The notes beneath the pieces are model-generated. The model was not told the DNA's origin, ran no database searches, and saw nothing but the letters and a program-made list of their open reading frames with translations. A stretch of 64,000 bases of DNA from Frankia casuarinae (GTDB taxonomy: Bacteria; Actinomycetota; Actinomycetes; Frankiales; Frankiaceae): the NCBI RefSeq assembly GCF_000013345.1, contig NC_007777.1, positions 1,612,001 through 1,676,000 on the forward strand, in the 5' to 3' direction. Below are positions 1-64,000 of this stretch, one piece after another (position 1 is the first letter of the stretch; the number at the start of each line of letters is the position of its first letter). The translations under genes and the position numbers were made by a program.

Positions 1-2
1 AA

Positions 3-305
3 CTCAACCTGATGGTCTCCTGGATGGTCGACGCCCCGCTGCGCCGCCGGGCCCGGATCGGGATCAAGCACACCACCCGTTCGGTACGGGCGATGGTCAC
101 CGACATCTGCTACCGCGTCGACATCGACACCCTGCACCGCGACGAGACCGTCGAGACGCTGGGTCTGAACGACATCGGCCGGATCGCCCTGCGGACGACG
201 TCCCCGCTGTGCTACGACCTGTACCGCCGCAACCGGAACACCGGCAGCGTGCTGCTCATCGACGAGTCGACCGGGACCACTCTCGGCGCCGGGATGATCA
301 TCTAG
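3..305 (+). CDS. cysN: Sulfate adenylyltransferase large subunit, C-terminal part (5' end outside window)
   Basis: An open frame enters from the left edge and stops at TAG 303-305. The visible ~100 residues match the C-terminal beta-barrel of the GTPase subunit of ATP sulfurylase, which with CysD activates sulfate to adenosine 5'-phosphosulfate in cytoplasmic sulfur assimilation. Recognisable pieces are the run around VDIDTLHRDETVETLGLNDI, the segment ALRTTSPLCYDLYRRNR, and the family-typical ending GAGMII. The GTP-binding domain lies upstream of the window. It ends without an APS kinase extension, so it is a plain CysN rather than a CysNC fusion. Identified by memory of the family; no alignment was run. 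Confidence 0.85.
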   Translation, partial: LNLMVSWMVDAPLRRRARIGIKHTTRSVRAMVTDICYRVDIDTLHRDETVETLGLNDIGRIALRTTSPLCYDLYRRNRNTGSVLLIDESTGTTLGAGMII

Positions 306-336
306 CCGGTGGCGACGGGGAGAGCCGGGGGCCGGG

Positions 337-2562
337 TCAGCCCGGCCGCCGCCCCCAGTCCGGTGGCAGGGAGGATCCCCGGCTGCCGGCCCGGCCGTCG
401 AGGAACGAGATGCGGTCGTTGTTCGCGACCATCGCCGGGCTCGCGAGCCAGGCGGCATAGGCACGCCGCTGGGTCGGCGTCATCCGCGCGGACGGACGCG
501 GATTCCCCGAGGCGTCGAGGAAGTTCTCCGCCGGCGAGGTGATGAACCCGTCGGCCCTCGGATCGCCGGTGTAGACGCGGCACGGCCCGCCGGCGGGGGC
601 CACCGCGATCGGCCGGAGCGGGTCACGATCCCGGCGGGCCCAGAGCCGGCGGGCGCTGGTCTCGTAGGCCGCCGCCCAGCCGGGCAGGACCCGGGAGGCG
701 TCTCGCAGGTCCGCGACGACCTGGGCGGGGCGGGTGGTCGGCAGGTCGCTGTAACGGGCCCGGATCCAGGCCTCGATCATCTCCACGGTGACCCCGACGC
801 CCAGATGGACGAAGGTGCCCGGTGGGTTCGTCGGATCGATGGACTTGCCCACCTCCCCGAGCACGTCGAGCAGCACCGCCTGCTGCCGGCGGTGGGCGCC
901 GACCGCGTCGGCATGCTCGCGCAGCACCGCCTCGGTCGCATCGGCGAGGGCGCCGGCGAAGAACGCCTGCGCGCGTTCGACCCGCAGGTAGCCCAATGCC
1001 AGGGGGCTCGACGAATACCCGCCGGGGGCCGTTTTCCAGCCCTGGACCGAGGCGGCCACCTGGTCGTCGAGACGAAGACCGTAGGTCGTGACATCCTGGG
1101 CGAGCAGACCGGCCAGCGCCCCGCCGCGCAGGCACTCCCGCAACAGCGACTCCCACGCCTCGAGCGGGATCAGCTCGACCAGGGCGGACTGCGCCGCCGC
1201 GGCCCCGGCCTGCGGGTCCACCGTGGGACCGGGGACCACGGCGGTGACGGCGTCGTAGAGCTCGTCCCGATAGGTCCGTAGCGCCGGGACGAGGGCCGCC
1301 CGCAGCCGGAGGAGCAATGGCCGGTCACCGGTCGCCTGGACGGCCCCGGCCAGCCGGGAGACGAACGAGGCCGAGGCCCGCGGATCGGCACGGCGGCTCT
1401 CCTGGCTTCCCGCCGCGGCCACCAGCCGGATCCAGGCATCTTCCAGGGATCGGGCCGTCGCGAGATCCACCGGCAGCGGAAGGGCGAGCACGGCCGCGCC
1501 GCGCAGGATGGTGTCGATGTGGTCCGCCGCGAACCGGGCGGCCAGCGCCGGGGTCGCGGCGATGGCGTCCAGCAGCACCCCCTGGTAGTCGGTGACGGTC
1601 GGTCGGCCCCGGCTCGTGGGCCCGGCCGCGGCGGGGGCGAGCAGGCCGACGTCGTGCGGCGCCGACGGGGCGACCGCGGCGTCACCTGGTCCGTTACCCG
1701 GTCGGTCACCCGGTCCGAAGGCCATCCGGCCCAGCCGGTCTAGCAGCGCACTGTCGAGGCGGGCCGAGGCGAGCAGGGGGGTCAGTAGGACCGTCTCGGC
1801 CGTGTCGGTCCTCCCGGCGGTGTTGAACCGACCGAGCCAGGCGGCGTCGAGAGTTCGCCGGTGGCTGTAGGAGGCCAGGGTGGCGCCGAGGATCCGTTCG
1901 GCCTCCCGCCGGTCGAAGCCGAGCGGTTCGGGTGGACGGTGGACCATCGGCCCCCGCGACAGTCCCTCCACCCGGTAGAGCAGCCGCGCGAGCCCGTCGG
2001 GTCCCAGCGCGTCGTGAAAGCCCAGGACGAAGTCCGGATCGTTCATCCGGGACCGCAGCACGGTCAGCGCGTCACGCGGGGTGACCATGCCTGAGGCGTT
2101 TCCGCCCGTTCCGCCCCGGCCCGTTCCGCCCCGGCCCGTTCCGTGCCGGCCTGATCCGTGCCGGTCCGGCTCGTCCCCCCGCAGCGAGTGCGCCAACGCC
2201 CGTCCGGCGGCCACGGCCTGCTCGGAGGCGCGGGGCGCCTCGGAGGTACCAGGAATGCCCGGCGCCTCGCGGTGCACCGGCCGCCGAAGCGGGGCGGATG
2301 TCGGCCTGATCGTGATGCCGATCCCGTCGTCGACACCCTCGGCGAGACGCAGCCGGCGCCGCAGCATGGTGACCTCGGCCTTGACTTCGTCCTCCAGCGC
2401 GCCGAGCCGTTCCGCCGGGGTGGGCGGCAACCCGGCATCCGTCAACGCCGCGACGAGGGAGCGGGACCAGGAGCGCAGCAGATCCCCGGCCTCGGCCACG
2501 CTGGACACCAGCACACGCATCCGGTCGGGGTCGACGAGCACCCGGTCGCTTGGTCCGGGCAT
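337..2562 (-). CDS. Large helical protein of unknown function, partner of a WXG100-like protein
   Basis: About 741 residues, start ATG at 2562, five bases after the stop of the small WXG100-like gene, so the two probably form one operon. An in-frame upstream start would overlap that gene and was not used. The first ~90 residues look like a helical hairpin (VAEAGDLLRSWSRSLVAALT). They are followed by a Gly/Arg/Thr-rich linker made of GTGRG-type repeats encoded by a 15-base tandem repeat, then about 550 mostly helical residues without a motif I recognise. It resembles the large actinobacterial proteins that accompany ESX/type VII substrates (DUF6571-like), but that is an impression only. No signal peptide or membrane segment is obvious. 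Confidence 0.6.
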   Translation of the reverse strand: MPGPSDRVLVDPDRMRVLVSSVAEAGDLLRSWSRSLVAALTDAGLPPTPAERLGALEDEVKAEVTMLRRRLRLAEGVDDGIGITIRPTSAPLRRPVHREAPGIPGTSEAPRASEQAVAAGRALAHSLRGDEPDRHGSGRHGTGRGGTGRGGTGGNASGMVTPRDALTVLRSRMNDPDFVLGFHDALGPDGLARLLYRVEGLSRGPMVHRPPEPLGFDRREAERILGATLASYSHRRTLDAAWLGRFNTAGRTDTAETVLLTPLLASARLDSALLDRLGRMAFGPGDRPGNGPGDAAVAPSAPHDVGLLAPAAAGPTSRGRPTVTDYQGVLLDAIAATPALAARFAADHIDTILRGAAVLALPLPVDLATARSLEDAWIRLVAAAGSQESRRADPRASASFVSRLAGAVQATGDRPLLLRLRAALVPALRTYRDELYDAVTAVVPGPTVDPQAGAAAAQSALVELIPLEAWESLLRECLRGGALAGLLAQDVTTYGLRLDDQVAASVQGWKTAPGGYSSSPLALGYLRVERAQAFFAGALADATEAVLREHADAVGAHRRQQAVLLDVLGEVGKSIDPTNPPGTFVHLGVGVTVEMIEAWIRARYSDLPTTRPAQVVADLRDASRVLPGWAAAYETSARRLWARRDRDPLRPIAVAPAGGPCRVYTGDPRADGFITSPAENFLDASGNPRPSARMTPTQRRAYAAWLASPAMVANNDRISFLDGRAGSRGSSLPPDWGRRPG
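2105..2164 (-). repeat. 15-base tandem repeat, four copies, inside a coding region
   Basis: Four degenerate units of the form CCCGTTCCGCCCCGG encode the Gly/Arg/Thr linker of the large protein on the minus strand. The period is a multiple of three, so copy-number changes would keep frame. Confidence 0.85.
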
Positions 2563-2567
2563 GCGCG

Positions 2568-2849
2568 TCAGCCGACCTTCCGCGGCCCGCCGGGGCCCGC
2601 CGGGGCGAACGCTGTCTCGCGGACCTGCAACGCTGTCTCGCAGGCCTGCACGCACCGATCGAGGGCCATGGCCGCCTCCGCCGCGAGCCGCCGCATCCGG
2701 CGTTGCCAGACCTCGGCCTGACGACCCTCCCAGGCCTCGGCACCGACCGCCGAGATCCGCTCCAGCGCGGCGGCTACGTCCAGCCGGGCACGCCGGGCTT
2801 GGGTCAGGGCGACGGCCACCGTCGCGCGACGTCCCTCGGGCACCGTCAT
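2568..2849 (-). CDS. WXG100-like small helical protein
   Basis: 93 residues from ATG 2849 (a GTG six bases earlier is possible). Two helices flank a central AWEGRQAEVW segment with the Trp-x-Gly turn of WXG100/ESAT-6 proteins, and length and charge pattern fit that family. Such proteins form helical-hairpin dimers and are usually type VII (ESX) substrates. The gene precedes the large helical protein by five bases, as ESX-type pairs often do. No EccC ATPase or other secretion component is in the window, so export is unproven. A generic coiled-coil protein is the alternative. Confidence 0.6.
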   Translation of the reverse strand: MTVPEGRRATVAVALTQARRARLDVAAALERISAVGAEAWEGRQAEVWQRRMRRLAAEAAMALDRCVQACETALQVRETAFAPAGPGGPRKVG

Positions 2850-2933
2850 GCGCACACCACCCAGATCGTGATCAGGTTTACCGGTGGCGACGCTAACAGC
2901 GGCCCGCCCGCCCGCGCCCGCGCGGCGACGCGA

Positions 2934-3023
2934 CTGTGGATGACGCCGGTGCCGGTTCGGCCGCCTGTGGATGACGCCGGTGCCGGTTCAGCGCCGGTAA
3001 CGCCGGTTCAGCGCCGGTAACGC
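2934..3023. repeat. Nested intergenic direct repeats (31- and 20-base periods)
   Basis: A 25-base sequence beginning CTGTGGATGACGCCGG occurs at 2934-2958 and 2965-2989. It is followed by two exact 20-base copies beginning CGGTTCAGCGCC at 2984-3003 and 3004-3023. The second copy contains the stop codon and last codons of the minus-strand reductase gene. Confidence 0.9.
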
Positions 3024-3889
3024 AGGAACAGGACGTCGTCCTCGGCGAGGATCTGGGTCAGGGTGAGCGCGGCCGGTGCCGGCCACGGCTCGCCTTTCAT
3101 GATCCCGAGTCGGCCCGGTCCGGCCAGTACCGGGGCGATCGTCAGGCACAGCTCGTCGAGGAGACCCGCCGCGGCGAGCTGGGAGTGCAGCAGCGGACCG
3201 CCCTCGGTGAGGATGCGGGTCATTCCCCGTTCCGCCAGGGCCCGGACGGCGAGGTCGGGTTCAACGGCGCTGCCGCCGCAGATCGCGATGTCGGCGACCG
3301 CCGCCAGCCGCCGGCGCCGATCGAGGGGCGCGGTCTCGCAGGTCAGTAGCACCGGTCGGATCTCCCCGCGGAACAGCCGGGCACCCGGGTCGAAGCCCGC
3401 CGTCGCGGTCACGACCGCGATCGGGGGCACCGCCGCGAGCCCCGCGGCGACGCGCCGCTCCCTCCGTTCGGGCGGGATGACCACCGGCCCGTAGTTCTCC
3501 GTCCGGGCAGTGCCGGCACCGACCAGCACCACGTCGCTGAGCCAGCGCAGCAACCGGAAGACCCGCAGGTCGGCTTCCCCGCCCAGGGGGCCCGAGCGGC
3601 CGCCCACCTCGGCGGCCCCATCGACCGAGGCCACGAAGTTTGCCCGGATGTAGGGGGTATGCGCGGCGGACGGGGGGTAGGCGTACACCTCGTCGAGATC
3701 GATGTCCTCGATGTCCTCGACGGCCTCGATGTCCTCGATGGCCTTCCTCGCGAGCCCGGCGCCCGCCGCGGCCGTGGAGTCTGTGGTCGCTGCGGCGTCT
3801 GTGGTCGCCGCGGCCTTTCCGGGGGCCACCGCCCCGGCGGCCCCCGCGGAACCGGCGAACGGGGGTGGAACCGGGAAGATACGTCGCAC
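3008..3889 (-). CDS. RibD C-terminal-type pyrimidine reductase
   Basis: 293 residues from a GTG start. From about residue 75 the protein matches the dihydrofolate-reductase-like domain of RibD (YIRANFVASVDGAAE, VLVGAGTARTENYGP, ILTEGGPLLHSQL). It is expected to reduce the ribose side chain of an aminouracil intermediate of riboflavin synthesis with NADPH in the cytoplasm. The deaminase half of RibD is absent, as in the stand-alone actinobacterial pyrimidine reductases. Residues ~1-70 are a low-complexity Ala/Asp/Glu tail, partly encoded by a 9-base repeat (EDIEAVEDIEDI), which the fold should not need. The monocistronic location leaves the substrate unproven. Confidence 0.82.
   Translation of the reverse strand: MRRIFPVPPPFAGSAGAAGAVAPGKAAATTDAAATTDSTAAAGAGLARKAIEDIEAVEDIEDIDLDEVYAYPPSAAHTPYIRANFVASVDGAAEVGGRSGPLGGEADLRVFRLLRWLSDVVLVGAGTARTENYGPVVIPPERRERRVAAGLAAVPPIAVVTATAGFDPGARLFRGEIRPVLLTCETAPLDRRRRLAAVADIAICGGSAVEPDLAVRALAERGMTRILTEGGPLLHSQLAAAGLLDELCLTIAPVLAGPGRLGIMKGEPWPAPAALTLTQILAEDDVLFLRYRR
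3699..3743 (-). repeat. 9-base tandem repeat, five copies, in the reductase gene
   Basis: Five units of TCGATGTCC or a close variant encode the alternating acidic/hydrophobic segment near the N-terminus of the pyrimidine reductase. Confidence 0.9.
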
Positions 3890-4067
3890 CGGGCCGACTG
3901 TAACGGGCGACGGTGCTGGTCATCCGATCGGCGGCGAACCCAGGTCGGCGGCGAGCCCATGGCCGGCCCGGGGCCGATCAACCGTTGTGGTATCGCGGTC
4001 GTTGTGACGTCGGCCGCGATACCGCGGGCCGGGACGGCGGGTACGGGCGTCTCCGTACGCTGGGCGG

Positions 4068-5240
4068 GTGGCGCAGCGTCTCGTCGATCGCCGGCCGATT
4101 GTGCCGCCCGGGGACCTGGTCGCGGCGCTCGTCCCGCCGCCCCGGTTCGACGCGGTCCGGTTCGCCGGCTACCTGCCCGATCCGGCCGAGCCGAGCCAGG
4201 CCGCCGCGGTCATGGCGCTGTCCGCGTTCGCCGACCGGTTGACCGCCTCGTCCGGGCGGTCCAGCCGTTCAGATCGTTCCAGCCGTTCCAGCCGTTCCAG
4301 GTATGCGGGCCATTCTGGGAAGGGCGGCCTGTGCGGGCTCCTGACCCGGGGGACGGGGGTGTCGGGTCCGTTCGGATCGGGCCCGCGCCGTTCCGGAAGC
4401 GCCGGTCCGTCCGGAATGCGGCCGGGGGTGTACCTCGACGGCGGCTTCGGCGTCGGTAAGACCCACCTGCTCGCCTCGCTGTGGCACGCCGTGCCCGGTC
4501 CGAAGGCGTATGGCACGTTCGTAGAACTGACCTCCCTGGTCGGCGCGTTGGGATTCGCCGCGACCGCGCGGGCCCTCGCGGGCCTGCGCCTGGTCGCGAT
4601 CGACGAGTTCGAGCTCGACGATCCCGGCGACACGGTGCTGGTGTCCAGCCTGCTGACTCGGCTCGTCGAGGCCGGTGTCCACCTGGCCGCGACGAGCAAC
4701 ACCCAGCCGGAGGACCTCGGTGCCGGTCGGTTCGCCGCCGCCGACTTCCGCCGTGAGATCCAGGGTCTGGCGGCCAGCTTCGACATCCTCCGGGTGGACG
4801 GGGAGGACTATCGGCACCGGGGTCTTCCGGCCGCGCCCCCGCCGTGTACCGACGACGAGGTCGGCGCGCGGGCGGCTGCCGTGGAGGGGGCGACCGAGGA
4901 CGGATTCGCCGCGCTGTGCGAGCACCTCGCCGGGCTGCACCCCTCCCGGTACGGCGCGCTCGTGGCCGGGGTCACCCTGGTCTGCCTGCACCGGGTCGTG
5001 CCGGTCGAGGATCAGGCGGTGGCGTTGCGGGTGGTGGTCCTCGCCGACCGGCTCTACGACCGGTCGATCCCGGTCGTGGCCTCCGGCGTGCCCTTCGGGG
5101 AGCTGTTCGGAGCGGAGCTGCTCGCCGGGCCGCATCGCAAGAAGTACCAGCGGGCCATGTCCCGGCTGAGCGCGCTGGCTCGGGACGCCGCGGCGGGGAA
5201 CGACACCGCGGGCCGCGTCGCCGGGATGCTGCCCGGCTGA
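4068..5240 (+). CDS. zapE: ZapE/AFG1-family ATPase
   Basis: 390 residues from GTG 4068. The N-terminal PPPRFDAVRFAGYLPDP segment, Walker A GGFGVGKT (125-132), Walker B LVAIDE (175-180), sensor-like TSNTQPEDL and FRREIQ identify the AFG1/ZapE P-loop ATPases. These are linked to Z-ring function in proteobacteria and to membrane-protein turnover in mitochondria; the actinobacterial role is not established. Residues ~61-118, directly before Walker A, are an inserted Ser/Arg/Gly-rich stretch whose first part comes from a 9-base tandem repeat. The homologues I know lack this insertion. It has no operon partner. Confidence 0.85.
   Translation: MAQRLVDRRPIVPPGDLVAALVPPPRFDAVRFAGYLPDPAEPSQAAAVMALSAFADRLTASSGRSSRSDRSSRSSRSRYAGHSGKGGLCGLLTRGTGVSGPFGSGPRRSGSAGPSGMRPGVYLDGGFGVGKTHLLASLWHAVPGPKAYGTFVELTSLVGALGFAATARALAGLRLVAIDEFELDDPGDTVLVSSLLTRLVEAGVHLAATSNTQPEDLGAGRFAAADFRREIQGLAASFDILRVDGEDYRHRGLPAAPPPCTDDEVGARAAAVEGATEDGFAALCEHLAGLHPSRYGALVAGVTLVCLHRVVPVEDQAVALRVVVLADRLYDRSIPVVASGVPFGELFGAELLAGPHRKKYQRAMSRLSALARDAAAGNDTAGRVAGMLPG
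4258..4302 (+). repeat. 9-base tandem repeat, five copies, in the zapE-like gene
   Basis: Five units of GTTCCAGCC or a variant encode the Ser-Ser-Arg repeats inserted just before the Walker A motif. Confidence 0.9.
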
Positions 5241-5400
5241 CGCACCCGGCCGGGTGCGGCGGCCCGAACGTGCGGCTGACGCACCCGAGTGGGGTGTCGG
5301 AGCCTGCGGTCCGGACGCCGGACCGGCCGGAGTATCTGTTCGCCGTTCCGGGCGTGGACGACCCGCTGGCGGTTGTGCCGAGGCCTGCGACCATGGGTGC

Positions 5401-5502
5401 ATGGGAACCTACGTCGTGCTGCTCGTCATGGTGTTGTTGGTGGGGCTGGCGGTGCTGGGCGGACTCTATTTCGTGCTGTCCAGGGACCACACCCGGCGCT
5501 GA
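5401..5502 (+). CDS. Possible 33-residue single-pass membrane peptide
   Basis: ATG 5401 opens a short frame beginning MGTYVVLLVMVLLVGLAVLG and ending LSRDHTRR: one hydrophobic helix (residues ~4-27) and a basic tail. That composition fits a small inner-membrane protein with a cytoplasmic C-terminus. No good ribosome-binding site is visible, and the stop codon lies in the first unit of a 15-base repeat. The alternative is a chance frame in GC-rich DNA. The function is unknown. Confidence 0.4.
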   Translation: MGTYVVLLVMVLLVGLAVLGGLYFVLSRDHTRR

Positions 5503-5572
5503 CGGCTGGTGCGCTGACGGCTGGTGCGCTGACGGCTGGTGCGCTGAGGGCTGGTGCGCTGAGGGCTGGTGC
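5498..5572. repeat. 15-base tandem repeat, five copies, intergenic
   Basis: Three units GCTGACGGCTGGTGC and two units GCTGAGGGCTGGTGC lie head to tail between the small membrane ORF and the end of treZ, nine bases before the treZ stop. Confidence 0.95.
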
Positions 5573-5581
5573 GCGGACAGG

Positions 5582-7363
5582 TCAGCCAGCGGTCGGCTCG
5601 ACCGGGGGGAGCAGGCGGATGATCACGACCGACTCGCCGTCGAGTTCCACCCGTCCCGGCATGTAGGTGAACCCGTGGGCGGATGCGGCCGGGGCGTCGA
5701 ACGGGACGCCGTCGAGGGGGACGGCCTGCCGTTCGGCGGCCAGGTTCACGACGATCGCCACGTCGCCGCGACGGACCACCAGCCAGCGGGCCTCCTCGTC
5801 GAAGGTGCACGCGACCGAGGACCACGCCGGGTCGGTCAGCGCCGGCAGCCGGCGACGCAGCGCGATCAGCCGGCGGTGCCAGTCCAGCAGGTCGGAGTGA
5901 CCCTCCCGGCCTGGTTCGGACCAGTCGAGTTTCGACTGCTGGAAGGTCGCCGGGTCCTGGGGATCGGGAACGTCCTGCGGCTCCCAGCCGTGGGCGGCGA
6001 ACTCGGCGCGCCGACCCTCCCGCACCGCGTCCCCCAGCCCGGGGGCGGTGTGGTCGGTGAAGTACTGCCAGGGGGTGCGGGCACCCCACTCCTCGCCCAT
6101 GAACAGCATCGGGGTGACCGCCGAGGTGAGCAGCAGGGCCGCACCGATCCGGAGCAGGCCGTCGCTGAGCGTGGCTGACGCCCGGTCGCCGGCGGCCCGG
6201 TTGCCGATCTGGTCGTGGTTCTGCAGGAAGGTGACGAACCGGTAGGCGGGCGTGGTCGGGGGGATCGGCCGGCCGTGGGAGCGCCCGCGGAACGTCGAGT
6301 AGCCGCCGTCGTGGACGAACCCACTGGTCAGCGCGTGGGCGAGGGTCGAGATCGAACCGAAGTCCCCGTAGTACCCCTGCCGTTCGCCGGACAGGGTTGC
6401 CCACAGCGCGTGATGGATGTCGTCGCACCACTGCCCGTCCAGGCCGTACCCGCCGGCCTCGGGTGCGGCGACCAGTTTCGGGTCGTTGAGGTCCGACTCG
6501 GCGACGGCGAACAGCGGGCGGCGCAGCTGGGCGCCGAGCCGGTGGACCGCCTCGGCGATCTCCTCCAGCAGGTGCAGTGCCCGGCTGTCCTGAAAGGCGT
6601 GGACGGCGTCGAGACGCAGCCCGTCGCAGTGGTAGTCGCGCAGCCAGGACAGGGCGCTGTCGATGATGAACGTGCGGACCTCGTCGGAGCCGGGGGCGTC
6701 GAGGTTGACCGCGGGGCCCCACGGAGTGCTGTAGCGGTCGGTGAAGTAGGGCCCGAAGCGGCCGAGGTAGTTGCCGTCCGGACCGAGATGGTTGTAGACG
6801 ACGTCCATGATCACGCCGAGGCCGCGAGCGTGCGCGGCGTCGACGAAGCGCTTGAGCCCGTCCGGGCCGCCGTAGGGCTCGTGCACCGCGAACAGACCGA
6901 CGCCGTCGTAACCCCAGCCGTGCCGGCCCGGGAAGGCGTTGACCGGCAGCAGTTCGATGGCGTCGATGCCGAGCTCGACGAGATGGTCGAGCTTGCCGAT
7001 GGCCGCGTCGAAGGTGCCCTCCGGGGTGAACGTCCCGACGTGCAGCTCGTAGAGCACGCTGCCGGCCAGCGCGATGCCCCGCCAGGTCCCGTCGGTCCAG
7101 GGGAAGGTCGAGTGGTCAACCAGCCGCGACCGGCCGTGAACCCCCAGCGGCCCCGGCTGCCAGGCCGATCGGGGGTCGGGCAGCTCCTCGCTGCCGTCGT
7201 CGAGCAGGAAGGCGTAGTCCGTGCCATGCTTCGCGGACGGGACGTTGACCCACCACCACCCCCGTTTCCCGGCGGTCATCTCGTGCGTCGAGTCGCCGGC
7301 GGAGCCCGCCACGACCAGGCTGACCGTCTTCGCCTCAGGGGCCCACAGCCGCAGGGTGCTCAT
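5582..7363 (-). CDS. treZ: Malto-oligosyltrehalose trehalohydrolase
   Basis: 593 residues from ATG 7363, the normal length for TreZ. An N-terminal beta-sandwich (1-~95) precedes a GH13 barrel with region I DVVYNH (187-192), region II GLRLDAVH with nucleophile D252, acid/base E289 in AVAESD, and region IV QNHDQIGN with D384. The enzyme releases trehalose from maltooligosyl-trehalose in the cytoplasm, the last step of the TreY-TreZ route from glycogen. treY and treX lie upstream on the same strand but are separated from it by 694 bases with a CRISPR-like array, so treZ probably has its own promoter. Confidence 0.95.
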   Translation of the reverse strand: MSTLRLWAPEAKTVSLVVAGSAGDSTHEMTAGKRGWWWVNVPSAKHGTDYAFLLDDGSEELPDPRSAWQPGPLGVHGRSRLVDHSTFPWTDGTWRGIALAGSVLYELHVGTFTPEGTFDAAIGKLDHLVELGIDAIELLPVNAFPGRHGWGYDGVGLFAVHEPYGGPDGLKRFVDAAHARGLGVIMDVVYNHLGPDGNYLGRFGPYFTDRYSTPWGPAVNLDAPGSDEVRTFIIDSALSWLRDYHCDGLRLDAVHAFQDSRALHLLEEIAEAVHRLGAQLRRPLFAVAESDLNDPKLVAAPEAGGYGLDGQWCDDIHHALWATLSGERQGYYGDFGSISTLAHALTSGFVHDGGYSTFRGRSHGRPIPPTTPAYRFVTFLQNHDQIGNRAAGDRASATLSDGLLRIGAALLLTSAVTPMLFMGEEWGARTPWQYFTDHTAPGLGDAVREGRRAEFAAHGWEPQDVPDPQDPATFQQSKLDWSEPGREGHSDLLDWHRRLIALRRRLPALTDPAWSSVACTFDEEARWLVVRRGDVAIVVNLAAERQAVPLDGVPFDAPAASAHGFTYMPGRVELDGESVVIIRLLPPVEPTAG

Positions 7364-7545
7364 CGGTCTTGTCTACCTGCCAGAGCCGTCGGACACGCCG
7401 TGACGGCGACAATGGTGACGACATCGGTCCCCGGCCGAAGGCGCCCGGCTGCCCGGCATGCCGAGCCGGATGGCACCGAGATGGCAGCGAGGTAGTCCCC
7501 GGAGGGGAGGGCAGCCGCCGCGCGATGCCTCCACATCTTGATCGT

Positions 7546-7563
7546 ATGGCACCGTTATGCCAT
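7546..7563. promoter_or_regulatory. Candidate operator, perfect inverted repeat
   Basis: ATGGCA-N6-TGCCAT, a perfect 6-base dyad, lies 183 bases upstream of the treZ start and 97 bases before the first CRISPR-like repeat. It could bind a dimeric regulator of treZ or belong to the array leader. Only the symmetry supports it. Confidence 0.3.
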
Positions 7564-7659
7564 GATTTTGCTGTCGTGATGTTCGACCGGAGGTTCGCTG
7601 CACTCCCGCCCCTCCGCCGGGCCTACGACACGCCGTCCCACCTGCGCGTTGATTTTCGG

Positions 7660-7821
7660 GTCCTCATGATCCCTACGAGGGATTGCAACATGATCATGAC
7701 GAACCGGCGGGTGGGCCACCACCAGGTCCTCATGATCCCTACGAGGGATTGCAACATGACCATGACGAACCGGCGGGTGGGCCACCACCAGGTCCTCATG
7801 ATCCCTACGAGGGATTGCAAC
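7660..7821 (+). CRISPR. Minimal CRISPR-like array: three identical 30-base repeats, two near-identical spacers
   Basis: Three exact 30-base repeats lie at 7660-7689, 7726-7755 and 7792-7821. Each starts GTCCTCATGATCCCT and ends AGGGATTGCAAC, with a 6-base stem (ATCCCT/AGGGAT) around a 3-base loop. The hairpin and the TTGCAAC end are typical of CRISPR repeats and suggest plus-strand transcription. The two 36-base spacers (7690-7725, 7756-7791) differ at one position only, the fifth base (T or C). No cas gene is in the window, so the array is an orphan here. The alternative reading is a 66-base tandem duplication of one repeat-spacer unit, or an unrelated minisatellite. Confidence 0.65.
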
Positions 7822-8057
7822 ATGACGGGCGTGAGCCGGTGCGCGATGTCATTTGCCAGGAGCCTGGGACCAGGGTCTTGCCATGACCTAGGGACCATCT
7901 TGCGGCTGCCGGGACCTTGCCGCACGCGCGGTGGAACGCACGGGCGGCTGAACGGTCTGGCTCAGGGTCGGTGAGAGGCAGGCGACCCAGCCGTGAGCCG
8001 CCCCTGCCAGCCCGGCCGCGGGCCACCAGATGTTGGCCGGGGCCGGCCTGCCGCGTG

Positions 8058-10553
8058 CTACGCGCGGACGAGCAGGCTCACCGGGAAGTCGCGTAGCAGC
8101 CGGAGCACATAGGCGGTGCCGCCGTCGTGCTTGCGGCCGGTGAGCACGTCCGTCCAGCGTCCCTCGGGCAGGGGGATGGTGGTGTCCCGCCAACCGCCGC
8201 CGCGGCGCAGGCCGAGGACAAGCCGGGGCACCACGGTGACGACGGACTCGGACCGGCTGAAGGCGACGACGTTCTCCGCGGCCGAGCCGGAGGCCCACAG
8301 CGGCCGGTAGATCGCGTCCGCCCCGAACCATTCGGGATGGTCGCGGCGGGTCCGTAGCGCCCGGGCGACGACGAGCAGCTTCGCCGCGCCGGAGTCGTCG
8401 AGGGTCGGCGGGCGCCGCGGCGCACCGGTCTCGGCGGTCGACTCCACACCGATCTCGGCGAGCAGCTTGGTGCGGTCACCGTAGTTGACCGCCCGCCGGT
8501 TGTCCGGATCGACGAGGGAGAGATCCCACAGCTCCTGGCCCTGGTACACGTCCGCCACCCCCGGCATGGTCAGCTGGAGCAGCTTCTGGGCCAGCGAGTT
8601 CTGCCGGCCCAGCTCCACCAGCGTGGCGACGTACCGCTCCAGGATGCCGACGAACTCGTCGTCCTCCAGCACTGACTCGATGTAGTTCGTCAGGGCCGCC
8701 TCGTAGCCGGGGTCCTGGTCGGTCCAGCTCGTGTGGGTCTTCGCTTCCCGGACGGCCTTGAGCATGTACTGCGTGGCCCGGTCGGCGGGCAGCGGCCAGG
8801 CGCCGACCAGGGTCTGCAGCAGGAAGTAGACGGTGACCCGGTCGGGCCAGCCCTGCTCGGTGTCGCGGTGGCGTTCCCCGAGCCGCGCGAGCCGGCCGGC
8901 CACCTCGGCCCAGCCGCGGGGGTCCTCAGACAGCACCGCGAGCCGGGCCCGCACATCCTCCGACCGCTTGGTGTCATGCGTGGACAGGGTGGTCATCGTC
9001 AGTGGCCAGTTTCGCTGGACCGACAGGTTCGCCTCGTGGAACTCGGTGACGGCGCTGCGTGGGTGCCCGGTCGTGAACGCCGGGAAGCGGCCGGGGTTGC
9101 CGCCGACCTCGTTCAGTGCCAGCAGCCGGGCATACCGGTAGAAGGCGGTGTCCTCGATGCCCTTGGCCATCACCGGCCCACAGGTCTGCTGGAACCGGAC
9201 GACGAACTCGGCCGGCCCGCCCAGCGCCAGGTCCTCGATGAGATCGACCTCGGTCGCCCGCCCCGGCAGGTGGGACCGGGCCTGCTCGCAGGCGCGGACC
9301 ACGTGCCCGCGGGCCTCCAGGCTCGGCGTGCCGTCTGGGCGGATGTAGGCCCGGTAGACGTCGAAGGCGGCGAGGATCTCGCACATCGCTTCGTGCAGAC
9401 CGGTTCGGGTGAGGTCGGCCCGGGCCTCCCTGGCCTCCCCGAGCGCGAGGCTTGTCAGCCGGTCCACCTCGGGCTGGAGCACGCCCGCGAGGACGTCGAG
9501 CTTGGCGGCCCGCGCCTCGGCCTCGTAGTCGGGGTCCGCACGGGTGATCTCGCCGTAGAGCACCGCGAGGGGATGACCCGCCATCGGGTCGAGAAACAGC
9601 CGGGTCAGCCGGCCGATCCCCTCGTAGCCGGTGGTGCCGTCGCAGGCCCAGGTGTCCGGCAGCGCCTCGTCATCCTCCAGGATCTTCTCGACGACGGTCC
9701 ACACCCCGCCGGTGGCCTCCGACAGCCGGCGCAGGTAATCTTCCGGGTCCGCGAGCCCATCCGGATGGTCGATGCGCAGCCCGTCGAAGGTCCCCGCGCG
9801 GACCTGTTCGATGAGAATCCGGTGCGTGGCGGCGAACACGTCCGGGTCCTCCTGGCGCAGCGCCGCCAGGGTCGTGATATCGAAGAACCGCCGGTAGTTC
9901 AGCTCGGTCGCGGCGACCCGCCACCAGCACAGCCGGTAGAACTGCGCGTCGAGGGTCGCGGCGACGTCGTCGGGGTTGGCGGTGCCCGCGGCGACGGGCA
10001 GCACGTGGTCGTAGTAGACGACGACCCAGTCGCCGTCCTCGTCCTGTTCGACGGAGATCTCCCCGGCCGCCAGGCAGTCGGCGAGCCCGGCGCCCAGGAT
10101 CGGCACCAACACCCGGCCGGGGTTGTCGGGGGAGGCCCAGTCGATGTCGAACCAGCTGGCGTAGGGGGATTCGGGTCCCTCGCGCAGCACCGACCACCAG
10201 GCCGCGTTCGTCGTTTCCGGGGCGATCGCCATGTGGTTGGGGACGACGTCGACGATCAGGCCGAGTCCCGCCTTGCGGCACGCGGCGACGAGCCGGCGCA
10301 GCCCGCCGGCTCCCCCCAGCTCGGGATTGATCTGCCCGTGCTCGACGACGTCGTAGCCGTGGGTCGAGCCGGGCGCGGCCTCCAGCACGGGCGAGAGGTA
10401 CAGGTGGGAGACGCCGAGCGTGGCCAGGTAGGGGACGACGACCGCCGCATCGGTGAGGGAGAAGTCCAGGTTGAGCTGGAGCCGGTAGGTGGCGGTCGGT
10501 ACCACCCGGTCGGCGCCGTACCCCCCGTCGGGGTGCGTCGGGTCAGCTGACAC
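8058..10553 (-). CDS. treY: Maltooligosyl trehalose synthase
   Basis: 831 residues. The enzyme isomerises the reducing-end alpha-1,4 bond of maltodextrins to an alpha,alpha-1,1 bond, giving maltooligosyl-trehalose for TreZ. Visible motifs are the N-terminal ATYRLQL (21-27), VDVVPNH (101-107) and [10 protein letters not shown] with nucleophile D262, in the order and spacing of GH13 TreY enzymes; length is slightly above usual. The start at 10553 overlaps the end of treX by 11 bases, so the two genes are almost certainly cotranscribed and coupled. A slightly later start near VVPTATYRL would still give a complete enzyme. Confidence 0.95.
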
Positions 10554-12822
10554 GGCGCAGCACGACGGTCGAGCGGGCGTCGAGTTCGATGGGATCGCCG
10601 GCCTTCACGGCCCTTCCCATGCTCGCGGGATCGAGGGCCGAGTGGAGCAGCGCGGTGTCGCTGAGCCGGGCGTCGACCTCGGCCGTCGACGCCCGGGTGT
10701 CGACGACGATCTCCCACGAACTGCCGAAACTGGTCGCCGGCGCCTGGAACCCGACCGGTTCATGGTGGGCATTGAAGAACAGCAGGAACGAGTCGTCGAT
10801 GATGGCCTGGCCCAGCGCGTCGGGGTCCGGTATCCCCTCACCGTTGAGGTAGACGCCGAGTGATCGCGCCGTCCCGGACTCCCAGTCGCTGTCGGACATC
10901 TCCGTGCCGTCCGGGCGGAGCCAGGCGATGTCCTTGACGGCGGGGTCGTCCTTGACGGCGGGGTCGTCGCCGGAGCGCCCGCCACTGCCGTCCGCGTCCT
11001 GGCCGCCCGCCTGCCCGCCGGTGACCGCCTCGGCCGCGCCGTGCGTCGTGCCGCCCTGCCCGCGCAGCGACTTGCCCTGGAAGAACCGGCGGCGGCGGAA
11101 GATCGGATGATCATGGCGCAGCCTTGACAGCATGCCGGTGAACTCGATCAGGTCGGCGTTGCGCTCGGCGTCGGACCAGTCCAGCCAGGAGATCGGGTTG
11201 TCCTGGCAGTACGCGTTGTTGTTGCCCTGCTGGGTGCGTCCCATCTCGTCTCCGGCGACCAGCATCGGCACCCCCTGGGACAGCAACAGCGTCGTCAGCA
11301 GGTTACGGGTCTGCGCGGCGCGCAGGGACAGGACGGTCGGGTCGTCGGTGGGCCCTTCGACTCCGCAGTTCCACGACCGGTTGTCGTCGGAGCCATCCCG
11401 ATTGTCCTCGCCGTTGGCTTCGTTGTGTTTTTCGTTGTAGGAGACCAGGTCGTGCAGGGTGAACCCGTCGTGCGCGGTGATGAAGTTGATCGATGCCCAC
11501 GGCCGGCGCCCGCTGTTCTCGTACAGGTCGCTCGATCCGGTCAGCCGGGAGGCGAACTCGGCGATCCCGTGGTCCTGCCCGCGCCAGAAGCCGCGGACGG
11601 TGTCGCGGTATTTACCGTTCCACTCGGTCCACAGCGGGGGGAAGTTCCCCACCTGGTAACCGCCCTCGCCGAGGTCCCACGGTTCCGCGATCAGCTTGAC
11701 CTGGGAGACCACCGGATCCTGCTGGACGAGGTCGAAGAACGATGACAGCCGGTCGACGTCGTAGAACTCCCGGGCCAGGGTCGCCGCGAGATCGAACCGG
11801 AACCCGTCCACGTGCATGTCGGTGACCCAGTAACGCAGCGAGTCCATGATCAGTTGTAGCACGTGCGGGTGTCGTACCCGCAGGCTGTTGCCGGTGCCCG
11901 TGTAGTCCATGTAGTACTGGGGACGGTTGTCCACGAGCCGGTAGTAGGCGCTGTTGTCGATGCCGCGGAAGCACAGCATCGGACCCATGTGGTTGCCCTC
12001 GGCGGTGTGGTTGTAGACGACGTCGAGGATCACCTCGATTCCGGCCTCGTGCAGGTTCTTGACCATTCCCTTGAACTCCTGCACCTGGCGGCCGTGGCCG
12101 CCGGAGGCGGAGTAGCCGCTGTGCGGCGCCAGGAACGCGATGGAGTTGTAGCCCCAGTAGTTGCGCAGCCCGCGGCTGACCAGATGCTCGTCATGGACGA
12201 ACTGGTGCACCGGCAGCAGCTCGATCGCGGTCACGCCGAGCTTGCGATAGTGGTCGATCATCACCGGGTGGGCGACTCCCGCGTAGGTCCCGCGGTACTC
12301 CTCCGGCAGGCCGGGATGGTTCTTGGTCAGCCCCCGGACATGCGCCTCGTAGATCACCGACTCGTTGTAGGGCCGGCGTGGCGGGCGGTCCCCGTTCCAG
12401 TCGAAGAACGGGCTGATTACCACCGACTTCATCATGTGGGGGCCGGAGTCGGCGTCGTTGACGCTGTCGGGGTCGCCGAAGGTGTAGGGGAACACCGCCT
12501 GGTCCCAGGCGACCTCCCCGTCGACCGCCTTCGCGTACGGGTCGAGGAGGAGCTTGGTGGAGTTGCAGCGCAGCCCTCGGGCGGGGTCGTAGGACCCGTG
12601 GACCCGATAGCCGTAGCGCTGGCCCGGTCCCACGGTGGGAAGGTAGGCGTGCCAGACGAAGGCGTCCCGTTCCCGCAGGTCGATCCGCTCCTCGTTGCCC
12701 GCGTCGTCGAACAGGCACAGCTGGACCCGGTCGGCGACCTCGGAGAAGATCGCGAAATTTGTGCCCGATCCGTCGTATGTGGCGCCCAGGGGATAGGGGC
12801 TGCCGGGCCATACCTGTGACAT
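10543..12822 (-). CDS. treX: Glycogen debranching enzyme, TreX/GlgX type
   Basis: 759 residues from ATG 12822 ([18 protein letters not shown]); an in-frame ATG 17 codons upstream is less likely because the family starts near this sequence. A CBM48-like domain (1-~120) precedes a GH13 barrel with [18 protein letters not shown] and [17 protein letters not shown]. The enzyme cleaves alpha-1,6 branches of glycogen and supplies linear chains to TreY, which follows with overlap. Late in the protein there is a Gly/Asp-rich insertion of ~50 residues (around [20 protein letters not shown]), partly made by an 18-base repeat, just before the conserved [12 protein letters not shown]. Confidence 0.93.
10931..10966 (-). 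repeat. 18-base tandem repeat, two copies, in treX
   Basis: Two exact units of TCCTTGACGGCGGGGTCG encode the repeated DDPAVK in the C-terminal insertion of the debranching enzyme. Confidence 0.9.
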
Positions 12823-12947
12823 ACGACCGAAGCCTACGGGCCGAACGGTATTCGCGGGCCGGGGTCGCTTCATCCCGGGTTCGCGGGGCCTGCGATCCTT
12901 GAAGATTCTTTGATCGCCTGCTGAACGCCGCAGTCTATCATGGAGTC

Positions 12948-13382
12948 ATGTCCGACGGGACGATCTGGATCGTCATCGCCGGCGCCCTGGTCGTCGGCGA
13001 ACTACTGACGCTGGACCTGACGCTGGCGATGTTCGCGCTGGCCGCGCTCATCGGGGCCGGTGTCGCGCTGCTCGGCGTCGATCTGGTCTGGCAGATCGTC
13101 GCCTTCGTGGTCGCGGCGGGTGGATTTGGGCTGGGACTGCGTCCGGTGGCGAAGCGTCAGCTGCAACGTACGCCGCCCCTGCTCACGGGTGCCGACGCGC
13201 TCGTCGGAGAGCGCGCGATGGTGGTGGAGCGGGTCGACGGCGGCGGGGGTCGCGTGAAGATCAAAGGAGAGATCTGGTCGGCTCGGTCCTACCCCACCAC
13301 CACCGTGCTCGAGGCCGGCAGCGAGGCGCGGGTGCTGCGCATCGATGGTGCCACCGCCATCGTCCACAGTTTCGAGCTCTGA
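12948..13382 (+). CDS. NfeD-family membrane protein
   Basis: 144 residues with three closely spaced membrane helices (about 6-20, 25-43, 47-64) and a C-terminal soluble part (~75-144) with the OB-fold pattern of NfeD proteins (ALVGERAMVVERV, GRVKIKGEIWSARS). NfeD proteins pair with SPFH/stomatin partners in membrane microdomains, and an SPFH gene follows 127 bases downstream in the same direction. It belongs to the short NfeD class without a protease domain. Function is inferred from family and neighbourhood. Confidence 0.88.
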   Translation: MSDGTIWIVIAGALVVGELLTLDLTLAMFALAALIGAGVALLGVDLVWQIVAFVVAAGGFGLGLRPVAKRQLQRTPPLLTGADALVGERAMVVERVDGGGGRVKIKGEIWSARSYPTTTVLEAGSEARVLRIDGATAIVHSFEL

Positions 13383-13509
13383 CGACCGGGGCCCCGGCGC
13401 CCCCGGCGATGCCAGTGGATGTGACAGCGCCGACATCGGGCCGGCCGGCCTTCAACCGGCCGGCATCGGGACGGCCGACATCGAGGGGGCTGACAGTGAG
13501 GGGTACGCC

Positions 13510-14454
13510 ATGGCAGGAGTGATCGCCGCCGCGGTGATCGCGGTGGTCCTACTGATTTTTCTGGTCCGGGCGGTGCGCATCGTGCCGCAGGCGCGCGCGA
13601 TGGTCATCGAACGGCTGGGCCGGTATCACCGCACGCTGACGCCGGGCCTCGCGATCCTGGTCCCGGTTGTCGACCGGGTCCGTGACCGCATCGACCTTCG
13701 GGAGCAGGTGGTCAGCTTCCCGCCGCAGCCGGTGATCACCGAGGACAACCTGGTGGTCGGGATCGACACGGTGATCTACTTCCAGGTCACCGACCCGCGG
13801 GCGGCGACCTACGAGATCGCGAACGTGATCCGGGCGATCGAGCAGCTGACCGTCACCACTCTGCGCAACGTGATCGGTGGGATGAACCTGGAGGCGACCC
13901 TCACCTCGCGGGACCAGATCAACGGGCAGCTGCGCGGCGTGCTCGACGAGGCCACCGGAAGGTGGGGAATCCGGGTCAACCGGGTGGAGCTCAAGGCCAT
14001 CGATCCGCCGAAGTCCATCCAGGACTCGATGGAGAAGCAGATGCGGGCCGAGCGGGACCGCCGGGCCGCGATCCTGACCGCGGAAGGCGTCAAGCAAAGC
14101 GAGATCCTGCGGGCCGAGGGGGAGAAGCAGGCCGCGATCCTGCGGGCCGAGGGGGAGCGGGAGGCGCAGATCCTCACCGCTCAGGGCGAGGCCCAGGCGA
14201 TCGACACCGTCTTCCGGGCGATCCACGAGGGTGACGCGGACCAGAAACTGCTGGCCTACCAGTACCTGCAGACGCTGCCGCGGATCGCCCAGGGGCAGGC
14301 GAGCAAGTTGTGGATCGTGCCCAGCGAGCTGACCACCGCCCTCGGCGGCCTCGGTGGCCTGTTCGGCGGTGCGGACCAGGCGGACAAGACCGTCGGGACC
14401 CGTCCCGCGCCCTCCGAGGGCCCGTCCGCGGGACCTCCGTCAACCGGTTCGTAA
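13510..14454 (+). CDS. SPFH/stomatin-like membrane protein
   Basis: 314 residues from ATG 13510, preceded by a good GAGGGG ribosome-binding site. An N-terminal membrane anchor (3-20) is followed by the SPFH domain (RIVPQARAMVIERLGRYHRT, VDRVRDRIDLREQ) and a coiled coil (~175-245) of near-repeats such as SEILRAEGEKQAAILRAEGE. The C-terminus is Gly/Pro/Ser-rich. Members form large membrane rings or scaffolds and act with NfeD proteins, here encoded just upstream. It could also be called QmcA-like. The molecular task in actinobacteria is not settled. Confidence 0.9.
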   Translation: MAGVIAAAVIAVVLLIFLVRAVRIVPQARAMVIERLGRYHRTLTPGLAILVPVVDRVRDRIDLREQVVSFPPQPVITEDNLVVGIDTVIYFQVTDPRAATYEIANVIRAIEQLTVTTLRNVIGGMNLEATLTSRDQINGQLRGVLDEATGRWGIRVNRVELKAIDPPKSIQDSMEKQMRAERDRRAAILTAEGVKQSEILRAEGEKQAAILRAEGEREAQILTAQGEAQAIDTVFRAIHEGDADQKLLAYQYLQTLPRIAQGQASKLWIVPSELTTALGGLGGLFGGADQADKTVGTRPAPSEGPSAGPPSTGS

Positions 14455-14473
14455 CTCCCGGGTCTCCCGGCCC

Positions 14474-14505
14474 GGCGGTCCGGCGGCTCGGCGGTCCGGC
14501 GGCTC
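14474..14505. repeat. 16-base tandem repeat, two copies, intergenic
   Basis: Two exact units of GGCGGTCCGGCGGCTC lie 20 bases after the SPFH gene. The period is not a multiple of three, as expected for non-coding DNA. Confidence 0.9.
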
Positions 14506-14743
14506 GTCGGCCGTCGTCGCCTGATCTTTTCGGGTGACCCGCCTCCTCGGATGACCTGCCCGATCGGCCCATCCCGAGCCCGTCACCAATGGTTGGTGCG
14601 GACAAGACTTCCGGCCATTTAGTGATACTTCAGGAGGAGGTAGGGCTAGTCCGCTGAGCCGGACCATGGGACGATTCACTCAGCCGAACGGGGGCGGGTC
14701 GACGGGCGCAGGGGAAGGCGTTCCTCGTCGACGGAGGTCCCGC

Positions 14744-15286
14744 GTGGTCGCAATGTCCCCGACAGCTCGTGAGCTGTCATCCGGCTCGTCGTCCTTCGCC
14801 GTGCCGGGCAAGCTGGCGGTTCTCGCCTGTCCGCCGGCGCTGTGCCCGCACCTGGAGTTCACCGTGTCCGGCGTTCTGTCGTCGCCAGTGTCGTTGACCT
14901 GGACGGCGCAGCCCGGCATGCCCGGATTTCTCTTCGCCGGGCTGGAGTGGCGGGCGTCGCCTGCTACCGCGGGGCGGGTGGCTAGCGCGCTGCGCCGGCT
15001 CGGGCATGTCACGTTCGAGACCGTCGAGGGACCCTCACCAGGGTGTGACGCCGAGCGGTACTCATACACCCCCGAGCTAGGGCTGCACCGCGCCGCGATC
15101 GCCGCGAACGGGGACGTCGTCGTGGGGGAGGCGGCGCTGCGGGCTCTGCTGGAACGGGGGGAAGCCCGGGAGACGCTCTCCCGGGGCCTGCACCGGCTGC
15201 TCGGAACCGCCTGGGACGACGTGCTCGAACCGCTGCGCCGGGGCGCCCACGGCGCCCCGGTCACCTGGCTGCGCCGGACCGGGTAG
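14744..15286 (+). CDS. DUF3145 family protein
   Basis: 180 residues. GTG 14744 is chosen because GGAGG lies six bases upstream; ATG 14753 is the alternative. The segments PPALCPHLEFTVSGVL, LTWTAQPGMPG and RYSYTPELGLHRA match my memory of DUF3145, a family conserved in actinobacteria with no assigned function. No membrane segment or signal peptide is seen. The last codons form the left arm of a perfect 23-base inverted repeat whose loop contains the stop codon. Confidence 0.8.
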   Translation: MVAMSPTARELSSGSSSFAVPGKLAVLACPPALCPHLEFTVSGVLSSPVSLTWTAQPGMPGFLFAGLEWRASPATAGRVASALRRLGHVTFETVEGPSPGCDAERYSYTPELGLHRAAIAANGDVVVGEAALRALLERGEARETLSRGLHRLLGTAWDDVLEPLRRGAHGAPVTWLRRTG

Positions 15287-15319
15287 CCGGGTGGGGGCAG
15301 CCAGGTGACCGGGGCGCCG
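15250..15319 (+). terminator. Perfect 23-base-pair hairpin spanning the DUF3145 stop codon
   Basis: Bases 15250-15272 (starting CGGCGCCCCGG) and 15297-15319 are exact reverse complements, with a 24-base loop that includes the stop at 15284-15286. No T tract follows, which is common for actinomycete terminators. It could also protect the mRNA 3' end. Confidence 0.6.
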
Positions 15320-15577
15320 GCCGTGCCGTCCGGCTGCCGCGGGAGAGCTGCCGGACGTCGGCCGGGCGGGCTGGCGGGGTGGACGAGGCTCCTGGGCTGC
15401 GGAAGATCAGTGCGGCAACGTCGTCGGTCAAGGCCAGGGGATTCTCCGGGGCGTCTGAGGGCCGAGGGTGTGGTGAAGCCCACATCGGGGTAGCGCGGGT
15501 CTGACGGGCACATACCCCGGCGGTCGTGCGTTGTGGGTTGCGCACGACTACGCACAACTTCTCTGGGAGTTACTTCA

Positions 15578-15871
15578 GTGGCCACCGATTACGACACCCC
15601 TCGTACAGCTGACATCGAGGACGCCTCGGAGCAGAGCCTCGAGGCCCTCAAGGCTCGGCGGGCGGACGCGGCGGCTGATCTCGGTGACGACGTTGATCCG
15701 TTCGAAACCGAGCTCGGCCTGCCCGGCGCCGACCTGTCGGGCGAGGAGCTGAACGTCCGCGTGCTGCCGCGCCAGGCCGACGAGTTCACCTGCACGCAGT
15801 GCTACCTGGTGCATCACCGCAGCCAGCTCGTGGACGAGCGACGGATGATCTGCCGGGACTGCGCGGCCTGA
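15578..15871 (+). CDS. DUF4193 family small zinc-ribbon-like protein
   Basis: 97 residues from GTG 15578, giving the family-typical start (M/V)ATDYDTPR; a GGGAG site lies about eight bases upstream. The protein is acidic, with LPGADLSGEELNVRVLPRQ and two Cys pairs (CTQC and CRDC) that probably bind one zinc; the intervening LVHHRSQL is diagnostic. DUF4193 is highly conserved in actinobacteria and unassigned. It is monocistronic, with about 290 non-coding bases upstream that probably hold its promoter. Confidence 0.9.
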   Translation: MATDYDTPRTADIEDASEQSLEALKARRADAAADLGDDVDPFETELGLPGADLSGEELNVRVLPRQADEFTCTQCYLVHHRSQLVDERRMICRDCAA

Positions 15872-15982
15872 CCGACCGCATGGTCCGATCGGCTCTTGGT
15901 CAGTCTCCACCGCCGAGGACAGCTCCACGATCAGTTCGGGCTCGACCGCTACCGGCGGTTCGGGCTCGTCTGGTCCGGCTTC

Positions 15983-16570
15983 TCACCCGACCAGAACGCC
16001 GGCGTCCCGCAGGCGTGCCACGGCTCGCTCGTCGTCGCCCGGGCGCAGGTTGACGAACCTGGTGAGGTCGAGTGGCAGCAGCACCTTCAGGCCCCGCAGC
16101 CGGGCGTCCAGCGCGCTCTCCTGGACGCAGTAGTCGCCGGCCAGCCCGACGACCACCACCCTCGACACGCCCAGCTGTGCCAGCCGTTCACCGAGCACCG
16201 TGGCGGCCCGCCGCCCCGATGCCGGGTCACGCACCGAGAAGGCCGAGTAGCCGTCGCTGCCGTCGACCCCCTTGCGGATCACCTCACCCTTGACGATCAG
16301 GTCGGGATGGAACTGGGCGCCGGGGGTGTCCCCGACGCAGTGCGGCGGCCAGATCCCGCCGCCGGTGACGAAGTGCGGGGTCTCGTGCGGGTGCCAGTCC
16401 TGGCTGTAGAAGACCGGGGAGCCGGCGGCCACCGCCGCGGCGATCTCCGCATTGATCCCGGCGATGATCTGCTCACCGCCGGCCACGTAGAGGCTGCCGG
16501 CCGGATCGGTGAAGTCGTTCTGCACGTCCACGATCAGCAGGGCGGTCCCCGGCCCGTAACGCTGACTCAT
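15983..16570 (-). CDS. pncA: Nicotinamidase
   Basis: 195 residues from ATG 16570; a GGGGACAC-like site lies just upstream. The isochorismatase-like fold shows the catalytic triad D15 (IVDVQNDF), K100 (VIRKG) and C148 (GDYCVQ), and the metal ligands D58, H60, H66 (SQDWHPHETPHF) and H77 (WPPHC), all as in mycobacterial PncA. It hydrolyses nicotinamide to nicotinate and ammonia for NAD salvage in the cytoplasm. The upstream region is occupied by six degenerate 18-base repeats, so its promoter must lie in or beyond them. Confidence 0.93.
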   Translation of the reverse strand: MSQRYGPGTALLIVDVQNDFTDPAGSLYVAGGEQIIAGINAEIAAAVAAGSPVFYSQDWHPHETPHFVTGGGIWPPHCVGDTPGAQFHPDLIVKGEVIRKGVDGSDGYSAFSVRDPASGRRAATVLGERLAQLGVSRVVVVGLAGDYCVQESALDARLRGLKVLLPLDLTRFVNLRPGDDERAVARLRDAGVLVG

Positions 16571-16611
16571 CGTCGTGTCCCCTCCGCCGCGCTCCGCCCT
16601 CGCGTCGCGGT

Positions 16612-16719
16612 GTACCCACCTCTCCCGGTGTACCAATCTGTCCCGATGTACCCGTTCATCTCGATGCACCCGTTTGTTCCGATACGCCCGCCTGTCCCGG
16701 CGTACCCGTCCGTTCGGTA
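16612..16719. repeat. 18-base degenerate tandem repeat, six copies, upstream of pncA
   Basis: Six units resembling GTACCCGTCTGTCCCGAT lie head to tail 41-149 bases upstream of the pncA start. In the minus frame they would read VHRDR-like repeats continuous with pncA, but the ATG at 16570 with its own ribosome-binding site makes them more likely an untranslated leader. Confidence 0.85.
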
Positions 16720-16796
16720 CGACCACACTGTCACATTTTCGACACGCCCGCGTCGATATCCCTGATCATGATGGTGTGTCGGCTTAGGTTCGCAGG

Positions 16797-17606
16797 ATGC
16801 GTAGTCGAGACTACGGGCCGGACGTCCTGGCTCCCGCCGCCCGCCCGCGCCCGGTGCGCCCGCCGGAGGTCGAGCTCGAGCGTGACCTCGTGGTCGAGGA
16901 CGTGGCCACCGGTTTCTGCGGGGCTGTGGTAGGCAGCGAGAACGGTGGGGTGACGCTGGAGGACCGCCACGGCATCCGGAGGGTCTTCCCCCTGGAACCC
17001 GGCGCCTTTCTGATCGAGGGCGCGCGGGTGACCCTCGTGCGCCCCCGCCGCGGGACCCCGGCCCCCGCGGCGCGCACCGCGTCCGGGTCCGTGGCGGTGC
17101 CCCGCCACCGGGCCAGGGTCGCGCGGGCGAGCCGTATCTACGTGGAGGGTCTGCACGACGCCGCCTTGGTCGAGCGGGTCTGGGGTGACGACCTGCGCAT
17201 CGAGGGGGTGGTGGTGGAGAGCTTGGACGGGGTCGACGACCTGCCGTCGGTGGTCGCGGGGTTCCGCCCGGGGCCCGGCCGCCGGCTCGGCGTGTTGGTG
17301 GACCATCTCGTCCCGGGGTCGAAGGAGAGCCGGATTGCCGCCTCCGTCGCCGGTGACCACGTCCTGGTGACCGGTCATCCCTACATCGACATCTGGCAGG
17401 CGGTGAAGCCGGCGTCGGTCGGCATTCCCCGCTGGCCCGAGATTCCCCGCGGCCAGCCCTGGAAGGAAGGGGTCTGTCAGGCCCTCGGTGTGGAGGACCC
17501 GGCGCAGATGTGGCGCCGGATCCTGGCCTCGGTGGACAGCTACACCGACCTTGAGGTGGGCCTGCTCGGCGCGGTGGAACGACTGATCGACTTCGTCACC
17601 GGCTGA
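16797..17606 (+). CDS. DUF3097 family protein
   Basis: 269 residues. Recognised as the actinobacterial DUF3097 family by ARASRIYVEGLHDAALVERV, LGVLVDHLVPGSKESR and YIDIWQAVKP. The pattern of a short beta-rich N-terminus followed by YVEGxxDA and a late DHLVPGSKE looks like a TOPRIM fold, a nucleotidyl-transfer or nuclease fold; that is my inference. It is soluble, with no partner gene. A weak terminator-like hairpin follows. Confidence 0.82.
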   Translation: MRSRDYGPDVLAPAARPRPVRPPEVELERDLVVEDVATGFCGAVVGSENGGVTLEDRHGIRRVFPLEPGAFLIEGARVTLVRPRRGTPAPAARTASGSVAVPRHRARVARASRIYVEGLHDAALVERVWGDDLRIEGVVVESLDGVDDLPSVVAGFRPGPGRRLGVLVDHLVPGSKESRIAASVAGDHVLVTGHPYIDIWQAVKPASVGIPRWPEIPRGQPWKEGVCQALGVEDPAQMWRRILASVDSYTDLEVGLLGAVERLIDFVTG

Positions 17607-17626
17607 CGGCCGGGCCCGGGCGGCCC

Positions 17627-17659
17627 CCGTACGCGCGCCGCGCAGCCGACCGCGTACGG
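17627..17659 (+). terminator. Hairpin after the DUF3097 gene
   Basis: CCGTACGCG (17627-17635) pairs with CGCGTACGG (17651-17659) across a 15-base loop, about 20 bases after the stop. There is no T tract. Confidence 0.4.
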
Positions 17660-17705
17660 TCACTTCCGGTGGGGACGGGCCCCCTCCGTAGGCGGGAGAC
17701 ACCGA

Positions 17706-18566
17706 ATGCCGGCACGGATCAGACCATCGATCCTGCTTCGGATTGTCGGTGCGGCCGCCGTGGCCCTGGTCGCCGTGGCCCTGGTCGCCGGGGTGGCTCT
17801 GCATCTCGTGGTGGGCGGGTCCGCCGGGGCGGGCGCACCCGGCCCCCGGCCCGGCGTGGACGGGACCTCACCAACCGCCCTGTCCGGCCGGAAGGTCGTT
17901 CTCGATCCCGGGCACAACGGAGGAAACGGCGCCGCCGCGGGGTCGATCAACCGGCGGGTTCCGGCCGGCGGTTTCGACAAGGAATGCGACACCGTCGGCG
18001 CCGAGACCGACAGTGGTTACCCGGAGCACGCCTTCACCTTCGACGTCGCTGGGCGGGCGGCGGCCATTCTGCGCTCCCGGGGCGCGAGCGTGATCCTGAC
18101 GCGCGACAACGACTCCGGGGTGGGCCCGTGCATCGACGAGCGGGCCCGCATCGGCAACCGGACCTCGGCCGACGCGGTGGTGTCGATACATGCCGACGGG
18201 GGACCGGCGGACGGGCGCGGCTTTCATGTCATCGCGCCCGCGCTCAGCCCGGACCGGGCCAACGCACCGATCCTCGCCCCGTCGGCACGTCTTGCGGCGA
18301 TGGTGCGATCCGCCTTCGGCCGGGCCACCGGGCAGCCACTGGCGGACTACCTGGGCGAGGATGGTATGACGATCCGCTCCGATCTCGGTGGGCTCAACCT
18401 CTCGCGGGTGCCGAAGGTCTTCCTGGAGTGCGGCAACATGCGCAACCGCACCGATGCGGCCGAGCTCGCCGACCCGGCCTGGCGGGCCCGGGCGGCGGCG
18501 GGCCTTGTGGACGGGATCACGTCGTTCCTGCTGGGGGACGAGGCGTCCTCGCCCGGCCCGGGCTGA
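17706..18566 (+). CDS. N-acetylmuramoyl-L-alanine amidase (Amidase_3)
   Basis: 286 residues with an uncleaved-looking N-terminal membrane anchor or signal (11-36), a Gly/Pro linker and an Amidase_3 domain from ~62. Zinc ligands H70 (VVLDPGHNG), E107 (YPEHAF) and H162 (SIHADGG) and catalytic E241 (FLECGN) are present. It should cleave the bond between N-acetylmuramic acid and L-alanine in the wall, on the outer face of the membrane, during division or remodelling. The insertion around INRRVPAGGFDKECDTVG resembles mycobacterial Ami1 proteins. It is the last gene before the converging tRNA cluster. Confidence 0.92.
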   Translation: MPARIRPSILLRIVGAAAVALVAVALVAGVALHLVVGGSAGAGAPGPRPGVDGTSPTALSGRKVVLDPGHNGGNGAAAGSINRRVPAGGFDKECDTVGAETDSGYPEHAFTFDVAGRAAAILRSRGASVILTRDNDSGVGPCIDERARIGNRTSADAVVSIHADGGPADGRGFHVIAPALSPDRANAPILAPSARLAAMVRSAFGRATGQPLADYLGEDGMTIRSDLGGLNLSRVPKVFLECGNMRNRTDAAELADPAWRARAAAGLVDGITSFLLGDEASSPGPG

Positions 18567-18657
18567 CCCGGCTTCGTCCGGCGATGGGCGCGGCGGGCGG
18601 CCGGGCCCATCGCCGGATTTCCGGGCGGCCCACCGCCCACCGGCCGTCGCACACGCA

Positions 18658-18684
18658 GAGGGCCACCCGTGACGGGTGGCCCTC
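18658..18684. terminator. Strong 12-base-pair hairpin between amidase and tRNA genes
   Basis: GAGGGCCACCCG and CGGGTGGCCCTC flank the loop TGA, a perfect 12-base-pair stem. It lies 27 bases beyond the 3' end of tRNA-Val and after the converging amidase gene, so it may end transcription from both sides. Confidence 0.7.
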
Positions 18685-18711
18685 ATAGGACAGCCAAAAC
18701 GTTTCTCGCGG

Positions 18712-18783
18712 TGGGCGATACTGGGATTGAACCAGTGACCTCTACCGTGTCAAGGTAGCGCTCTCCCACTGAGCTAATCGCCC
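18712..18783 (-). tRNA. tRNA-Val (anticodon GAC)
   Basis: A complete 72-base cloverleaf: acceptor GGGCGAT/ATCGCCC, anticodon stem CTACC/GGTAG with loop TTGACAC, and T-loop TTCAATC. The CCA end is not encoded. It is third in the Gly-Cys-Val cluster. Confidence 0.95.
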
Positions 18784-18796
18784 GCGAAAGGATCAG

Positions 18797-18868
18797 AGGC
18801 GGAGGCGGGAATCGAACCCGCGTACAGGGCTTTGCAGGCCCTTGCCTAAACCACTCGGCCACTCCGCC
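18797..18868 (-). tRNA. tRNA-Cys (anticodon GCA)
   Basis: 72 bases: acceptor GGCGGAG/CTCCGCC, anticodon stem GGGCC..GGCCC-like around loop CTGCAAA, T-loop TTCGATT, discriminator U. It lies 13 bases upstream of tRNA-Val. CCA is not encoded. Confidence 0.95.
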
Positions 18869-18911
18869 GTGGGAGGCCGCTGGGGACGGACCTCAAGCCT
18901 CTCTGCTCCCG

Positions 18912-18984
18912 AGCGGACGACGGGATTCGAACCCGCGACCCTCACCTTGGCAAGGTGATGCTCTACCAACTGAGCCACGTCCGC
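18912..18984 (-). tRNA. tRNA-Gly (anticodon GCC)
   Basis: 73 bases: acceptor GCGGACG/CGTCCGC, anticodon stem CACCT/AGGTG with loop TTGCCAA, T-loop TTCGAAT. It is first of the cluster. The Gly-Cys-Val arrangement is standard in actinobacteria. Confidence 0.95.
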
Positions 18985-19016
18985 GCTGCTCCGCGCTTCT
19001 CGGCGGTGCAGGTAGC

Positions 19017-19047
19017 ACTCTAGCGGACGATCGGGCCAGACGTCGAA
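19017..19047 (-). promoter_or_regulatory. Candidate promoter of the tRNA cluster
   Basis: On the minus strand TTCGAC (19047-19042) and TAGAGT (19022-19017) are spaced by 19 bases and lie 32 bases upstream of tRNA-Gly. TAGAGT is a good actinomycete -10; the spacing is slightly long. Confidence 0.35.
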
Positions 19048-19204
19048 CCGTCCGGCGGGCATCGCTGAGATGTTGCGTTGGGTCAAGGTTCTCCGGATGA
19101 ACACCGGCTTTCGCCCACGGCACGTCCATGCGGCTGGCGGCCGTCGAGGGGCTGGTCCATGCCCTGGGCGGCGGGTCACCTCGGGCGGCGGTAGCGTGAT
19201 CGGA

Positions 19205-20386
19205 ATGAGCGAGACGAACGTGGCGGCTCGGGAGACGAGCCCTCTCGGGCGTGTGGCACCGTCACCCCCGTGGGATGCCTCCTCGTTCCTGCTCGCCGGC
19301 GGCCGGTTCGCGACCGAGGTCGTGGAGATCAGCGATGACGCCGCGGTGCTGGATCGAGATGGCTTCTGGGCGGTCGTCGTCGACTTCAAGGGGGCCGTCC
19401 GTTGCATCCGGTTCGCCGACGTGCGGCCGGCGCCTCCCGGTGGTGTCGCGGCGCTGCGGCGTGGCCCCTGGCTCGGACCGTCGCGAGCCGCATGGGCGAC
19501 GACCATGAACCGGGCAGCCTACCTTGACGGGGTTGCGGCGATCCGTGAGCGCATCGCGGCGGGGGAGGTCTACCAGGTCAATCTCTGCCGATTGCTGTCG
19601 GCGCCCCTGTCGGCGCCCGCGGCGGAAGGCGCGGGGGGTCCCGGTGTCGGTGCCGCCGGTGTCGATCTCGGTGCCCTGGCGGCCGTCGTCGCCGCCGGCA
19701 ATCCCGCGCCGTACGCGGTCGTCCTGGACGTGCCGGAGGCCGGGGTGCGCATCGTCGGCGCCTCCCCGGAGCTGTTCCTCTCCCGCCAGGGCGACGTCGT
19801 GAGCTCCAGGCCCATCAAGGGAACCGGTCGGACGGCGGCGGATCTGCGGGAGAAGGACGTCGCCGAGAACATCATGATTGTCGATCTTGTTCGCAACGAT
19901 CTCGGGCGGGTTGCCCACCCGGGAAGCGTGACGGTGCCTTCACTCTGTGCTGTGGAGAAACACCCCGGTCTCGTGCACCTCGTCTCGACCGTCCGGGCCC
20001 GGCTGCGGCCGGGGGTGGGCTGGCGGGACCTCCTGGCGGCGACCTGCCCGCCCGGTTCCGTCTCCGGTGCGCCGAAGTCGAGTGCGCTGCGGATCATCCG
20101 AGAACTGGAACCGGCCTCTCGGGGCTACTACTGCGGGGGGATCGGCTGGGTGGATGCCGACCGGAACGTGGGTTGGCTGTCTGTTGGTATTCGTACGTTC
20201 TGGATCGAGGACGACCGGATCTGGTTCGGTACCGGCGCTGGTATCACGTGGGGGAGTGATCCGGACTCGGAGTGGCGTGAGACCGAGCTGAAGGCCGACC
20301 GGCTGGTGGGGCTGGCGAGCCGATCGGACGATAAGCCGGGCACCGGCGGTGGGCCGAGGACAAAAGGACCCGCCTGGCGGCGCTAG
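19205..20386 (+). CDS. pabB: Aminodeoxychorismate synthase component I
   Basis: 393 residues from ATG 19205; GTG 19193 in the same frame is possible. The chorismate-binding fold shows GEVYQVNLCR, GASPELFLSR, PIKGTGRT, IMIVDLVRNDLGRV and GSVSGAPKSSALRI. PIKGT, with its lysine, is the PabB signature, where anthranilate synthase has PIAGT. It aminates chorismate to 4-amino-4-deoxychorismate for folate, using ammonia from a PabA partner not in the window. The N-terminal domain is short. The stop codon lies in the loop of a terminator hairpin. Confidence 0.9.
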   Translation: MSETNVAARETSPLGRVAPSPPWDASSFLLAGGRFATEVVEISDDAAVLDRDGFWAVVVDFKGAVRCIRFADVRPAPPGGVAALRRGPWLGPSRAAWATTMNRAAYLDGVAAIRERIAAGEVYQVNLCRLLSAPLSAPAAEGAGGPGVGAAGVDLGALAAVVAAGNPAPYAVVLDVPEAGVRIVGASPELFLSRQGDVVSSRPIKGTGRTAADLREKDVAENIMIVDLVRNDLGRVAHPGSVTVPSLCAVEKHPGLVHLVSTVRARLRPGVGWRDLLAATCPPGSVSGAPKSSALRIIRELEPASRGYYCGGIGWVDADRNVGWLSVGIRTFWIEDDRIWFGTGAGITWGSDPDSEWRETELKADRLVGLASRSDDKPGTGGGPRTKGPAWRR

Positions 20387-20400
20387 GCCGGCCAGGCGGG
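20369..20400 (+). terminator. 10-base-pair hairpin enclosing the pabB stop codon
   Basis: CCCGCCTGGC (20369-20378) pairs with GCCAGGCGGG (20391-20400). The 12-base loop contains the TAG stop at 20384-20386. Confidence 0.6.
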
Positions 20401-20538
20401 CGGGTGCTCTGTGTGTGACTGGTCTGTGTGTGACCGGGTGGAAGCTACCTCGGATGCAGGTGGGGAAGGGCCTCCCCTGGTCGCAAAATGCCCGCACCGG
20501 CTTGCCGGGATCGGACAGCGGTCCCGACCCCGGTGAGA

Positions 20539-20970
20539 TCACCGCTCGGGGCCGCCCCAGATGAGGAGGGCGAGTTCGGCGTCAAGATCGATGATGTCGC
20601 TCTCCCCGCCGAGGGGGACGGCTGAATACGTCCGCCGTAGGAAGGCCAGCACCTCGGACCGCGGCATCTCGAACAGTGCATGCCCGGACGGGCTGGACAG
20701 GGACAGGCAGACGATCCGTCCCCCGGACTGGGCGGCAGGCCACACCTGCACGTCGCCATCCCCGGCAGGTCGGCGCACACCGTCGCTGAGGAGCTGGCGC
20801 GCGAATGTCCACTCCACGACCTCGTCCGCACCGGTGCGGAAGCCGATGCTGATCGCGTACGGATCGGCCGGCTCGTACCGGACGGTGGCGGCGACCGGCA
20901 CGGGCGCCCCGCCGGGAACGACAAGGCGGAGGGCGAGTTCTGCGGTGATTGAATCGTGACGAATAGTCAT
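20539..20970 (-). CDS. ssgB: SsgA/SsgB-like sporulation and cell-division protein
   Basis: 143 residues from ATG 20970, with GAGAGG eight bases upstream. Motifs match SsgA-like proteins: an N-terminal ELALRLVVPGGAPVPVAATV, YEPADPYAISIGFRTG, VEWTFARQLLSDG and SGHALFEMPRSEVLAFLRRT. In Streptomyces SsgB recruits FtsZ to sporulation septa, and its presence implies a sporulating actinomycete. It is acidic and soluble, with no partner gene. About 445 non-coding bases upstream, including an AT-rich patch, suggest substantial promoter control. Assignment to SsgB rather than another SsgA-like protein is tentative. Confidence 0.85.
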   Translation of the reverse strand: MTIRHDSITAELALRLVVPGGAPVPVAATVRYEPADPYAISIGFRTGADEVVEWTFARQLLSDGVRRPAGDGDVQVWPAAQSGGRIVCLSLSSPSGHALFEMPRSEVLAFLRRTYSAVPLGGESDIIDLDAELALLIWGGPER

Positions 20971-21414
20971 CGGGCGGCCTCTCATGGTGCGATGGTGCGG
21001 GCGAGCACCCGTGTAACGGGATAGTTCCCTCTCCGAGTCCCGTTGGAAACAAGATTATGCCAAGACAACATCCGTTACGGTAGTTCGGGCGAGTTGCCTG
21101 GCCCGGAAGGGTGAACCTGCTTCGAGTGATCATGGTTCGGTCGACTATCGGACGGATCTTCTACTTATATCCTATAGATGATTACTGTCCGTAGCGTCCG
21201 AACGTCCCCGAGCGCCAGGTCATCCCGCCAAGGCCGTTCCCCCGTGAGCCTTCCCCATCGGGACCCTTCCCAACCACGGCCAGTCGCGGCGAACCTGACC
21301 CAGTCCGGCCACCGGACAGGACGGTGGACATCGCCCCATCCGTCCGTCGACCCCCCGCTGCCGCCCCCCTTCGTCGGCCCGTATCCCCGGCGTGTAGGGT
21401 GGTCCCACCGGCAA
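20971..21414. other. Intergenic region upstream of ssgB and tRNA-Val(CAC)
   Basis: 444 bases without a gene. It includes an unusually AT-rich stretch for this genome (about 21155-21185, CTTATATCCTATAGATG) and, on the minus strand, a CATAAT element (about 21050-21060) that could be a -10 for ssgB. Nothing else was recognised. Confidence 0.5.
21370..21400 (+). promoter_or_regulatory. Candidate promoter of tRNA-Val(CAC)
   Basis: TTCGTC (21370-21375) and TAGGGT (21395-21400) are spaced by 19 bases. The -10-like box ends 14 bases before the tRNA. Confidence 0.35.
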
Positions 21415-21486
21415 GGGCGTATAGCTCAGTGGTAGAGCGCTGCCTTCACACGGCAGAGGTCCGTGGTTCGAAACCACGTACGCCCA
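21415..21486 (+). tRNA. tRNA-Val (anticodon CAC)
   Basis: 72 bases: acceptor GGGCGTA/TACGCCC, anticodon stem CTGCC/GGCAG with loop TTCACAC, T-arm CCGTGG TTCGAAA CCACG. CCA is not encoded. A 15-base piece of its T-arm recurs at 22525-22539. Confidence 0.95.
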
Positions 21487-22524
21487 CGCGATTGGGCTTG
21501 CCATGCTCCGCTCCCGGGCCGGGAGCTTGTTGTGCTCCCATGAGATATCTGTCCGATGGATGATCTTCGCGCCCCCCGCGATGCGGCGTTTTTCCTGGTC
21601 CGGGTGGGTTTGTCGGTGCCTGGGAGGGGCTACTCCAAACGGGTGGTGCAGCTCGGCGGTGTCCTCTCCCGCCGGCGGGACTCGGCACGTTTCCCCCGGT
21701 GGCAGGCCGTCTCGGTCCCGTCCGAGGTCTGCCCGGGTGTGCCCCCGGCCCTCGCGGCGTGCTGTGGCTCGAAGGGTGGTCGGAGCTGTCCGCCCCCGGT
21801 GGGGCGCCTGCCTCGGGGAGTGGTGCGAAATATCCCCGATTGGCCGGTTTCTGGGTGTCTGGGCTGCGACGTCGTGGGCTGGCGACGAATCGACATCTAC
21901 CCCCACTTTGGTGGGGACATCGCCGATGGAGGCGGATCCCGGAGGGGGTCCCGGCCGATGCTCCAGCCCGGGAGACAGTGTGGGCGACGAGCGCGTCGAT
22001 ACCTCGACCCGGGGTCGGCTCCGAGCCTCGTTCTTCACGGAAAGTGACGTCCAAGCCCGCGTCGCCGTGCCCCTGGGTGCATCGCGCGAGCCGCCACCGC
22101 GATGCGTCGCGGCCCTTGGGAGCGGGCCTGTCCACCTTTCGGGCGCATGCTGTTGATTCGTGGTGCCCGTGGAGTTCCGCGTGCTGGAGATGGTCGCCGC
22201 CGTGCGTCGCCGTGGAACGATTCCGGTGGTCGTTGATATACCGGTTGGTCCATGGTTGATCGGCATCGTTGTGCGTCCCGCCCCTTTCCGCAGGTCACTG
22301 GTTTGCGAGCGGGGTCCACGCCGGGTCCGATTGGCGTTTTCCCCCATGAAGGTGCCGCTGACGCTGTACAGATCGGCTTAACGTCCGCTAAGCTGGTCGG
22401 GCAGGGCGTAACGGGCTCGGGCTGTCGCAAGGTTGTCGTGATGGCTTCTCGCGGGGTTGCGCCGGGAGGGCTCCTCTCGGTCGCGGACCTCTCGTGCGCA
22501 TCATCCGCGCGTCAGATCCAGGGC

Positions 22525-22539
22525 GCCGTGGTTCGAAAC
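22525..22539 (+). repeat. 15-base duplicate of the tRNA-Val(CAC) T-arm
   Basis: CCGTGGTTCGAAACC is identical to 21461-21475 in tRNA-Val(CAC), 1064 bases upstream and in the same orientation. The sequence around it does not fold as a tRNA, so it is a fragment: possibly an attachment-site relic or a decayed tRNA. Confidence 0.6.
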
Positions 22540-22552
22540 CGATTACGTCACT

Positions 22553-22595
22553 TGAGGGGGACTGGCGGCGACCCCCCCACGCCGTCAGTCTCCCT
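22553..22595 (+). terminator. 17-base-pair hairpin in the gene-poor region
   Basis: 22553-22569 (GAGGGGGACTGGCGGCG) pairs with 22579-22595 (CGCCGTCAGTCTCCCTC) with only two G-U pairs and a 9-base C-rich loop. It starts 13 bases after the tRNA-like fragment. It looks like a terminator, although no gene ends just before it. Confidence 0.5.
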
Positions 22596-22829
22596 CTTCA
22601 TGCGCCGGACCGCACCCGCACGCGAGCCTCCTCGCCTACCGGGGGCGTCTCTCGTCGCTCAGATCCTGATAAATTGACGAGATGATATTGCTCCCCCCCG
22701 GGGAGCTCGTCCCGGGGAGGCGGTGCCCTTGCTGACGGCCGAGCAGGTTCCGGTGTCCATGGCCCGCTCGATGGGCGCTGCCTGCGTGTTCACTCGGCTC
22801 GGCCGGGGCGGCGTCGTGGCGGTCGCCCC

Positions 22830-23408
22830 GTGACGGCCGAGCTCTCACCCGAGGGGGTTCCCCTGGAGGAGCAGGCGGGGGTCGGCGGTCCGGATGCTTT
22901 CCAGCGGCTCTACACCCCGCATCGCATGGCTTATATCAGGGGTGAGGGCCGCTCCCGTGACGATGAATGCCCATTCTGCTCCATTGTCGGGATGTCCGAC
23001 GAGGACGGCCTCGTGGTTGCCCGGGGTAAAAGCGTCTACGCGGTCCTCAACCTGTACCCCTACAATGCCGGACACCTTCTCGTCGTGCCCTATCGCCACG
23101 TCGCGGACTACGCCGACATGGACCCCGAAGAGATCGTCGAGATGGCATTCTTCGTTCAGCACGCGCTCCGTGCGCTGCGGGCCGCCAGCGGGGCCCACGG
23201 GTTCAACACCGGCATGAACCTGGGGGATGTCGCCGGCGCCGGGATCGCCTCGCACGTGCATCAGCACGTGGTGCCGCGGTGGGGCGGTGACACGAACTTC
23301 ATGCCCGTGGTGGGCGCGACCAGGGTGCTGCCCGCCCTGCTCGGGCAGACCAGGCAGATGCTCGCCCAGGCCTGGGCGCAGACCGCGTCCGACGAGCAGG
23401 GCGGATAG
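22830..23408 (+). CDS. HIT-domain nucleotide phosphorylase/hydrolase
   Basis: 192 residues from GTG 22830; the N-terminal DAFQRLYTPHRMAYI matches mycobacterial homologues and supports this start. The HIT motif is SHVHQHVVPRW (H142, H144, H146), preceded by VYAVLNLYPYNAGHLLVVPYRHV; a CPFC pair (47-50) may bind zinc. The mycobacterial orthologue (Rv2613c) is a diadenosine-tetraphosphate phosphorylase. In other actinobacteria it heads the pgsA1-pimA cluster; here an EF-G-like gene on the other strand intervenes. Its start overlaps the stop of a short upstream frame. Confidence 0.9.
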   Translation: MTAELSPEGVPLEEQAGVGGPDAFQRLYTPHRMAYIRGEGRSRDDECPFCSIVGMSDEDGLVVARGKSVYAVLNLYPYNAGHLLVVPYRHVADYADMDPEEIVEMAFFVQHALRALRAASGAHGFNTGMNLGDVAGAGIASHVHQHVVPRWGGDTNFMPVVGATRVLPALLGQTRQMLAQAWAQTASDEQGG

Positions 23409-23460
23409 CGCCGGGCCCGGTGGAGGCCGCAGCCGGGTCGGGGCGCCCCCGTCGGGGCTG

Positions 23461-23505
23461 CCCGCCGCACCGGGTCCCGCCCGGCGTCCTGCCCGGTGCG
23501 GCGGG
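23461..23505 (+). terminator. Perfect 14-base-pair hairpin after the HIT gene
   Basis: CCCGCCGCACCGGG (23461-23474) and CCCGGTGCGGCGGG (23492-23505) are exact complements around a 17-base loop, 52 bases after the HIT stop. No T tract. Confidence 0.65.
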
Positions 23506-23620
23506 TGTGCGGTCACGGATGTCTCCCGTCGGCGATCCTTCCTGAGTTGGGCCGAAGGTTGCCAGTCGTCCGCCTTTCCCGCTTTATGTCCGATTCCTGC
23601 TTTATGCCGATTTTTTCGCT

Positions 23621-25789
23621 TCACGCCGACAGGGCATCCCCAAGCTGTGGTGGCATCGGCTCGTAGCCGCGATGGTTCCGCGTGAAGCTACCCGTGCCGT
23701 GGCTCAAGGATCGTAGTTCAATCGCATATCTGATCATTTCGCTCGCAGGGACCTCTGCGTGAATGACCGCCCGGGGGGTGGCCCTGGGCCTGCCAGGGAT
23801 GGGTTCCATCCCGACGACCCGTCCTCGGCGAGTGGACAGGTCGCCCATCACGGCCCCGACGTACTCGTCGGGTACCAGGACGTCAACGGCCAGGATCGGC
23901 TCGAGCACGACGACGCCGGCGGCCCGGGCCGCGTCCTTGAGCGCCAGTGCGCCGGCGATCTGAAAGGCCATGTCCGAGGAGTCGACGCTGTGCGCCTTGC
24001 CGTCAACGAGGCGGACCCGTAGATCAACCATGGGATGGCCGGTGCGGACGCCCTGCGCCATCTGCGCCCGGACGCCCTTCTCCACCGACGGGATGAAGGC
24101 CCGGGGAACCGCGCCGCCGACCACCTCATCGACGAACTCGAAGCCCCCGCCCGCCGGGAGCGGTTCGACCTCGATCTGGCATACCGCGAACTGACCGTGC
24201 CCACCGGACTGCTTGACCTGACGGCCGAGTCCGCGTGCCGGGGCACGCAGTGTCTCCCGCAGCGGGATCCGGGGCGCGATCCGGTCCACCGCGGCGCCGT
24301 AGCGCTGGGCGAGCCGTTCCAGGACCGCGTCGCTGTGGGCCTCGCCCATGCACCACAGGACGAGTTGGGCGGTCTCGGGGTTCTGCTCGATCCGTAGCGT
24401 CGGGTCCTCCACGGCCAGCCGGCCGAGTGCGGTCGACAGCCTGTCCTCGTCCGCGCGGCTTCGGGCACTGATCGCGACGGGGAGCTGCGGTTCGGGCATC
24501 GACCATGCGGGCAGGTAGCGCGGGTCGTCGCGATCGGAGAGGGTGTCGCCGGTCTCGGCGGTGCTGAGCTTCGTCACCACGCAGATGCCGCCGGCCGGGC
24601 ACTCGCCCACCGTGTGCAGAACCGAGCCGTACGGCCGGGAGAGCGCCCCGACCTGCTCGTCGTCGTCGTGGTCGGCGTGCCTGGCCGTGGCTCTGCCGTG
24701 CCCGCTGACGTGCACCGCATCGTCGGGATGCAGCGTGCCGGAGAACACCCGAATCACCGACATCCGGCCCACGTAAGGGTCCGTGGTCGTCTTCACGACC
24801 TCGGCCACGAGCGGCCCGGCCGGATCACCGTGGCTCTGCTCGCAGGGGGAGCCGTCAGGGCGGCTCACCGGCGGCAGGAGATGCTCCCGCGGCGAGGGGA
24901 ACCCCTGCACGAACAGGTCCAGCAGCTCGACGGAGCCGAAACCGCCGGCCCGATCGACGCCCCGATCGCTCCCTGCACCGGCGCCCGGACCCGAGGTCGA
25001 ACCCGGAAGCAGACCGGCCGGCAACACCGGGAAGAACGTCCCGCGGGCGACCGCGGTCTCCAGATCGCCGAGCAGGAGCTTGGTGTCGGGCTCATCACCG
25101 GACAGGTACCGGTCGAGGAGGGCCTCGTCCTCGCTCTCAGCGATGATCCCCTCGACCAGGGCGGCGCGGGCGGAGGCGTACCGGCCGGTGAGGTCGGCCG
25201 GGGTGGCGAGTTCCCGGCAGCCGCCGTCCGGGTACTCCCGCACCCGCCCGGACAGCAGATCCACCAGCCGCATCGAGGCGCCGGCCTCCCGCTCGGGCAG
25301 GTAGGCCGGCAGCACACCGGCCCCGAAGGCCCGTTGGCAGCCCTCGACGGCCGCCGCGAAATCGGCCCGGGGATGGTCGAGATGGGTGAGCACGATCGCG
25401 CGGGGCATGCCGACCCCGGCGCACTCCGCCCACACCATGCCGGTCGCGCCATCCACCCCGTCGATCGCGCTGACGACGAACAGAGCGGCGTCGGCGGCCC
25501 GCAGGCCCGCCCGCAGCTCGCCCACGAAGTCGGGATAGCCCGGGGTGTCCAGAAGATTGATCGTGAGCCCGCGATGACTGACCGAACACAGGGTGAGGCT
25601 GACCGACCGTGCCGGGCGACGCTCGGGATCGGCATGGCCGACGTAGCTGGTCTGGGCGGTCTGACGGTCGCCGTTCTGGCGGTCCGGCGGCCCGGCGGTG
25701 GCGAGTAGACGGTCCACCAGAGCCGTCTTGCCCGCGCCGGTGTGGCCTACCAGGACGACGTTGCGCACATCGCACGAGGCTGATGACAT
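23621..25789 (-). CDS. EF-G-like translational GTPase (EF-G2 type)
   Basis: 722 residues from ATG 25789, preceded by a strong AAGGAGG site; longer upstream frames are ignored. Five-domain EF-G layout: P-loop GHTGAGKT (15-22), G3 DTPGYPDF (81-88), G4 THLD (135-138), then domains II-V with GGHGQFAVCQIEVEP. Canonical EF-G has NKxD at G4 and RGITI in switch I; here G4 is THLD and switch I is replaced by ARSVSLTL, so it is not the housekeeping factor. Actinobacterial EF-G2 proteins of this kind have no proven role in translocation. It is encoded opposite to its neighbours within an otherwise co-directional lipid block. Confidence 0.88.
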   Translation of the reverse strand: MSSASCDVRNVVLVGHTGAGKTALVDRLLATAGPPDRQNGDRQTAQTSYVGHADPERRPARSVSLTLCSVSHRGLTINLLDTPGYPDFVGELRAGLRAADAALFVVSAIDGVDGATGMVWAECAGVGMPRAIVLTHLDHPRADFAAAVEGCQRAFGAGVLPAYLPEREAGASMRLVDLLSGRVREYPDGGCRELATPADLTGRYASARAALVEGIIAESEDEALLDRYLSGDEPDTKLLLGDLETAVARGTFFPVLPAGLLPGSTSGPGAGAGSDRGVDRAGGFGSVELLDLFVQGFPSPREHLLPPVSRPDGSPCEQSHGDPAGPLVAEVVKTTTDPYVGRMSVIRVFSGTLHPDDAVHVSGHGRATARHADHDDDEQVGALSRPYGSVLHTVGECPAGGICVVTKLSTAETGDTLSDRDDPRYLPAWSMPEPQLPVAISARSRADEDRLSTALGRLAVEDPTLRIEQNPETAQLVLWCMGEAHSDAVLERLAQRYGAAVDRIAPRIPLRETLRAPARGLGRQVKQSGGHGQFAVCQIEVEPLPAGGGFEFVDEVVGGAVPRAFIPSVEKGVRAQMAQGVRTGHPMVDLRVRLVDGKAHSVDSSDMAFQIAGALALKDAARAAGVVVLEPILAVDVLVPDEYVGAVMGDLSTRRGRVVGMEPIPGRPRATPRAVIHAEVPASEMIRYAIELRSLSHGTGSFTRNHRGYEPMPPQLGDALSA

Positions 25790-25970
25790 CCTCGCCTCCT
25801 TGACTGGGAGGTAACGGCCTGTTCGGTAACGGCAGAGTCCTCCCCTGTTACCTGGGACACAAGCCCGAGGGCGGCCGTGGTCGGGAATGCGCGGATCGTG
25901 GCGGCTGTACTGTGAAGACCGCCCGAAGTCGGGCGCACGCGGGACGACCACGCGGGACGACGGGACGGAC

Positions 25971-26684
25971 ATGCTCGCTAGCAAGGCACGACCGCAGATC
26001 CAGAAGTTGCTCGACCCGGTGAGCCAGTGGGCCGCCCGGTCGTCGGTGTCGCCGGATGTCGTGACGATCATCGGCATGGTCGGGGTCGCGGGCGGGGCTC
26101 TGGGGTTCTTCACCCGCGGGGTGTTCTTCCTCGGCACCGTGGTAGTCACGCTGTTCGTCTTCTCGGACCTGATCGACGGGGTCATCGCCCGCGCCCGCGG
26201 CATCTCCTCCAAGTGGGGGGCCTTTCTCGACTCCACGTCCGACCGGGTCGGCGACGGCGCGATCTTCGGATCGCTCGTCCTCTGGTACGCCGGCGACGGC
26301 GATTCCCTGCCGTTGGCGGGTGCGGCCCTGATCTGCCTGGTCGCCGGGTCGATCACCTCGTACGTCAAGGCCCGCGCCGAGGGACTCGGCTTCACCTGTG
26401 ACGTGGGGTTCGCCGAACGGGGCGAGCGGTTGCTGATCCTGCTGGTCGCCGCCGGGCTGTACGGCCTCGGGGTGCCCTACCTCCTGCCCGCGGCGCTGTG
26501 GTTCCTCGTCGGTGCCACCACGCTGACGGTCGTCCAGCGGGTCGTCCACGTCTACCGGCAGTGGTACCGTGCGGGGGACCCTCCCTCCCCGTTGACGTCA
26601 AGGGCGGCCCCGACCACCGCGTCCCGGACCACGGCTGCGTCCCGGAGCGCGACCACCTTCGGCCCCGGCCGCAACGGCCGCTGA
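25971..26684 (+). CDS. pgsA1: Phosphatidylinositol phosphate synthase
   Basis: 237 residues from ATG 25971. An integral membrane CDP-alcohol phosphotransferase with the complete motif D66-x2-D69-G70-x2-A73-R74-x8-G83-x3-D87-x3-D91 and several hydrophobic helices. It joins CDP-diacylglycerol and inositol-phosphate to make the phosphatidylinositol phosphate used for PI and PIMs. Assignment to PgsA1 rather than another CDP-alcohol enzyme rests on the acyltransferase and pimA genes that follow. The C-terminal ~35 residues are Ser/Thr/Ala-rich and probably disordered. Confidence 0.88.
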   Translation: MLASKARPQIQKLLDPVSQWAARSSVSPDVVTIIGMVGVAGGALGFFTRGVFFLGTVVVTLFVFSDLIDGVIARARGISSKWGAFLDSTSDRVGDGAIFGSLVLWYAGDGDSLPLAGAALICLVAGSITSYVKARAEGLGFTCDVGFAERGERLLILLVAAGLYGLGVPYLLPAALWFLVGATTLTVVQRVVHVYRQWYRAGDPPSPLTSRAAPTTASRTTAASRSATTFGPGRNGR

Positions 26685-26719
26685 GCGGTCATCGAGACGA
26701 CCCGACGAAGAGCCGAGCG

Positions 26720-27598
26720 TTGACGACGGGCGTGCGGGCGACGGCGGCTGGGCGGTTCACCGACCTCGCCTACGCGCTGGGCTGGCGCGGCGTCCGGCTG
26801 CTCCCGCAGCCCGTGGCCGCCGCGGCGTTCCGGTTCGGCGCCGACCTGGCCTACCGCCGCGACGGGCGGGGGGTGCGCCGGCTGCGGTCGAATCTCGCCC
26901 GGGTGGCGCCGCCGGGAACCGATCTGGACCGGTTGACCCGGGCGGCGATGCGCTCCTACGCGCGGTACTGGCTGGAGGTGTTCCGCTTCCGAGAGATCGG
27001 TCTGGACCGTGTCGTCGGCCGGCTGCGGCTGCTGGACCAGTATCGGTTGTGGGATGCGCACGCCCGCGGGAAAGGGACCATCGTGGCGCTGCCGCACATG
27101 GGCAACTGGGAGCAGGCGGGCGCCTGGCTGGTGGCGAATGGCGTGCCGTTCACGACCGTCGCCGAACGCCTGCGGCCGGAGGCGCTCTTCGAGCGGTTCT
27201 TGGCCTTCCGCTCGGAACTCGGCATGGAGGTCGTCCCGCTGACCGGCGGGCAGGCTCCTCCGTTCGACCTGCTCACCGAGCGCCTGCTGGCCGGGGGGAT
27301 GCTCTGCCTGCTCGCGGACCGGGATCTCTCCCGTGGCGGGATCCCGGTGAGGTTCTTCGGCGCCACGGCCACCATGCCCGGCGGGCCCGCGGCGCTCGCG
27401 TTGCGCACCGGAGCGGCGCTGCTGCCCGCCACGCTCTGGTTCGACCATGACGGGTGGAGCGGGCGGATCCATCCCGCCGTCGAGCCGAGCGACATCCCGA
27501 CGATGACGCAGGGACTCGCGGACGCCTTCGCCGCCGGCGTTGCCGCGCACCCCGCGGACTGGCACATGCTCCAGCGGATCTGGCGCGACGACGGATGA
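26720..27598 (+). CDS. Phosphatidylinositol mannoside acyltransferase
   Basis: 292 residues from TTG 26720; GTG 26732 is an equally plausible start. A lysophospholipid-acyltransferase (LpxL/HtrB) fold with the catalytic HMGNWE (H126, E131), then LLADRDLSRGGIPVRFFG and GPAALALRTGAALLPA. By family (Rv2611c/PatA) and position between pgsA1 and pimA it should acylate the mannose of PIM on the inner face of the membrane. It is followed by pimA after seven bases, so they are probably translated from one mRNA. Confidence 0.9.
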   Translation: MTTGVRATAAGRFTDLAYALGWRGVRLLPQPVAAAAFRFGADLAYRRDGRGVRRLRSNLARVAPPGTDLDRLTRAAMRSYARYWLEVFRFREIGLDRVVGRLRLLDQYRLWDAHARGKGTIVALPHMGNWEQAGAWLVANGVPFTTVAERLRPEALFERFLAFRSELGMEVVPLTGGQAPPFDLLTERLLAGGMLCLLADRDLSRGGIPVRFFGATATMPGGPAALALRTGAALLPATLWFDHDGWSGRIHPAVEPSDIPTMTQGLADAFAAGVAAHPADWHMLQRIWRDDG

Positions 27599-27605
27599 CG
27601 CCGCC

Positions 27606-28772
27606 GTGAAGATCGGTCTGGCCTGCCCCTATGCCTGGGACGTACCGGGCGGGGTCCAGGCGCACGTGCGTGACCTCGCCGAGACCCTGATCGCCGCCGG
27701 TCACGAGGTGTCCGTCATCACCCCGGTGGACGACGAACGGACCCTGCCGCCCTACGCGGTGGACGCGGGTCGGGCGTTACCGCTGCCCTACAACGGCTCC
27801 GTCGCCCGGCTCCTGATGGGCCCGGTCTCGGCCGCCCGGGTCCGCCGTTGGCTGCGTGAGCACGACTTCGATGTCCTGCACGCCCACGAACCGACCGCGC
27901 CCAGCGTCAGCCTCCTGGCCTGCATGCTGGCCGATGGACCGATCGTCGCCACCTTCCACACCGCCAACCCCCGGTCGCGGTTCCTCACCGCGGCCCAGGG
28001 CGCGCTGCAGCCGTCGTTCGAGAAGCTGCGGGCTCGGATCGCGGTCTCCGAGGCGGCCCGGCGCACCCTCGTCGAGCATCTGGGCGCCGACGCCATCCTG
28101 ATCCCGAACGGGGTGGCGGTGCAGAACTTCGCCGGCGCCCGGCCCCTGCCCGACTACGACGACGGGCGGCCCACCGTCGTGTTCCTCGGGCGTATCGACG
28201 AGCCGCGCAAGGGCCTTGACGTGCTGCTCGCCGCCCTGCCTGCGCTCGCCGCCGAGATCGACGGTGTCCGGCTGCTGGTGGCGGGGCCCGGTGACGGGGC
28301 GGCGGTGCGGGCCCGGCTGGAGCCCACCCTGCGCTCGCGGGTCGACCTCGTCGGCATGGTCTCCGACGCTGACAAGCCCCGGGTTTTCGCCTCCGGGCAG
28401 GTCTACTGCGCCCCGAACACCGGTCAGGAGAGCTTCGGGATCGTGCTGCTCGAGGCGATGGCGACCGGGACCCCGGTGGTGGCCAGCGACATCGACGCCT
28501 TCCGCCGGGTCCTCGATGACGGGCGCGCCGGCAGGCTGTTCGACGTCGGCGATCCCGCGCGGCTGGCCGCGACCCTGGCCCAGGTGCTGCGTGATCCCGC
28601 CGGCGCCGCGCGGCTGGTGGAACGCGGTCGCGCCGTCGTCACCGCCTACGACTGGCGGGCCATCGCCGAGCGGATCGTCGGGGTGTACCAGATGGTCTCC
28701 GGGGACATGCGGGTGTCGGTCGCGACGGCGACGCGGTTGCCGGTCCGGGGCGACGCGAGGAGTGGTAACTGA
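27606..28772 (+). CDS. pimA: Phosphatidylinositol alpha-mannosyltransferase
   Basis: 388 residues from GTG 27606. GT4 family, GT-B fold: N-terminal KIGLACPYAWDVPGGVQAHV, catalytic H118 in ATFHTAN, donor-site VVFLGRIDEPRKG, and the E-x7-E pair E275/E283 (ESFGIVLLEAM). It transfers the first mannose from GDP-mannose to phosphatidylinositol at the inner face of the plasma membrane, starting PIM synthesis. The ~25 C-terminal residues after VYQMVSG are not typical of the family. Confidence 0.93.
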   Translation: MKIGLACPYAWDVPGGVQAHVRDLAETLIAAGHEVSVITPVDDERTLPPYAVDAGRALPLPYNGSVARLLMGPVSAARVRRWLREHDFDVLHAHEPTAPSVSLLACMLADGPIVATFHTANPRSRFLTAAQGALQPSFEKLRARIAVSEAARRTLVEHLGADAILIPNGVAVQNFAGARPLPDYDDGRPTVVFLGRIDEPRKGLDVLLAALPALAAEIDGVRLLVAGPGDGAAVRARLEPTLRSRVDLVGMVSDADKPRVFASGQVYCAPNTGQESFGIVLLEAMATGTPVVASDIDAFRRVLDDGRAGRLFDVGDPARLAATLAQVLRDPAGAARLVERGRAVVTAYDWRAIAERIVGVYQMVSGDMRVSVATATRLPVRGDARSGN

Positions 28773-28826
28773 CCTGCCCCGGTACCAGAGCCACGTCACA
28801 TTCGGCCGTTGGTTACGCTGCGCGGG

Positions 28827-29381
28827 ATGACCGTCGTCGTGGTGGTGGTCGCCTTGGTGGTGGCGATCGCGACCTATCTGACCTGGCTGGCCACTCGGCT
28901 CGACCGACTCGCGGCCCGGGTCGCGGACGCCCGCGGTGGGCTGGTGGCGCACCTGGTCGCCCGCGCCGACGCCGCGCGCGAGCTGGCCCTGCGATGTGAG
29001 CTGGCCGAGCTGGGCGAGAGCGTGGCCCGGGCCCGAACGGCCTATCCGGACCTGCTCGCCGGGGGGGCGTTGGACGCCGCGGTCGAGCAGAGCGAGAATG
29101 CCCTGAGCCGGGCGTTACGGTCCGCCGAGGTCGCCGCGGCCGGCCAGCACCACCCCGCCGAGCTGCATGCGGTCGACTCCTGCGCGGCCCGGGTCGCGCT
29201 CGCCCGGCAGTTCCACAACGACGCGGTCCGCGACCTGCGGGCACTCGCCGGTCGACGCGTGGTGCGGATGGCGCACCTGGCCGGCCGCCGGCCGCCGGCC
29301 AGCTACTTCGAGATCGACGACGCCCTGCCGATCCGTGGCGAGGGCGTCCCTCGCGACGACCTGCCGGGGCTGGCCTCCTGA
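28827..29381 (+). CDS. Membrane-anchored LemA-like protein
   Basis: 184 residues from ATG 28827. One N-terminal membrane helix (2-20, very Val-rich), then a helical domain with paired segments (ELALRCELAELGESVARART, VALARQFHNDAVRDLRALAG). ARQFHNDAVRDL resembles the AxxxYNxxVxxYN helix of LemA proteins, but similarity is limited. A gene of this kind commonly lies between pimA and pdxS in actinomycetes. The function is unknown; it may support the cell envelope. Confidence 0.65.
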   Translation: MTVVVVVVALVVAIATYLTWLATRLDRLAARVADARGGLVAHLVARADAARELALRCELAELGESVARARTAYPDLLAGGALDAAVEQSENALSRALRSAEVAAAGQHHPAELHAVDSCAARVALARQFHNDAVRDLRALAGRRVVRMAHLAGRRPPASYFEIDDALPIRGEGVPRDDLPGLAS

Positions 29382-29530
29382 TGGCCCGGCCGGTCGCGAG
29401 ATCGCCGTACCATGGAAAACCGACCCACCCGTACGGGAACCATCCGGTGGGGTAGCCGACATGCAGGTGCCAGACATGCCGGTACCCAGCGGCCCTGGCG
29501 ACCCGACCCAGTGAAAAGAGACGGCACATC

Positions 29531-30463
29531 ATGTCCGAGGGCCAGACTGCCCCCGCCGCCGGCCCGGCGACCGACTCCGCCCGGCATGCCGGTACCGCCC
29601 GCGTCAAGCGCGGCATGGCGGAGATGCTCAAGGGCGGTGTGATCATGGATGTGGTCACCGCCGAGCAGGCCCGCATCGCCGAGGACGCCGGCGCCGTCGC
29701 GGTGATGGCGCTGGAGCGGGTTCCCGCCGACATCCGGGCGCAGGGTGGGGTGGCGCGGATGAGTGATCCCGACATGATCTCGGAGATCATCGAGGCGGTC
29801 TCCATCCCGGTCATGGCCAAGGCCCGGATCGGGCATTTCGTCGAGGCACAGGTGCTGCAGGCGCTCGGGGTGGACTACGTCGACGAGTCCGAGGTTCTCA
29901 CGCCTGCCGACCCGCACCACCACATCGACAAGTGGCGCTTCACGGTGCCGTTCGTCTGCGGAGCCACCAACCTGGGGGAGGCGCTGCGCCGGATCGCCGA
30001 GGGCGCGGCGATGATCCGTTCCAAGGGTGAGGCGGGCACCGGCGAGGTGTCCAACGCCGTGGTGCACATGCGTACCATCCGGGCGGAGATCGCCCGGCTG
30101 TCGGGGCTGCCCGCCGAGGAGCTCTACGCGGCGGCCAAGGAGCTGCGCGCCCCGGTCGAGCTGGTCGCCGAGGTGGCCCGGCTCGGTCGGCTGCCCGTCG
30201 TGCTGTTCACCGCCGGCGGTATCGCCACCCCGGCGGACGCGGCGCTGATGATGCAGCTCGGCGCGGACGGGGTGTTCGTCGGGTCCGGGATCTTCAAGTC
30301 CGGGGACCCGGCGCGCCGCGCTCGGGCCATCGTCGAGGCGACCACCATGTTCAAGGACCCCGACGTTCTGGTGAAGGTCTCCCGGGGCCTTGGCGAGGCG
30401 ATGGTAGGCATCAACGTCACCGAGCTTCCCCCGGAAGCCCGCTACGCCGACCGCGGCTGGTGA
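29531..30463 (+). CDS. pdxS: Pyridoxal 5'-phosphate synthase, synthase subunit
   Basis: 310 residues from ATG 29531. A TIM-barrel enzyme that builds PLP from ribose 5-phosphate, glyceraldehyde 3-phosphate and ammonia supplied by PdxT. Catalytic lysines K97 (VMAKARIGH) and K165 (RSKGEAGTG) are present, with GDP-like [18 protein letters not shown] and [14 protein letters not shown]. The ~20-residue N-terminal extension ([20 protein letters not shown]) is actinobacterial. Its stop overlaps the pdxT start by four bases, so the subunits are translationally coupled. Confidence 0.97.
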
Positions 30464-31059
30464 GTGGCCCGCGGATCGGCATCCTCGCGTTGCAGGGGGA
30501 TGTGCGCGAGCACGCCCGGGCGCTCACCGAGGCCGGCGCGCGGCCGGTGGCGGTGCGCCACGCGGTGGAGCTCGCCGAGGTCGACGGGCTCGTCCTGCCC
30601 GGAGGTGAATCCACCACGATCGGCCGGTTGCTGCGCGTGTTCGAGCTGTTGGAGCCGTTGCGGGCGGCGGTGGCCGCGGGGTTGCCCGTGTTCGGTTCAT
30701 GTGCTGGCATGATCCTGCTTGCGCGGGACGTCGTGGGCGGTCGGCCGGATCAACCACTGATCGGCGGACTGGACATCGTCGTCCGGCGTAACGCCTTCGG
30801 CCGGCAGGTGGACTCGTTCGAGGCACACCTCGAGGTCGTCGGGGTGGCGGGGCCACCTGTGCACGCGGTCTTCATCCGGGCACCATGGGTAGAAAAGGCA
30901 GGAGACGCGGTCGAGGTCCTGGCCCGTGTCGCCGAGGCGCCGGTGACGGTCCGCCAAGGACCGCTGCTGGCCACCGCGTTCCATCCGGAGCTGACCGGTG
31001 ATGCCCGGGTGCACCGGCTATTCGTCGACAGCGTCCGATCGTCCGGGTCCGGTCGATGA
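30460..31059 (+). CDS. pdxT: Pyridoxal 5'-phosphate synthase, glutaminase subunit
   Basis: 199 residues from GTG 30460 (GTGA overlap with the pdxS stop). Class I-like glutaminase: [22 protein letters not shown], nucleophile C81 in FGSCAGM, and H175/E177 in AFHPE. It releases ammonia from glutamine and channels it to PdxS in a 12+12 complex. YebC follows 22 bases downstream, continuing the operon. Confidence 0.97.
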
Positions 31060-31081
31060 TCGGGCGCAAGAGAGGCAGGTC

Positions 31082-31837
31082 ATGAGCGGCCACTCCAAGT
31101 GGGCGACCACCAAGCACAAGAAGGCGGTCATCGATGCCCGCCGGGGCAAGCTGTTCGCCAAACTGATCAAGACGGTCGAGGTGGCGGCCAAGACGGGCGG
31201 CGGAGACCCCGCGGGCAACCCGACGCTCGCCGACGCCATCGCCAAGGCGAAGTCGCAGTCCGTGCCGAACGACAACATCGAACGGGCCGTCAAGCGGGGT
31301 TCCGGCGAGCTCGCCGGTGGGGTGAACTACGAGGACATCACCTATGAGGCGTACGGCCCGGGCGGGGTGGCGATCCTCGTGGAGTGCCTGACCGACAACC
31401 GTAACCGGGCGGCGTCGGATGTCCGGGTGGCGATCACCCGTAACGGCGGCACGGTGGCCGACCCGGGGTCGGTGTCGTACCTGTTCAACCGCAAGGGTGT
31501 CGTGCTTATCGAGAAGACCGCCGGCCTCACCGAGGACGACGTACTGCTCGCTGTGCTCGACGCCGGCGCGGAGGAGGTCAACGACGTCGGGGAGGCCTTC
31601 GAGGTGGTCTCCGAGGCGACCGATCTGCACGCCGTGCGGGTGGCCGCCACCGATGCCGGCCTGGCGGTCACCTCCGCGGACATCTCCTGGCTGCCGAGTG
31701 TGAGCGTGTCGCTGGAGGCCGAACCCGCCGCCAAGGTCCTCAAGCTCATCGAGGCGGTCGAGGATCTCGATGACGTCCAGAACGTCTGGTTCAATGCCGA
31801 CATCTCCGATGACGTGATGGAGCTCGTCGGCAGCTGA
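31082..31837 (+). CDS. yebC: YebC/PmpR-family protein
   Basis: 251 residues from ATG 31082, with GAGAGGCAGG upstream. The standard N-terminus [21 protein letters not shown] and the segments [31 protein letters not shown] and FNRKGVV identify YebC. Members are described as DNA-binding regulators and, more recently, as ribosome-associated factors that relieve stalling; which applies here cannot be told. As in many bacteria, it directly precedes ruvC. Confidence 0.95.
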
Positions 31838-31940
31838 TCGTCCTCTCGGGCGATCTGTTGGGCGTGTCGTGGATGTCCGGTTGTGCCGCCGCCCCTAGAA
31901 TCGAACGAATGTTCTTGTGAACGTGCGGTCGGGAGGGTGG

Positions 31941-32459
31941 ATGCGGGTGCTGGGGGTCGATCCGGGGCTGACCCGGTGTGGCCTGGGGGTCGTCGACGGT
32001 GGCCTCGGCATCCGGGCCCACCTGGTCGAGGTGGGGGTGGTGCGCACCCCCGCCACCGCCGAGGTCGCCGAACGGTTGTGCGCCGTGTCCGATGGCATCG
32101 ACGCCTGGCTCGATCGCACCCGCCCGGAGGCGGTCGCGGTCGAGAAGGTCTTCAGCCAGGCGAACATGCGTACCGTGATGGGCACCGCGCAGGCCGGGGC
32201 GGTCGCCATCGTGCTGGCCGCCCGGCGAGGCCTGCCGGTGGGTCTCTACACGCCCAGTGAGGTGAAGGCCGCGGTGACCGGCAGCGGCCGGGCGGACAAA
32301 GCGCAGGTCAGTTTTATGATCACCAGATTGCTCGGGCTGACCGAGGCGCCACGCCCGGCCGACGCGGCGGACGCCCTCGCGTTGGCGCTCTGCCACCTGT
32401 GGCGTGGGCCGGCGCTGGCCCGGTTCCGTTCCGCCGCGCCGGGCGGACCCACCCGATGA
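31941..32459 (+). CDS. ruvC: Holliday junction endonuclease RuvC
   Basis: 172 residues from ATG 31941, with GGGAGG five bases upstream. An RNase-H-like resolvase with acidic catalytic residues D7 (VLGVDPG), E69 (VAVEKVF), D141 and D144 ([14 protein letters not shown]). It cleaves Holliday junctions in recombination repair with RuvAB. It overlaps ruvA by four bases (ATGA). Confidence 0.97.
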
Positions 32460-33199
32460 TCGCGTCGTTGGCCGGCACGGTCACCGCGCTGACCCCGCTG
32501 TCCGCCGTCATCGAGGTCGGCGGGGTGGGCCTGCTCGTCCACTGCTCGCCGTCGACGCTGTCGCGGCTGCGGGTGGGGGAGTCCGCCTCCCTCGCCACCA
32601 CCCTGATCGTGCGCGAGACCGAGCTGACCCTCTACGGCTTCGCCGACGCCGATGCGCGCGACGTCTTCGAGATCCTGCAGAGCGCGGCCGGGGTCGGGCC
32701 CAAGCTCGCCCAGGCCGTGCTCGGGGTGCACGATCCCGACACGGTGCGCCGCGCCGTCGCCGAGGAGGATCTCGCGGTGCTGACGAAGGTCCCCGGTATC
32801 GGGCGCAAGGGCGCGCAGCGCATCGTCCTGGACCTGCGGGACCGGCTCGGTCCGCCGGGTGACGGTGCGCCGCTGCCCGGCCCGCGCCTGACGTCGGGAC
32901 CGGAACCGATGCCGGCCGATGCCGTCGGGGTCGCGGCGACCGTGCGGGAGGCGCTGGTGGGCCTGGGCTACTCGGGTCGTGAGGCCGACGCCGCCGTGTC
33001 CCGGGCGCTCGTGGTCCTGGCCGCGCCCGTCGGCGAGGGCGCCGCAGCCGGTGGCGAGCAGGCCGCCCCGGGCAAGGGAGACGTCCCGGGAAAGGAAGGC
33101 GCCCCGGGTTCCCGGGCCGGGGCCGACTCGGGAACCGGCGGCGCTCCGCCCGACACCGCGACCCTGCTGCGCGCGAGTCTTGCCGTGCTACGCAGGTGA
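32456..33199 (+). CDS. ruvA: Holliday junction DNA-binding subunit RuvA
   Basis: 247 residues from ATG 32456. An N-terminal OB domain ([11 protein letters not shown]), two helix-hairpin-helix motifs ([28 protein letters not shown]) and a C-terminal domain III beginning [12 protein letters not shown] that contacts RuvB. A low-complexity Gly/Pro/Ala segment of ~45 residues (from ~201) splits the end of domain III, so the protein is longer than the usual ~200 residues. Confidence 0.96.
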
Positions 33200-33242
33200 G
33201 GGCCGTTATGACGCCGCCATGCGGCGCGCGACCGCGTCGGGC

Positions 33243-33290
33243 GGTGGTCAGCCGGGGCGGTGGTCAGCCGGGGCGGCGGTCGGTCGGAGC
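33243..33290. repeat. 16-base tandem repeat, three copies, between ruvA and ruvB
   Basis: Two exact units of GGTGGTCAGCCGGGGC and one diverged unit lie in the 130-base ruvA-ruvB spacer. Confidence 0.88.
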
Positions 33291-33329
33291 GGGGGTACGT
33301 CGAGGGGCGGGGGTACGCGGAGGTGGGAC

Positions 33330-34376
33330 ATGAGTGACGACGGCCTGGTGTCCGCCGCGGCGAGTCCCGAGGAGCGCGCCTTCGAGGCCGGGCTGCGTCC
33401 GCGCACCCTGGCCGAGTTCGTCGGCCAGCGTAAGGTGCGCGAGCAGCTCACAATCATGCTCGAGGGGGCGCGGGCGCGTGGTCGCCCGCCGGACCACGTC
33501 CTGCTGTCGGGCCCGCCCGGTCTGGGCAAGACCAGCCTTGCGATGATCATGGCGCAGGAGCTCGAGGTTCCGTTGCGGATGACCAGTGGGCCGGCGATCG
33601 AACGCGCCGGGGATCTCGTCGCGATCCTCACTGCCCTCTCCCCGGGAGAGGTCCTGTTCCTCGACGAGATTCACCGGATCGCCCGGCCAGCCGAGGAACT
33701 GCTCTACGCCGCGATGGAGGACTTCCGGGTTGACGTCATCCTGGGCAAGGGCCCGGGCGCGACCGCGATCCCCCTCGACGTGTCGCCATTCACGCTGGTC
33801 GGGGCTACCACCCGGTCGGGCCTGCTGACCGGCCCGCTGCGGGATCGGTTCGGGTTCACCGCCCATCTGGACTTCTACGACGCCGACGAGCTCGCCCGGG
33901 TGCTGACTCGCTCGGCCGGCCTGCTGGGGGTCACCCTCACCGCCGAGGGAGCCGCCGAGGTCGCTGGCCGGTCGCGTGGTACGCCCCGCATCGCCAACCG
34001 GTTGCTGCGCCGGGTGCGCGACTACGCGGAGGTGCGGGCCGACGGCGTGGTCACCCGCGAGATCGCCCAGGCGGCGCTGCGGATCTACGACGTCGACGGG
34101 CTCGGACTGGACCGTCTCGACCGGGCCGTGCTGGAGGCGCTGGTCACCCGGTTCGGCGGCGGTCCGGTCGGGCTCACCACGCTCGCCGTGTCGGTCGGGG
34201 AGGAACCGGAGACGGTGGAGGACGTGGCCGAGCCGTTCCTGCTGCGTGCCGGCCTGCTGATCCGTACCGCCCGGGGCCGGATGGCCACTCCCGCCGCCTT
34301 CGAGCACCTCGGTCTGGACCCCGTCACCGATCCGCTCGGTCGTACCCAGGTCTCGCTGTTCACCGAGGGAGAATGA
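33330..34376 (+). CDS. ruvB: Holliday junction branch-migration ATPase RuvB
   Basis: 348 residues from ATG 33330, with GGAGGTGG upstream. AAA+ motor: Walker A GPPGLGKT (61-68), Walker B LDEIH (111-115), sensor 1 GATTRSG, arginine finger GPLRDRFG, then the winged-helix domain ([20 protein letters not shown]). It drives branch migration as a hexamer loaded by RuvA. It is separated from ruvA by 130 bases containing a 16-base repeat. Confidence 0.98.
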
Positions 34377-34561
34377 CTGTGAGAGGGTCGGTCGGCCGGG
34401 GAGTAGTCACTGAAGGTGATTACTCCGTCCGGGATGAGTCGTCCCCGTAGCATCGGCCATTCCGGCCGGAGGAGGTCCTGTGTGCCGGGCACAACCGCCC
34501 TGCCCACCACAGGCATCCGATCGATACGTACGATCGCCGCAACACATCAGGAGGGCAGGAC

Positions 34562-35029
34562 GTGCACGTACTCGTGGCAGCTTCGGTGGCGGCCGGCAAG
34601 GACGGGGGCAGTTCGATCAGCGGGCTTCTGTTCCCGCTGATCCTCATCCTGGTGATCGTCTACTTCTTCTCGATGCAGCGGCGCCGCGCCAAGGCGCAAC
34701 AGCAGCAGATATCGCGGATCGTTCCCGGTACCCTGGTGATGACCACCGCTGGTCTCTACGCCACGGTCGTCGAGATGGAGGACGGCGACCTCCTGCTGGA
34801 GGTTGCGCCCGATGTCGTCTGCCGCTTCTCGCGCAGCGCGGTCGCTCGGGTGATCAGTACGCCCGGCGGAGCCGGGGACGGCGGGGAGTCCTCCGGGGAA
34901 CCCCGGTCACACGACGACGGTTCCGACGGCCCCGGTGGCGCCGAGGCGTCGCATCCCGGCGGTGGCCTCCCCGGTGGGGACGGCGGCACGGGCGGTGAAA
35001 CGACACACCCGCCCCGCAAGGAGCTGTGA
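34562..35029 (+). CDS. yajC: Preprotein translocase accessory subunit YajC
   Basis: 155 residues from GTG 34562, with AGGAGGGCAGG upstream. One membrane helix (21-37, LLFPLILILVIVYFFSM), a basic QRRRAKAQQQQ stretch, then the YajC domain (IVPGTLVMTTAGLYATVVEM). The C-terminal ~55 residues are a Gly/Ser/His/Asp-rich tail not found in short YajC proteins. It associates with SecDF at the membrane, and secD and secF follow. Confidence 0.93.
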   Translation: MHVLVAASVAAGKDGGSSISGLLFPLILILVIVYFFSMQRRRAKAQQQQISRIVPGTLVMTTAGLYATVVEMEDGDLLLEVAPDVVCRFSRSAVARVISTPGGAGDGGESSGEPRSHDDGSDGPGGAEASHPGGGLPGGDGGTGGETTHPPRKEL

Positions 35030-35176
35030 TCGCCGGTCACCTGACCGAGCACTACCGTTCGGGGAGCGGAACGCACCCTCGGTGACATTCGTTCGGATAC
35101 TTTGGGCACCGCCGGTCCGGGCAGCGGCGAGACGAACGAGCGCCGGCACACCGGCGCGTGAGGAAGGGACTCGCAG

Positions 35177-37000
35177 GTGGCACGCGGCTCGGCACGGGTA
35201 CCCAGGGGGATCTCCGTCTGGACCCGGCTGGGGATCCTCGGCGGTCTGATCGTCGTCCTCTACGGCCTCATGGCCGCTACCGGAAACTGGAAGCCCCGGC
35301 TCGGGCTCGACCTGCAGGGCGGGACGAGCGTCATCCTCACGCCTCGTGCCACGCAGGGAAACAACGTCGACAGTGGTGCCGTCAACCAGGCCGTCGACAT
35401 CATCCGGCAGCGCGTTGACGGCTTGGGCGTCGCCGAGTCCGAGGTTCATCGTACCGGCAACCAGATCGAGATCTCGGTGCCCGGCCGCGGCCGCAACGAC
35501 GTCGTGGATCTGGTCGGGCAGACCGCTGAACTGCGTTTCCGTGAGGTCGCCACGTCCGGCCAGGCCACCCCGGTGCCCACCCCCACTGGGGCGGCCTCCG
35601 CACCCACGCCGGGTGCGACGGGCCAGCCGGCCCCGACGGCCGGCCAGAGCACGCCGAGCATCGCGCCGTCATCCCCGGCACCCGCCGCGTCGAACAAACC
35701 GGCCGCGCTCGGTGACGGCACGGGCCGCGGCCTGATCGCCCAGCCGGTGTCGCTGACCGCCGCGGGCACACCCGCGGTGGGCGCGGCCTCGGCTTCTCCG
35801 GTGGCCTCGGCTTCTCCGGCCCCGGCCCCCGCGCCGGCGGCGACCGGGTCGACCGGGTCGACCGGGGACAGCCCGCCTGCCGACGTGTTCGCTCGCTACG
35901 AGTCGCTGACGTGCGCAGCGGCCGACGTCCGCAAAGCCTCGGTCAGCACCGACCGCCCGCAGGACTGGACCGCCGCCTGTGACCGGACCGGGACGACGAA
36001 GTACCTGCTCAAGCCGGCCACGGTGGTCGGGACGGATGTGAAGACCGCCTCCGCGGGCCTGCAGGGCGGCGGCGGGACCACGGGCATCACCACCGGGCAG
36101 TGGGTCGTGAACGTCGAGTTCACCGGTCCGGGCCAGAACAAGTTCACCAAGCTGACCGAGAGCACGATCGGCAAGCAGGTTGCGATCGTGCTCGACGGGG
36201 TGGTGCAGTCCGCGCCGCAGACCAACGAGCGCATCCCCGGATCGGCCCAGATCTCCGGCGGCTTCAGCCAGTCCGACGCCGAGGACCTCGCCAACGTGCT
36301 GCGCTACGGTGCCCTTCCCCTGGCCTTCGAGCGCTCCCAGGCCGAGTCCATCTCGCCGACCCTCGGTCGTGACTCGCTGCACGGCGGACTGCTCGCCGGC
36401 GCCATCGGACTCGTTCTCGTCATCGCCTACTCCTTCCTGTACTACCGGGCGCTGGGCATGGTCGTGATCATCTCCCTCGCCGTCAGCGGTCTGCTGATCT
36501 ACGCCTCGGTGGTGCTGCTCGGCGTGGCGATCGGGTTCACGCTGACCCTGGCCGGCATCGCCGGCCTGATCGTGTCGATCGGTGTCACGGCGGACTCGTT
36601 CGTGGTCTACTTCGAACGGATCAAAGACGAGGTCCGGGCCGGTCGCACGGTCCGGGCGGCCACGGATCGTGCCTGGCCCGCCGCGCGGCGCACGATGCTC
36701 TCCGCGGACACGGTTTCCTTCCTGGCCGCCGCGGTCCTCTACATCCTGTCGATCGGCTCGGTGCGCGGCTTCGCCTTTACGCTCGGGCTGTCGACGTTGA
36801 GCGATGTCGTGATCATGTTTATCTTCACCCGGCCGTTGGTGACGTTGCTGGTGCGGCGCAGACTGTTCTCGGTCAGCCGGTACTCGGGCCTGAGTCCGAA
36901 GACCCTCGGCGGGCGTGGCGGTGGCGTGGCGCCGGCCGCTTCCACCCGGGCGCGACTGGCCAAGCGGCCGGCGCCGGCCGGGCAGAGGCGGGAGAGCTGA
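35177..37000 (+). CDS. secD: Protein translocase subunit SecD
   Basis: 607 residues from GTG 35177. TM1 (~15-32), a large extracytoplasmic P1 region starting GLDLQGGTSVIL, then five more helices (~400-560) with GLIVSIGVTADSFVVYFERIKDE. SecDF uses the proton gradient to pull secreted proteins across the membrane. Between the two halves of P1, residues ~130-240 form a Pro/Ala/Thr/Ser-rich low-complexity insertion (SAPTPGATGQPAPTAGQ and similar), probably an extracellular flexible linker. The start of secF follows by one base. Confidence 0.95.
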   Translation: MARGSARVPRGISVWTRLGILGGLIVVLYGLMAATGNWKPRLGLDLQGGTSVILTPRATQGNNVDSGAVNQAVDIIRQRVDGLGVAESEVHRTGNQIEISVPGRGRNDVVDLVGQTAELRFREVATSGQATPVPTPTGAASAPTPGATGQPAPTAGQSTPSIAPSSPAPAASNKPAALGDGTGRGLIAQPVSLTAAGTPAVGAASASPVASASPAPAPAPAATGSTGSTGDSPPADVFARYESLTCAAADVRKASVSTDRPQDWTAACDRTGTTKYLLKPATVVGTDVKTASAGLQGGGGTTGITTGQWVVNVEFTGPGQNKFTKLTESTIGKQVAIVLDGVVQSAPQTNERIPGSAQISGGFSQSDAEDLANVLRYGALPLAFERSQAESISPTLGRDSLHGGLLAGAIGLVLVIAYSFLYYRALGMVVIISLAVSGLLIYASVVLLGVAIGFTLTLAGIAGLIVSIGVTADSFVVYFERIKDEVRAGRTVRAATDRAWPAARRTMLSADTVSFLAAAVLYILSIGSVRGFAFTLGLSTLSDVVIMFIFTRPLVTLLVRRRLFSVSRYSGLSPKTLGGRGGGVAPAASTRARLAKRPAPAGQRRES

Positions 37001-37001
37001 G

Positions 37002-38198
37002 ATGGCACTGGTCGGGCGGATCTACCGCAGCGACTTCAACGTCGACTTCGTCGGCCGGCGCAAGGCCTGGTATGCCGTCTCCGGCGTCGTGGTCGCCGTC
37101 TGCATCATCAGCATGATCTTCCGTGGCTTCACCTTCGGTATCGAGTTCTCCGGTGGCGCGGTCTTCCAGCTACCCAGCGGTGGCGGTACCGTCGCGCAGG
37201 TCGAGGACACGCTGTCCGGCATCGGGCTCGACCCGGCGGACAGTGTGGTCCAGCAACTGGAGACCTCCCACCAGTTCCGGATCCAGACGCCGACCCTCTC
37301 CGACGCCCAGACCCGTGAGCTGACCGGCGCGTTGGCCAAGCGCTTCTCGGTGTCGAACCCGGACCGCGACATCGCCGTGTCGACCGTCGGCTCGTCCTGG
37401 GGATCGACGATCACGAACAAGGCCCTCCAGGGCCTGGCCGTCTTCCTCGTGCTCGTCGTGATCTACCTCTCGGTACGGTTCGAGTGGAGGATGGCGCTCG
37501 CGGCGATGGCCGCTCTTGTTCACGACCTCGTCGTCACCATGGGTGTCTACTCGCTGGTAGGTTTCGAGGTGACGCCGTCGACGGTCATCGCCGTGCTGAC
37601 GATCCTCGGATTCTCCCTGTACGACACGGTGGTGGTGTTCGACCGGGTGCGGGAGAACACCGCGGGCATGGGCACGTCGACGCGGCGGACCTACGCGGAG
37701 GCGACGAACGACGCGCTCAACGAGACGTTGGTGCGTTCACTGAACACCTCCCTCATCGCCCTCATCCCGGTCGCATCCCTCCTCTTCGTCGGCGCCGGTC
37801 TGCTCGGTGCCGGCACGCTGAAGGACCTCGCGCTCGCCCAGTTCGTCGGTATCGCCTCCGGTACATACTCCTCCCTGTTCTTTGCCACGCCGCTGCTCGT
37901 CGACCTCAAGCGCGGCGATCCCGCCGTGCGGGCGCTGGATGCGCGGGTCGCCCGTGAGCGCGCCAGGCGGGTCCGGGCCGCCGCGGGTGTGCCGGGCACG
38001 GCTGTTCCCGCCGGCGCGGCGGTCGATCCGGCCGGCTGGGGTGAGGACGCTCCCGTCTCCGGCGCGCGTGAACCGGTTCCGGCCGGGGCGAACCTGGGCG
38101 GTGCCGCCCGACGACCGTCGGGCGCGCCCCCTGCCCGGCGCGCCGCGGGGCGCAAACCCGGGCGGCGCGGACGGCCGAGCGGTAAGAAACGCCGGTGA
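37002..38198 (+). CDS. secF: Protein translocase subunit SecF
   Basis: 398 residues from ATG 37002, immediately after secD. Six helices; the family motif around GIEFSGGAVFQLP follows TM1, and TILGFSLYDTVVVFDRVREN lies in the TM4-5 region. It partners SecD. The C-terminal ~90 residues are a Pro/Ala/Arg-rich cytoplasmic tail ending GRRGRPSGKKRR, longer than in E. coli. Confidence 0.95.
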   Translation: MALVGRIYRSDFNVDFVGRRKAWYAVSGVVVAVCIISMIFRGFTFGIEFSGGAVFQLPSGGGTVAQVEDTLSGIGLDPADSVVQQLETSHQFRIQTPTLSDAQTRELTGALAKRFSVSNPDRDIAVSTVGSSWGSTITNKALQGLAVFLVLVVIYLSVRFEWRMALAAMAALVHDLVVTMGVYSLVGFEVTPSTVIAVLTILGFSLYDTVVVFDRVRENTAGMGTSTRRTYAEATNDALNETLVRSLNTSLIALIPVASLLFVGAGLLGAGTLKDLALAQFVGIASGTYSSLFFATPLLVDLKRGDPAVRALDARVARERARRVRAAAGVPGTAVPAGAAVDPAGWGEDAPVSGAREPVPAGANLGGAARRPSGAPPARRAAGRKPGRRGRPSGKKRR

Positions 38199-38258
38199 GC
38201 CAGGTCGCCGGCCGCGCGGATCTGGGCGGGGCTCCGATCGGGTGGCCGCGGATCTCCG

Positions 38259-38329
38259 GACGATCTTGATGTCGGGACGATCCTGATGTCCGGGCAACCC
38301 TGAAGTCCAGACGACCCTGAAGGTGGGAG
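38259..38329. repeat. ~18-base degenerate tandem repeat, four copies, before apt
   Basis: Four units related to GACGATCCTGATGTCCGG fill most of the 141-base secF-apt spacer and end 10 bases before the apt start. They cover its likely leader and part of its ribosome-binding region. Confidence 0.82.
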
Positions 38330-38339
38330 AAGCGGCACG

Positions 38340-38906
38340 ATGACGAGCATCGACGACGCACCGCAGCGGTCCGCCGCGCACGACGCGGTCGCCGAGGTCC
38401 TGCGTGGCCACATCCGCGACATTCCCGACTGGCCGCAGCCAGGGGTCGTGTTCAAAGACATCACCCCGCTGCTCGCGACGCCGACCGCCTTCGGGGTGGT
38501 CATCGGTGCGCTGGCGGACGCGGCCCGGGCGCTGGGGGCCACCACGATCGCCGGCATCGAGGCGCGGGGCTTCCTGCTAGCCGCGCCGGTCGCGGACCGG
38601 CTGGGCACCGGCCTCGTGCCGATCCGTAAGCAGGGCAAGCTGCCGGGGCCGACCCGAAGCGCCTCCTACGACCTGGAGTACGGCGCCGCCACGATCGAGA
38701 TCCACGCCGACGCGGTGCACGACGGCGACCGGGTCCTGCTCGTTGACGACGTGTTGGCCACCGGTGGCACCGCGGCCGCCGCACACAGCCTGCTCGCGGC
38801 TGGTGGCGGGGAGGTCGTGGGGCTGGCGGTCCTCATGGAGCTGTCCTTCCTACCGGGCCGTGATCGGGTCGCGCCGCTCGATGTCGTCTCCCTTCTGACG
38901 ATTTGA
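38340..38906 (+). CDS. apt: Adenine phosphoribosyltransferase
   Basis: 188 residues from ATG 38340. PRTase fold with the PRPP loop VLLVDDVLATGGTAAA, IPDWPQPGVVFKDITPLL near the N-terminus and GIEARGFLLAAPVA. It converts adenine and PRPP to AMP. It keeps the conserved position between secF and relA. A perfect palindrome follows its stop. Confidence 0.97.
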   Translation: MTSIDDAPQRSAAHDAVAEVLRGHIRDIPDWPQPGVVFKDITPLLATPTAFGVVIGALADAARALGATTIAGIEARGFLLAAPVADRLGTGLVPIRKQGKLPGPTRSASYDLEYGAATIEIHADAVHDGDRVLLVDDVLATGGTAAAAHSLLAAGGGEVVGLAVLMELSFLPGRDRVAPLDVVSLLTI

Positions 38907-38924
38907 CCTCGCCCGGGCGAGGTC
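38905..38924. terminator. Perfect palindrome at the apt stop
   Basis: GACCTCGCCC followed directly by GGGCGAGGTC, a 20-base perfect palindrome starting in the apt stop codon. It is a likely terminator without a T tract, separating apt from relA. Confidence 0.55.
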
Positions 38925-38988
38925 CGCGGAAGGCTTCTGACCAGTGCGGCGTTAGGCTCGGTGTCTAGTCCTTACGCAGGAGCGGTCC

Positions 38989-41577
38989 GTGCCCGAGGCA
39001 GCGCCGGTGACCACCGGAGTTTCGCAGCCCGCCGTCACTCCCTTCCGGGAGCCCCGGCCGGTGGGCGATGCCGCGCGGGCCACCGCCGGATCGGCGGCGC
39101 GTGAGTCGGCAGTCCACGGGCCGGCAGTCCACGGGCCGGCACAGCCGCCGGCTGCGGATGGTGGCGACGTCCGCGGGCAGGAGCCGCCGGGTGGATCCCC
39201 GGGGGGGTCCGAGCTGGTCACCGCGGTCGGCATGGGACGGCGTCCCGAGGACGGTTCCCCGGTCGTCCCCCGGTTGGGGCACGAGTCGCCGCCGCTGCCG
39301 CGTCGGGTACGCGGTCGGCTCTCCCGCCTTGCGACGCACCGGGCGACGCCTCCCTCGGCTCTCGACCCGGTGCTGCGTGGGCTGCTCGCGAACCACCCGC
39401 GCGCCGACATCGCCCAGGTGCAGCAGGCGTTCGAGGTCGCCGACGCCGCGCACGCCGGCCAGGTGCGCTTCTCCGGCCACCCGTACATCACTCATCCGAT
39501 CGCGGTCGCGAGCATCCTCGCCGATCTGGGGATGGACACCGCGACGCTGTCCGCGGCGTTGCTGCACGACACCCTCGAGGAGACGACGCTTACCGTCGAT
39601 GCAATCCGGGACACCTTCGGTGACCATATCGCGCTCATCGTCGACGCGGTCAGCAAGCTCAACCGGGTCAAGGTCGGCGAGGCGGCCCAGGCGGAGACCA
39701 TCCGCCGGATGGTCGTCGCGATGGCCCGCGACCCACGCGCGCTGGTGGTCAAGCTCGCCGACCGCCTGCACAACATGCGTACCCTGCGCTTTCTGCCCGA
39801 GCACAAGCAGGAACGCAAGGCTCGGGAGACGCTCGAGGTCTACGCCCCGCTCGCCCACCGGCTCGGCATGAACTCGTTGAAGTGGGAGCTGGAGGACCTC
39901 TCGTTCGCCGCGTTGTATCCGAAACGGTACGACGAGATCGTCCGGCTGGTCGCTGACCGGGCCCCGAGCCGGGACGTCTATCTGGCCGAGGTGATCGGGC
40001 AGGTACAGGTCGGCCTGCGGGACGCGCGGATCAAGGCGGTCGTCTCCGGGCGGCCGAAGCACTATTACTCGATCTACCAGAAGATGGTGGTGCGCGGCCG
40101 TTCCTTCGACGACATCTATGATCTGGTCGGCATCCGCGTCCTGGTCGACTCGGTCCGGGACTGCTATGCCACGCTGGGTACCGTGCACGCGACCTGGAAG
40201 CCGATTCCCGGCCGGTTCAAGGACTACATCGCGATGCCCAAGTTCAACATGTACCAGTCCTTGCACACGACGGTCATCGGTCCCGAGGGCAAACCGGTCG
40301 AGCTGCAGATCCGCACGCACGCGATGCACAACCGGGCCGAGTACGGCATTGCCGCGCACTGGAAGTACAAGGAGGACGGGGTTGCGGCCCGGCCCTCGGC
40401 GGGGACCCCGGAGGGCGGGCGGGCCGGTCGGCGCAAGGGCGGACCCGATGCGGACCTCATGACCTGGCTGCGTCAGGTGCTCGACTGGCAGCGGGAGACC
40501 GCGGACCCGGGAGAGTTCCTCGACAGCCTGCGGTTCGCCGCCGAGACCGACGAGGTTTTCGTCTTCACCCCCAAGGGCGACGTCATCCCGCTGCCTGCCG
40601 GGTCGACCTCGGTGGACTTCGCTTACGCGGTGCACACCGACATCGGCCACCAGTGCGTCGGGGCCCGGATCAACGGCCGTCTCGCGGCCCTGGACACCCC
40701 GCTGGACAACGGCGACGCGGTCGAGATCTTCACCTCGCGGGCCCATTCGGCCGGCCCGAGCGAGGACTGGTTGATGTTCGTCCGTTCGTCGCGGGCCAGG
40801 ACGAAGATCCGCCAGTGGCACGCCCGTGGGCGCCGGGAGGACGCGATCGTCGCCGGCCGCGACGCGATCGGCCGCGCGATGCGCCGCCACGGCCTGCCGC
40901 TGTCCCGCCTGATGAGCGGGGACGCGCTGTTGAACCTGGCCAAGGACCTGCGCTACGCCGACGTGGCCGCCCTCTACGCGGCCGTGGGGGAGAACCACGT
41001 CAGCGCCCAGTCGGTGGTCTCGCGGCTGCTCGTGGCCCTCGGCGGTCCGGAGGGGGCCGAGGAGGACGCGGGTGAGACCGAGCTGCCGATCCGCACGCTG
41101 CGTCGCTCGACCGGGGAGGCGGGGGTGCTCGTCACCGGTGCTCCCGACGTGTGGACGAAGCTCGCCCGCTGCTGCACCCCCATGCCCGGCGACGAGATCG
41201 CCGGTTTCGTCACCCGGGGCAAGGGCGTGTCGGTCCACCGGACGGACTGCTCCAACCTGTCGGGGCTGCGCGGCGGGCCGCACGACCGCACGGTCCAGGT
41301 CGAGTGGGCGCCGTCGTCGGGCTCGGTGTTCCTCGTCGTGATCCAGGTCGAGGCGATGGACCGTACCAAACTACTTTCGGATGTCACCCGGGTACTGTCC
41401 GACCGGCACGTGAACATCCTGTCGGCGTCGGTGGCCACCACACGGGATCAGGTGGCGGTCAGCCGCTTCACGTTCGAGATGGGAGACGCCAAGCATCTCC
41501 GGCACATCCTGAGTGCGGTGCGTGCCATCGAGGGCGTATACGGCTGTTTCCGCGTTACCTCGGGCGTACAGGTCTAA
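38989..41577 (+). CDS. relA: Long RelA/SpoT homologue with intact synthetase and altered hydrolase motif
   Basis: 862 residues from GTG 38989. A Pro/Gly-rich N-terminal extension (~1-120) precedes an HD domain (~140-310), synthetase domain (~340-465), TGS domain (~525-590) and C-terminal ACT domain (~785-862). Synthetase residues are intact: R355-P-K357, K365, D378 and E438, with [14 protein letters not shown]. The HD metal ligands H169, H193-D194 and D258 are present, but the hydrolase HDxxED motif reads HDTLEE (E197, E198) instead of ED. It makes, and perhaps also degrades, (p)ppGpp in the stringent response. A second homologue follows after 22 bases. Confidence 0.93.
39108..39137 (+). repeat. 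15-base tandem repeat, two copies, in relA
   Basis: Two exact units of GGCAGTCCACGGGCC encode the AVHGP pair in the disordered N-terminal extension. Confidence 0.85.
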
Positions 41578-41599
41578 CGGGTCGAATCAGGGGGGTGCC

Positions 41600-43843
41600 G
41601 TGGATGCTGAGACCGTGGGTGCGGGTCTGCCGGCCGGCGGCGGTCTGACCCCCGCGCTGTCCCGGGCCGACGGCGGTGCCGACGAGGCCTCCCGGGCCCT
41701 GTCGGCGGCCCGGCAGGCGAGCGTGCGTCTCGCCCACCTGGCCCGGCGGATGGCGACACCGCGGATGTCCCAGGTGCCGCCGGAGCTGCGTGACATCGTC
41801 GAGGCGCATCGCGACTATCATCCGCGCGCCGACATCGGCCTGCTGGTGCACGCCTACGGCGTCGCCGAGCGGCTGCACGCCGGTCAGATGCGGCGCAGCG
41901 GGGATCCGTACATCAGCCATCCCCTCGCCGTCACCGAGGTCCTCGCGGAGCTGGGGGTGGACACGACTACCCTGATCGCTGCCCTGCTGCATGACACGGT
42001 CGAGGACACCGGGTACACCCTCGACTCCGTCACCCAGGAGTTCGGCGCGGAGGTGGCCAACCTCGTCGACGGTGTCACCAAGCTGGACAAGATGCGGTTC
42101 GGGGAGGCCGCGGAGGCCGAGACGCTGCGCAAGCTGATCGTGGCCTTGGCCCGGGACTACCGAGTACTGGTCATCAAGATCGCGGACCGGTTGCACAACA
42201 TGCGCACGCTCGCCTTCATGTCCCCTCCCAAACAGGTGAAGATCTCCCGGGTCACGCTCGAGGTCCTGGCCCCGCTGGCCCACCGGCTCGGCGTCAGTGT
42301 GATCAAGCGAGAGCTGGAGGACCGGGCGTTCGCCGTGCTCCATCCCGCCGAGCACGCCCGGATTGCCGCCACGGTGGACGAGTTCACCGCCGCTGAGCGC
42401 GCGGCCGGAACCGTCGCGGCGCTGGTGGCACGGTTGCGAGCCGGGCTCGCGGGGGCTCGCATCGACGGCGCCGTCTCCATCCGGGTCAGCCACCTGTTCT
42501 CGATCTACAAGCGGGCTCAGGAGCGCAACCGGCCCGTCCAGGACTACACCGACCTCGTCCGCGTCCTCGTGCTCGTTGACGAGGTGACGGACTGTTACGC
42601 GGCGCTGGGTGTCATCCACGCCCTGTGGCGACCGGTGCCCGGCAGGCTGCGCGACTTCGTGGCTACCCCGAAGTTCAACATGTACCAGTCCCTGCACACG
42701 ACGGTGACCGACGGCGCCGGCCGCTCCCTCGACATCCAGATCAGGACGCCGTCGATGCACCGGCTGGCCGAGACCGGGATCGTCGCCCGACCGGTCGGCC
42801 CCGGCGCGGACGGCGCCCGCCTGGAGGGCCTGTCCTGGTTGCACAGCTTGCTGGACTGGCAGGAGGAGGTCGACTCGGACGAGTTCCTCGAGTCGCTGTC
42901 CTCAGACCTGGATGCCGACGAGGTGCTGGCGTTCACGCCCAAGGGCAGGATGCTCGCACTGCCGGCCCGGTCCTCCCCGGTGGACGTCGCCTACGCCGTG
43001 CACACCGACATCGGGCACCGGGCGATCGGCGCCCGGGTCAACGGTCGGCTCGTCCCGTTGCATACCCGGCTGCGCAACGGCGACGTCGTCGAGATCCTGA
43101 CCTCCAACCTCCCCGGCGCGGGACCGTCGGAGGACTGGTTGCACTTCGTCAGGACCTCCCGGGCCCGGGTACGTATCCGGCGCCGGCTGGCCCGGCAGCG
43201 CAGGGACACCGCCGCCGGGGCGGCCGAGCCGGGCGTCACGACCACCCGGTCCGGGAGCGGCGGCGGGGCGCGGACCGCCGGCGGCGCGGACGGCGCCTCG
43301 TCGGGCCTGCCGTCGCCGACCCGTCCGATCGCCCGGCGTGGGATGCCCAGCCTCGCGGCCGTGGCAGACGACGGGGTGGGTGGTCGGGTGCCGGCGAGGC
43401 TGGCGCGATGTTGCCTTCCGCTGCCCGGAGACGTGGTCGTCGGCTTCGCGACGCACGGCAGCACCGTGTCTCTGCACCGCCGGGAGTGCATGAACGCCAC
43501 CGAGGCGGGGTCGGACCGCGAGCGCGTCGCGGTGGCGACCTGGTCGGCACCACAGGCGCAGATTTTTCCCGCGGAGATCGCCGTCGAGGCGTTCGACCGC
43601 TACGGGCTGCTCGCGGACATCACCGAGGTGCTCTCGGAGATCTCGGCGTCCGTCCGCGCGGCCTCGACGACCACATCCGATGATCGGGTCGCGCATGCGC
43701 GTTTCACGATCGAGGTCACCGGGCCGGAGCAACTGGACAAGGTGCTCGGCGCCGTGCGCGGCGTCGGCGGTGTCTACGACTGCTACCGCGTGTGCCAGAC
43801 CCAGGGGTCGTCGGCTCACGGCGCGCCCGCCGGGGACGGGTGA
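41600..43843 (+). CDS. Second RelA/SpoT homologue with canonical hydrolase motif and eroded synthetase
   Basis: 747 residues from GTG 41600, 22 bases after relA, probably cotranscribed. The HD domain has the textbook HDTVEDT (H131, D132, E135, D136) and ADRLHNMRT (D196). The synthetase region keeps [10 protein letters not shown] but has lost key positions by eye alignment with the upstream gene: K357 becomes S297, K365 becomes R305, G381 becomes R321, R383 becomes L323, E438 becomes D378, and AAHW becomes VARP. TGS and ACT-like regions follow. It is likely a (p)ppGpp hydrolase with little or no synthetase activity. The extra C-terminal linker GSGGGARTAGGADG is disordered. Confidence 0.88.
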   Translation: MDAETVGAGLPAGGGLTPALSRADGGADEASRALSAARQASVRLAHLARRMATPRMSQVPPELRDIVEAHRDYHPRADIGLLVHAYGVAERLHAGQMRRSGDPYISHPLAVTEVLAELGVDTTTLIAALLHDTVEDTGYTLDSVTQEFGAEVANLVDGVTKLDKMRFGEAAEAETLRKLIVALARDYRVLVIKIADRLHNMRTLAFMSPPKQVKISRVTLEVLAPLAHRLGVSVIKRELEDRAFAVLHPAEHARIAATVDEFTAAERAAGTVAALVARLRAGLAGARIDGAVSIRVSHLFSIYKRAQERNRPVQDYTDLVRVLVLVDEVTDCYAALGVIHALWRPVPGRLRDFVATPKFNMYQSLHTTVTDGAGRSLDIQIRTPSMHRLAETGIVARPVGPGADGARLEGLSWLHSLLDWQEEVDSDEFLESLSSDLDADEVLAFTPKGRMLALPARSSPVDVAYAVHTDIGHRAIGARVNGRLVPLHTRLRNGDVVEILTSNLPGAGPSEDWLHFVRTSRARVRIRRRLARQRRDTAAGAAEPGVTTTRSGSGGGARTAGGADGASSGLPSPTRPIARRGMPSLAAVADDGVGGRVPARLARCCLPLPGDVVVGFATHGSTVSLHRRECMNATEAGSDRERVAVATWSAPQAQIFPAEIAVEAFDRYGLLADITEVLSEISASVRAASTTTSDDRVAHARFTIEVTGPEQLDKVLGAVRGVGGVYDCYRVCQTQGSSAHGAPAGDG

Positions 43844-44177
43844 AGCCAGCGCAGGGCGGCGGTGGCACCGACCCGGGCGGGGGACCGCGGCAGCGGTAGG
43901 ACCAACCGGTGGGTGAGACCAGGCTGGTTACGGGAGCAGGCCGGTCTTCTCCGGCCGGCGTGGGGTGCTGTCTCTTGCGCCCAGCGTGGCCTTTCCGCGC
44001 CGGAATGTACCCTCCCGATCAACCGGCGGTAAACGGCTTGCGACTGAACCGCCCATTCCGGGTGGATCCGGGTGGAATGTCACGCGGAGAATACGGACCA
44101 TCCTACCGGACGCCGTAAATTCAACGGCTACCGCCACTGATCGATGTAGGGTATCTTGCGTATCCATCGTTTTAGAG
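43844..44177. other. Intergenic region upstream of cutA
   Basis: 334 bases without a credible gene. The last ~80 bases are lower in GC and include TAGGGT (44151-44156) and TATCTT, possible -10 elements for cutA. Nothing else was recognised. Confidence 0.5.
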
Positions 44178-44516
44178 ATGGGAGTGCGCGTGGGTCACCT
44201 TCAGGTCATCGTGAGTATCGACTCCCGGGAAAGCGCTGACCGTATCGGTAGGATCCTGGTGGAGGCGCGTCTGGTCGCCTGTTTCCAGGTGATCGGACCG
44301 ATGAGCAGCACCTACCGCTGGAAGGGCCAGATCGAGCAGGCCGAGGAATGGCTCTGTCTGGCGAAAACGACCACCGAACGATTCGATGAGCTACATGAGC
44401 GGCTCGTGGTCCTCCACCCCTACGAAAATCCCGAGATCATTGCCACGCCGATCGTCGCCGGCCATGCCGACTATCTGGGCTGGATCAGCGCCGAGACGGC
44501 ACCCACCGTCAGGTGA
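44178..44516 (+). CDS. cutA: CutA1-like protein
   Basis: 112 residues from ATG 44178; GTG 44190 has a better-placed ribosome-binding site (GGGAG five bases upstream) and may be the true start. The ferredoxin-like CutA fold is shown by VIVSIDSRESADRIGRILVE, ARLVACFQVIGPMSSTYRWKG and HPYENPEIIATPI. CutA trimers were linked to copper tolerance in E. coli, but their general role is unclear. The last eight bases overlap the end of the converging XRE gene. Confidence 0.9.
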   Translation: MGVRVGHLQVIVSIDSRESADRIGRILVEARLVACFQVIGPMSSTYRWKGQIEQAEEWLCLAKTTTERFDELHERLVVLHPYENPEIIATPIVAGHADYLGWISAETAPTVR

Positions 44517-46032
44517 GTGCCCGCAGCTGCTCGTCGAACTCGCGCACGGCCTGGGTGTGCTGCCAGGGCCGCAGGTGCTCCCGGGCGCGGCGGATACGGG
44601 CCAGGCCCAGCGAGAAGTCCGTCTGGAGCACGATCGCGAGGGACTCGGCCGCGAAGTGGCAGGCCGCCTCGATCTCCCGCCGCTGGATGTGCACCTCCGC
44701 GATGTCGCTCATCAGCAACGACCGCTTCTTCGTCGCACCGGGAGCGGCCGCCCGCAGTGCCTCGGTGGCGGCGGCGTAGGCCGCGGCGGGTCGCCGTAGC
44801 CGCGTGTAGGTGGTGACCTTCAGGCCATCGAGCCGGCCCCGGTCGAAGAACTGCGTCCAGACCCGGTCCCCGTCGCTCTCACCCCGGTCGAAGGCATCCT
44901 GGGCACGGTCGAGGGCGGCCAGCGCCGCCCGGCCCTCGCCGCGAGCGGCCTGCTCCTCGGCCTCCCGGGCAGCCAGCCAGGCCCTGGTCATCACCGTGCT
45001 GCCCGTGGCGGCTCGCCGCTGGGCTTCACCGAGCAGCGCGCAGGCCTGGTCGTGGCGGCCACGGCTGGCGGTCTGGTAGCTCTCGTAACCGAGTACGCAG
45101 GCCCACAGGGCGTGGTCATCGGCCTCGCGGGCGGCCTCGATGGCCACCCGGTAGTAGGCGACGGCCGCGGGCAGGTCGTTCATGTCGAACGAGAGCCATC
45201 CGGCGAGCGCCGCCGTCTCCCCGGCGGTGGAGGTCAGCTCACGGCGCACCGGGGACCGGCTCGTGGTCTCCAGCAGCTGACTGAGCCTGCTCAGATGCCC
45301 GGTGACCCGCTGTATCAGGATCCGGGCGGGAACGCGTTCCTCTAAGCCGTACAGCCCCGCGGTGAGCTGGCCCAGCTCGTTGACGAGCTCCGGGGTCACC
45401 GTGCTACGGCGACGCAGCGCCGCCGAGAGGCGCTCCCAGGGCGGGGTGTCCGTGACGCCGTTCATGGGCACGACGGCGACGCCGCCCGCCGCGGCGAAGA
45501 GCCGGAGAAAGTCCCGACGTTCCACGGGAATACCGTTCGTGTCGATCATGTCGGTGCCGGGGTGAAGTACGAGTGTGCCCGCGGCGCCCGTCTCGCAGGC
45601 CGCCTGTTCAAGGTTCATCGACGCGGCGACGGCCGTACCCTGACCGGTTCCGCCCCGCAGTGCTCCGACGGCGGCGGGAAGCGCTTCGTCATCCACGAAA
45701 CCGAGCTCCGCCGACGACCGGCCGAATAGCGCCCGCAACAACCGCTGATAACGCAGGCTTGGTTTCTTGTCGCCCTTCTCCCACTTGCAGATCATGTTGC
45801 CGGTCACCCCGGCCTCGCGACCCTCGTGGATGACGGAGAACCGACGGATCTCGGTGGCGAGCCGTTCCTGCGACCAGCCCCGTTCCTCCCGACTCAGTCG
45901 CAGCCGGGTGTTGGGTGTGCGGGTGTTGGGTGTGCGGGTGGTGGGCGTCCTGTCACCACCGGATACCTCAGGTGTTGGCGCGGAGGCCACCGGTGCGCGG
46001 GGAACTGCCGAAGGACCGGTCGTGAGCTGCAT
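44509..46032 (-). CDS. XRE-family regulator with TPR-like C-terminal domain
   Basis: 507 residues from ATG 46032, with GGAGG five bases upstream. A disordered N-terminus with TPNTR repeats precedes a Cro/CI-type HTH (~45-105: LRLSREERGWSQERLATEIRR, NMICKWEKGDKKPSLRYQRLL), then a linker and about 300 residues of helical TPR-like repeats. In the linker ERRDFLRLFAAAGGVAVVP looks like a twin-arginine or hydrophobic segment; this RRxFL patch is common in this actinobacterial regulator family and need not mean export. It is probably a developmental or metabolic regulator, target unknown. A dyad just upstream may be an autoregulatory site. Confidence 0.85.
   Translation of the reverse strand: MQLTTGPSAVPRAPVASAPTPEVSGGDRTPTTRTPNTRTPNTRLRLSREERGWSQERLATEIRRFSVIHEGREAGVTGNMICKWEKGDKKPSLRYQRLLRALFGRSSAELGFVDDEALPAAVGALRGGTGQGTAVAASMNLEQAACETGAAGTLVLHPGTDMIDTNGIPVERRDFLRLFAAAGGVAVVPMNGVTDTPPWERLSAALRRRSTVTPELVNELGQLTAGLYGLEERVPARILIQRVTGHLSRLSQLLETTSRSPVRRELTSTAGETAALAGWLSFDMNDLPAAVAYYRVAIEAAREADDHALWACVLGYESYQTASRGRHDQACALLGEAQRRAATGSTVMTRAWLAAREAEEQAARGEGRAALAALDRAQDAFDRGESDGDRVWTQFFDRGRLDGLKVTTYTRLRRPAAAYAAATEALRAAAPGATKKRSLLMSDIAEVHIQRREIEAACHFAAESLAIVLQTDFSLGLARIRRAREHLRPWQHTQAVREFDEQLRALT
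45906..45950 (-). repeat. 15-base tandem repeat, three copies, in the XRE gene
   Basis: Units of GGGTGTTGGGTGTGC (two exact, one diverged) encode the TPNTR repeats before the HTH domain. Confidence 0.9.
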
Positions 46033-46044
46033 CGGGGCCTCCGA

Positions 46045-46060
46045 AGTCAATCGGTTGACT
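46045..46060. promoter_or_regulatory. Candidate operator upstream of the XRE gene
   Basis: AGTCAA-TCGG-TTGACT, a perfect 6-base dyad, lies three bases upstream of the ribosome-binding site of the XRE regulator. The position suggests autoregulation by blocking transcription or translation initiation. Confidence 0.35.
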
Positions 46061-46204
46061 CCAGGAGCTTAACCCTCTGTGAGATAAGACGGTCATGCTC
46101 GGGCGTGGTCCCTTCGGGACCATCCACGGCAAAAGTGTGGTCATCCCGACGCGCCTGCGGCCGCCAGCGTCTTCGCCGAGTGCCGCCTTCTAGAGTGTGA
46201 TGGC

Positions 46205-48010
46205 GTGAGAGCCGGCCCCCTCGACCGAAGCCCTCGTCCACGACGTCCCGTTCCACCAGCCCGACCGCTGCGCGCGTGGCAGCGTGCGGCCCTGGAGATC
46301 TACCGGTCACGGTCGTCGTCGGGCGCCCGGGACTTCATGGCGGTCGCCACCCCGGGCGCCGGGAAGACGACCTTCGCCCTGCAGGTGGCCGCCGACCTTC
46401 TCACTGCCGGCGAGATCAGTCGGATCACCGTCGTCGCGCCCACCGAGCACCTCAAACGCCAGTGGGCCGTGGCCGCGGCGGAGGTTGGTGTCGACCTCGA
46501 TCCGGACTTCCGCAACTCGGCCGGGGCGACATCCTCCGACTACACCGGTGTCGCCGTGACCTACGCCCAGGTGGCGGCGCATCCGGCCCTGCACCGTGCC
46601 CGGACCGCCGCGCGTCGCACCCTGATCGTCCTGGACGAGATCCACCACGCCGGCGACGCGCTGTCATGGGGTGAGGCGATCCGGGAGGCGTTCACCCCGG
46701 CCGCGCGTCGCCTCGCCCTGACTGGTACTCCGTTTCGCTCCGACGTCAACCCGATCCCTTTCGTCACCTACCTGCCGGGCCCCGACGGGGTGATGCGCAG
46801 CATCGCGGACTCCTCCTACGGCTATGCCGAGGCGCTGCGCGACGGGGTTGTCCGCCCGGTGCTCTTCCTCGCCTACTCGGGCGAGATGACCTGGCGGACC
46901 AGTGCCGGCGCGGAACTGAGCGCCCGACTCGGGGAGCCGCTCACCAACGAGCAGACCGCCGCCGCGTGGCGCACCGCGCTCGACCCGGGCGGGGACTGGA
47001 TGCCGGCGGTGCTCGCCTCCGCCGACACCCGGCTGTCCCAGGTGCGGGCCGGCGGCATGCCCGACGCGGGCGGGCTGGTCATCGCCACGGATCACGCGGC
47101 CGCGCGCGCCTACGCCGCGCTGCTCACCCGGATCACCGGCACCTCGCCCGTGCTGATCCTCTCCGACGACCCGACCGCGTCGACCAAGATCGATGACTTT
47201 CGCCGGTCGGCCGACCGGTGGATGGTGGCGGTACGGATGGTCAGTGAGGGCGTGGACGTGCCTCGCCTGGCGGTCGGGGTCTATGCGACCTCGGCGTCAA
47301 CCCCGCTGTTCTTCGCCCAGGCCGTCGGGCGGTTCGTTCGGGGCCGCGGTCGCGGGGAGACGGCGTCGGTCTTCCTCCCGAGCGTGCCGTCCCTGCTGGC
47401 GCTGGCTGGCGAGATGGAGGTCCAGCGGGACCACGCCCTGGAGAAGTCCCCGCGCGATCCGGACGCCTTCGACGACGACGCGCTGCGGGACGCCAACCGG
47501 CGCAAGGACATCCCCGACAAGCCGGACACCTTGTTCACGGCGTTGGGATCCTCGGCCCATCTCGACCGAGTGATCTTCGATGGCGGCGAGTTCGGCACCC
47601 CGGCGGCCCCCGGGTCCATCGAGGAGGAGGACTTCCTGGGCCTGCCGGGCCTGCTGGAGCCCGATCAGGTCGCGGTTCTGCTGCGCCAGCGGGAGGCCGC
47701 CCAGCAGGCCGCCCAGCAGGCCGCCACGCGCCGTGCCGCTGCCCGTGCCGCGGATTCGCCGGTCGTCCCGCCGGCCCGCGAGGGCGTGCAGCCGGCGGTC
47801 GAGGCGGCCACCCGGCCCGTGCACGAGGTGATCGGCGAGCTGCGCAAGGAGCTGAACCGGCTTGTCGGCGCACACTTCCACCGCACGGGCAAACCGCACG
47901 GGATGATCCACGCCGAGCTGCGCCGGACCTGTGGCGGTCCGCCGAGCGGCCAGGCCACCGCCGCGCAGCTCCAGGCCCGCATCGACACCATCCGCCGCTG
48001 GGCCGGTTGA
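46205..48010 (+). CDS. DEAD/DEAH-box helicase
   Basis: 601 residues from GTG 46205. A superfamily 2 helicase: Walker A TPGAGKTT (49-56), VVAPTEHLKRQW, DEIHH (144-148), LALTGTPFRSD, then a C-terminal RecA domain with MVSEGVDVPRLAVGVYAT and QAVGRFVRGRGRGE. It resembles the UvrB/ResIII (XPB-like) group and is common as a single gene in actinobacteria. A coiled-coil, Gln/Ala-rich segment (QREAAQQAAQQAATRRAAA) and a C-terminal helical domain follow. Substrate and process are unknown. It converges on the cyclophilin gene with eight bases between stops. Confidence 0.9.
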   Translation: MRAGPLDRSPRPRRPVPPARPLRAWQRAALEIYRSRSSSGARDFMAVATPGAGKTTFALQVAADLLTAGEISRITVVAPTEHLKRQWAVAAAEVGVDLDPDFRNSAGATSSDYTGVAVTYAQVAAHPALHRARTAARRTLIVLDEIHHAGDALSWGEAIREAFTPAARRLALTGTPFRSDVNPIPFVTYLPGPDGVMRSIADSSYGYAEALRDGVVRPVLFLAYSGEMTWRTSAGAELSARLGEPLTNEQTAAAWRTALDPGGDWMPAVLASADTRLSQVRAGGMPDAGGLVIATDHAAARAYAALLTRITGTSPVLILSDDPTASTKIDDFRRSADRWMVAVRMVSEGVDVPRLAVGVYATSASTPLFFAQAVGRFVRGRGRGETASVFLPSVPSLLALAGEMEVQRDHALEKSPRDPDAFDDDALRDANRRKDIPDKPDTLFTALGSSAHLDRVIFDGGEFGTPAAPGSIEEEDFLGLPGLLEPDQVAVLLRQREAAQQAAQQAATRRAAARAADSPVVPPAREGVQPAVEAATRPVHEVIGELRKELNRLVGAHFHRTGKPHGMIHAELRRTCGGPPSGQATAAQLQARIDTIRRWAG

Positions 48011-48018
48011 CCGGCGGG

Positions 48019-48897
48019 TCAGCCGCCCTGGGTGATCGTGATCGAAAGAATCTTCGGCTTGCTCGCCGGGGCACCATCGGAGCCGCCGCCCTCGACGCCG
48101 GGCCCGGTGAGCTTGTCGAGCACGTCGAGTCCCTTGGTGATCTTCCCGAAGACGGTGTAATTGCCGGCGAGCGCCGCCGCGCCCTGCGGGGTCGGGTTCT
48201 GGTAGTTGATGAAGAACTGACTGCCGTTGCTGTCCGGCAGTTGGCTGTGCGCCATCGCCAGCACGCCTCGGTCGTAGGTCACGCCCTGGGTATTCTCGTT
48301 GGCGTACCCGTACCCCGGGCCGCCGTTGCCGGTTCCGGTGGGATCGCCGCACTGCAGGACCGAGATGCCTGCGTCGGCCCCCCCGGTCTGGCGGTGGCAC
48401 GTGGTGCCGTCGAAGTACCTGGCGTCGGCGAGCGTGCGCAGGGCGTGCACCGTGCATGGTGCCTTCTGGGCGTCCAAGGCGGCCGTGATGGTGCCGGCGT
48501 CGGTGATGATCACCATTGTCGCCGGGGACGTGTCGACGGTGGCCGCGGCCGCCGGCAGGGTGGCGCCGCGGGCCGGGGCCTCCCCGTTGGAGGTGTAGGT
48601 GCACTGCCCGACCCTGCTGGTCTGACGGGGGGCGGCCGATGGTGTCGGTGCGGTCGCGGTGGGTGCGGTCGCGGTGGGTGTCGTCGCGGCACCGGCGGCG
48701 GCCACGTCGGGCTGGTCGTCCTTGCCGGTGAGCAGGATCGCGGCGATCGTCGATGCCGCGACGACGATCGCGATGAATCCGGCGACGATCGCGAGCCGCT
48801 GCTGACGACGGCGATGGGCGAGCCGGCGCCGCTGCGCCTGCCGGGCCGCCCGGGCCTCGGCGAGCTCGCGTTGACGTCGCTCCTTTGAACTGGCCAC
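48019..48897 (-). CDS. ppiB: Membrane-anchored cyclophilin-type peptidyl-prolyl isomerase
   Basis: 292 residues from GTG 48897. A basic cytoplasmic N-terminus (SSKERRQRELAEARAARQ) is followed by a membrane helix (~36-57), a Thr/Ala/Pro linker encoded partly by a 15-base repeat, and a cyclophilin domain (YFDGTTCHRQ, GVLAMAHSQLPDSNGSQFFI, VFGKITKGLDVLDKL). It should act outside the membrane on secreted proteins. In mycobacteria the orthologue lies next to relA; here the helicase, XRE and cutA genes come between. An in-frame start 35 codons upstream is less likely. Confidence 0.92.
   Translation of the reverse strand: MASSKERRQRELAEARAARQAQRRRLAHRRRQQRLAIVAGFIAIVVAASTIAAILLTGKDDQPDVAAAGAATTPTATAPTATAPTPSAAPRQTSRVGQCTYTSNGEAPARGATLPAAAATVDTSPATMVIITDAGTITAALDAQKAPCTVHALRTLADARYFDGTTCHRQTGGADAGISVLQCGDPTGTGNGGPGYGYANENTQGVTYDRGVLAMAHSQLPDSNGSQFFINYQNPTPQGAAALAGNYTVFGKITKGLDVLDKLTGPGVEGGGSDGAPASKPKILSITITQGG
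48647..48691 (-). repeat. 15-base tandem repeat, three copies, in the cyclophilin gene
   Basis: Units of GGTGCGGTCGCGGTG (two exact, one diverged) encode TATAP-type repeats in the extracytoplasmic linker. Confidence 0.88.
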
Positions 48898-48931
48898 CGT
48901 CGCCGGCCTCCCTCGCTTCTGATGCGGTCTG

Positions 48932-48963
48932 CTGGTTCTGGTGTGGTCTGGTTCTGGTGTGGT
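48932..48963. repeat. 16-base tandem repeat, two copies, upstream of the cyclophilin gene
   Basis: Two exact units of CTGGTTCTGGTGTGGT lie 35-66 bases upstream of the GTG start. The period would break frame, supporting a non-coding location. Confidence 0.9.
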
Positions 48964-49118
48964 CTGTGCACCGTAACCGGTGAGCGGCGGATCGCCCCGC
49001 ATGGTGCCTGCCGGGGCGGGTGCCCGCCGGGCCGGGAGCGGACCGGTGCGCGGGCCGGACGGCTGGTAGCGTTACCGCAAAGCACAATGCGGTACCGATC
49101 AGAGGCTGACGCGATTCC

Positions 49119-50381
49119 ATGCTCGATAAGCGCTTTATCCGGGAGAATCCGCAGGCCGTGAAAGACGCGGTCGCGGCCAAAGGCATTGATCTGGATGTCG
49201 ATGAACTGCTGCAGCTCGACCGGGACAATCGCAAACTGCAGTTCGAGGTGGACGAGGCGCAGGCTCGGCGCAAGAGCTTCGCGAAGCAGTTCGCCGGGGC
49301 CGACGCGGCCCGGCGGGCCGAGCTGCGGGCCGAGCACGAGGCGTTCGACCGCCAGCTGAAGGACCTGCGCGAGCAGCTGGCCCGAACCGGGGGCCGGCTG
49401 TCCGAGCTGATGCTGCTGGTGCCGGGCATCCCGTGGTCGGGTGCGCCGGTGGGAGCCGACGAGTCGGCCAACGTGGTGTTGCGGACCGTCGGCGAGCCGC
49501 CGGAGTTCGACTTCACCCCGCTCGACCACACGGCACTGGCCGAGAAACGAGGGTGGGCGGAGTTCGCCCGGGCCCGGCGGGTCGCGGGGGAGCGGGCGTA
49601 CGCCCTCGTCGGTGACATGGTCATGCTGGAGCGCGCGGTGCATTCCTATGCGCTCGACCTGCTGCGCGGGCTGGACTTCACCCCCGTGTCGGTGCCCGCC
49701 CTGGTCCGGGAGGAGCCGCTCGTCGGCACCGGGATGCTACCCAAGGCCCGCGAGGAGATCTATGCGATCCCCGCCGACGACCTTTACCTGGCGGGGACTG
49801 CCGAGGTGGCTCTTGTCGGCCTGCATGCCGGGGAGATTCTCGATGTGGGCCGCCTGCCGATCCGCTACGCCGGCATCTCGCCGTGCTTTCGCCGGGAGAT
49901 CGGCAGCGCCAGCCGGGACGTCCGCGGTCTGCTGCGCGTCCACCAGTTCGAGAAGGTCGAACAGTTCGTGCTGTGCGCCGCTGACGAGGCCGAGTCGGCC
50001 CGCTGGCATGCCGAGTTGCTGGCCACTGCCGAGCGGATCCTGTCCGACCTCGGGCTGTGTTACGAGGTCGTCGAATGCGCCACCGGGGACATGGGCGTCG
50101 GCAAGTTCCGGATGAACGACATCAACACCTGGTTCCCCTCGCTCGGTCGATTCCGCGAGACGCACAGCTGCTCGACGCTGCACGACTGGCAGGCGCGCCG
50201 GGCGAACCTGCGCTACCGCGACACCGACGGCACCGTGCGTTTCGCGCACACGCTCAACAACACCGCCGTGGCGACCCCACGGCTGCTGGCGGCGTTGCTG
50301 GAGAACTTCCAGACCGCCGACGGCGAGGTACGCGTTCCCAAAGTGCTGCGGCCCTACCTGGGGGGCCGTGAGCTGATCTGA
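49119..50381 (+). CDS. serS: Seryl-tRNA synthetase
   Basis: 420 residues from ATG 49119. An N-terminal coiled-coil tRNA-binding arm (~25-105), then a class II catalytic core: AGTAEVALVGLHAGEIL, PCFRREIGSASRDVRGLLRVHQFEK (motif 2), GRFRETHSCSTLHDWQARRA and AHTLNNTAVATPRLLAALLE (motif 3). It charges tRNA-Ser (and tRNA-Sec if present). Its 3' end overlaps the converging phytoene synthase gene by 28 bases. Confidence 0.97.
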   Translation: MLDKRFIRENPQAVKDAVAAKGIDLDVDELLQLDRDNRKLQFEVDEAQARRKSFAKQFAGADAARRAELRAEHEAFDRQLKDLREQLARTGGRLSELMLLVPGIPWSGAPVGADESANVVLRTVGEPPEFDFTPLDHTALAEKRGWAEFARARRVAGERAYALVGDMVMLERAVHSYALDLLRGLDFTPVSVPALVREEPLVGTGMLPKAREEIYAIPADDLYLAGTAEVALVGLHAGEILDVGRLPIRYAGISPCFRREIGSASRDVRGLLRVHQFEKVEQFVLCAADEAESARWHAELLATAERILSDLGLCYEVVECATGDMGVGKFRMNDINTWFPSLGRFRETHSCSTLHDWQARRANLRYRDTDGTVRFAHTLNNTAVATPRLLAALLENFQTADGEVRVPKVLRPYLGGRELI

Positions 50382-51373
50382 GGCATCCCGTGGCCCTGGC
50401 CGCGACGCGCCCGGACGGCCCGGACCAGGGCGGGTCCGGCGACCGCCAGCCGGCGCGGGGGCCCGACTGACACGCGGCGTTCGAGCACCCGGTAGTCGGC
50501 GCGCTCGACCTCGTCGAGGATGCCCCGGTAGAGGACGAACGCCGTCCGCAGGCAGTCGCGTGAGGTTGGGTGCAGCAGGCGGATGCCGGGCTCGGCGGCG
50601 CGGAACAGCTCCCGCGCCCGGCTGATCTCGAAGGCCAGCAGCCGGCGGACCGGCCCGTCAACGACGCCGGCGGCCAGCTGCTCCCGGGTGACCCCGAACA
50701 GGTCCAGCGAAGTCCGGGGCAGATAGACGCGGCCGCGCCGCAGATCCTCGCCGACGTCGCGGATGAAGTTGGCGAGCTGGAAGGCCATCCCCAGGTCGCG
50801 GGCATAGGGCAGGGCGCTGTCGTCCACTGGCTCGAGGATCGGCACCATCTGCAGGCCGATCACCGCGGCCGATCCGTGCATGTAGACGGTCAGCTCGTCC
50901 CAGGTCGCGTACTCCGTCACGGTGAGGTCCATCGCCATCGAGGCCAGGAACGCCGCGAAGTGGTCCGGATCGATCTTGAAGCGGTGAATGGTGTCGACCA
51001 CCGCGGGCAGCACCGAGACCTCCGCGCGGTGCCGGTCCCTCCCGGTGCCGGCCATCTCGGTGCCGACGTCAACGGCGGGTGTCCCCGCCCGTAGCGCCGC
51101 AAGGAACCGGCTGCCCCACTCGTGCAGCCAGCGCGCCCGCTCGGCCTCGGTCAGCGTGGAGTCGAGATCGTCGACGATCTCGTCCGCGTAGCGGGCGAAG
51201 CCGTACAGCGCGTGGACGTGGGGCCGCTTCCACCCTGGCAGCAGCAGGGTGGCCAGGTAGTACGTGCGGCCGTGGGCGGCATTGAGCGCCCGGGCCCGCG
51301 CATAGGAGGAACGTAGTCGAGGATCGATGATTCCGGCCGCGTCGAGCTGCCCCACGTTAGTCAGCGTAGCCAC
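50354..51373 (-). CDS. crtB: Phytoene synthase
   Basis: 339 residues. Trans-isoprenyl diphosphate synthase fold with both Asp-rich motifs: D64-x3-D68 (YADEIVDDLD) and D206-x3-D210 (NFIRDVGED), plus LPRTSLDLFG and the N-terminal YYLATLLLP. It condenses two geranylgeranyl diphosphates to phytoene, the first carotenoid step; a desaturase and a prenyl synthase lie 3.4-7 kb away on the same strand. Squalene synthase-like (HpnC/D) activity is the main alternative. The C-terminus overlaps the serS end. Confidence 0.87.
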   Translation of the reverse strand: MATLTNVGQLDAAGIIDPRLRSSYARARALNAAHGRTYYLATLLLPGWKRPHVHALYGFARYADEIVDDLDSTLTEAERARWLHEWGSRFLAALRAGTPAVDVGTEMAGTGRDRHRAEVSVLPAVVDTIHRFKIDPDHFAAFLASMAMDLTVTEYATWDELTVYMHGSAAVIGLQMVPILEPVDDSALPYARDLGMAFQLANFIRDVGEDLRRGRVYLPRTSLDLFGVTREQLAAGVVDGPVRRLLAFEISRARELFRAAEPGIRLLHPTSRDCLRTAFVLYRGILDEVERADYRVLERRVSVGPPRRLAVAGPALVRAVRARRGQGHGMPQISSRPPR

Positions 51374-51462
51374 CCAGCGAGGCGGATAGCGACGGCTCCC
51401 GCCCGATCGGGGTCGACCTGCCCCGGGGCGTCCGGTTGACCCCCTCGTCGGCGTCGATCCCC

Positions 51463-52422
51463 TCAGGGAAGCCGGGACGTGAACGCCAGGGACGTCGCCG
51501 CCGCGGCGAATCCCAGCCCCAGGGACAGCCCGAGGAACCAGGTGGTGACCTCCCGGTATTCGGTCCGGTAGCCGATCGAGCTACCGAGCCCCCGGTAGAC
51601 CGAACGCAGTTCGTCGCCGGAGGTGGCACGATGGTACGAGCCGCCGGTCTGCTCCGCGATGTCACGGAGCGCCTGTTCGTTGACCGGCACCGGCACCTCC
51701 TGGCCGCCGACGTCGAGCGTTCCGTCGGCGGTGCCGTAGGCGATGGTGTCCACCGGGATACGGGCTTGCCGCGCCGCCTCGATCGCCTGGTTGTTCGGCC
51801 GCCCACGGGTGGTCTCCCCGTCGGAGAGCAGCACGATGGCGGCCGGAGGCGCGCTCTGCCCCGTGTCGGAGAACCGTTTGCCGGCGGTGGTGATCGCCTG
51901 GAGCGAGGCGAAGATTCCTTCGCCGACGGCGGTCGCGGGACCGAGCTGCAGGCCGCGGATGCCGGCGCGGACCGACTCGCGGTCGGCGGACGCGGGCACC
52001 AGGACCGTCGCGCTGCCGGCGAACGAGACCAGCCCGAGGTTGATACGGGGAGGGAGCTGGTCGACGAATGCCGAGGCGCCCTGCTTGGCGGCCGCCAGCC
52101 GGGTCGGGGCGATGTCCGTGGCCGCCATCGAGTTGGAGACGTCGATCGCCAGGATGATCGTCGCGCGTTCCCGGGGAACCCGCTCGGCCCGCGCCGGTCG
52201 CGCCAGGGAGAACACCAACCCGGCGAGGGCGAGCAGCAGCAGCGCCGCCGGGACGTGACGGCGCCACCACTGCGGTCGGCGGGGAAGCACCGAGGACAGC
52301 AGCGACGTCGACGACAGCCGGGCGGCATACACCCGCCGCCGCGCCGAGACCACGACATAGGAGATCAGCAACGCGCCGACCCCCAGGTACAGCCACAGCC
52401 AGTGCCCGGCCAGGAAGCTCAC
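51463..52422 (-). CDS. BatA-like von Willebrand factor A membrane protein
   Basis: 319 residues. Two N-terminal membrane helices (~7-26, 57-74), a VWA domain with a complete MIDAS start (D94-x-S96-x-S98 in IDVSNSM) and SDGETT later, and a C-terminal helix (~295-314). It is the third gene of a MoxR / DUF58 / VWA operon with four-base overlaps, a module thought to use a chaperone-like AAA+ ATPase to mature metal-binding or enzyme complexes. The client is unknown. Confidence 0.88.
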   Translation of the reverse strand: MSFLAGHWLWLYLGVGALLISYVVVSARRRVYAARLSSTSLLSSVLPRRPQWWRRHVPAALLLLALAGLVFSLARPARAERVPRERATIILAIDVSNSMAATDIAPTRLAAAKQGASAFVDQLPPRINLGLVSFAGSATVLVPASADRESVRAGIRGLQLGPATAVGEGIFASLQAITTAGKRFSDTGQSAPPAAIVLLSDGETTRGRPNNQAIEAARQARIPVDTIAYGTADGTLDVGGQEVPVPVNEQALRDIAEQTGGSYHRATSGDELRSVYRGLGSSIGYRTEYREVTTWFLGLSLGLGFAAAATSLAFTSRLP

Positions 52423-53471
52423 CGGCTGCCTGCCCGACTGGTGCCTGCCCGACTGGTGGCGGGCGCCGCCGTGCCACCCTGGTCGGTCCGACCCACGGGC
52501 GGGCGGCGGCCGGCTCCCCGGCCGCGCCGGTTCGCCGAGGCGAACCGGACGATGTCGACCAGCCAGTCCGAGTCGGTGCGCAGGACCAGATGGTCGGCGC
52601 CGACCCGGCGCAACGCCAGCGAGACCGCGCTGCGGTGGGCGACGGCGGCCGCGGCGTAACGTTCCCGCAACCGCCGCGACGACGTCGGGACCTCGACGAA
52701 CGCCCCCGTCTCGGCGTCGACGACGGGCAGCGGCCCGACCGGTGGCAGGGTCAGCTCGAGCGGGTCAACGATCTCGATGGCGAGCACCTGATGCCGCGCC
52801 GCGAGCACCCGCAGCGGCCGTTCCCAGCGCAGGTCGGTGGACAGGAAGTCGGAGACGACGACCGCGAGCCCCCGGCGGCGCGGCGGGCGCAGCAGGCCCT
52901 CCACCGCCGCGGCGAGGTCGGTGGCCGCCGCCGGATCGGGCCGGCGGCGGGGCCGGTCGTGCGCGCCGCGAGGCGCGGTGATGAGCGTGTGCAGCAGCGC
53001 CCGCAGCCCGTCCCGGCCGGGCCGGGCCGGGATCGCCCGTGGACCGGCCTGGGTCAGCGCGATCGCGCCCATCCGGTTGCCGGTGCGGGCGGTCAGGAAG
53101 CCGACCGCGGCCGTGGCGGCAATCGCCAGATCACGCTTCTGCCAGGTACCGGTGCCGAACTCGGTGCTGGCGGTGAGGTCCACCAGCGCCCAGGTCTCGA
53201 GCTCCCGGTCGGCGATGAGATCGTGGACGTGGGGGACGGTGGTCCGGGCCGTGACGGCCCAGTCCATCCGGCGCACGTCGTCACCGACGGCGTACTCGCG
53301 GCTCTCGGCCTTCTCGCTGCCCTGACCGGGCAGCAGCCCGAGATGATCGCCGAGGAGCATGCCGTCGAGACGGCGGAGCACGGTCAGTTCGAGCCGGCGC
53401 AGGGTCCGCTCCACCGCCGGATCGGTCGCCGACACGGAGCCGGCCCGGAGCCGGTCCGCGGGGTCCGTCAT
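52419..53471 (-). CDS. DUF58 family protein
   Basis: 350 residues from ATG 53471, overlapping the moxR stop by four bases and the VWA start by four. DUF58 signature region AVGDDVRRMDWAVTARTTVPHV and a VWA-like fold (ALVDLTASTEFGT). It is soluble; the C-terminal ~30 residues are Gly/Arg/Thr-rich. It is the middle gene of the MoxR module, probably an adaptor between the ATPase and the membrane VWA protein. Confidence 0.88.
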   Translation of the reverse strand: MTDPADRLRAGSVSATDPAVERTLRRLELTVLRRLDGMLLGDHLGLLPGQGSEKAESREYAVGDDVRRMDWAVTARTTVPHVHDLIADRELETWALVDLTASTEFGTGTWQKRDLAIAATAAVGFLTARTGNRMGAIALTQAGPRAIPARPGRDGLRALLHTLITAPRGAHDRPRRRPDPAAATDLAAAVEGLLRPPRRRGLAVVVSDFLSTDLRWERPLRVLAARHQVLAIEIVDPLELTLPPVGPLPVVDAETGAFVEVPTSSRRLRERYAAAAVAHRSAVSLALRRVGADHLVLRTDSDWLVDIVRFASANRRGRGAGRRPPVGRTDQGGTAAPATSRAGTSRAGSR

Positions 53472-54577
53472 CCGGACGCACCCTGGTCGAGGTATTCCGG
53501 GAAGCCCGAACGCGGGTTCGTCCCCCACCCGCCGGCATGCGGACCGGTGGGGTAGTGGGGGCCCTGCTGGCGGGGCGCCACCTGAGGCTGCGGGACCACG
53601 CCCAGGATCCGGGCGGCGATCGCGTCCGCGGTCAGCCCCTCGGCCAGCGCCTCGTACGAGAGCACCAGGCGGTGGGGCAGGACGTCCAGGGCGACCGCGG
53701 CGACGTCGTCGGGTACGACGTAGTCGCGCCCGCGCAGCAGGCCGAGCGCGCGGGCCGCCGCGACCAGTCCGAGCGAGGCGCGCGGCGAGGCTCCGTAGGC
53801 CAGGTGGCCCTCGAGTTCGGGTAGACCCGCCTCGCCGGGGGACCGGGTGGCGAGCACCAGCCGGACGGCGAACTCGATGATGGCGTGATGGACGAACACC
53901 TCGTCGGCTCGGGTCTGCAGCCGGGTCAGCGCCTGCGGGGTCAGGACCCGCTCGGGGAGCGGTGGCGAGGTGCCCATCCGCCGGACGATCTCGAGCTCCT
54001 CCGCCGGGTTCGGGTAGGGGACGTTGACCTTCATCAGGAACCGGTCCCGCTGCGCCTCCGGTAGCGGGTAGACACCCTCGGATTCGATCGGGTTCTGGGT
54101 GGCCAGTACCAGGAACGGCTCGGGAAGCCGGTGGGTGACCCCGCCGAGCGAGACCTGCTTCTCCGACATCACCTCCAGCAGCGCCGACTGCACCTTCGCG
54201 GGTGCCCGGTTGATCTCGTCGGCGAGCACGAAGTTCGCGAAGACCGGGCCGAGCTCGACGTCGAACGCCTCCTGACTCGCCCGGTAGATGCGGGCACCGA
54301 CGATGTCGGAGGGCACGAGGTCGTTGGTGAACTGGATGCGGACAAACGAACCGCCGACGACGGTTGCGAGGGTCTGCACGGCCAGCGTCTTCGCGACCCC
54401 GGGCACGCCCTCCAGCAGGCAGTGGCCCCGGGCGAGCAGGGCGACGAGCATACGTTCGACCATCCGGTCCTGTCCGACGATCACTTTTTTGATCTCGAAC
54501 AGGGCGCGTTCGAGCAGCGCCGCGTCCGACGTGGTGTCCGGTACGGCGAGGCCGGCCGGGCTGTGCCCTTCGTCCAT
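53468..54577 (-). CDS. MoxR-family AAA+ ATPase
   Basis: 369 residues. Walker A GVPGVAKT, Walker B VLADEINRAP, sensor TQNPIESEGVYPLPEAQRDRF. First gene of the MoxR / DUF58 / VWA operon. MoxR ATPases assist assembly of particular protein complexes. The C-terminal tail (HYPTGPHAGGWGTNPRSG) is low complexity. A cluster of 8-base repeats lies upstream between this gene and the phytoene desaturase gene. Confidence 0.93.
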   Translation of the reverse strand: MDEGHSPAGLAVPDTTSDAALLERALFEIKKVIVGQDRMVERMLVALLARGHCLLEGVPGVAKTLAVQTLATVVGGSFVRIQFTNDLVPSDIVGARIYRASQEAFDVELGPVFANFVLADEINRAPAKVQSALLEVMSEKQVSLGGVTHRLPEPFLVLATQNPIESEGVYPLPEAQRDRFLMKVNVPYPNPAEELEIVRRMGTSPPLPERVLTPQALTRLQTRADEVFVHHAIIEFAVRLVLATRSPGEAGLPELEGHLAYGASPRASLGLVAAARALGLLRGRDYVVPDDVAAVALDVLPHRLVLSYEALAEGLTADAIAARILGVVPQPQVAPRQQGPHYPTGPHAGGWGTNPRSGFPEYLDQGASG

Positions 54578-54690
54578 GGCAGCATTGTCCCAGCCGCATC
54601 GTGGAACAGGGTGCCAAAGGACTCGGCACGGCCTGGCCGGAAGCCTCTTCTAAGCCGCTCTTCAGCAACTTCTCGGCGGTGGGAAATGTT

Positions 54691-54738
54691 CGGGGCACCG
54701 GGGCACCGGGGCACCGGGCTGTCGGGCTGTCGGGCTGC
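54691..54738. repeat. 8-base tandem repeats, six copies, intergenic
   Basis: Three units CGGGGCAC then three units CGGGCTGT or CGGGCTGC, between moxR and the desaturase gene and ending 17 bases from the desaturase stop. Confidence 0.9.
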
Positions 54739-54754
54739 CGGGGTGCGTCACGGG

Positions 54755-56266
54755 TCAGCACAGGGCGCGGGAACGGTAACCCCGGTCAGCGCCGAGGATC
54801 CGCTCCGCGGCCAGCCGGCCGGAAATGAGGACCATCGGGACCCCGACGCCGGGCCGGGTGCCGCTGCCGGCGAACACGACGTTCGCGAGGCCCGGGGCCA
54901 GGTTCGAGGGGCGGAACGGACCGGTCTGGCGAAAGGTGTGGGCCGCCGCGAACGGGGCGCCCGCCGCCATCCCGCGGGCCCGCCAGTCGGCGGGCGTGGT
55001 GACCTGCTCCACCTCGATGGCGTCGCCGAAGCCTCGGTAGCCGTGGCGTTCGCAGGTGGCGACCACCTCGTCGCGGTAGCGCGAGCGCAGCACCGACCAG
55101 TCGAGCGGGGCGGTGAGGTTGGGTGTGGGGAAGAGCACGTAGTACGTGTGGCCGCCGGCCGAGGCCATCGCGGGTTCGGTGCGTGAGGGGGTGGTGACGA
55201 GGAAGGACGGGTCGCTCATCAGCTCGCCGCGATCGATGATCTCGCGGAAGGTCGACCGCCAGGCCCGGCCGAAGTGGATGGTGTGATGCGCGGTGTGCGG
55301 GTACTCCACGCGCGCCCCAGCCAGCAGGAGGAAGCACGAGGGCGAGTACCGCAGGCGGCGCAGGCGGGCCGGCGCCGTCGAGGGAGGCAGCAGTTCGGTG
55401 TAGGCGATCGGCAGGTCGGGGTTGAGCACCACCACGTCGGCGCCGATGCGCTCCCCCGCCGCGGTGTGCACCGCGACCGCCCGGCCGCCCCGCACCTCCA
55501 CCCGCGTCACCGTGGTCTCGTAGCGCAGGGTGGCACCGTGTTTGGCCGCGGCGCCGGCCAGCGCCTCGGCGACGGCGTGCATGCCGCCGGCCGGGTGGTA
55601 GACCCCGGCGACGCAGTCCATGTAGGAGATGACGGCATAGAGGGCCAGTGCGTCGTGCGGGGCGAGCCCGGCGTACATCGCCTGGAAGGAGAACATCCGC
55701 CGGGTCCGCGGGTCCCGTAGATGGCGGCCGACGACGGTGTCGAGCCGGCGGAAGCCGCCGAGGGCGGCCAGCCGGGCGAGCTGCGGGCGCAGCAACGACA
55801 GCGGGGAGTCGACCTGCGCGTCGATGAAGTGGCGCAGCTGGGTGCGGAACATTGCAGTGACGATTCCGACGAACCGCTCGAAGCCGGCCGCCTCCGCCGG
55901 GCCGCACAGCGCCCGGATCTCCTGTGCGGTGTCGGCGGGGTCGGCGCGGATGTCCAGCGACGAACCGTCGGCGAAGAACCCCCGGTACATCGGGTCGAGC
56001 CGGGTCAGTGACAGCCAGCGGTCGAGATCCTCCCCGACACAGTCCAGGGCGTCGGCAATCAGCTCGGGCATGGTCAGGACGGTCGGTCCGGTGTCGAAAC
56101 GATAGTCGCCCAGTGCGAGCAGGCCGGCCCGACCGCCGGGGGTCGCATCCCGCTCGAGCACCGTCACCCGCCGGCCGGCTCCGACCAGGCGCAGCGCGAC
56201 CGACAGACCGGCGAGACCGGCCCCGACGATGACGACGTGATCCGTCGCTCCGGTCACCGTGCGCAC
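54755..56266 (-). CDS. crtI: Phytoene desaturase-type FAD oxidoreductase
   Basis: 503 residues. An N-terminal dinucleotide-binding motif (VVIVGAGLAGLSVALRL), FDTGPTVLTMP, YHPAGGMHAVAEAL and the C-terminal CrtI signature PGVGVPMVLISGRLAAERIL. It introduces double bonds into phytoene at the membrane to give lycopene or a shorter polyene. It lies 67 bases downstream of the prenyl synthase gene on the same strand, consistent with a carotenoid operon. The number of desaturation steps cannot be judged. Confidence 0.88.
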   Translation of the reverse strand: MRTVTGATDHVVIVGAGLAGLSVALRLVGAGRRVTVLERDATPGGRAGLLALGDYRFDTGPTVLTMPELIADALDCVGEDLDRWLSLTRLDPMYRGFFADGSSLDIRADPADTAQEIRALCGPAEAAGFERFVGIVTAMFRTQLRHFIDAQVDSPLSLLRPQLARLAALGGFRRLDTVVGRHLRDPRTRRMFSFQAMYAGLAPHDALALYAVISYMDCVAGVYHPAGGMHAVAEALAGAAAKHGATLRYETTVTRVEVRGGRAVAVHTAAGERIGADVVVLNPDLPIAYTELLPPSTAPARLRRLRYSPSCFLLLAGARVEYPHTAHHTIHFGRAWRSTFREIIDRGELMSDPSFLVTTPSRTEPAMASAGGHTYYVLFPTPNLTAPLDWSVLRSRYRDEVVATCERHGYRGFGDAIEVEQVTTPADWRARGMAAGAPFAAAHTFRQTGPFRPSNLAPGLANVVFAGSGTRPGVGVPMVLISGRLAAERILGADRGYRSRALC

Positions 56267-56333
56267 CTGCCACCTGCTTCCTGGTCGATGGACTTCCCTG
56301 TCGATGGTGCGGTTACCCGATGTGGTCGGTTGC

Positions 56334-57584
56334 TCAATGTGATCGCGAAGTCGCTGCCATGGCGAGTTCCGTCAGGGCGGCGAGGGTTGTGACGTCCAGA
56401 TCCGCCCGTCGGGCCGCCTCGACCGCCGTGGCGGTCCGGGCGGCGATCCGTTCCTCGGCGGCGGCCACCGCTCCGCTTGCGGCGATGATGTCGCGGGCCT
56501 CGGCGACCCGGGCGGCGCGGGCCGCGGGGTTCTCGGTGGGCCCGAATCCCGGGGAACATCCGGGTCCCCCGGAATACCCGGGATTCTCGGGCTGTCCCGC
56601 ATCCTCAGGGTGCCCGGCGCGCCGGACCGGCGGGGAGATCAGCGTGCGCAGCCGGGCCGCCGCGGCCGGCTGCGCACGGGTCAGCGCGAGCGCCAGCAGG
56701 CCAGTGGGCCGCCCGTCACGCAGATCCTCCCCGGTGGGTTTTCCCGTCACCGCCGGATCGCCGAACACGCCCAGGAGGTCATCGCGGAGTTGGAACGCCT
56801 CGCCGAGCGGCAGGCCGAACGCCGCATAGGCCGCCAACAGGTCCGGCGGCGCGCCCGCGAGCAGACCGCCGAGCTGCAGGGGACGGACCACCGTGTAACC
56901 GGCGGTCTTGTACCGGGCGATGCGGACCGCCCGCCCGGGATCGAGGCCGCCGTGCGGACCGGCCTCGGCCTGGCCGACGAGGTCGAGGTACTGCCCCGCC
57001 ATCAGCTCGCTGCGCATCCGCCCGTAGGTGGGCCAGGCCCGGACCAACGCCTCGGGTGGCATCCTGCTGGCCGCGAGCAGTTCGTCGGCCCAGGCCAGGA
57101 ACAGATCGCCGAGCAGGATCGCGGCCGAGCGGCCGAAGTCGGCGGGATCACCCCGCCAGCCGGCGGTCCGGTGGACCCGGGAGAAGCGCCGGTGCGCGGC
57201 CGGCCTGCCGCGCCGTGTGTCGGAGGCGTCCATGACGTCGTCGTGGATCAGCGCGCAGGCGTGCAGCAGCTCGATGGCGGCGGCGGCGGTCACAATCTCG
57301 TCGCAGTCCGGGCCGCCCGCGCCCCGCCACCCCCAGTAGCAGAAGGCGGGACGCAACCGCTTGCCCTCCGCCAGCAGAAATTCGGTGGCGATACGGACGA
57401 ACGGGATCAGATCGTCGTCGATTCCGCGCAGGAGCGCTCCGCGCGAACCGGCGAAGCGCCGCAACACGGCGGAGACCCGCCGGCGCACATCCACCGTGGT
57501 GTGGTCCGGCACCGTGGTGTGGTCCGGCACCGTGGTGTGGTCCGGCACCGTGGTGTGGTCCGGCACCGTGGTGTGGTCCGGCAC
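56334..57584 (-). CDS. Polyprenyl (geranylgeranyl) diphosphate synthase with a repeat-encoded N-terminus
   Basis: 416 residues if started at the first GTG of the repeat (57584). FARM D115-D116-x2-D119 (IHDDVMD), SARM QLRDDLLGVFGD, GKRLRPAFCYWGWRG and YKTAGYTVVRPLQLGG identify a long-chain trans-prenyl synthase; with crtB and crtI nearby, C20 product is likely. The N-terminus is VPDHTT repeated five times, each unit beginning with an in-frame GTG, ahead of VDVRRRV, so the true start could be any of six GTGs (57584, 57566, 57548, 57530, 57512, 57494). A Pro/Gly linker (PENPGYSGGPGCSPGFGPTE) interrupts the C-terminal part. Confidence 0.88.
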   Translation of the reverse strand: MPDHTTVPDHTTVPDHTTVPDHTTVPDHTTVDVRRRVSAVLRRFAGSRGALLRGIDDDLIPFVRIATEFLLAEGKRLRPAFCYWGWRGAGGPDCDEIVTAAAAIELLHACALIHDDVMDASDTRRGRPAAHRRFSRVHRTAGWRGDPADFGRSAAILLGDLFLAWADELLAASRMPPEALVRAWPTYGRMRSELMAGQYLDLVGQAEAGPHGGLDPGRAVRIARYKTAGYTVVRPLQLGGLLAGAPPDLLAAYAAFGLPLGEAFQLRDDLLGVFGDPAVTGKPTGEDLRDGRPTGLLALALTRAQPAAAARLRTLISPPVRRAGHPEDAGQPENPGYSGGPGCSPGFGPTENPAARAARVAEARDIIAASGAVAAAEERIAARTATAVEAARRADLDVTTLAALTELAMAATSRSH

Positions 57585-57596
57585 CGTGGTGTGGCC
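57493..57596. repeat. 18-base tandem repeat, five exact copies plus a partial, at the prenyl synthase start
   Basis: ACCGTGGTGTGGTCCGGC is repeated exactly five times (57493-57582) with a partial sixth. On the minus strand each unit reads GTG CCG GAC CAC ACC AC, so each supplies a possible start codon. It ends 33 bases from the divergent DUF4097 gene start. Confidence 0.97.
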
Positions 57597-57629
57597 GGGG
57601 ATTGGCCGGCGCCCGGGGTACCGTGCGGT

Positions 57630-58322
57630 GTGCCCGTGTTCGACACCGCCGTCGTCGTGGTCGCCGTTCTGCTGGTCGCCGCCGCACTGGGCGGATTGAC
57701 CCTGTTGCGGCTGCCACCCGCGGAGCTGACTCACACTGTCGACGGTATCGACGCCGTGGAGGTTCTGGTGGCCGCCGGCCGCGTCGAGATCTCCGGGCGG
57801 GACCGCGAGGACGTGCACGTCGCGCTGACCGTGCGGCGTCGTCCCGGTCGGTCCGTACCCGTGCTCACGAGGGCCGGGAGCACGCTGCGGATCGACGGCC
57901 GGGCCAGCGACGTGCGGGTCAGGCTGACCGTGCCGCCACGGGTCCGGGTGCGGGCCGAGGTGCTCGCCGGCGAAATCACGCTGTGGGGGGTAGGCGGTGA
58001 ACTGTCCCTGGTCACCCGCGATGGCACCATCGCCGGGCGGGAGCTCACGCGCGGTCCGGTCGCCGCGCGCAGCCGGGACGGCGACGTCAACCTGCACTTC
58101 AGCGAACCGCCGGACGGCGTGCGGGCGCAGAGCGAGACAGGCATGGTCACCGTCATGCTGCCCGACGGCGAGTACGGGGTGGAGGTGGAGACCGCCGATC
58201 CCGGGGCGGCCGACGTGGAGCTGACCCCGTCGGCGCACGCGGCGTGCCAGGTGGTGGCGCGCAGCGTGTCCGGGCGGGTACGGGTCGGTCTCGCCGCGCC
58301 GCTGGGACCCTTGTCTATCTGA
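57630..58322 (+). CDS. Membrane-anchored DUF4097-like beta-repeat protein
   Basis: 230 residues from GTG 57630. One membrane helix (~5-25, AVVVVAVLLVAAALGG) followed by parallel beta-type repeats with alternating Val and Gly (VRVRLTVPPRVRVRAEVLAG, VAARSRDGDVNLHFSEPPDG, VARSVSGRVRVGLA), the pattern of DUF4097 proteins. It is probably exposed outside the membrane; function unknown. It diverges from the prenyl synthase gene with under 50 bases between starts, so the promoters must overlap or lie in the 18-base repeat. Confidence 0.75.
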   Translation: MPVFDTAVVVVAVLLVAAALGGLTLLRLPPAELTHTVDGIDAVEVLVAAGRVEISGRDREDVHVALTVRRRPGRSVPVLTRAGSTLRIDGRASDVRVRLTVPPRVRVRAEVLAGEITLWGVGGELSLVTRDGTIAGRELTRGPVAARSRDGDVNLHFSEPPDGVRAQSETGMVTVMLPDGEYGVEVETADPGAADVELTPSAHAACQVVARSVSGRVRVGLAAPLGPLSI

Positions 58323-58566
58323 CGTCTCTTGTCCATCTACCGTCCATCTGGGTTGTCCCAGCTGGTCCCGCCCAACGAGCCCGTTTCAGCCGGGTTGCTC
58401 ACCCACGTTGGTGGAATCGACGGATCATGACTCTCGCGTGATCACGCTGGGGATTCATGGGATCACGCCGGGGAAATGTTGCTGCCCGCTGTCGGGGCCT
58501 GATCGGTCGTGTTTCCGATCGGGGGTCCGTCTTCGATCGTGGCCACGCTCGGTCTACCCTCGTGCC

Positions 58567-59463
58567 ATGGCGGCGGTCCGGAGTCTGAGCACGCAACCCA
58601 CGACGATGGGCGAGTACCTCGCCACCGGTCGTGCGTCCTTTTCCTTCGAGTTCTTTCCGCCGAAGACGCCGGACGGCGAGCGGCAGTTGTGGACGGCCCT
58701 GCGCCAGATCGAGGCGCTGCATCCCTCGTTCGTCTCGGTGACGTACGGGGCGGGCGGGTCGACGCGCGAGGGCACGATCCGGGTGACCGAGCGGATCGCC
58801 ACCGACACCACCCTCACGCCGATCGCCCATCTCACCGCGGTCAACCACTCCGTCGCCGAGCTGCGCCGGGTCATCGGCAACTACGCCGGCGTCGGGGTGC
58901 GCAACGTCCTGGCCCTGCGCGGCGACCCGCCAGGGGATCCGCAGGGCACCTGGACCGCCCATCCCGCGGGCCTGCGGCACGCGGACGAACTCGTGCGCCT
59001 GGTGAGGTCGGTCGGCGGCTTCTGCGTCGGCGTGGCAGCCTTCCCCGACAAGCACCCACGATCGGTCGACTTCGACAGCGACGCGCGCTACCTGGTGGGC
59101 AAGTTCGACGCCGGCGCGGACTACGCCATCACCCAGTTCTTCTTCGGCGCTGACGACTATTTCCGTCTCGTCGACCGGGTCCGCCGGCTGGGCTGCGACA
59201 AGCCGATCATTCCTGGGATCATGCCGGTGACGAACGTCGCGCAGATCGTCCGGATGGCGCAGCTGTCCGGCGCGGCCTTCCCGCCGGCGCTGGCCTCCCG
59301 GTTGCAGGCCGTCGCCGACGACCCGGCGGCCGTGCGGGCGATCGGGGTCGAGGTGGCGACCGAGTTGTCCCGTCGCCTGCTGGACGGCGGTGCACCGGGC
59401 CTGCACTTCATCACCCTCAACCGCTCCAGCGCCACCCGAGAGATCTACCAGGCGGTCCGATAG
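58567..59463 (+). CDS. metF: Methylenetetrahydrofolate reductase
   Basis: 298 residues from ATG 58567. FAD-binding TIM barrel: SFEFFPPKTPDGE (catalytic Glu in FEFFPP), VTYGAGGST, NVLALRGDPPGDP and TQFFFGADDYFRLV. It reduces 5,10-methylene- to 5-methyl-tetrahydrofolate for methionine synthesis. In mycobacteria metF lies beside a prenyl diphosphate synthase gene, as here. About 240 bases upstream hold its promoter, but I identify no riboswitch. Confidence 0.96.
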   Translation: MAAVRSLSTQPTTMGEYLATGRASFSFEFFPPKTPDGERQLWTALRQIEALHPSFVSVTYGAGGSTREGTIRVTERIATDTTLTPIAHLTAVNHSVAELRRVIGNYAGVGVRNVLALRGDPPGDPQGTWTAHPAGLRHADELVRLVRSVGGFCVGVAAFPDKHPRSVDFDSDARYLVGKFDAGADYAITQFFFGADDYFRLVDRVRRLGCDKPIIPGIMPVTNVAQIVRMAQLSGAAFPPALASRLQAVADDPAAVRAIGVEVATELSRRLLDGGAPGLHFITLNRSSATREIYQAVR

Positions 59464-59567
59464 CCGGCCGCGGTCCGCGGGGTGGCCGATCCGCGGGGTG
59501 TCCCGGTGGCGCATGACGGGTGGGCCGCTCGCCTGACCCGTCCGCGCTCATGCCGCCGGGCCGGCAC

Positions 59568-59816
59568 TCAGTCGTGCTCGTCGTAGGCATCGAAGACGCA
59601 CAGCAGCCATTCGTCGCGGAGCGAATGCTCCCGGACCAGCGCGAACCCGGCCTGGTTGGCGGCGTCCACCACCGCCGTCACCAGGCTGAGATCAAGGGTG
59701 TTGAAGATCGGGGTGATCCGTACCGCAAGGATCACCTGGTCGCGATGGGCGGAGAAGACCGCCCGCGGGTCGAGGTCCTCAAGGGTCTCCACTACGCCGC
59801 CTACCTGTTCGGACAC
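59568..59816 (-). CDS. Small conserved-looking protein of unknown function
   Basis: 82 residues from GTG 59816, with GGGAG four bases upstream. Acidic alpha/beta sequence (FSAHRDQVILAVRITPIFNTL, ALVREHSLRDEWLLCVFDAYDE), consistent with a small soluble domain. No family was recognised. It converges on metF with about 100 bases between stops. The composition is more protein-like than surrounding spurious frames, so I think it real. Confidence 0.55.
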   Translation of the reverse strand: MSEQVGGVVETLEDLDPRAVFSAHRDQVILAVRITPIFNTLDLSLVTAVVDAANQAGFALVREHSLRDEWLLCVFDAYDEHD

Positions 59817-60105
59817 GTCACTCCCGCCACGTCTGGGTGGCACCGCTGTTCTCTCGTGACACCGCTGTTCCTCCGACACCGCGTCTCCCCACCTCGGGCC
59901 GGTCCGGTGACCGATCGACGCCTTCGGTTTTGGTCGCCGGCCGGACGCAGGGTGCCGCTACGGCTCGCGGTAGGGGACGACGAGACTCTATGTCCCAGCA
60001 TGTCCCAGCGCGAGACGGCGTACCGGACGGATGGCGGCGTACCGGGCGGGGCGCTGGCCGTACCGGGCGGAACGGGATGGCGGAACGGGATGGACGACGG
60101 GCACG

Positions 60106-60864
60106 ATGGACGACGTGAGCACCCCGCTACCCGGTCGGGACACCTACCTTGCCCAATGGTCGGCCCTGCACGGCGGCTACGACCTGGCGCGCGGGCTATG
60201 GCTCGTTCGTGCCTGGTTGACGGTGGTCTACTGGCTGGCCAGGCCGCTCGCCGCCCGCCGGGTGCGCCCGTCGGCGGTGACCGCCGGGGGGGCCGTGCTC
60301 ACCGCCCTCGCGATTCCCCCGGCCGTGGCCGGTGGCCGGTGGCCACTGCTGGGGGCTCTGGTGATCGTGCTCAGTGGCCTGGCCGACAACCTCGACGGAG
60401 CGGTGGCGATTCTCACCCGACGCGCGAGCGCCTGGGGATATGTCCTGGACTCCGTCGTGGACCGCTGCGGTGACCTGGCCTACCTGCTGGCCCTGTGGTG
60501 TCTCGGCGCACCCGGCGGCCTCGTGATCGCGGCAGGCAGCATGCTGGGACTGCTGGAGTACACCCGGGCCCGGGCCGGCAACGCCGGCTTCGACGAGATC
60601 GGTGTGGTGACCGTCGGGGAGCGGCCGACCCGGATCATCATCGCCGCGGTTGGCTCGTTCGGAGCGGGTCTGGTGCCCGGCCTCGCGAACCTCGCCGCGA
60701 GTATCGCGACGACCGCGACGCTGGCGGTCTGCGCCATCGGCCTCCTTCAGCTCACGGCCACGGTCCACGCGGCCCTGACCGCCGGGTCAGGCCGGGCCGA
60801 TGAGACCGGCGACGATGCCGGCGGAGAGCACGACGAGCGGCAGCCCGCCGCCGGGATGGGTTGA
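60106..60864 (+). CDS. CDP-alcohol phosphatidyltransferase family membrane protein
   Basis: 252 residues from ATG 60106; GTG 60115 is possible. Several membrane helices and the catalytic pattern D-x2-D-G-x2-A in LADNLDGAVAILTRR, then G-x3-D-x3-D in WGYVLDSVVD. The usual Arg after Ala (AR) is Ile here, a variant of this motif. The transferred alcohol is unknown; it is not the PI-phosphate synthase encoded at 25971-26684. The last 78 bases overlap the converging CrtD-like gene. Confidence 0.82.
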   Translation: MDDVSTPLPGRDTYLAQWSALHGGYDLARGLWLVRAWLTVVYWLARPLAARRVRPSAVTAGGAVLTALAIPPAVAGGRWPLLGALVIVLSGLADNLDGAVAILTRRASAWGYVLDSVVDRCGDLAYLLALWCLGAPGGLVIAAGSMLGLLEYTRARAGNAGFDEIGVVTVGERPTRIIIAAVGSFGAGLVPGLANLAASIATTATLAVCAIGLLQLTATVHAALTAGSGRADETGDDAGGEHDERQPAAGMG

Positions 60865-62274
60865 CCCACCGACGAGGAACAGGCCGGGTACCCGGGATGC
60901 GTTCGGAGGCCGCAGGAAGGCCGCCCGCACGCCGTTCGAGGATCCACCGTAGATGGATCCGCCCACCGTCCCGGTGCGCCGTTCCAGATCCGCCGGGGTG
61001 ATGGTCTCGTACCAGCGCAACCGGGAGCGGACGTCGAACCCGCGGGCGGCGAGCACGTCGAGGATGCGCCGGGCGTAGCCGTCGGTGAGCCCGGGACGGT
61101 CCCAGTCCAGGGTGCCTGCGCCGTTGTGGCCGCCCGCGCCGCGATGCGGGGGCGCGTTCACCAGGATGAACCACGCCTCGCAGCCCGGCGGCGCGCAGGC
61201 CGGGTCGGCGGGCGCGGCAAGATAGATAGTGGGATCGGCCGCCAGCCGGCCCGCGAAGACGGCATCGAACTCGGCATCGTAGTCGGCGGGGAAGGTGACC
61301 GTGTGATGCCCCAGCCCGGGCGTGCGACCCGTCAGGGCCAGCAGCAGCACGAAGCCGGACATCGACGGTACAGTCCGCCGCAGCCGCCGGCGGCCGACCC
61401 GATCGTTCACCAGCCGGCCGTAGAGCGCCGCCGCGTCGGCGTTCGCGACGACGACGTCCGCGGGCAGCCGGATACCGTCGGCGAGACGGACCCCGTCGAC
61501 CCGGCCGCCGGGGGTCCGGGTCACCGCCAGCACCGGCGCGTCGAGCAGGATCCGGACGCCGCGTTCCTCGGCGCGGCGGGTGAGCGCATCCCCGAGGCGG
61601 CGCAGGCCGCCCGCGACGTACCAGCCCCCGAAGCGCCGTTCCGCGTGGACCACCGACACCAGAGCGGCGGGGGCGTGCCGGGGATCGGACCCGGAGTAGG
61701 TGGCATAGCGGTCCAGGATCATCCGCAGCCGGGGATCACGCAGGTAGCGCAGGCCCAGCCGGCGCAGGCTCCGGCCGGGCGCGATCGCGGCGATGTCACC
61801 GGGTGCGGACCAGGCGAGCCGAACCAGCCCGGTCGCCGACACGGGACTGGACAGGAACGGTCCTTCGGCGGCGTCGAAGACCCGGCAGGCCCGGTCGGCG
61901 AGCCGCCGCCAGTCCTCGCCCGACCCGGGGGCGATCCGATCGTCCAGTTCGGCCACGAACGCGTCGTCGTCGGCATGTGCGGCGAGCGTCGTGCCGTCGG
62001 CGAACCGGTAGGACGCGATCGGGTCCAGCCGACGCAGCTCCACCTCGCCGCGCAACGGCCCGCCGGTCGCGGTGAACAGGTCCTCGAACACGCCGGGCAT
62101 GGTCAGCAGGGACGGACCGGTGTCGAAGCCGAACCCATCGCGCTCGTACCAGCCGAGCTTGCCTCCGGTCCGCGACGACTGCTCGCAGACCGTCACGTCA
62201 TGCCCGGTGGCGGCGAGCCGGGCCGCGGCCGCCAGCCCGCCCACACCGGCGCCGATCACCACAACACGGGCCAT
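60787..62274 (-). CDS. Carotenoid desaturase/oxidoreductase, CrtD- or CrtI-like
   Basis: 495 residues. N-terminal VVVIGAGVGGLAAAARL (GxGxxG), GKLGWYERDGFGFDTGPSLLTMP and the C-terminal VGGSTHPGGGLPLVVLSAGIVAGL. It belongs to the CrtI superfamily and differs from the CrtI at 54755-56266. With a glycosyltransferase and a CruF-like gene directly upstream, a 1-hydroxycarotenoid 3,4-desaturase (CrtD) is the likeliest role. A further phytoene desaturase cannot be excluded. Confidence 0.8.
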   Translation of the reverse strand: MARVVVIGAGVGGLAAAARLAATGHDVTVCEQSSRTGGKLGWYERDGFGFDTGPSLLTMPGVFEDLFTATGGPLRGEVELRRLDPIASYRFADGTTLAAHADDDAFVAELDDRIAPGSGEDWRRLADRACRVFDAAEGPFLSSPVSATGLVRLAWSAPGDIAAIAPGRSLRRLGLRYLRDPRLRMILDRYATYSGSDPRHAPAALVSVVHAERRFGGWYVAGGLRRLGDALTRRAEERGVRILLDAPVLAVTRTPGGRVDGVRLADGIRLPADVVVANADAAALYGRLVNDRVGRRRLRRTVPSMSGFVLLLALTGRTPGLGHHTVTFPADYDAEFDAVFAGRLAADPTIYLAAPADPACAPPGCEAWFILVNAPPHRGAGGHNGAGTLDWDRPGLTDGYARRILDVLAARGFDVRSRLRWYETITPADLERRTGTVGGSIYGGSSNGVRAAFLRPPNASRVPGLFLVGGSTHPGGGLPLVVLSAGIVAGLIGPA

Positions 62275-62382
62275 GCGACGACTGTACGAGCTGCTCCTTC
62301 CCGGTTATCCACGAGGAAGGAAACGGGCATCGAAGCCTCGGGAAGAAGAAGGAAGCCGCCGGAGGGGCAAGGGAAGCTCCTG

Positions 62383-62414
62383 GCGGGGTGCGGGGTGCGG
62401 GGTGCGGGGTGCGG
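62383..62414. repeat. 7-base tandem repeat, four copies, intergenic
   Basis: GCGGGGT is repeated four times plus a partial unit, just after the glycosyltransferase gene (stop at 62423 on the minus strand). Confidence 0.92.
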
Positions 62415-62422
62415 ACCAGTGG

Positions 62423-63610
62423 TCAGGGGCAGCGGGTAACCGGTCGTCCCTTCCATCGGGCGGTACCCCGCCGACGACGCCACCACGACACCGCAGTCAG
62501 GTAGCCCAACAGGCTCACGGAAGCCGGATGAGCGGCGGCGTCGGGCCAGCTCCGGCCGCCCGTGCGGCGGGCGGCGAGCACCCGGCCGGCGACCCCGGCG
62601 AGGTACCCGACCGCGCCCGGGCCCGAGCCACCCAGTGCCGCCACCGCCGGCACGACGAACAGCCAGGCCAGCATGCCGATCTGCCCGACGCTGCCGAGCG
62701 TGCTTCCACCGGCGACGGCCAGCGACTTCGCGTAGCCGTCCCGCAGCTGTGACCATCCGGAGTACATCCGGTTGACCGCGAGATCGGTGCCGTCCACGAC
62801 CACTCCCCGCCCGCCGGCACGCTTGAGCCTGCGCAGCAGGGCGACATCCTCGATGACCTGGTCCCGGACACCCTCGTGGCCGCCGGCCCGGCGGTAGGCC
62901 GCCACGTCCACGGCCAGCAGCTGTCCGCCCGCCGCCGAAAGCGACGGCCGGGCGGAGCGTTCGGCCAGCCGCAGCGGCAGCAGCGCCAGCCACGACCACT
63001 GGAGCAGGGGTTGGATCAGCCTTTCGGCGACACCGGCCGCCTCCTGACGCGGGTAGGGCGAGACGAGGTCGAGGCCGGCGTCCCGCAGGAGGAGAACGGT
63101 CCGCGCGACGCCGTCGGGGGCCACCGTGACGTCGGCGTCGACGAAGACGAGGACCGTGCCTGTGGCCGCCGCCGCGGCCCGGGCGCAGGCGTGCGGTTTG
63201 CCGAGCCAGCCGGCGGGCGGCTCCGCACCGCGCAGCGCGACGATCCGGTTGTCCCTCGCCGCCCACCGCGCGAGGATCTCCCCGGTGCCGTCGGTGGAAC
63301 CGTCGTCGTAGACGAGGATCTCGAGGTCGGGCACCCACCGTGAGCCGAGCAGGGCCGACAGGCACCGCGGCAGGCTCCTGGCCTCGTCGCGGACGGGTAG
63401 CACGACCGTCACCCGTTCGCGTACCGGCCGGGCCGGCGGTGGGACGCGTAGCAGCCGCGCGTTCACCGCCGTGTGCACGGCGATGGCGGTGGACGCCACC
63501 GCGGCGGACCGTACCGCACCCGACCAGCATCGCCCGGCAAGCCACCGGGCCGGGGATCTCGGTACCGTCCGGTGCCTCGTCCCGTGCCCTGTCCGCCACG
63601 GCGCCGTCAT
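62423..63610 (-). CDS. Family 2 glycosyltransferase, carotenoid cluster
   Basis: 395 residues from ATG 63610, overlapping the upstream CruF-like gene by four bases (ATGA). GT2 fold: VTVVLPVRDEARSLP, YDDGSTDGTGE (D102-D103), metal-binding VDAD (157-160) and VIEDVALLRRLKRAGG, followed by C-terminal membrane helices. It resembles carotenoid glycosyltransferases such as CrtQ/CruC. It probably attaches a sugar to a hydroxylated carotenoid at the membrane. Other membrane-lipid acceptors are possible. Confidence 0.82.
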   Translation of the reverse strand: MTAPWRTGHGTRHRTVPRSPARWLAGRCWSGAVRSAAVASTAIAVHTAVNARLLRVPPPARPVRERVTVVLPVRDEARSLPRCLSALLGSRWVPDLEILVYDDGSTDGTGEILARWAARDNRIVALRGAEPPAGWLGKPHACARAAAAATGTVLVFVDADVTVAPDGVARTVLLLRDAGLDLVSPYPRQEAAGVAERLIQPLLQWSWLALLPLRLAERSARPSLSAAGGQLLAVDVAAYRRAGGHEGVRDQVIEDVALLRRLKRAGGRGVVVDGTDLAVNRMYSGWSQLRDGYAKSLAVAGGSTLGSVGQIGMLAWLFVVPAVAALGGSGPGAVGYLAGVAGRVLAARRTGGRSWPDAAAHPASVSLLGYLTAVSWWRRRRGTARWKGRPVTRCP

Positions 63611-64000
63611 CGTGGTGGGGAGCCCGCCGGGACCGGGCGGTCCCCGGCCCGGGCACGGTCCCGGGGTCCGGCCCGGGCCGCCGCGACGAGCGCAGCCCCC
63701 ATCGCGATCCCGCCGGCCGCGGCCACACCGGGACGGTCGAAGAAGGTGAGGTTCGCCAGCGTCGAGGAGACGTAGGCCCACAGGAGAAGGGCGAGCGGGG
63801 CGCGCTCGTCGCGAGCCGTGCTCCCGGCCTGGTCCGGAAGCGCCGTCAACGCCGCGGTCATGGCGATCGCGACGGCCACCCAGCCGGCGGTGTTGGTGAG
63901 TGGGATTCCGTTGAGCGTCGGGCCGCCGCCGAGCCACCGCCAGTACCCCGCGGCGACCATCTGCGGGTCGATGAAAAGATCCCAGGCCGCGAGGACGAGC
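63607..64000 (-). CDS. cruF: CruF-like carotenoid biosynthesis protein (5' part beyond window)
   Basis: An open frame enters from the right edge and ends at 63607. The visible ~130 residues begin LVLAAWDLFIDPQMVAAGYW and contain GIPLTNTAGWVAVAIA, the C-terminal signature of CruF/DUF422 membrane proteins. CruF hydrates the psi end of lycopene-type carotenoids, giving the 1'-hydroxyl later glycosylated. Several helices are visible; the tail GPRDRARAGDRPVPAG is basic. The glycosyltransferase gene overlaps its stop. Confidence 0.85.
   Translation of the reverse strand, partial: LVLAAWDLFIDPQMVAAGYWRWLGGGPTLNGIPLTNTAGWVAVAIAMTAALTALPDQAGSTARDERAPLALLLWAYVSSTLANLTFFDRPGVAAAGGIAMGAALVAAARAGPRDRARAGDRPVPAGSPPR

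Follow-up and report, generated by a model that had tools for sequence, protein, structure and literature searches.

The short array of repeats between the trehalose genes treY and treZ of Frankia casuarinae CcI3 raises two questions: whether it is a CRISPR array at all and, if so, how it came to stand there with two spacers that differ by a single base. The first-pass annotation had described it as an orphan CRISPR-like array of three exact 30-base repeats and two 36-base spacers with a one-base difference, and both its coordinates and its sequence proved exact. The location between treY and treZ is likewise borne out, as both flanks are matched by curated NCBIfam models. The window (the whole 64,000-nucleotide stretch of DNA analysed here) contains the following features around the array.

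5582-7363, minus strand: treZ, flanking gene outside the array (TIGR02402, 745.8 bits; cut-off 538.8)
7536-7659, plus strand: CRISPR leader (remnant), directly 5' of repeat 1, placed by leader alignments with relatives
7660-7689, plus strand: CRISPR repeat 1
7690-7725, plus strand: spacer 1, leader-proximal, T at 7694
7726-7755, plus strand: CRISPR repeat 2
7756-7791, plus strand: spacer 2, C at 7760, otherwise the same as spacer 1
7792-7821, plus strand: CRISPR repeat 3, terminal, without degeneration
8058-10553, minus strand: treY, flanking gene outside the array (TIGR02401, 900.4 bits; cut-off 498.65)

All three 30-bp repeats are identical, and the sole difference between the two 36-bp spacers lies at spacer position 5. 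With up to 3 mismatches allowed, a 29-base repeat core is matched 3 times in the window versus 0 times in 100 dinucleotide shuffles, which excludes chance as the source of the array. A hairpin core had also been noted in the repeat; a 7-bp stem (GAUCCCU/AGGGAUU, -7.9 kcal/mol) is indeed present, but its stability is unexceptional when compared to shuffled sequences (z -1.35; 22 of 200 fold as well). No degenerate extra repeats were found above shuffles in the window trailer, and a search of Rfam over positions 6500-9000 returned only two sub-threshold matches, neither of them on the array. The array lies inside a mechanical 201-aa ORF (7369-7974) to which we give no weight; this ORF stays in frame through the array, the 66-bp period being divisible by 3.

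The tandem period is exactly 66, with 99% matches reported by TRF, and there is no spacer diversity, as would be expected of a 66-bp minisatellite that happens to resemble CRISPR. Absence of spacer diversity is a criterion for flagging false CRISPRs in the part of PMC5294841 that was available. Against this reading, the match of the third copy is restricted to the repeat, 1 base 5' of it and 4-5 bases 3' of it: past the last repeat, identity continues for 4 bases when compared to spacer 1 (ATGA) or 5 when compared to spacer 2 (ATGAC). According to the first-pass annotation, a minisatellite would be favoured if the repeat were missing from all other arrays of the genome and its relatives and no small RNA were made; the repeat is, in fact, present in relatives.

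Within the CcI3 genome (5,433,628 bp, single contig) the window 30-mer occurs only at this array, even with up to 3 mismatches, and the exact 30-mer had 0 matches in a genome contig collection from which close relatives of the window have possibly been left out. Allowing for degeneracy, the repeat is present in 5 of the 13 genus genomes, CcI3 included: 3 copies in CcI3 itself (G000), 2 in F. canadensis ARgP5 (G002), 1 in G004, 15 in Frankia sp. AiPa1 (G007), and 2 in G011. At the level of the family, the repeat family is found in 10 of 35 genomes, again including CcI3, with up to 100 copies in one of them (G020, 74+26). Three relatives (G002, G004, G007) carry it in the treY-treZ gap, and its orientation there agrees with that of the window array. 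In G011 it is located on another contig, together with cas genes, where it adjoins a transposase-family ORF and has an integrase ORF approximately 4 kb away. The repeat of the window is therefore one that is common to arrays with diverse spacers and cas genes.

A leader conserved with arrays of the same repeat family is found at one end of the array. The window leader (~124 bp) aligns end to end with that of the type I-B array of AiPa1 (local score 77; best of 500 shuffles 41), and also with the leader of F. canadensis ARgP5 (local score 68; best of 500 shuffles 51). No alignment was obtained with the 250 bp located 5' of the G004 repeat (score 27; shuffle mean 24.6). When named genomes were scanned for the leader-repeat junction, 5 contigs were identified, all from Frankiaceae. 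Two of the 5 are the AiPa1 and ARgP5 junctions again and so are not independent, while the 3 additional junctions are from Parafrankia sp. EUN1f (two contigs) and Candidatus Frankia meridionalis. The blocks GATGT..GAC, ACACGCCG and GCTGCA are common to all six leader rows (the window plus the five junctions). The last leader block, GTTnATnnTCGG, is present in all five junctions by construction, as it is part of the search pattern, but the similarity of the five leaders to that of the window also includes blocks that lie upstream of this pattern-fixed stretch.

In Frankia sp. AiPa1 the treY-treZ gap measures 21 kb. A type I-B set of cas genes is located there, along with a leader and an array of 15 repeats whose 14 spacers are unrelated to one another. 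The cas genes found in this gap are given below with their PADLOC scores.

cas6b: 305.6 bits; above the Pfam cut-off, below the NCBIfam cut-off
cas8b: weak, 34 bits; nothing in Pfam or NCBIfam
cas7b: 163.4
cas5b (66.9) and cas3b (674.5): domains in a single ORF
cas4b: 269.6; cas1b: 326.1; cas2b: 90.6

The AiPa1 locus and that of the window have the same site, orientation and leader, their repeats agree at 27 of 30 bases, and the spacer length of the window falls within the AiPa1 range. By contrast, AiPa1 keeps its cas set and 14 unrelated spacers, whereas in the window cas genes are missing and the two spacers are copies of a single sequence. The ORF of AiPa1 that contains both Cas5b and Cas3b domains is 1165 aa in length (L082:13249-16746, minus strand), and a 1041-aa ORF with Cas3 domains is found in G011 (L035:14379-17504, minus strand). 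Either Cas5 is fused to Cas3 in this I-B lineage, or two genes share one open reading frame.

The repeat of the window is thus present in the arrays of relatives, where the spacers are diverse; the locus is the same, and the leaders match. On these grounds we reject the minisatellite, the probability of which we regard as negligible. The designation as an orphan CRISPR-like array holds, given that repeat family, locus, orientation and leader are shared with relatives, one of which has type I-B cas genes at this very place. It is a genuine orphan CRISPR array, of an ordinary kind and with a clear history, and is very probably what is left of a type I-B locus at a fixed site.

That history can be followed across the genus, where treY and treZ lie on one contig in 11 of the 13 genomes (the exceptions are G005 and G012). 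The full locus is found in AiPa1. G004 contains cas6 (83% identity, 242/242 aa) and cas8b (67.5%, residues 67-470 of 509), followed by one repeat and then a degenerate one. A leader with a short array is found in CcI3 (3 repeats) and in ARgP5 (2), while G006 and G008 have no repeat in the gap, which is occupied by 7 kb of other DNA. In 5 of the 11 genomes (G001, G003, G009, G010, G011) the gap is empty and measures 247-286 bp by match ends (~265 bp in G011). As judged by sequence comparison, these states seem to form a graded decay among relatives, from the full locus via cas6 and cas8b with one repeat, and then a leader with 2-3 repeats, to the empty gap. The terminal repeat in the window is not degenerate, and the trailers of AiPa1 and G004 hold degenerate repeats. 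The array of F. canadensis ARgP5 resembles that of the window in consisting of a leader and a very short array, in a gap where no cas genes were detected; it differs in having 2 repeats and a different spacer, and its gap measures 7.6 kb and contains a two-component system and a BTAD-type regulator as well. More generally, the content of the treY-treZ gap varies among Frankia genomes, with a response regulator and a histidine kinase in G002, G006, G007 and G008, and a BTAD-type regulator in G002, G005 and G006. The treZ gene of G011 (contig C77) has one in-frame TGA in the assembly.

On a tree of treZ and treY, in which G005 and G012 were scored by assumption as being without the site, the four site-bearing genomes are split by a branch with 98/98 support, with G002 and G007 on one side and CcI3 and G004 on the other. 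This split is compatible with one old arrival followed by repeated loss. The site label requires a minimum of 4 changes, compared to a mean of 3.6 for shuffled labels; there is no clustering, so that several arrivals or repeated gain are also compatible with the tree. The site, orientation and leader that are held in common argue for one arrival rather than several, and we suggest loss in preference to a separate arrival.

Taken together, the array very probably represents the leader and last repeats of a decayed type I-B locus, an inert orphan in which one spacer has been duplicated. An ancestor of this Frankia lineage would once have carried a type I-B CRISPR-Cas locus in its treY-treZ gap. 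Loss of the cas genes in the lineage of the window would have left an orphan array that is most likely neither processed nor extended now. The 66-bp repeat-spacer unit was most likely duplicated in tandem, either by replication slippage or by unequal recombination between repeats, and one spacer base would have changed after the duplication.

Analysis of the CcI3 genome is consistent with this loss. PADLOC gave no Cas match for any of the 10 main ORFs of 337-16726, nor did a Pfam scan for any of 7 of these, and tblastn with the ORFs of the relatives' loci L031-L035, cas genes included, detected no cas piece in 7300-8200. An orphan array is one with no cas genes nearby (within 10 kb, in the available part of PMC5294841); here the ORFs scanned, none of which has a Cas match, cover 7.3 kb on the left side of the array and 8.9 kb on its right side. 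The genome-wide search comprised Cas6 (PF01881), Cas7b and Cas1. PF01881 had no match in CcI3, while the same search was positive in 5 of 14 control genomes. Cas7b of AiPa1 had no match in CcI3 either, in a search that included no control, though the same query aligns to G011 at 86%. The only Cas1 matches are those at 31 kb and 3.97 Mb, next to arrays whose repeats differ from that of the window. The search for the repeat and for cas genes suggested in the first-pass annotation therefore leaves the repeat at this array only, with no Cas6-family protein or Cas7b found in the genome. As far as tested, there is neither a Cas6-family processing enzyme nor a Cas7b effector partner, and the array is thus most likely inert. 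Its perfect repeats and non-degenerate terminal repeat could nevertheless reflect recent activity or selection.

Other arrays of CcI3 are located at 32 kb (32,161-34,505; 39 repeats, 38 spacers), at 3.97 Mb (21 repeats, 20 spacers) and at 3.905 Mb, where a 20-base word occurs 14 times from 3,904,917 onward. A CcI3 CRISPR is named NC_007777_3904715_3905896 in the available part of PMC4852346, and the 14 occurrences fall within the span given by this name. According to the part of PMC3188489 that was available, CcI3 has four putative arrays, two of them near cas genes, and three with 38, 15 and 20 spacers. Since these three are all placed elsewhere, the fourth is presumably the treY-treZ array. 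The same source, to the extent available, reports RNA-seq of CcI3 in which reads were not reliably mappable across arrays. Beyond this count of four, no description of the treY-treZ array was found in the available portions of the Frankia and CRISPR literature; a type I-B paper (PMC12231136) mentions Frankia only in passing in the part available.

There remains the origin of the two spacers, which are identical at 35 of 36 positions and equal in length (36). Independent uptake is expected to give unrelated spacers, so equal length and near identity favour duplication. We compared all spacer pairs in eight arrays, namely those of the window, CcI3 at 32 kb and 3.97 Mb, AiPa1, and the array parts in L090-L093; the 3.905-Mb array of CcI3 was left out. 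Repeated spacers occur in three arrays besides that of the window: CcI3 at 32 kb (16=34, 18=36), L090 (21=22) and L092 (5=16). L090 belongs to the same repeat family and has 24 spacers, of which 21 and 22 are adjacent and exact copies, with a variant repeat copied along with them. It is a direct precedent for tandem duplication within this family. Unrelated spacers, which the window lacks, are thus a usual sign of CRISPR and no strict requirement; given the 35/36 identity, we class the array as a remnant that has one spacer in duplicate, rather than as a working one. Duplication of arrays via misalignment of repeats in replication is discussed in PMC8047081, which in the part available says that direct data are lacking. 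In the 32 kb array of CcI3 the two pairs are at equal offset, which suggests block duplication.

The alternative is that the spacers were acquired separately, the second from a variant of the invader with a change in the seed, as in re-immunisation against an escape mutant. The sole difference, at spacer position 5, lies within the seed of type I guides, acquisition beside a fixed motif would give spacers with the same start, and spacer 1 is leader-proximal, as a newer uptake would be. On the other hand, both spacers are 36 bp in length although the spacers of AiPa1 vary from 35 to 40 bp, exact tandem duplicates are known in the same repeat family (L090), and no credible protospacer was found in the genus genomes, viral contigs, phages or plasmids searched. 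The spacers match only the array itself in CcI3 and the other genus genomes (n=13, up to 3 mismatches), and two exact patterns had no match in viral contigs. Spacer 1, which alone was used for phages and plasmids, matched 3 phage records (best E 1), and the best plasmid match listed, among the best 20 of 85 records, has an E of 0.1. Among the plasmid matches listed, one covers at least 80% of spacer 1, that of Rhodococcus sp. JS3073 (92% covered, 84.8% identity), which we treat as chance (E 4). A search of both spacers against phage, plasmid and Frankia genomes had been proposed at the outset; it was thus carried out, with viral contigs added and with spacer 1 standing for the pair in phages and plasmids, and gave no credible target. 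To our knowledge, most spacers of soil actinobacteria have no protospacer in databases. We consider separate acquisition unlikely. Tandem duplication of one 66-bp unit, followed by a point mutation, is the most likely origin of the spacer pair, and of the three readings offered by the first-pass annotation a duplicated unit that has since mutated fits best with the L090 precedent and the equal spacer lengths.

The third of those readings, adoption of the repeats for another function in the trehalose locus, finds no support, as the 5 relatives with an empty gap keep both treY and treZ. More broadly, the array might be kept for some other job, its transcript regulating treZ, treY or another gene, or being used in trans by another Cas system. 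Three undegraded repeats, a recognisable leader, and a position upstream of treZ on the opposite strand speak for such a role. However, the spacers have no further match within 3 mismatches in CcI3, no Cas6-family or Cas7b partner was found, the two cas-linked arrays of the genome have different repeats, and the gap is empty in 5 of the 11 genomes with both genes on one contig. Such a role is very improbable. We give equally little credence to a version in which leader and array were retained after loss of the cas genes, with a transcript that is processed by another nuclease to guide-like RNA or acts at the treZ promoter region. Processing of the array would be expected to yield ~60-70-nt small RNAs from 7660-7821, each starting with an 8-nt 5' ATTGCAAC handle.

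The decayed type I-B locus of the window has parallels among orphan or isolated arrays such as that of Streptococcus pyogenes (PMC5294841, in the part available), which also have no cas genes nearby and a repeat unlike that of the resident systems. In some S. pyogenes strains, the same portion of that source describes a spacer duplication like the pair in the window. Unlike such orphan arrays, that of the window has a complete counterpart, which a relative carries in the corresponding position. The treY-treZ gap would thus provide a natural series of type I-B locus erosion at one chromosomal site in related nitrogen-fixing symbionts, spanning the complete locus, leader with array, and empty gap. 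It also illustrates that leader and site can identify a short array as genuine even when it has no spacer diversity and would be discarded by a diversity filter. None of this implies a new mechanism. On contig 125 of G011 (L035), the I-B family is found near integrase, transposase-family and T4SS_pilin-family (55.4 bits) ORFs, with a stretch of N next to the array, and this copy of the I-B locus is perhaps a mobile one.
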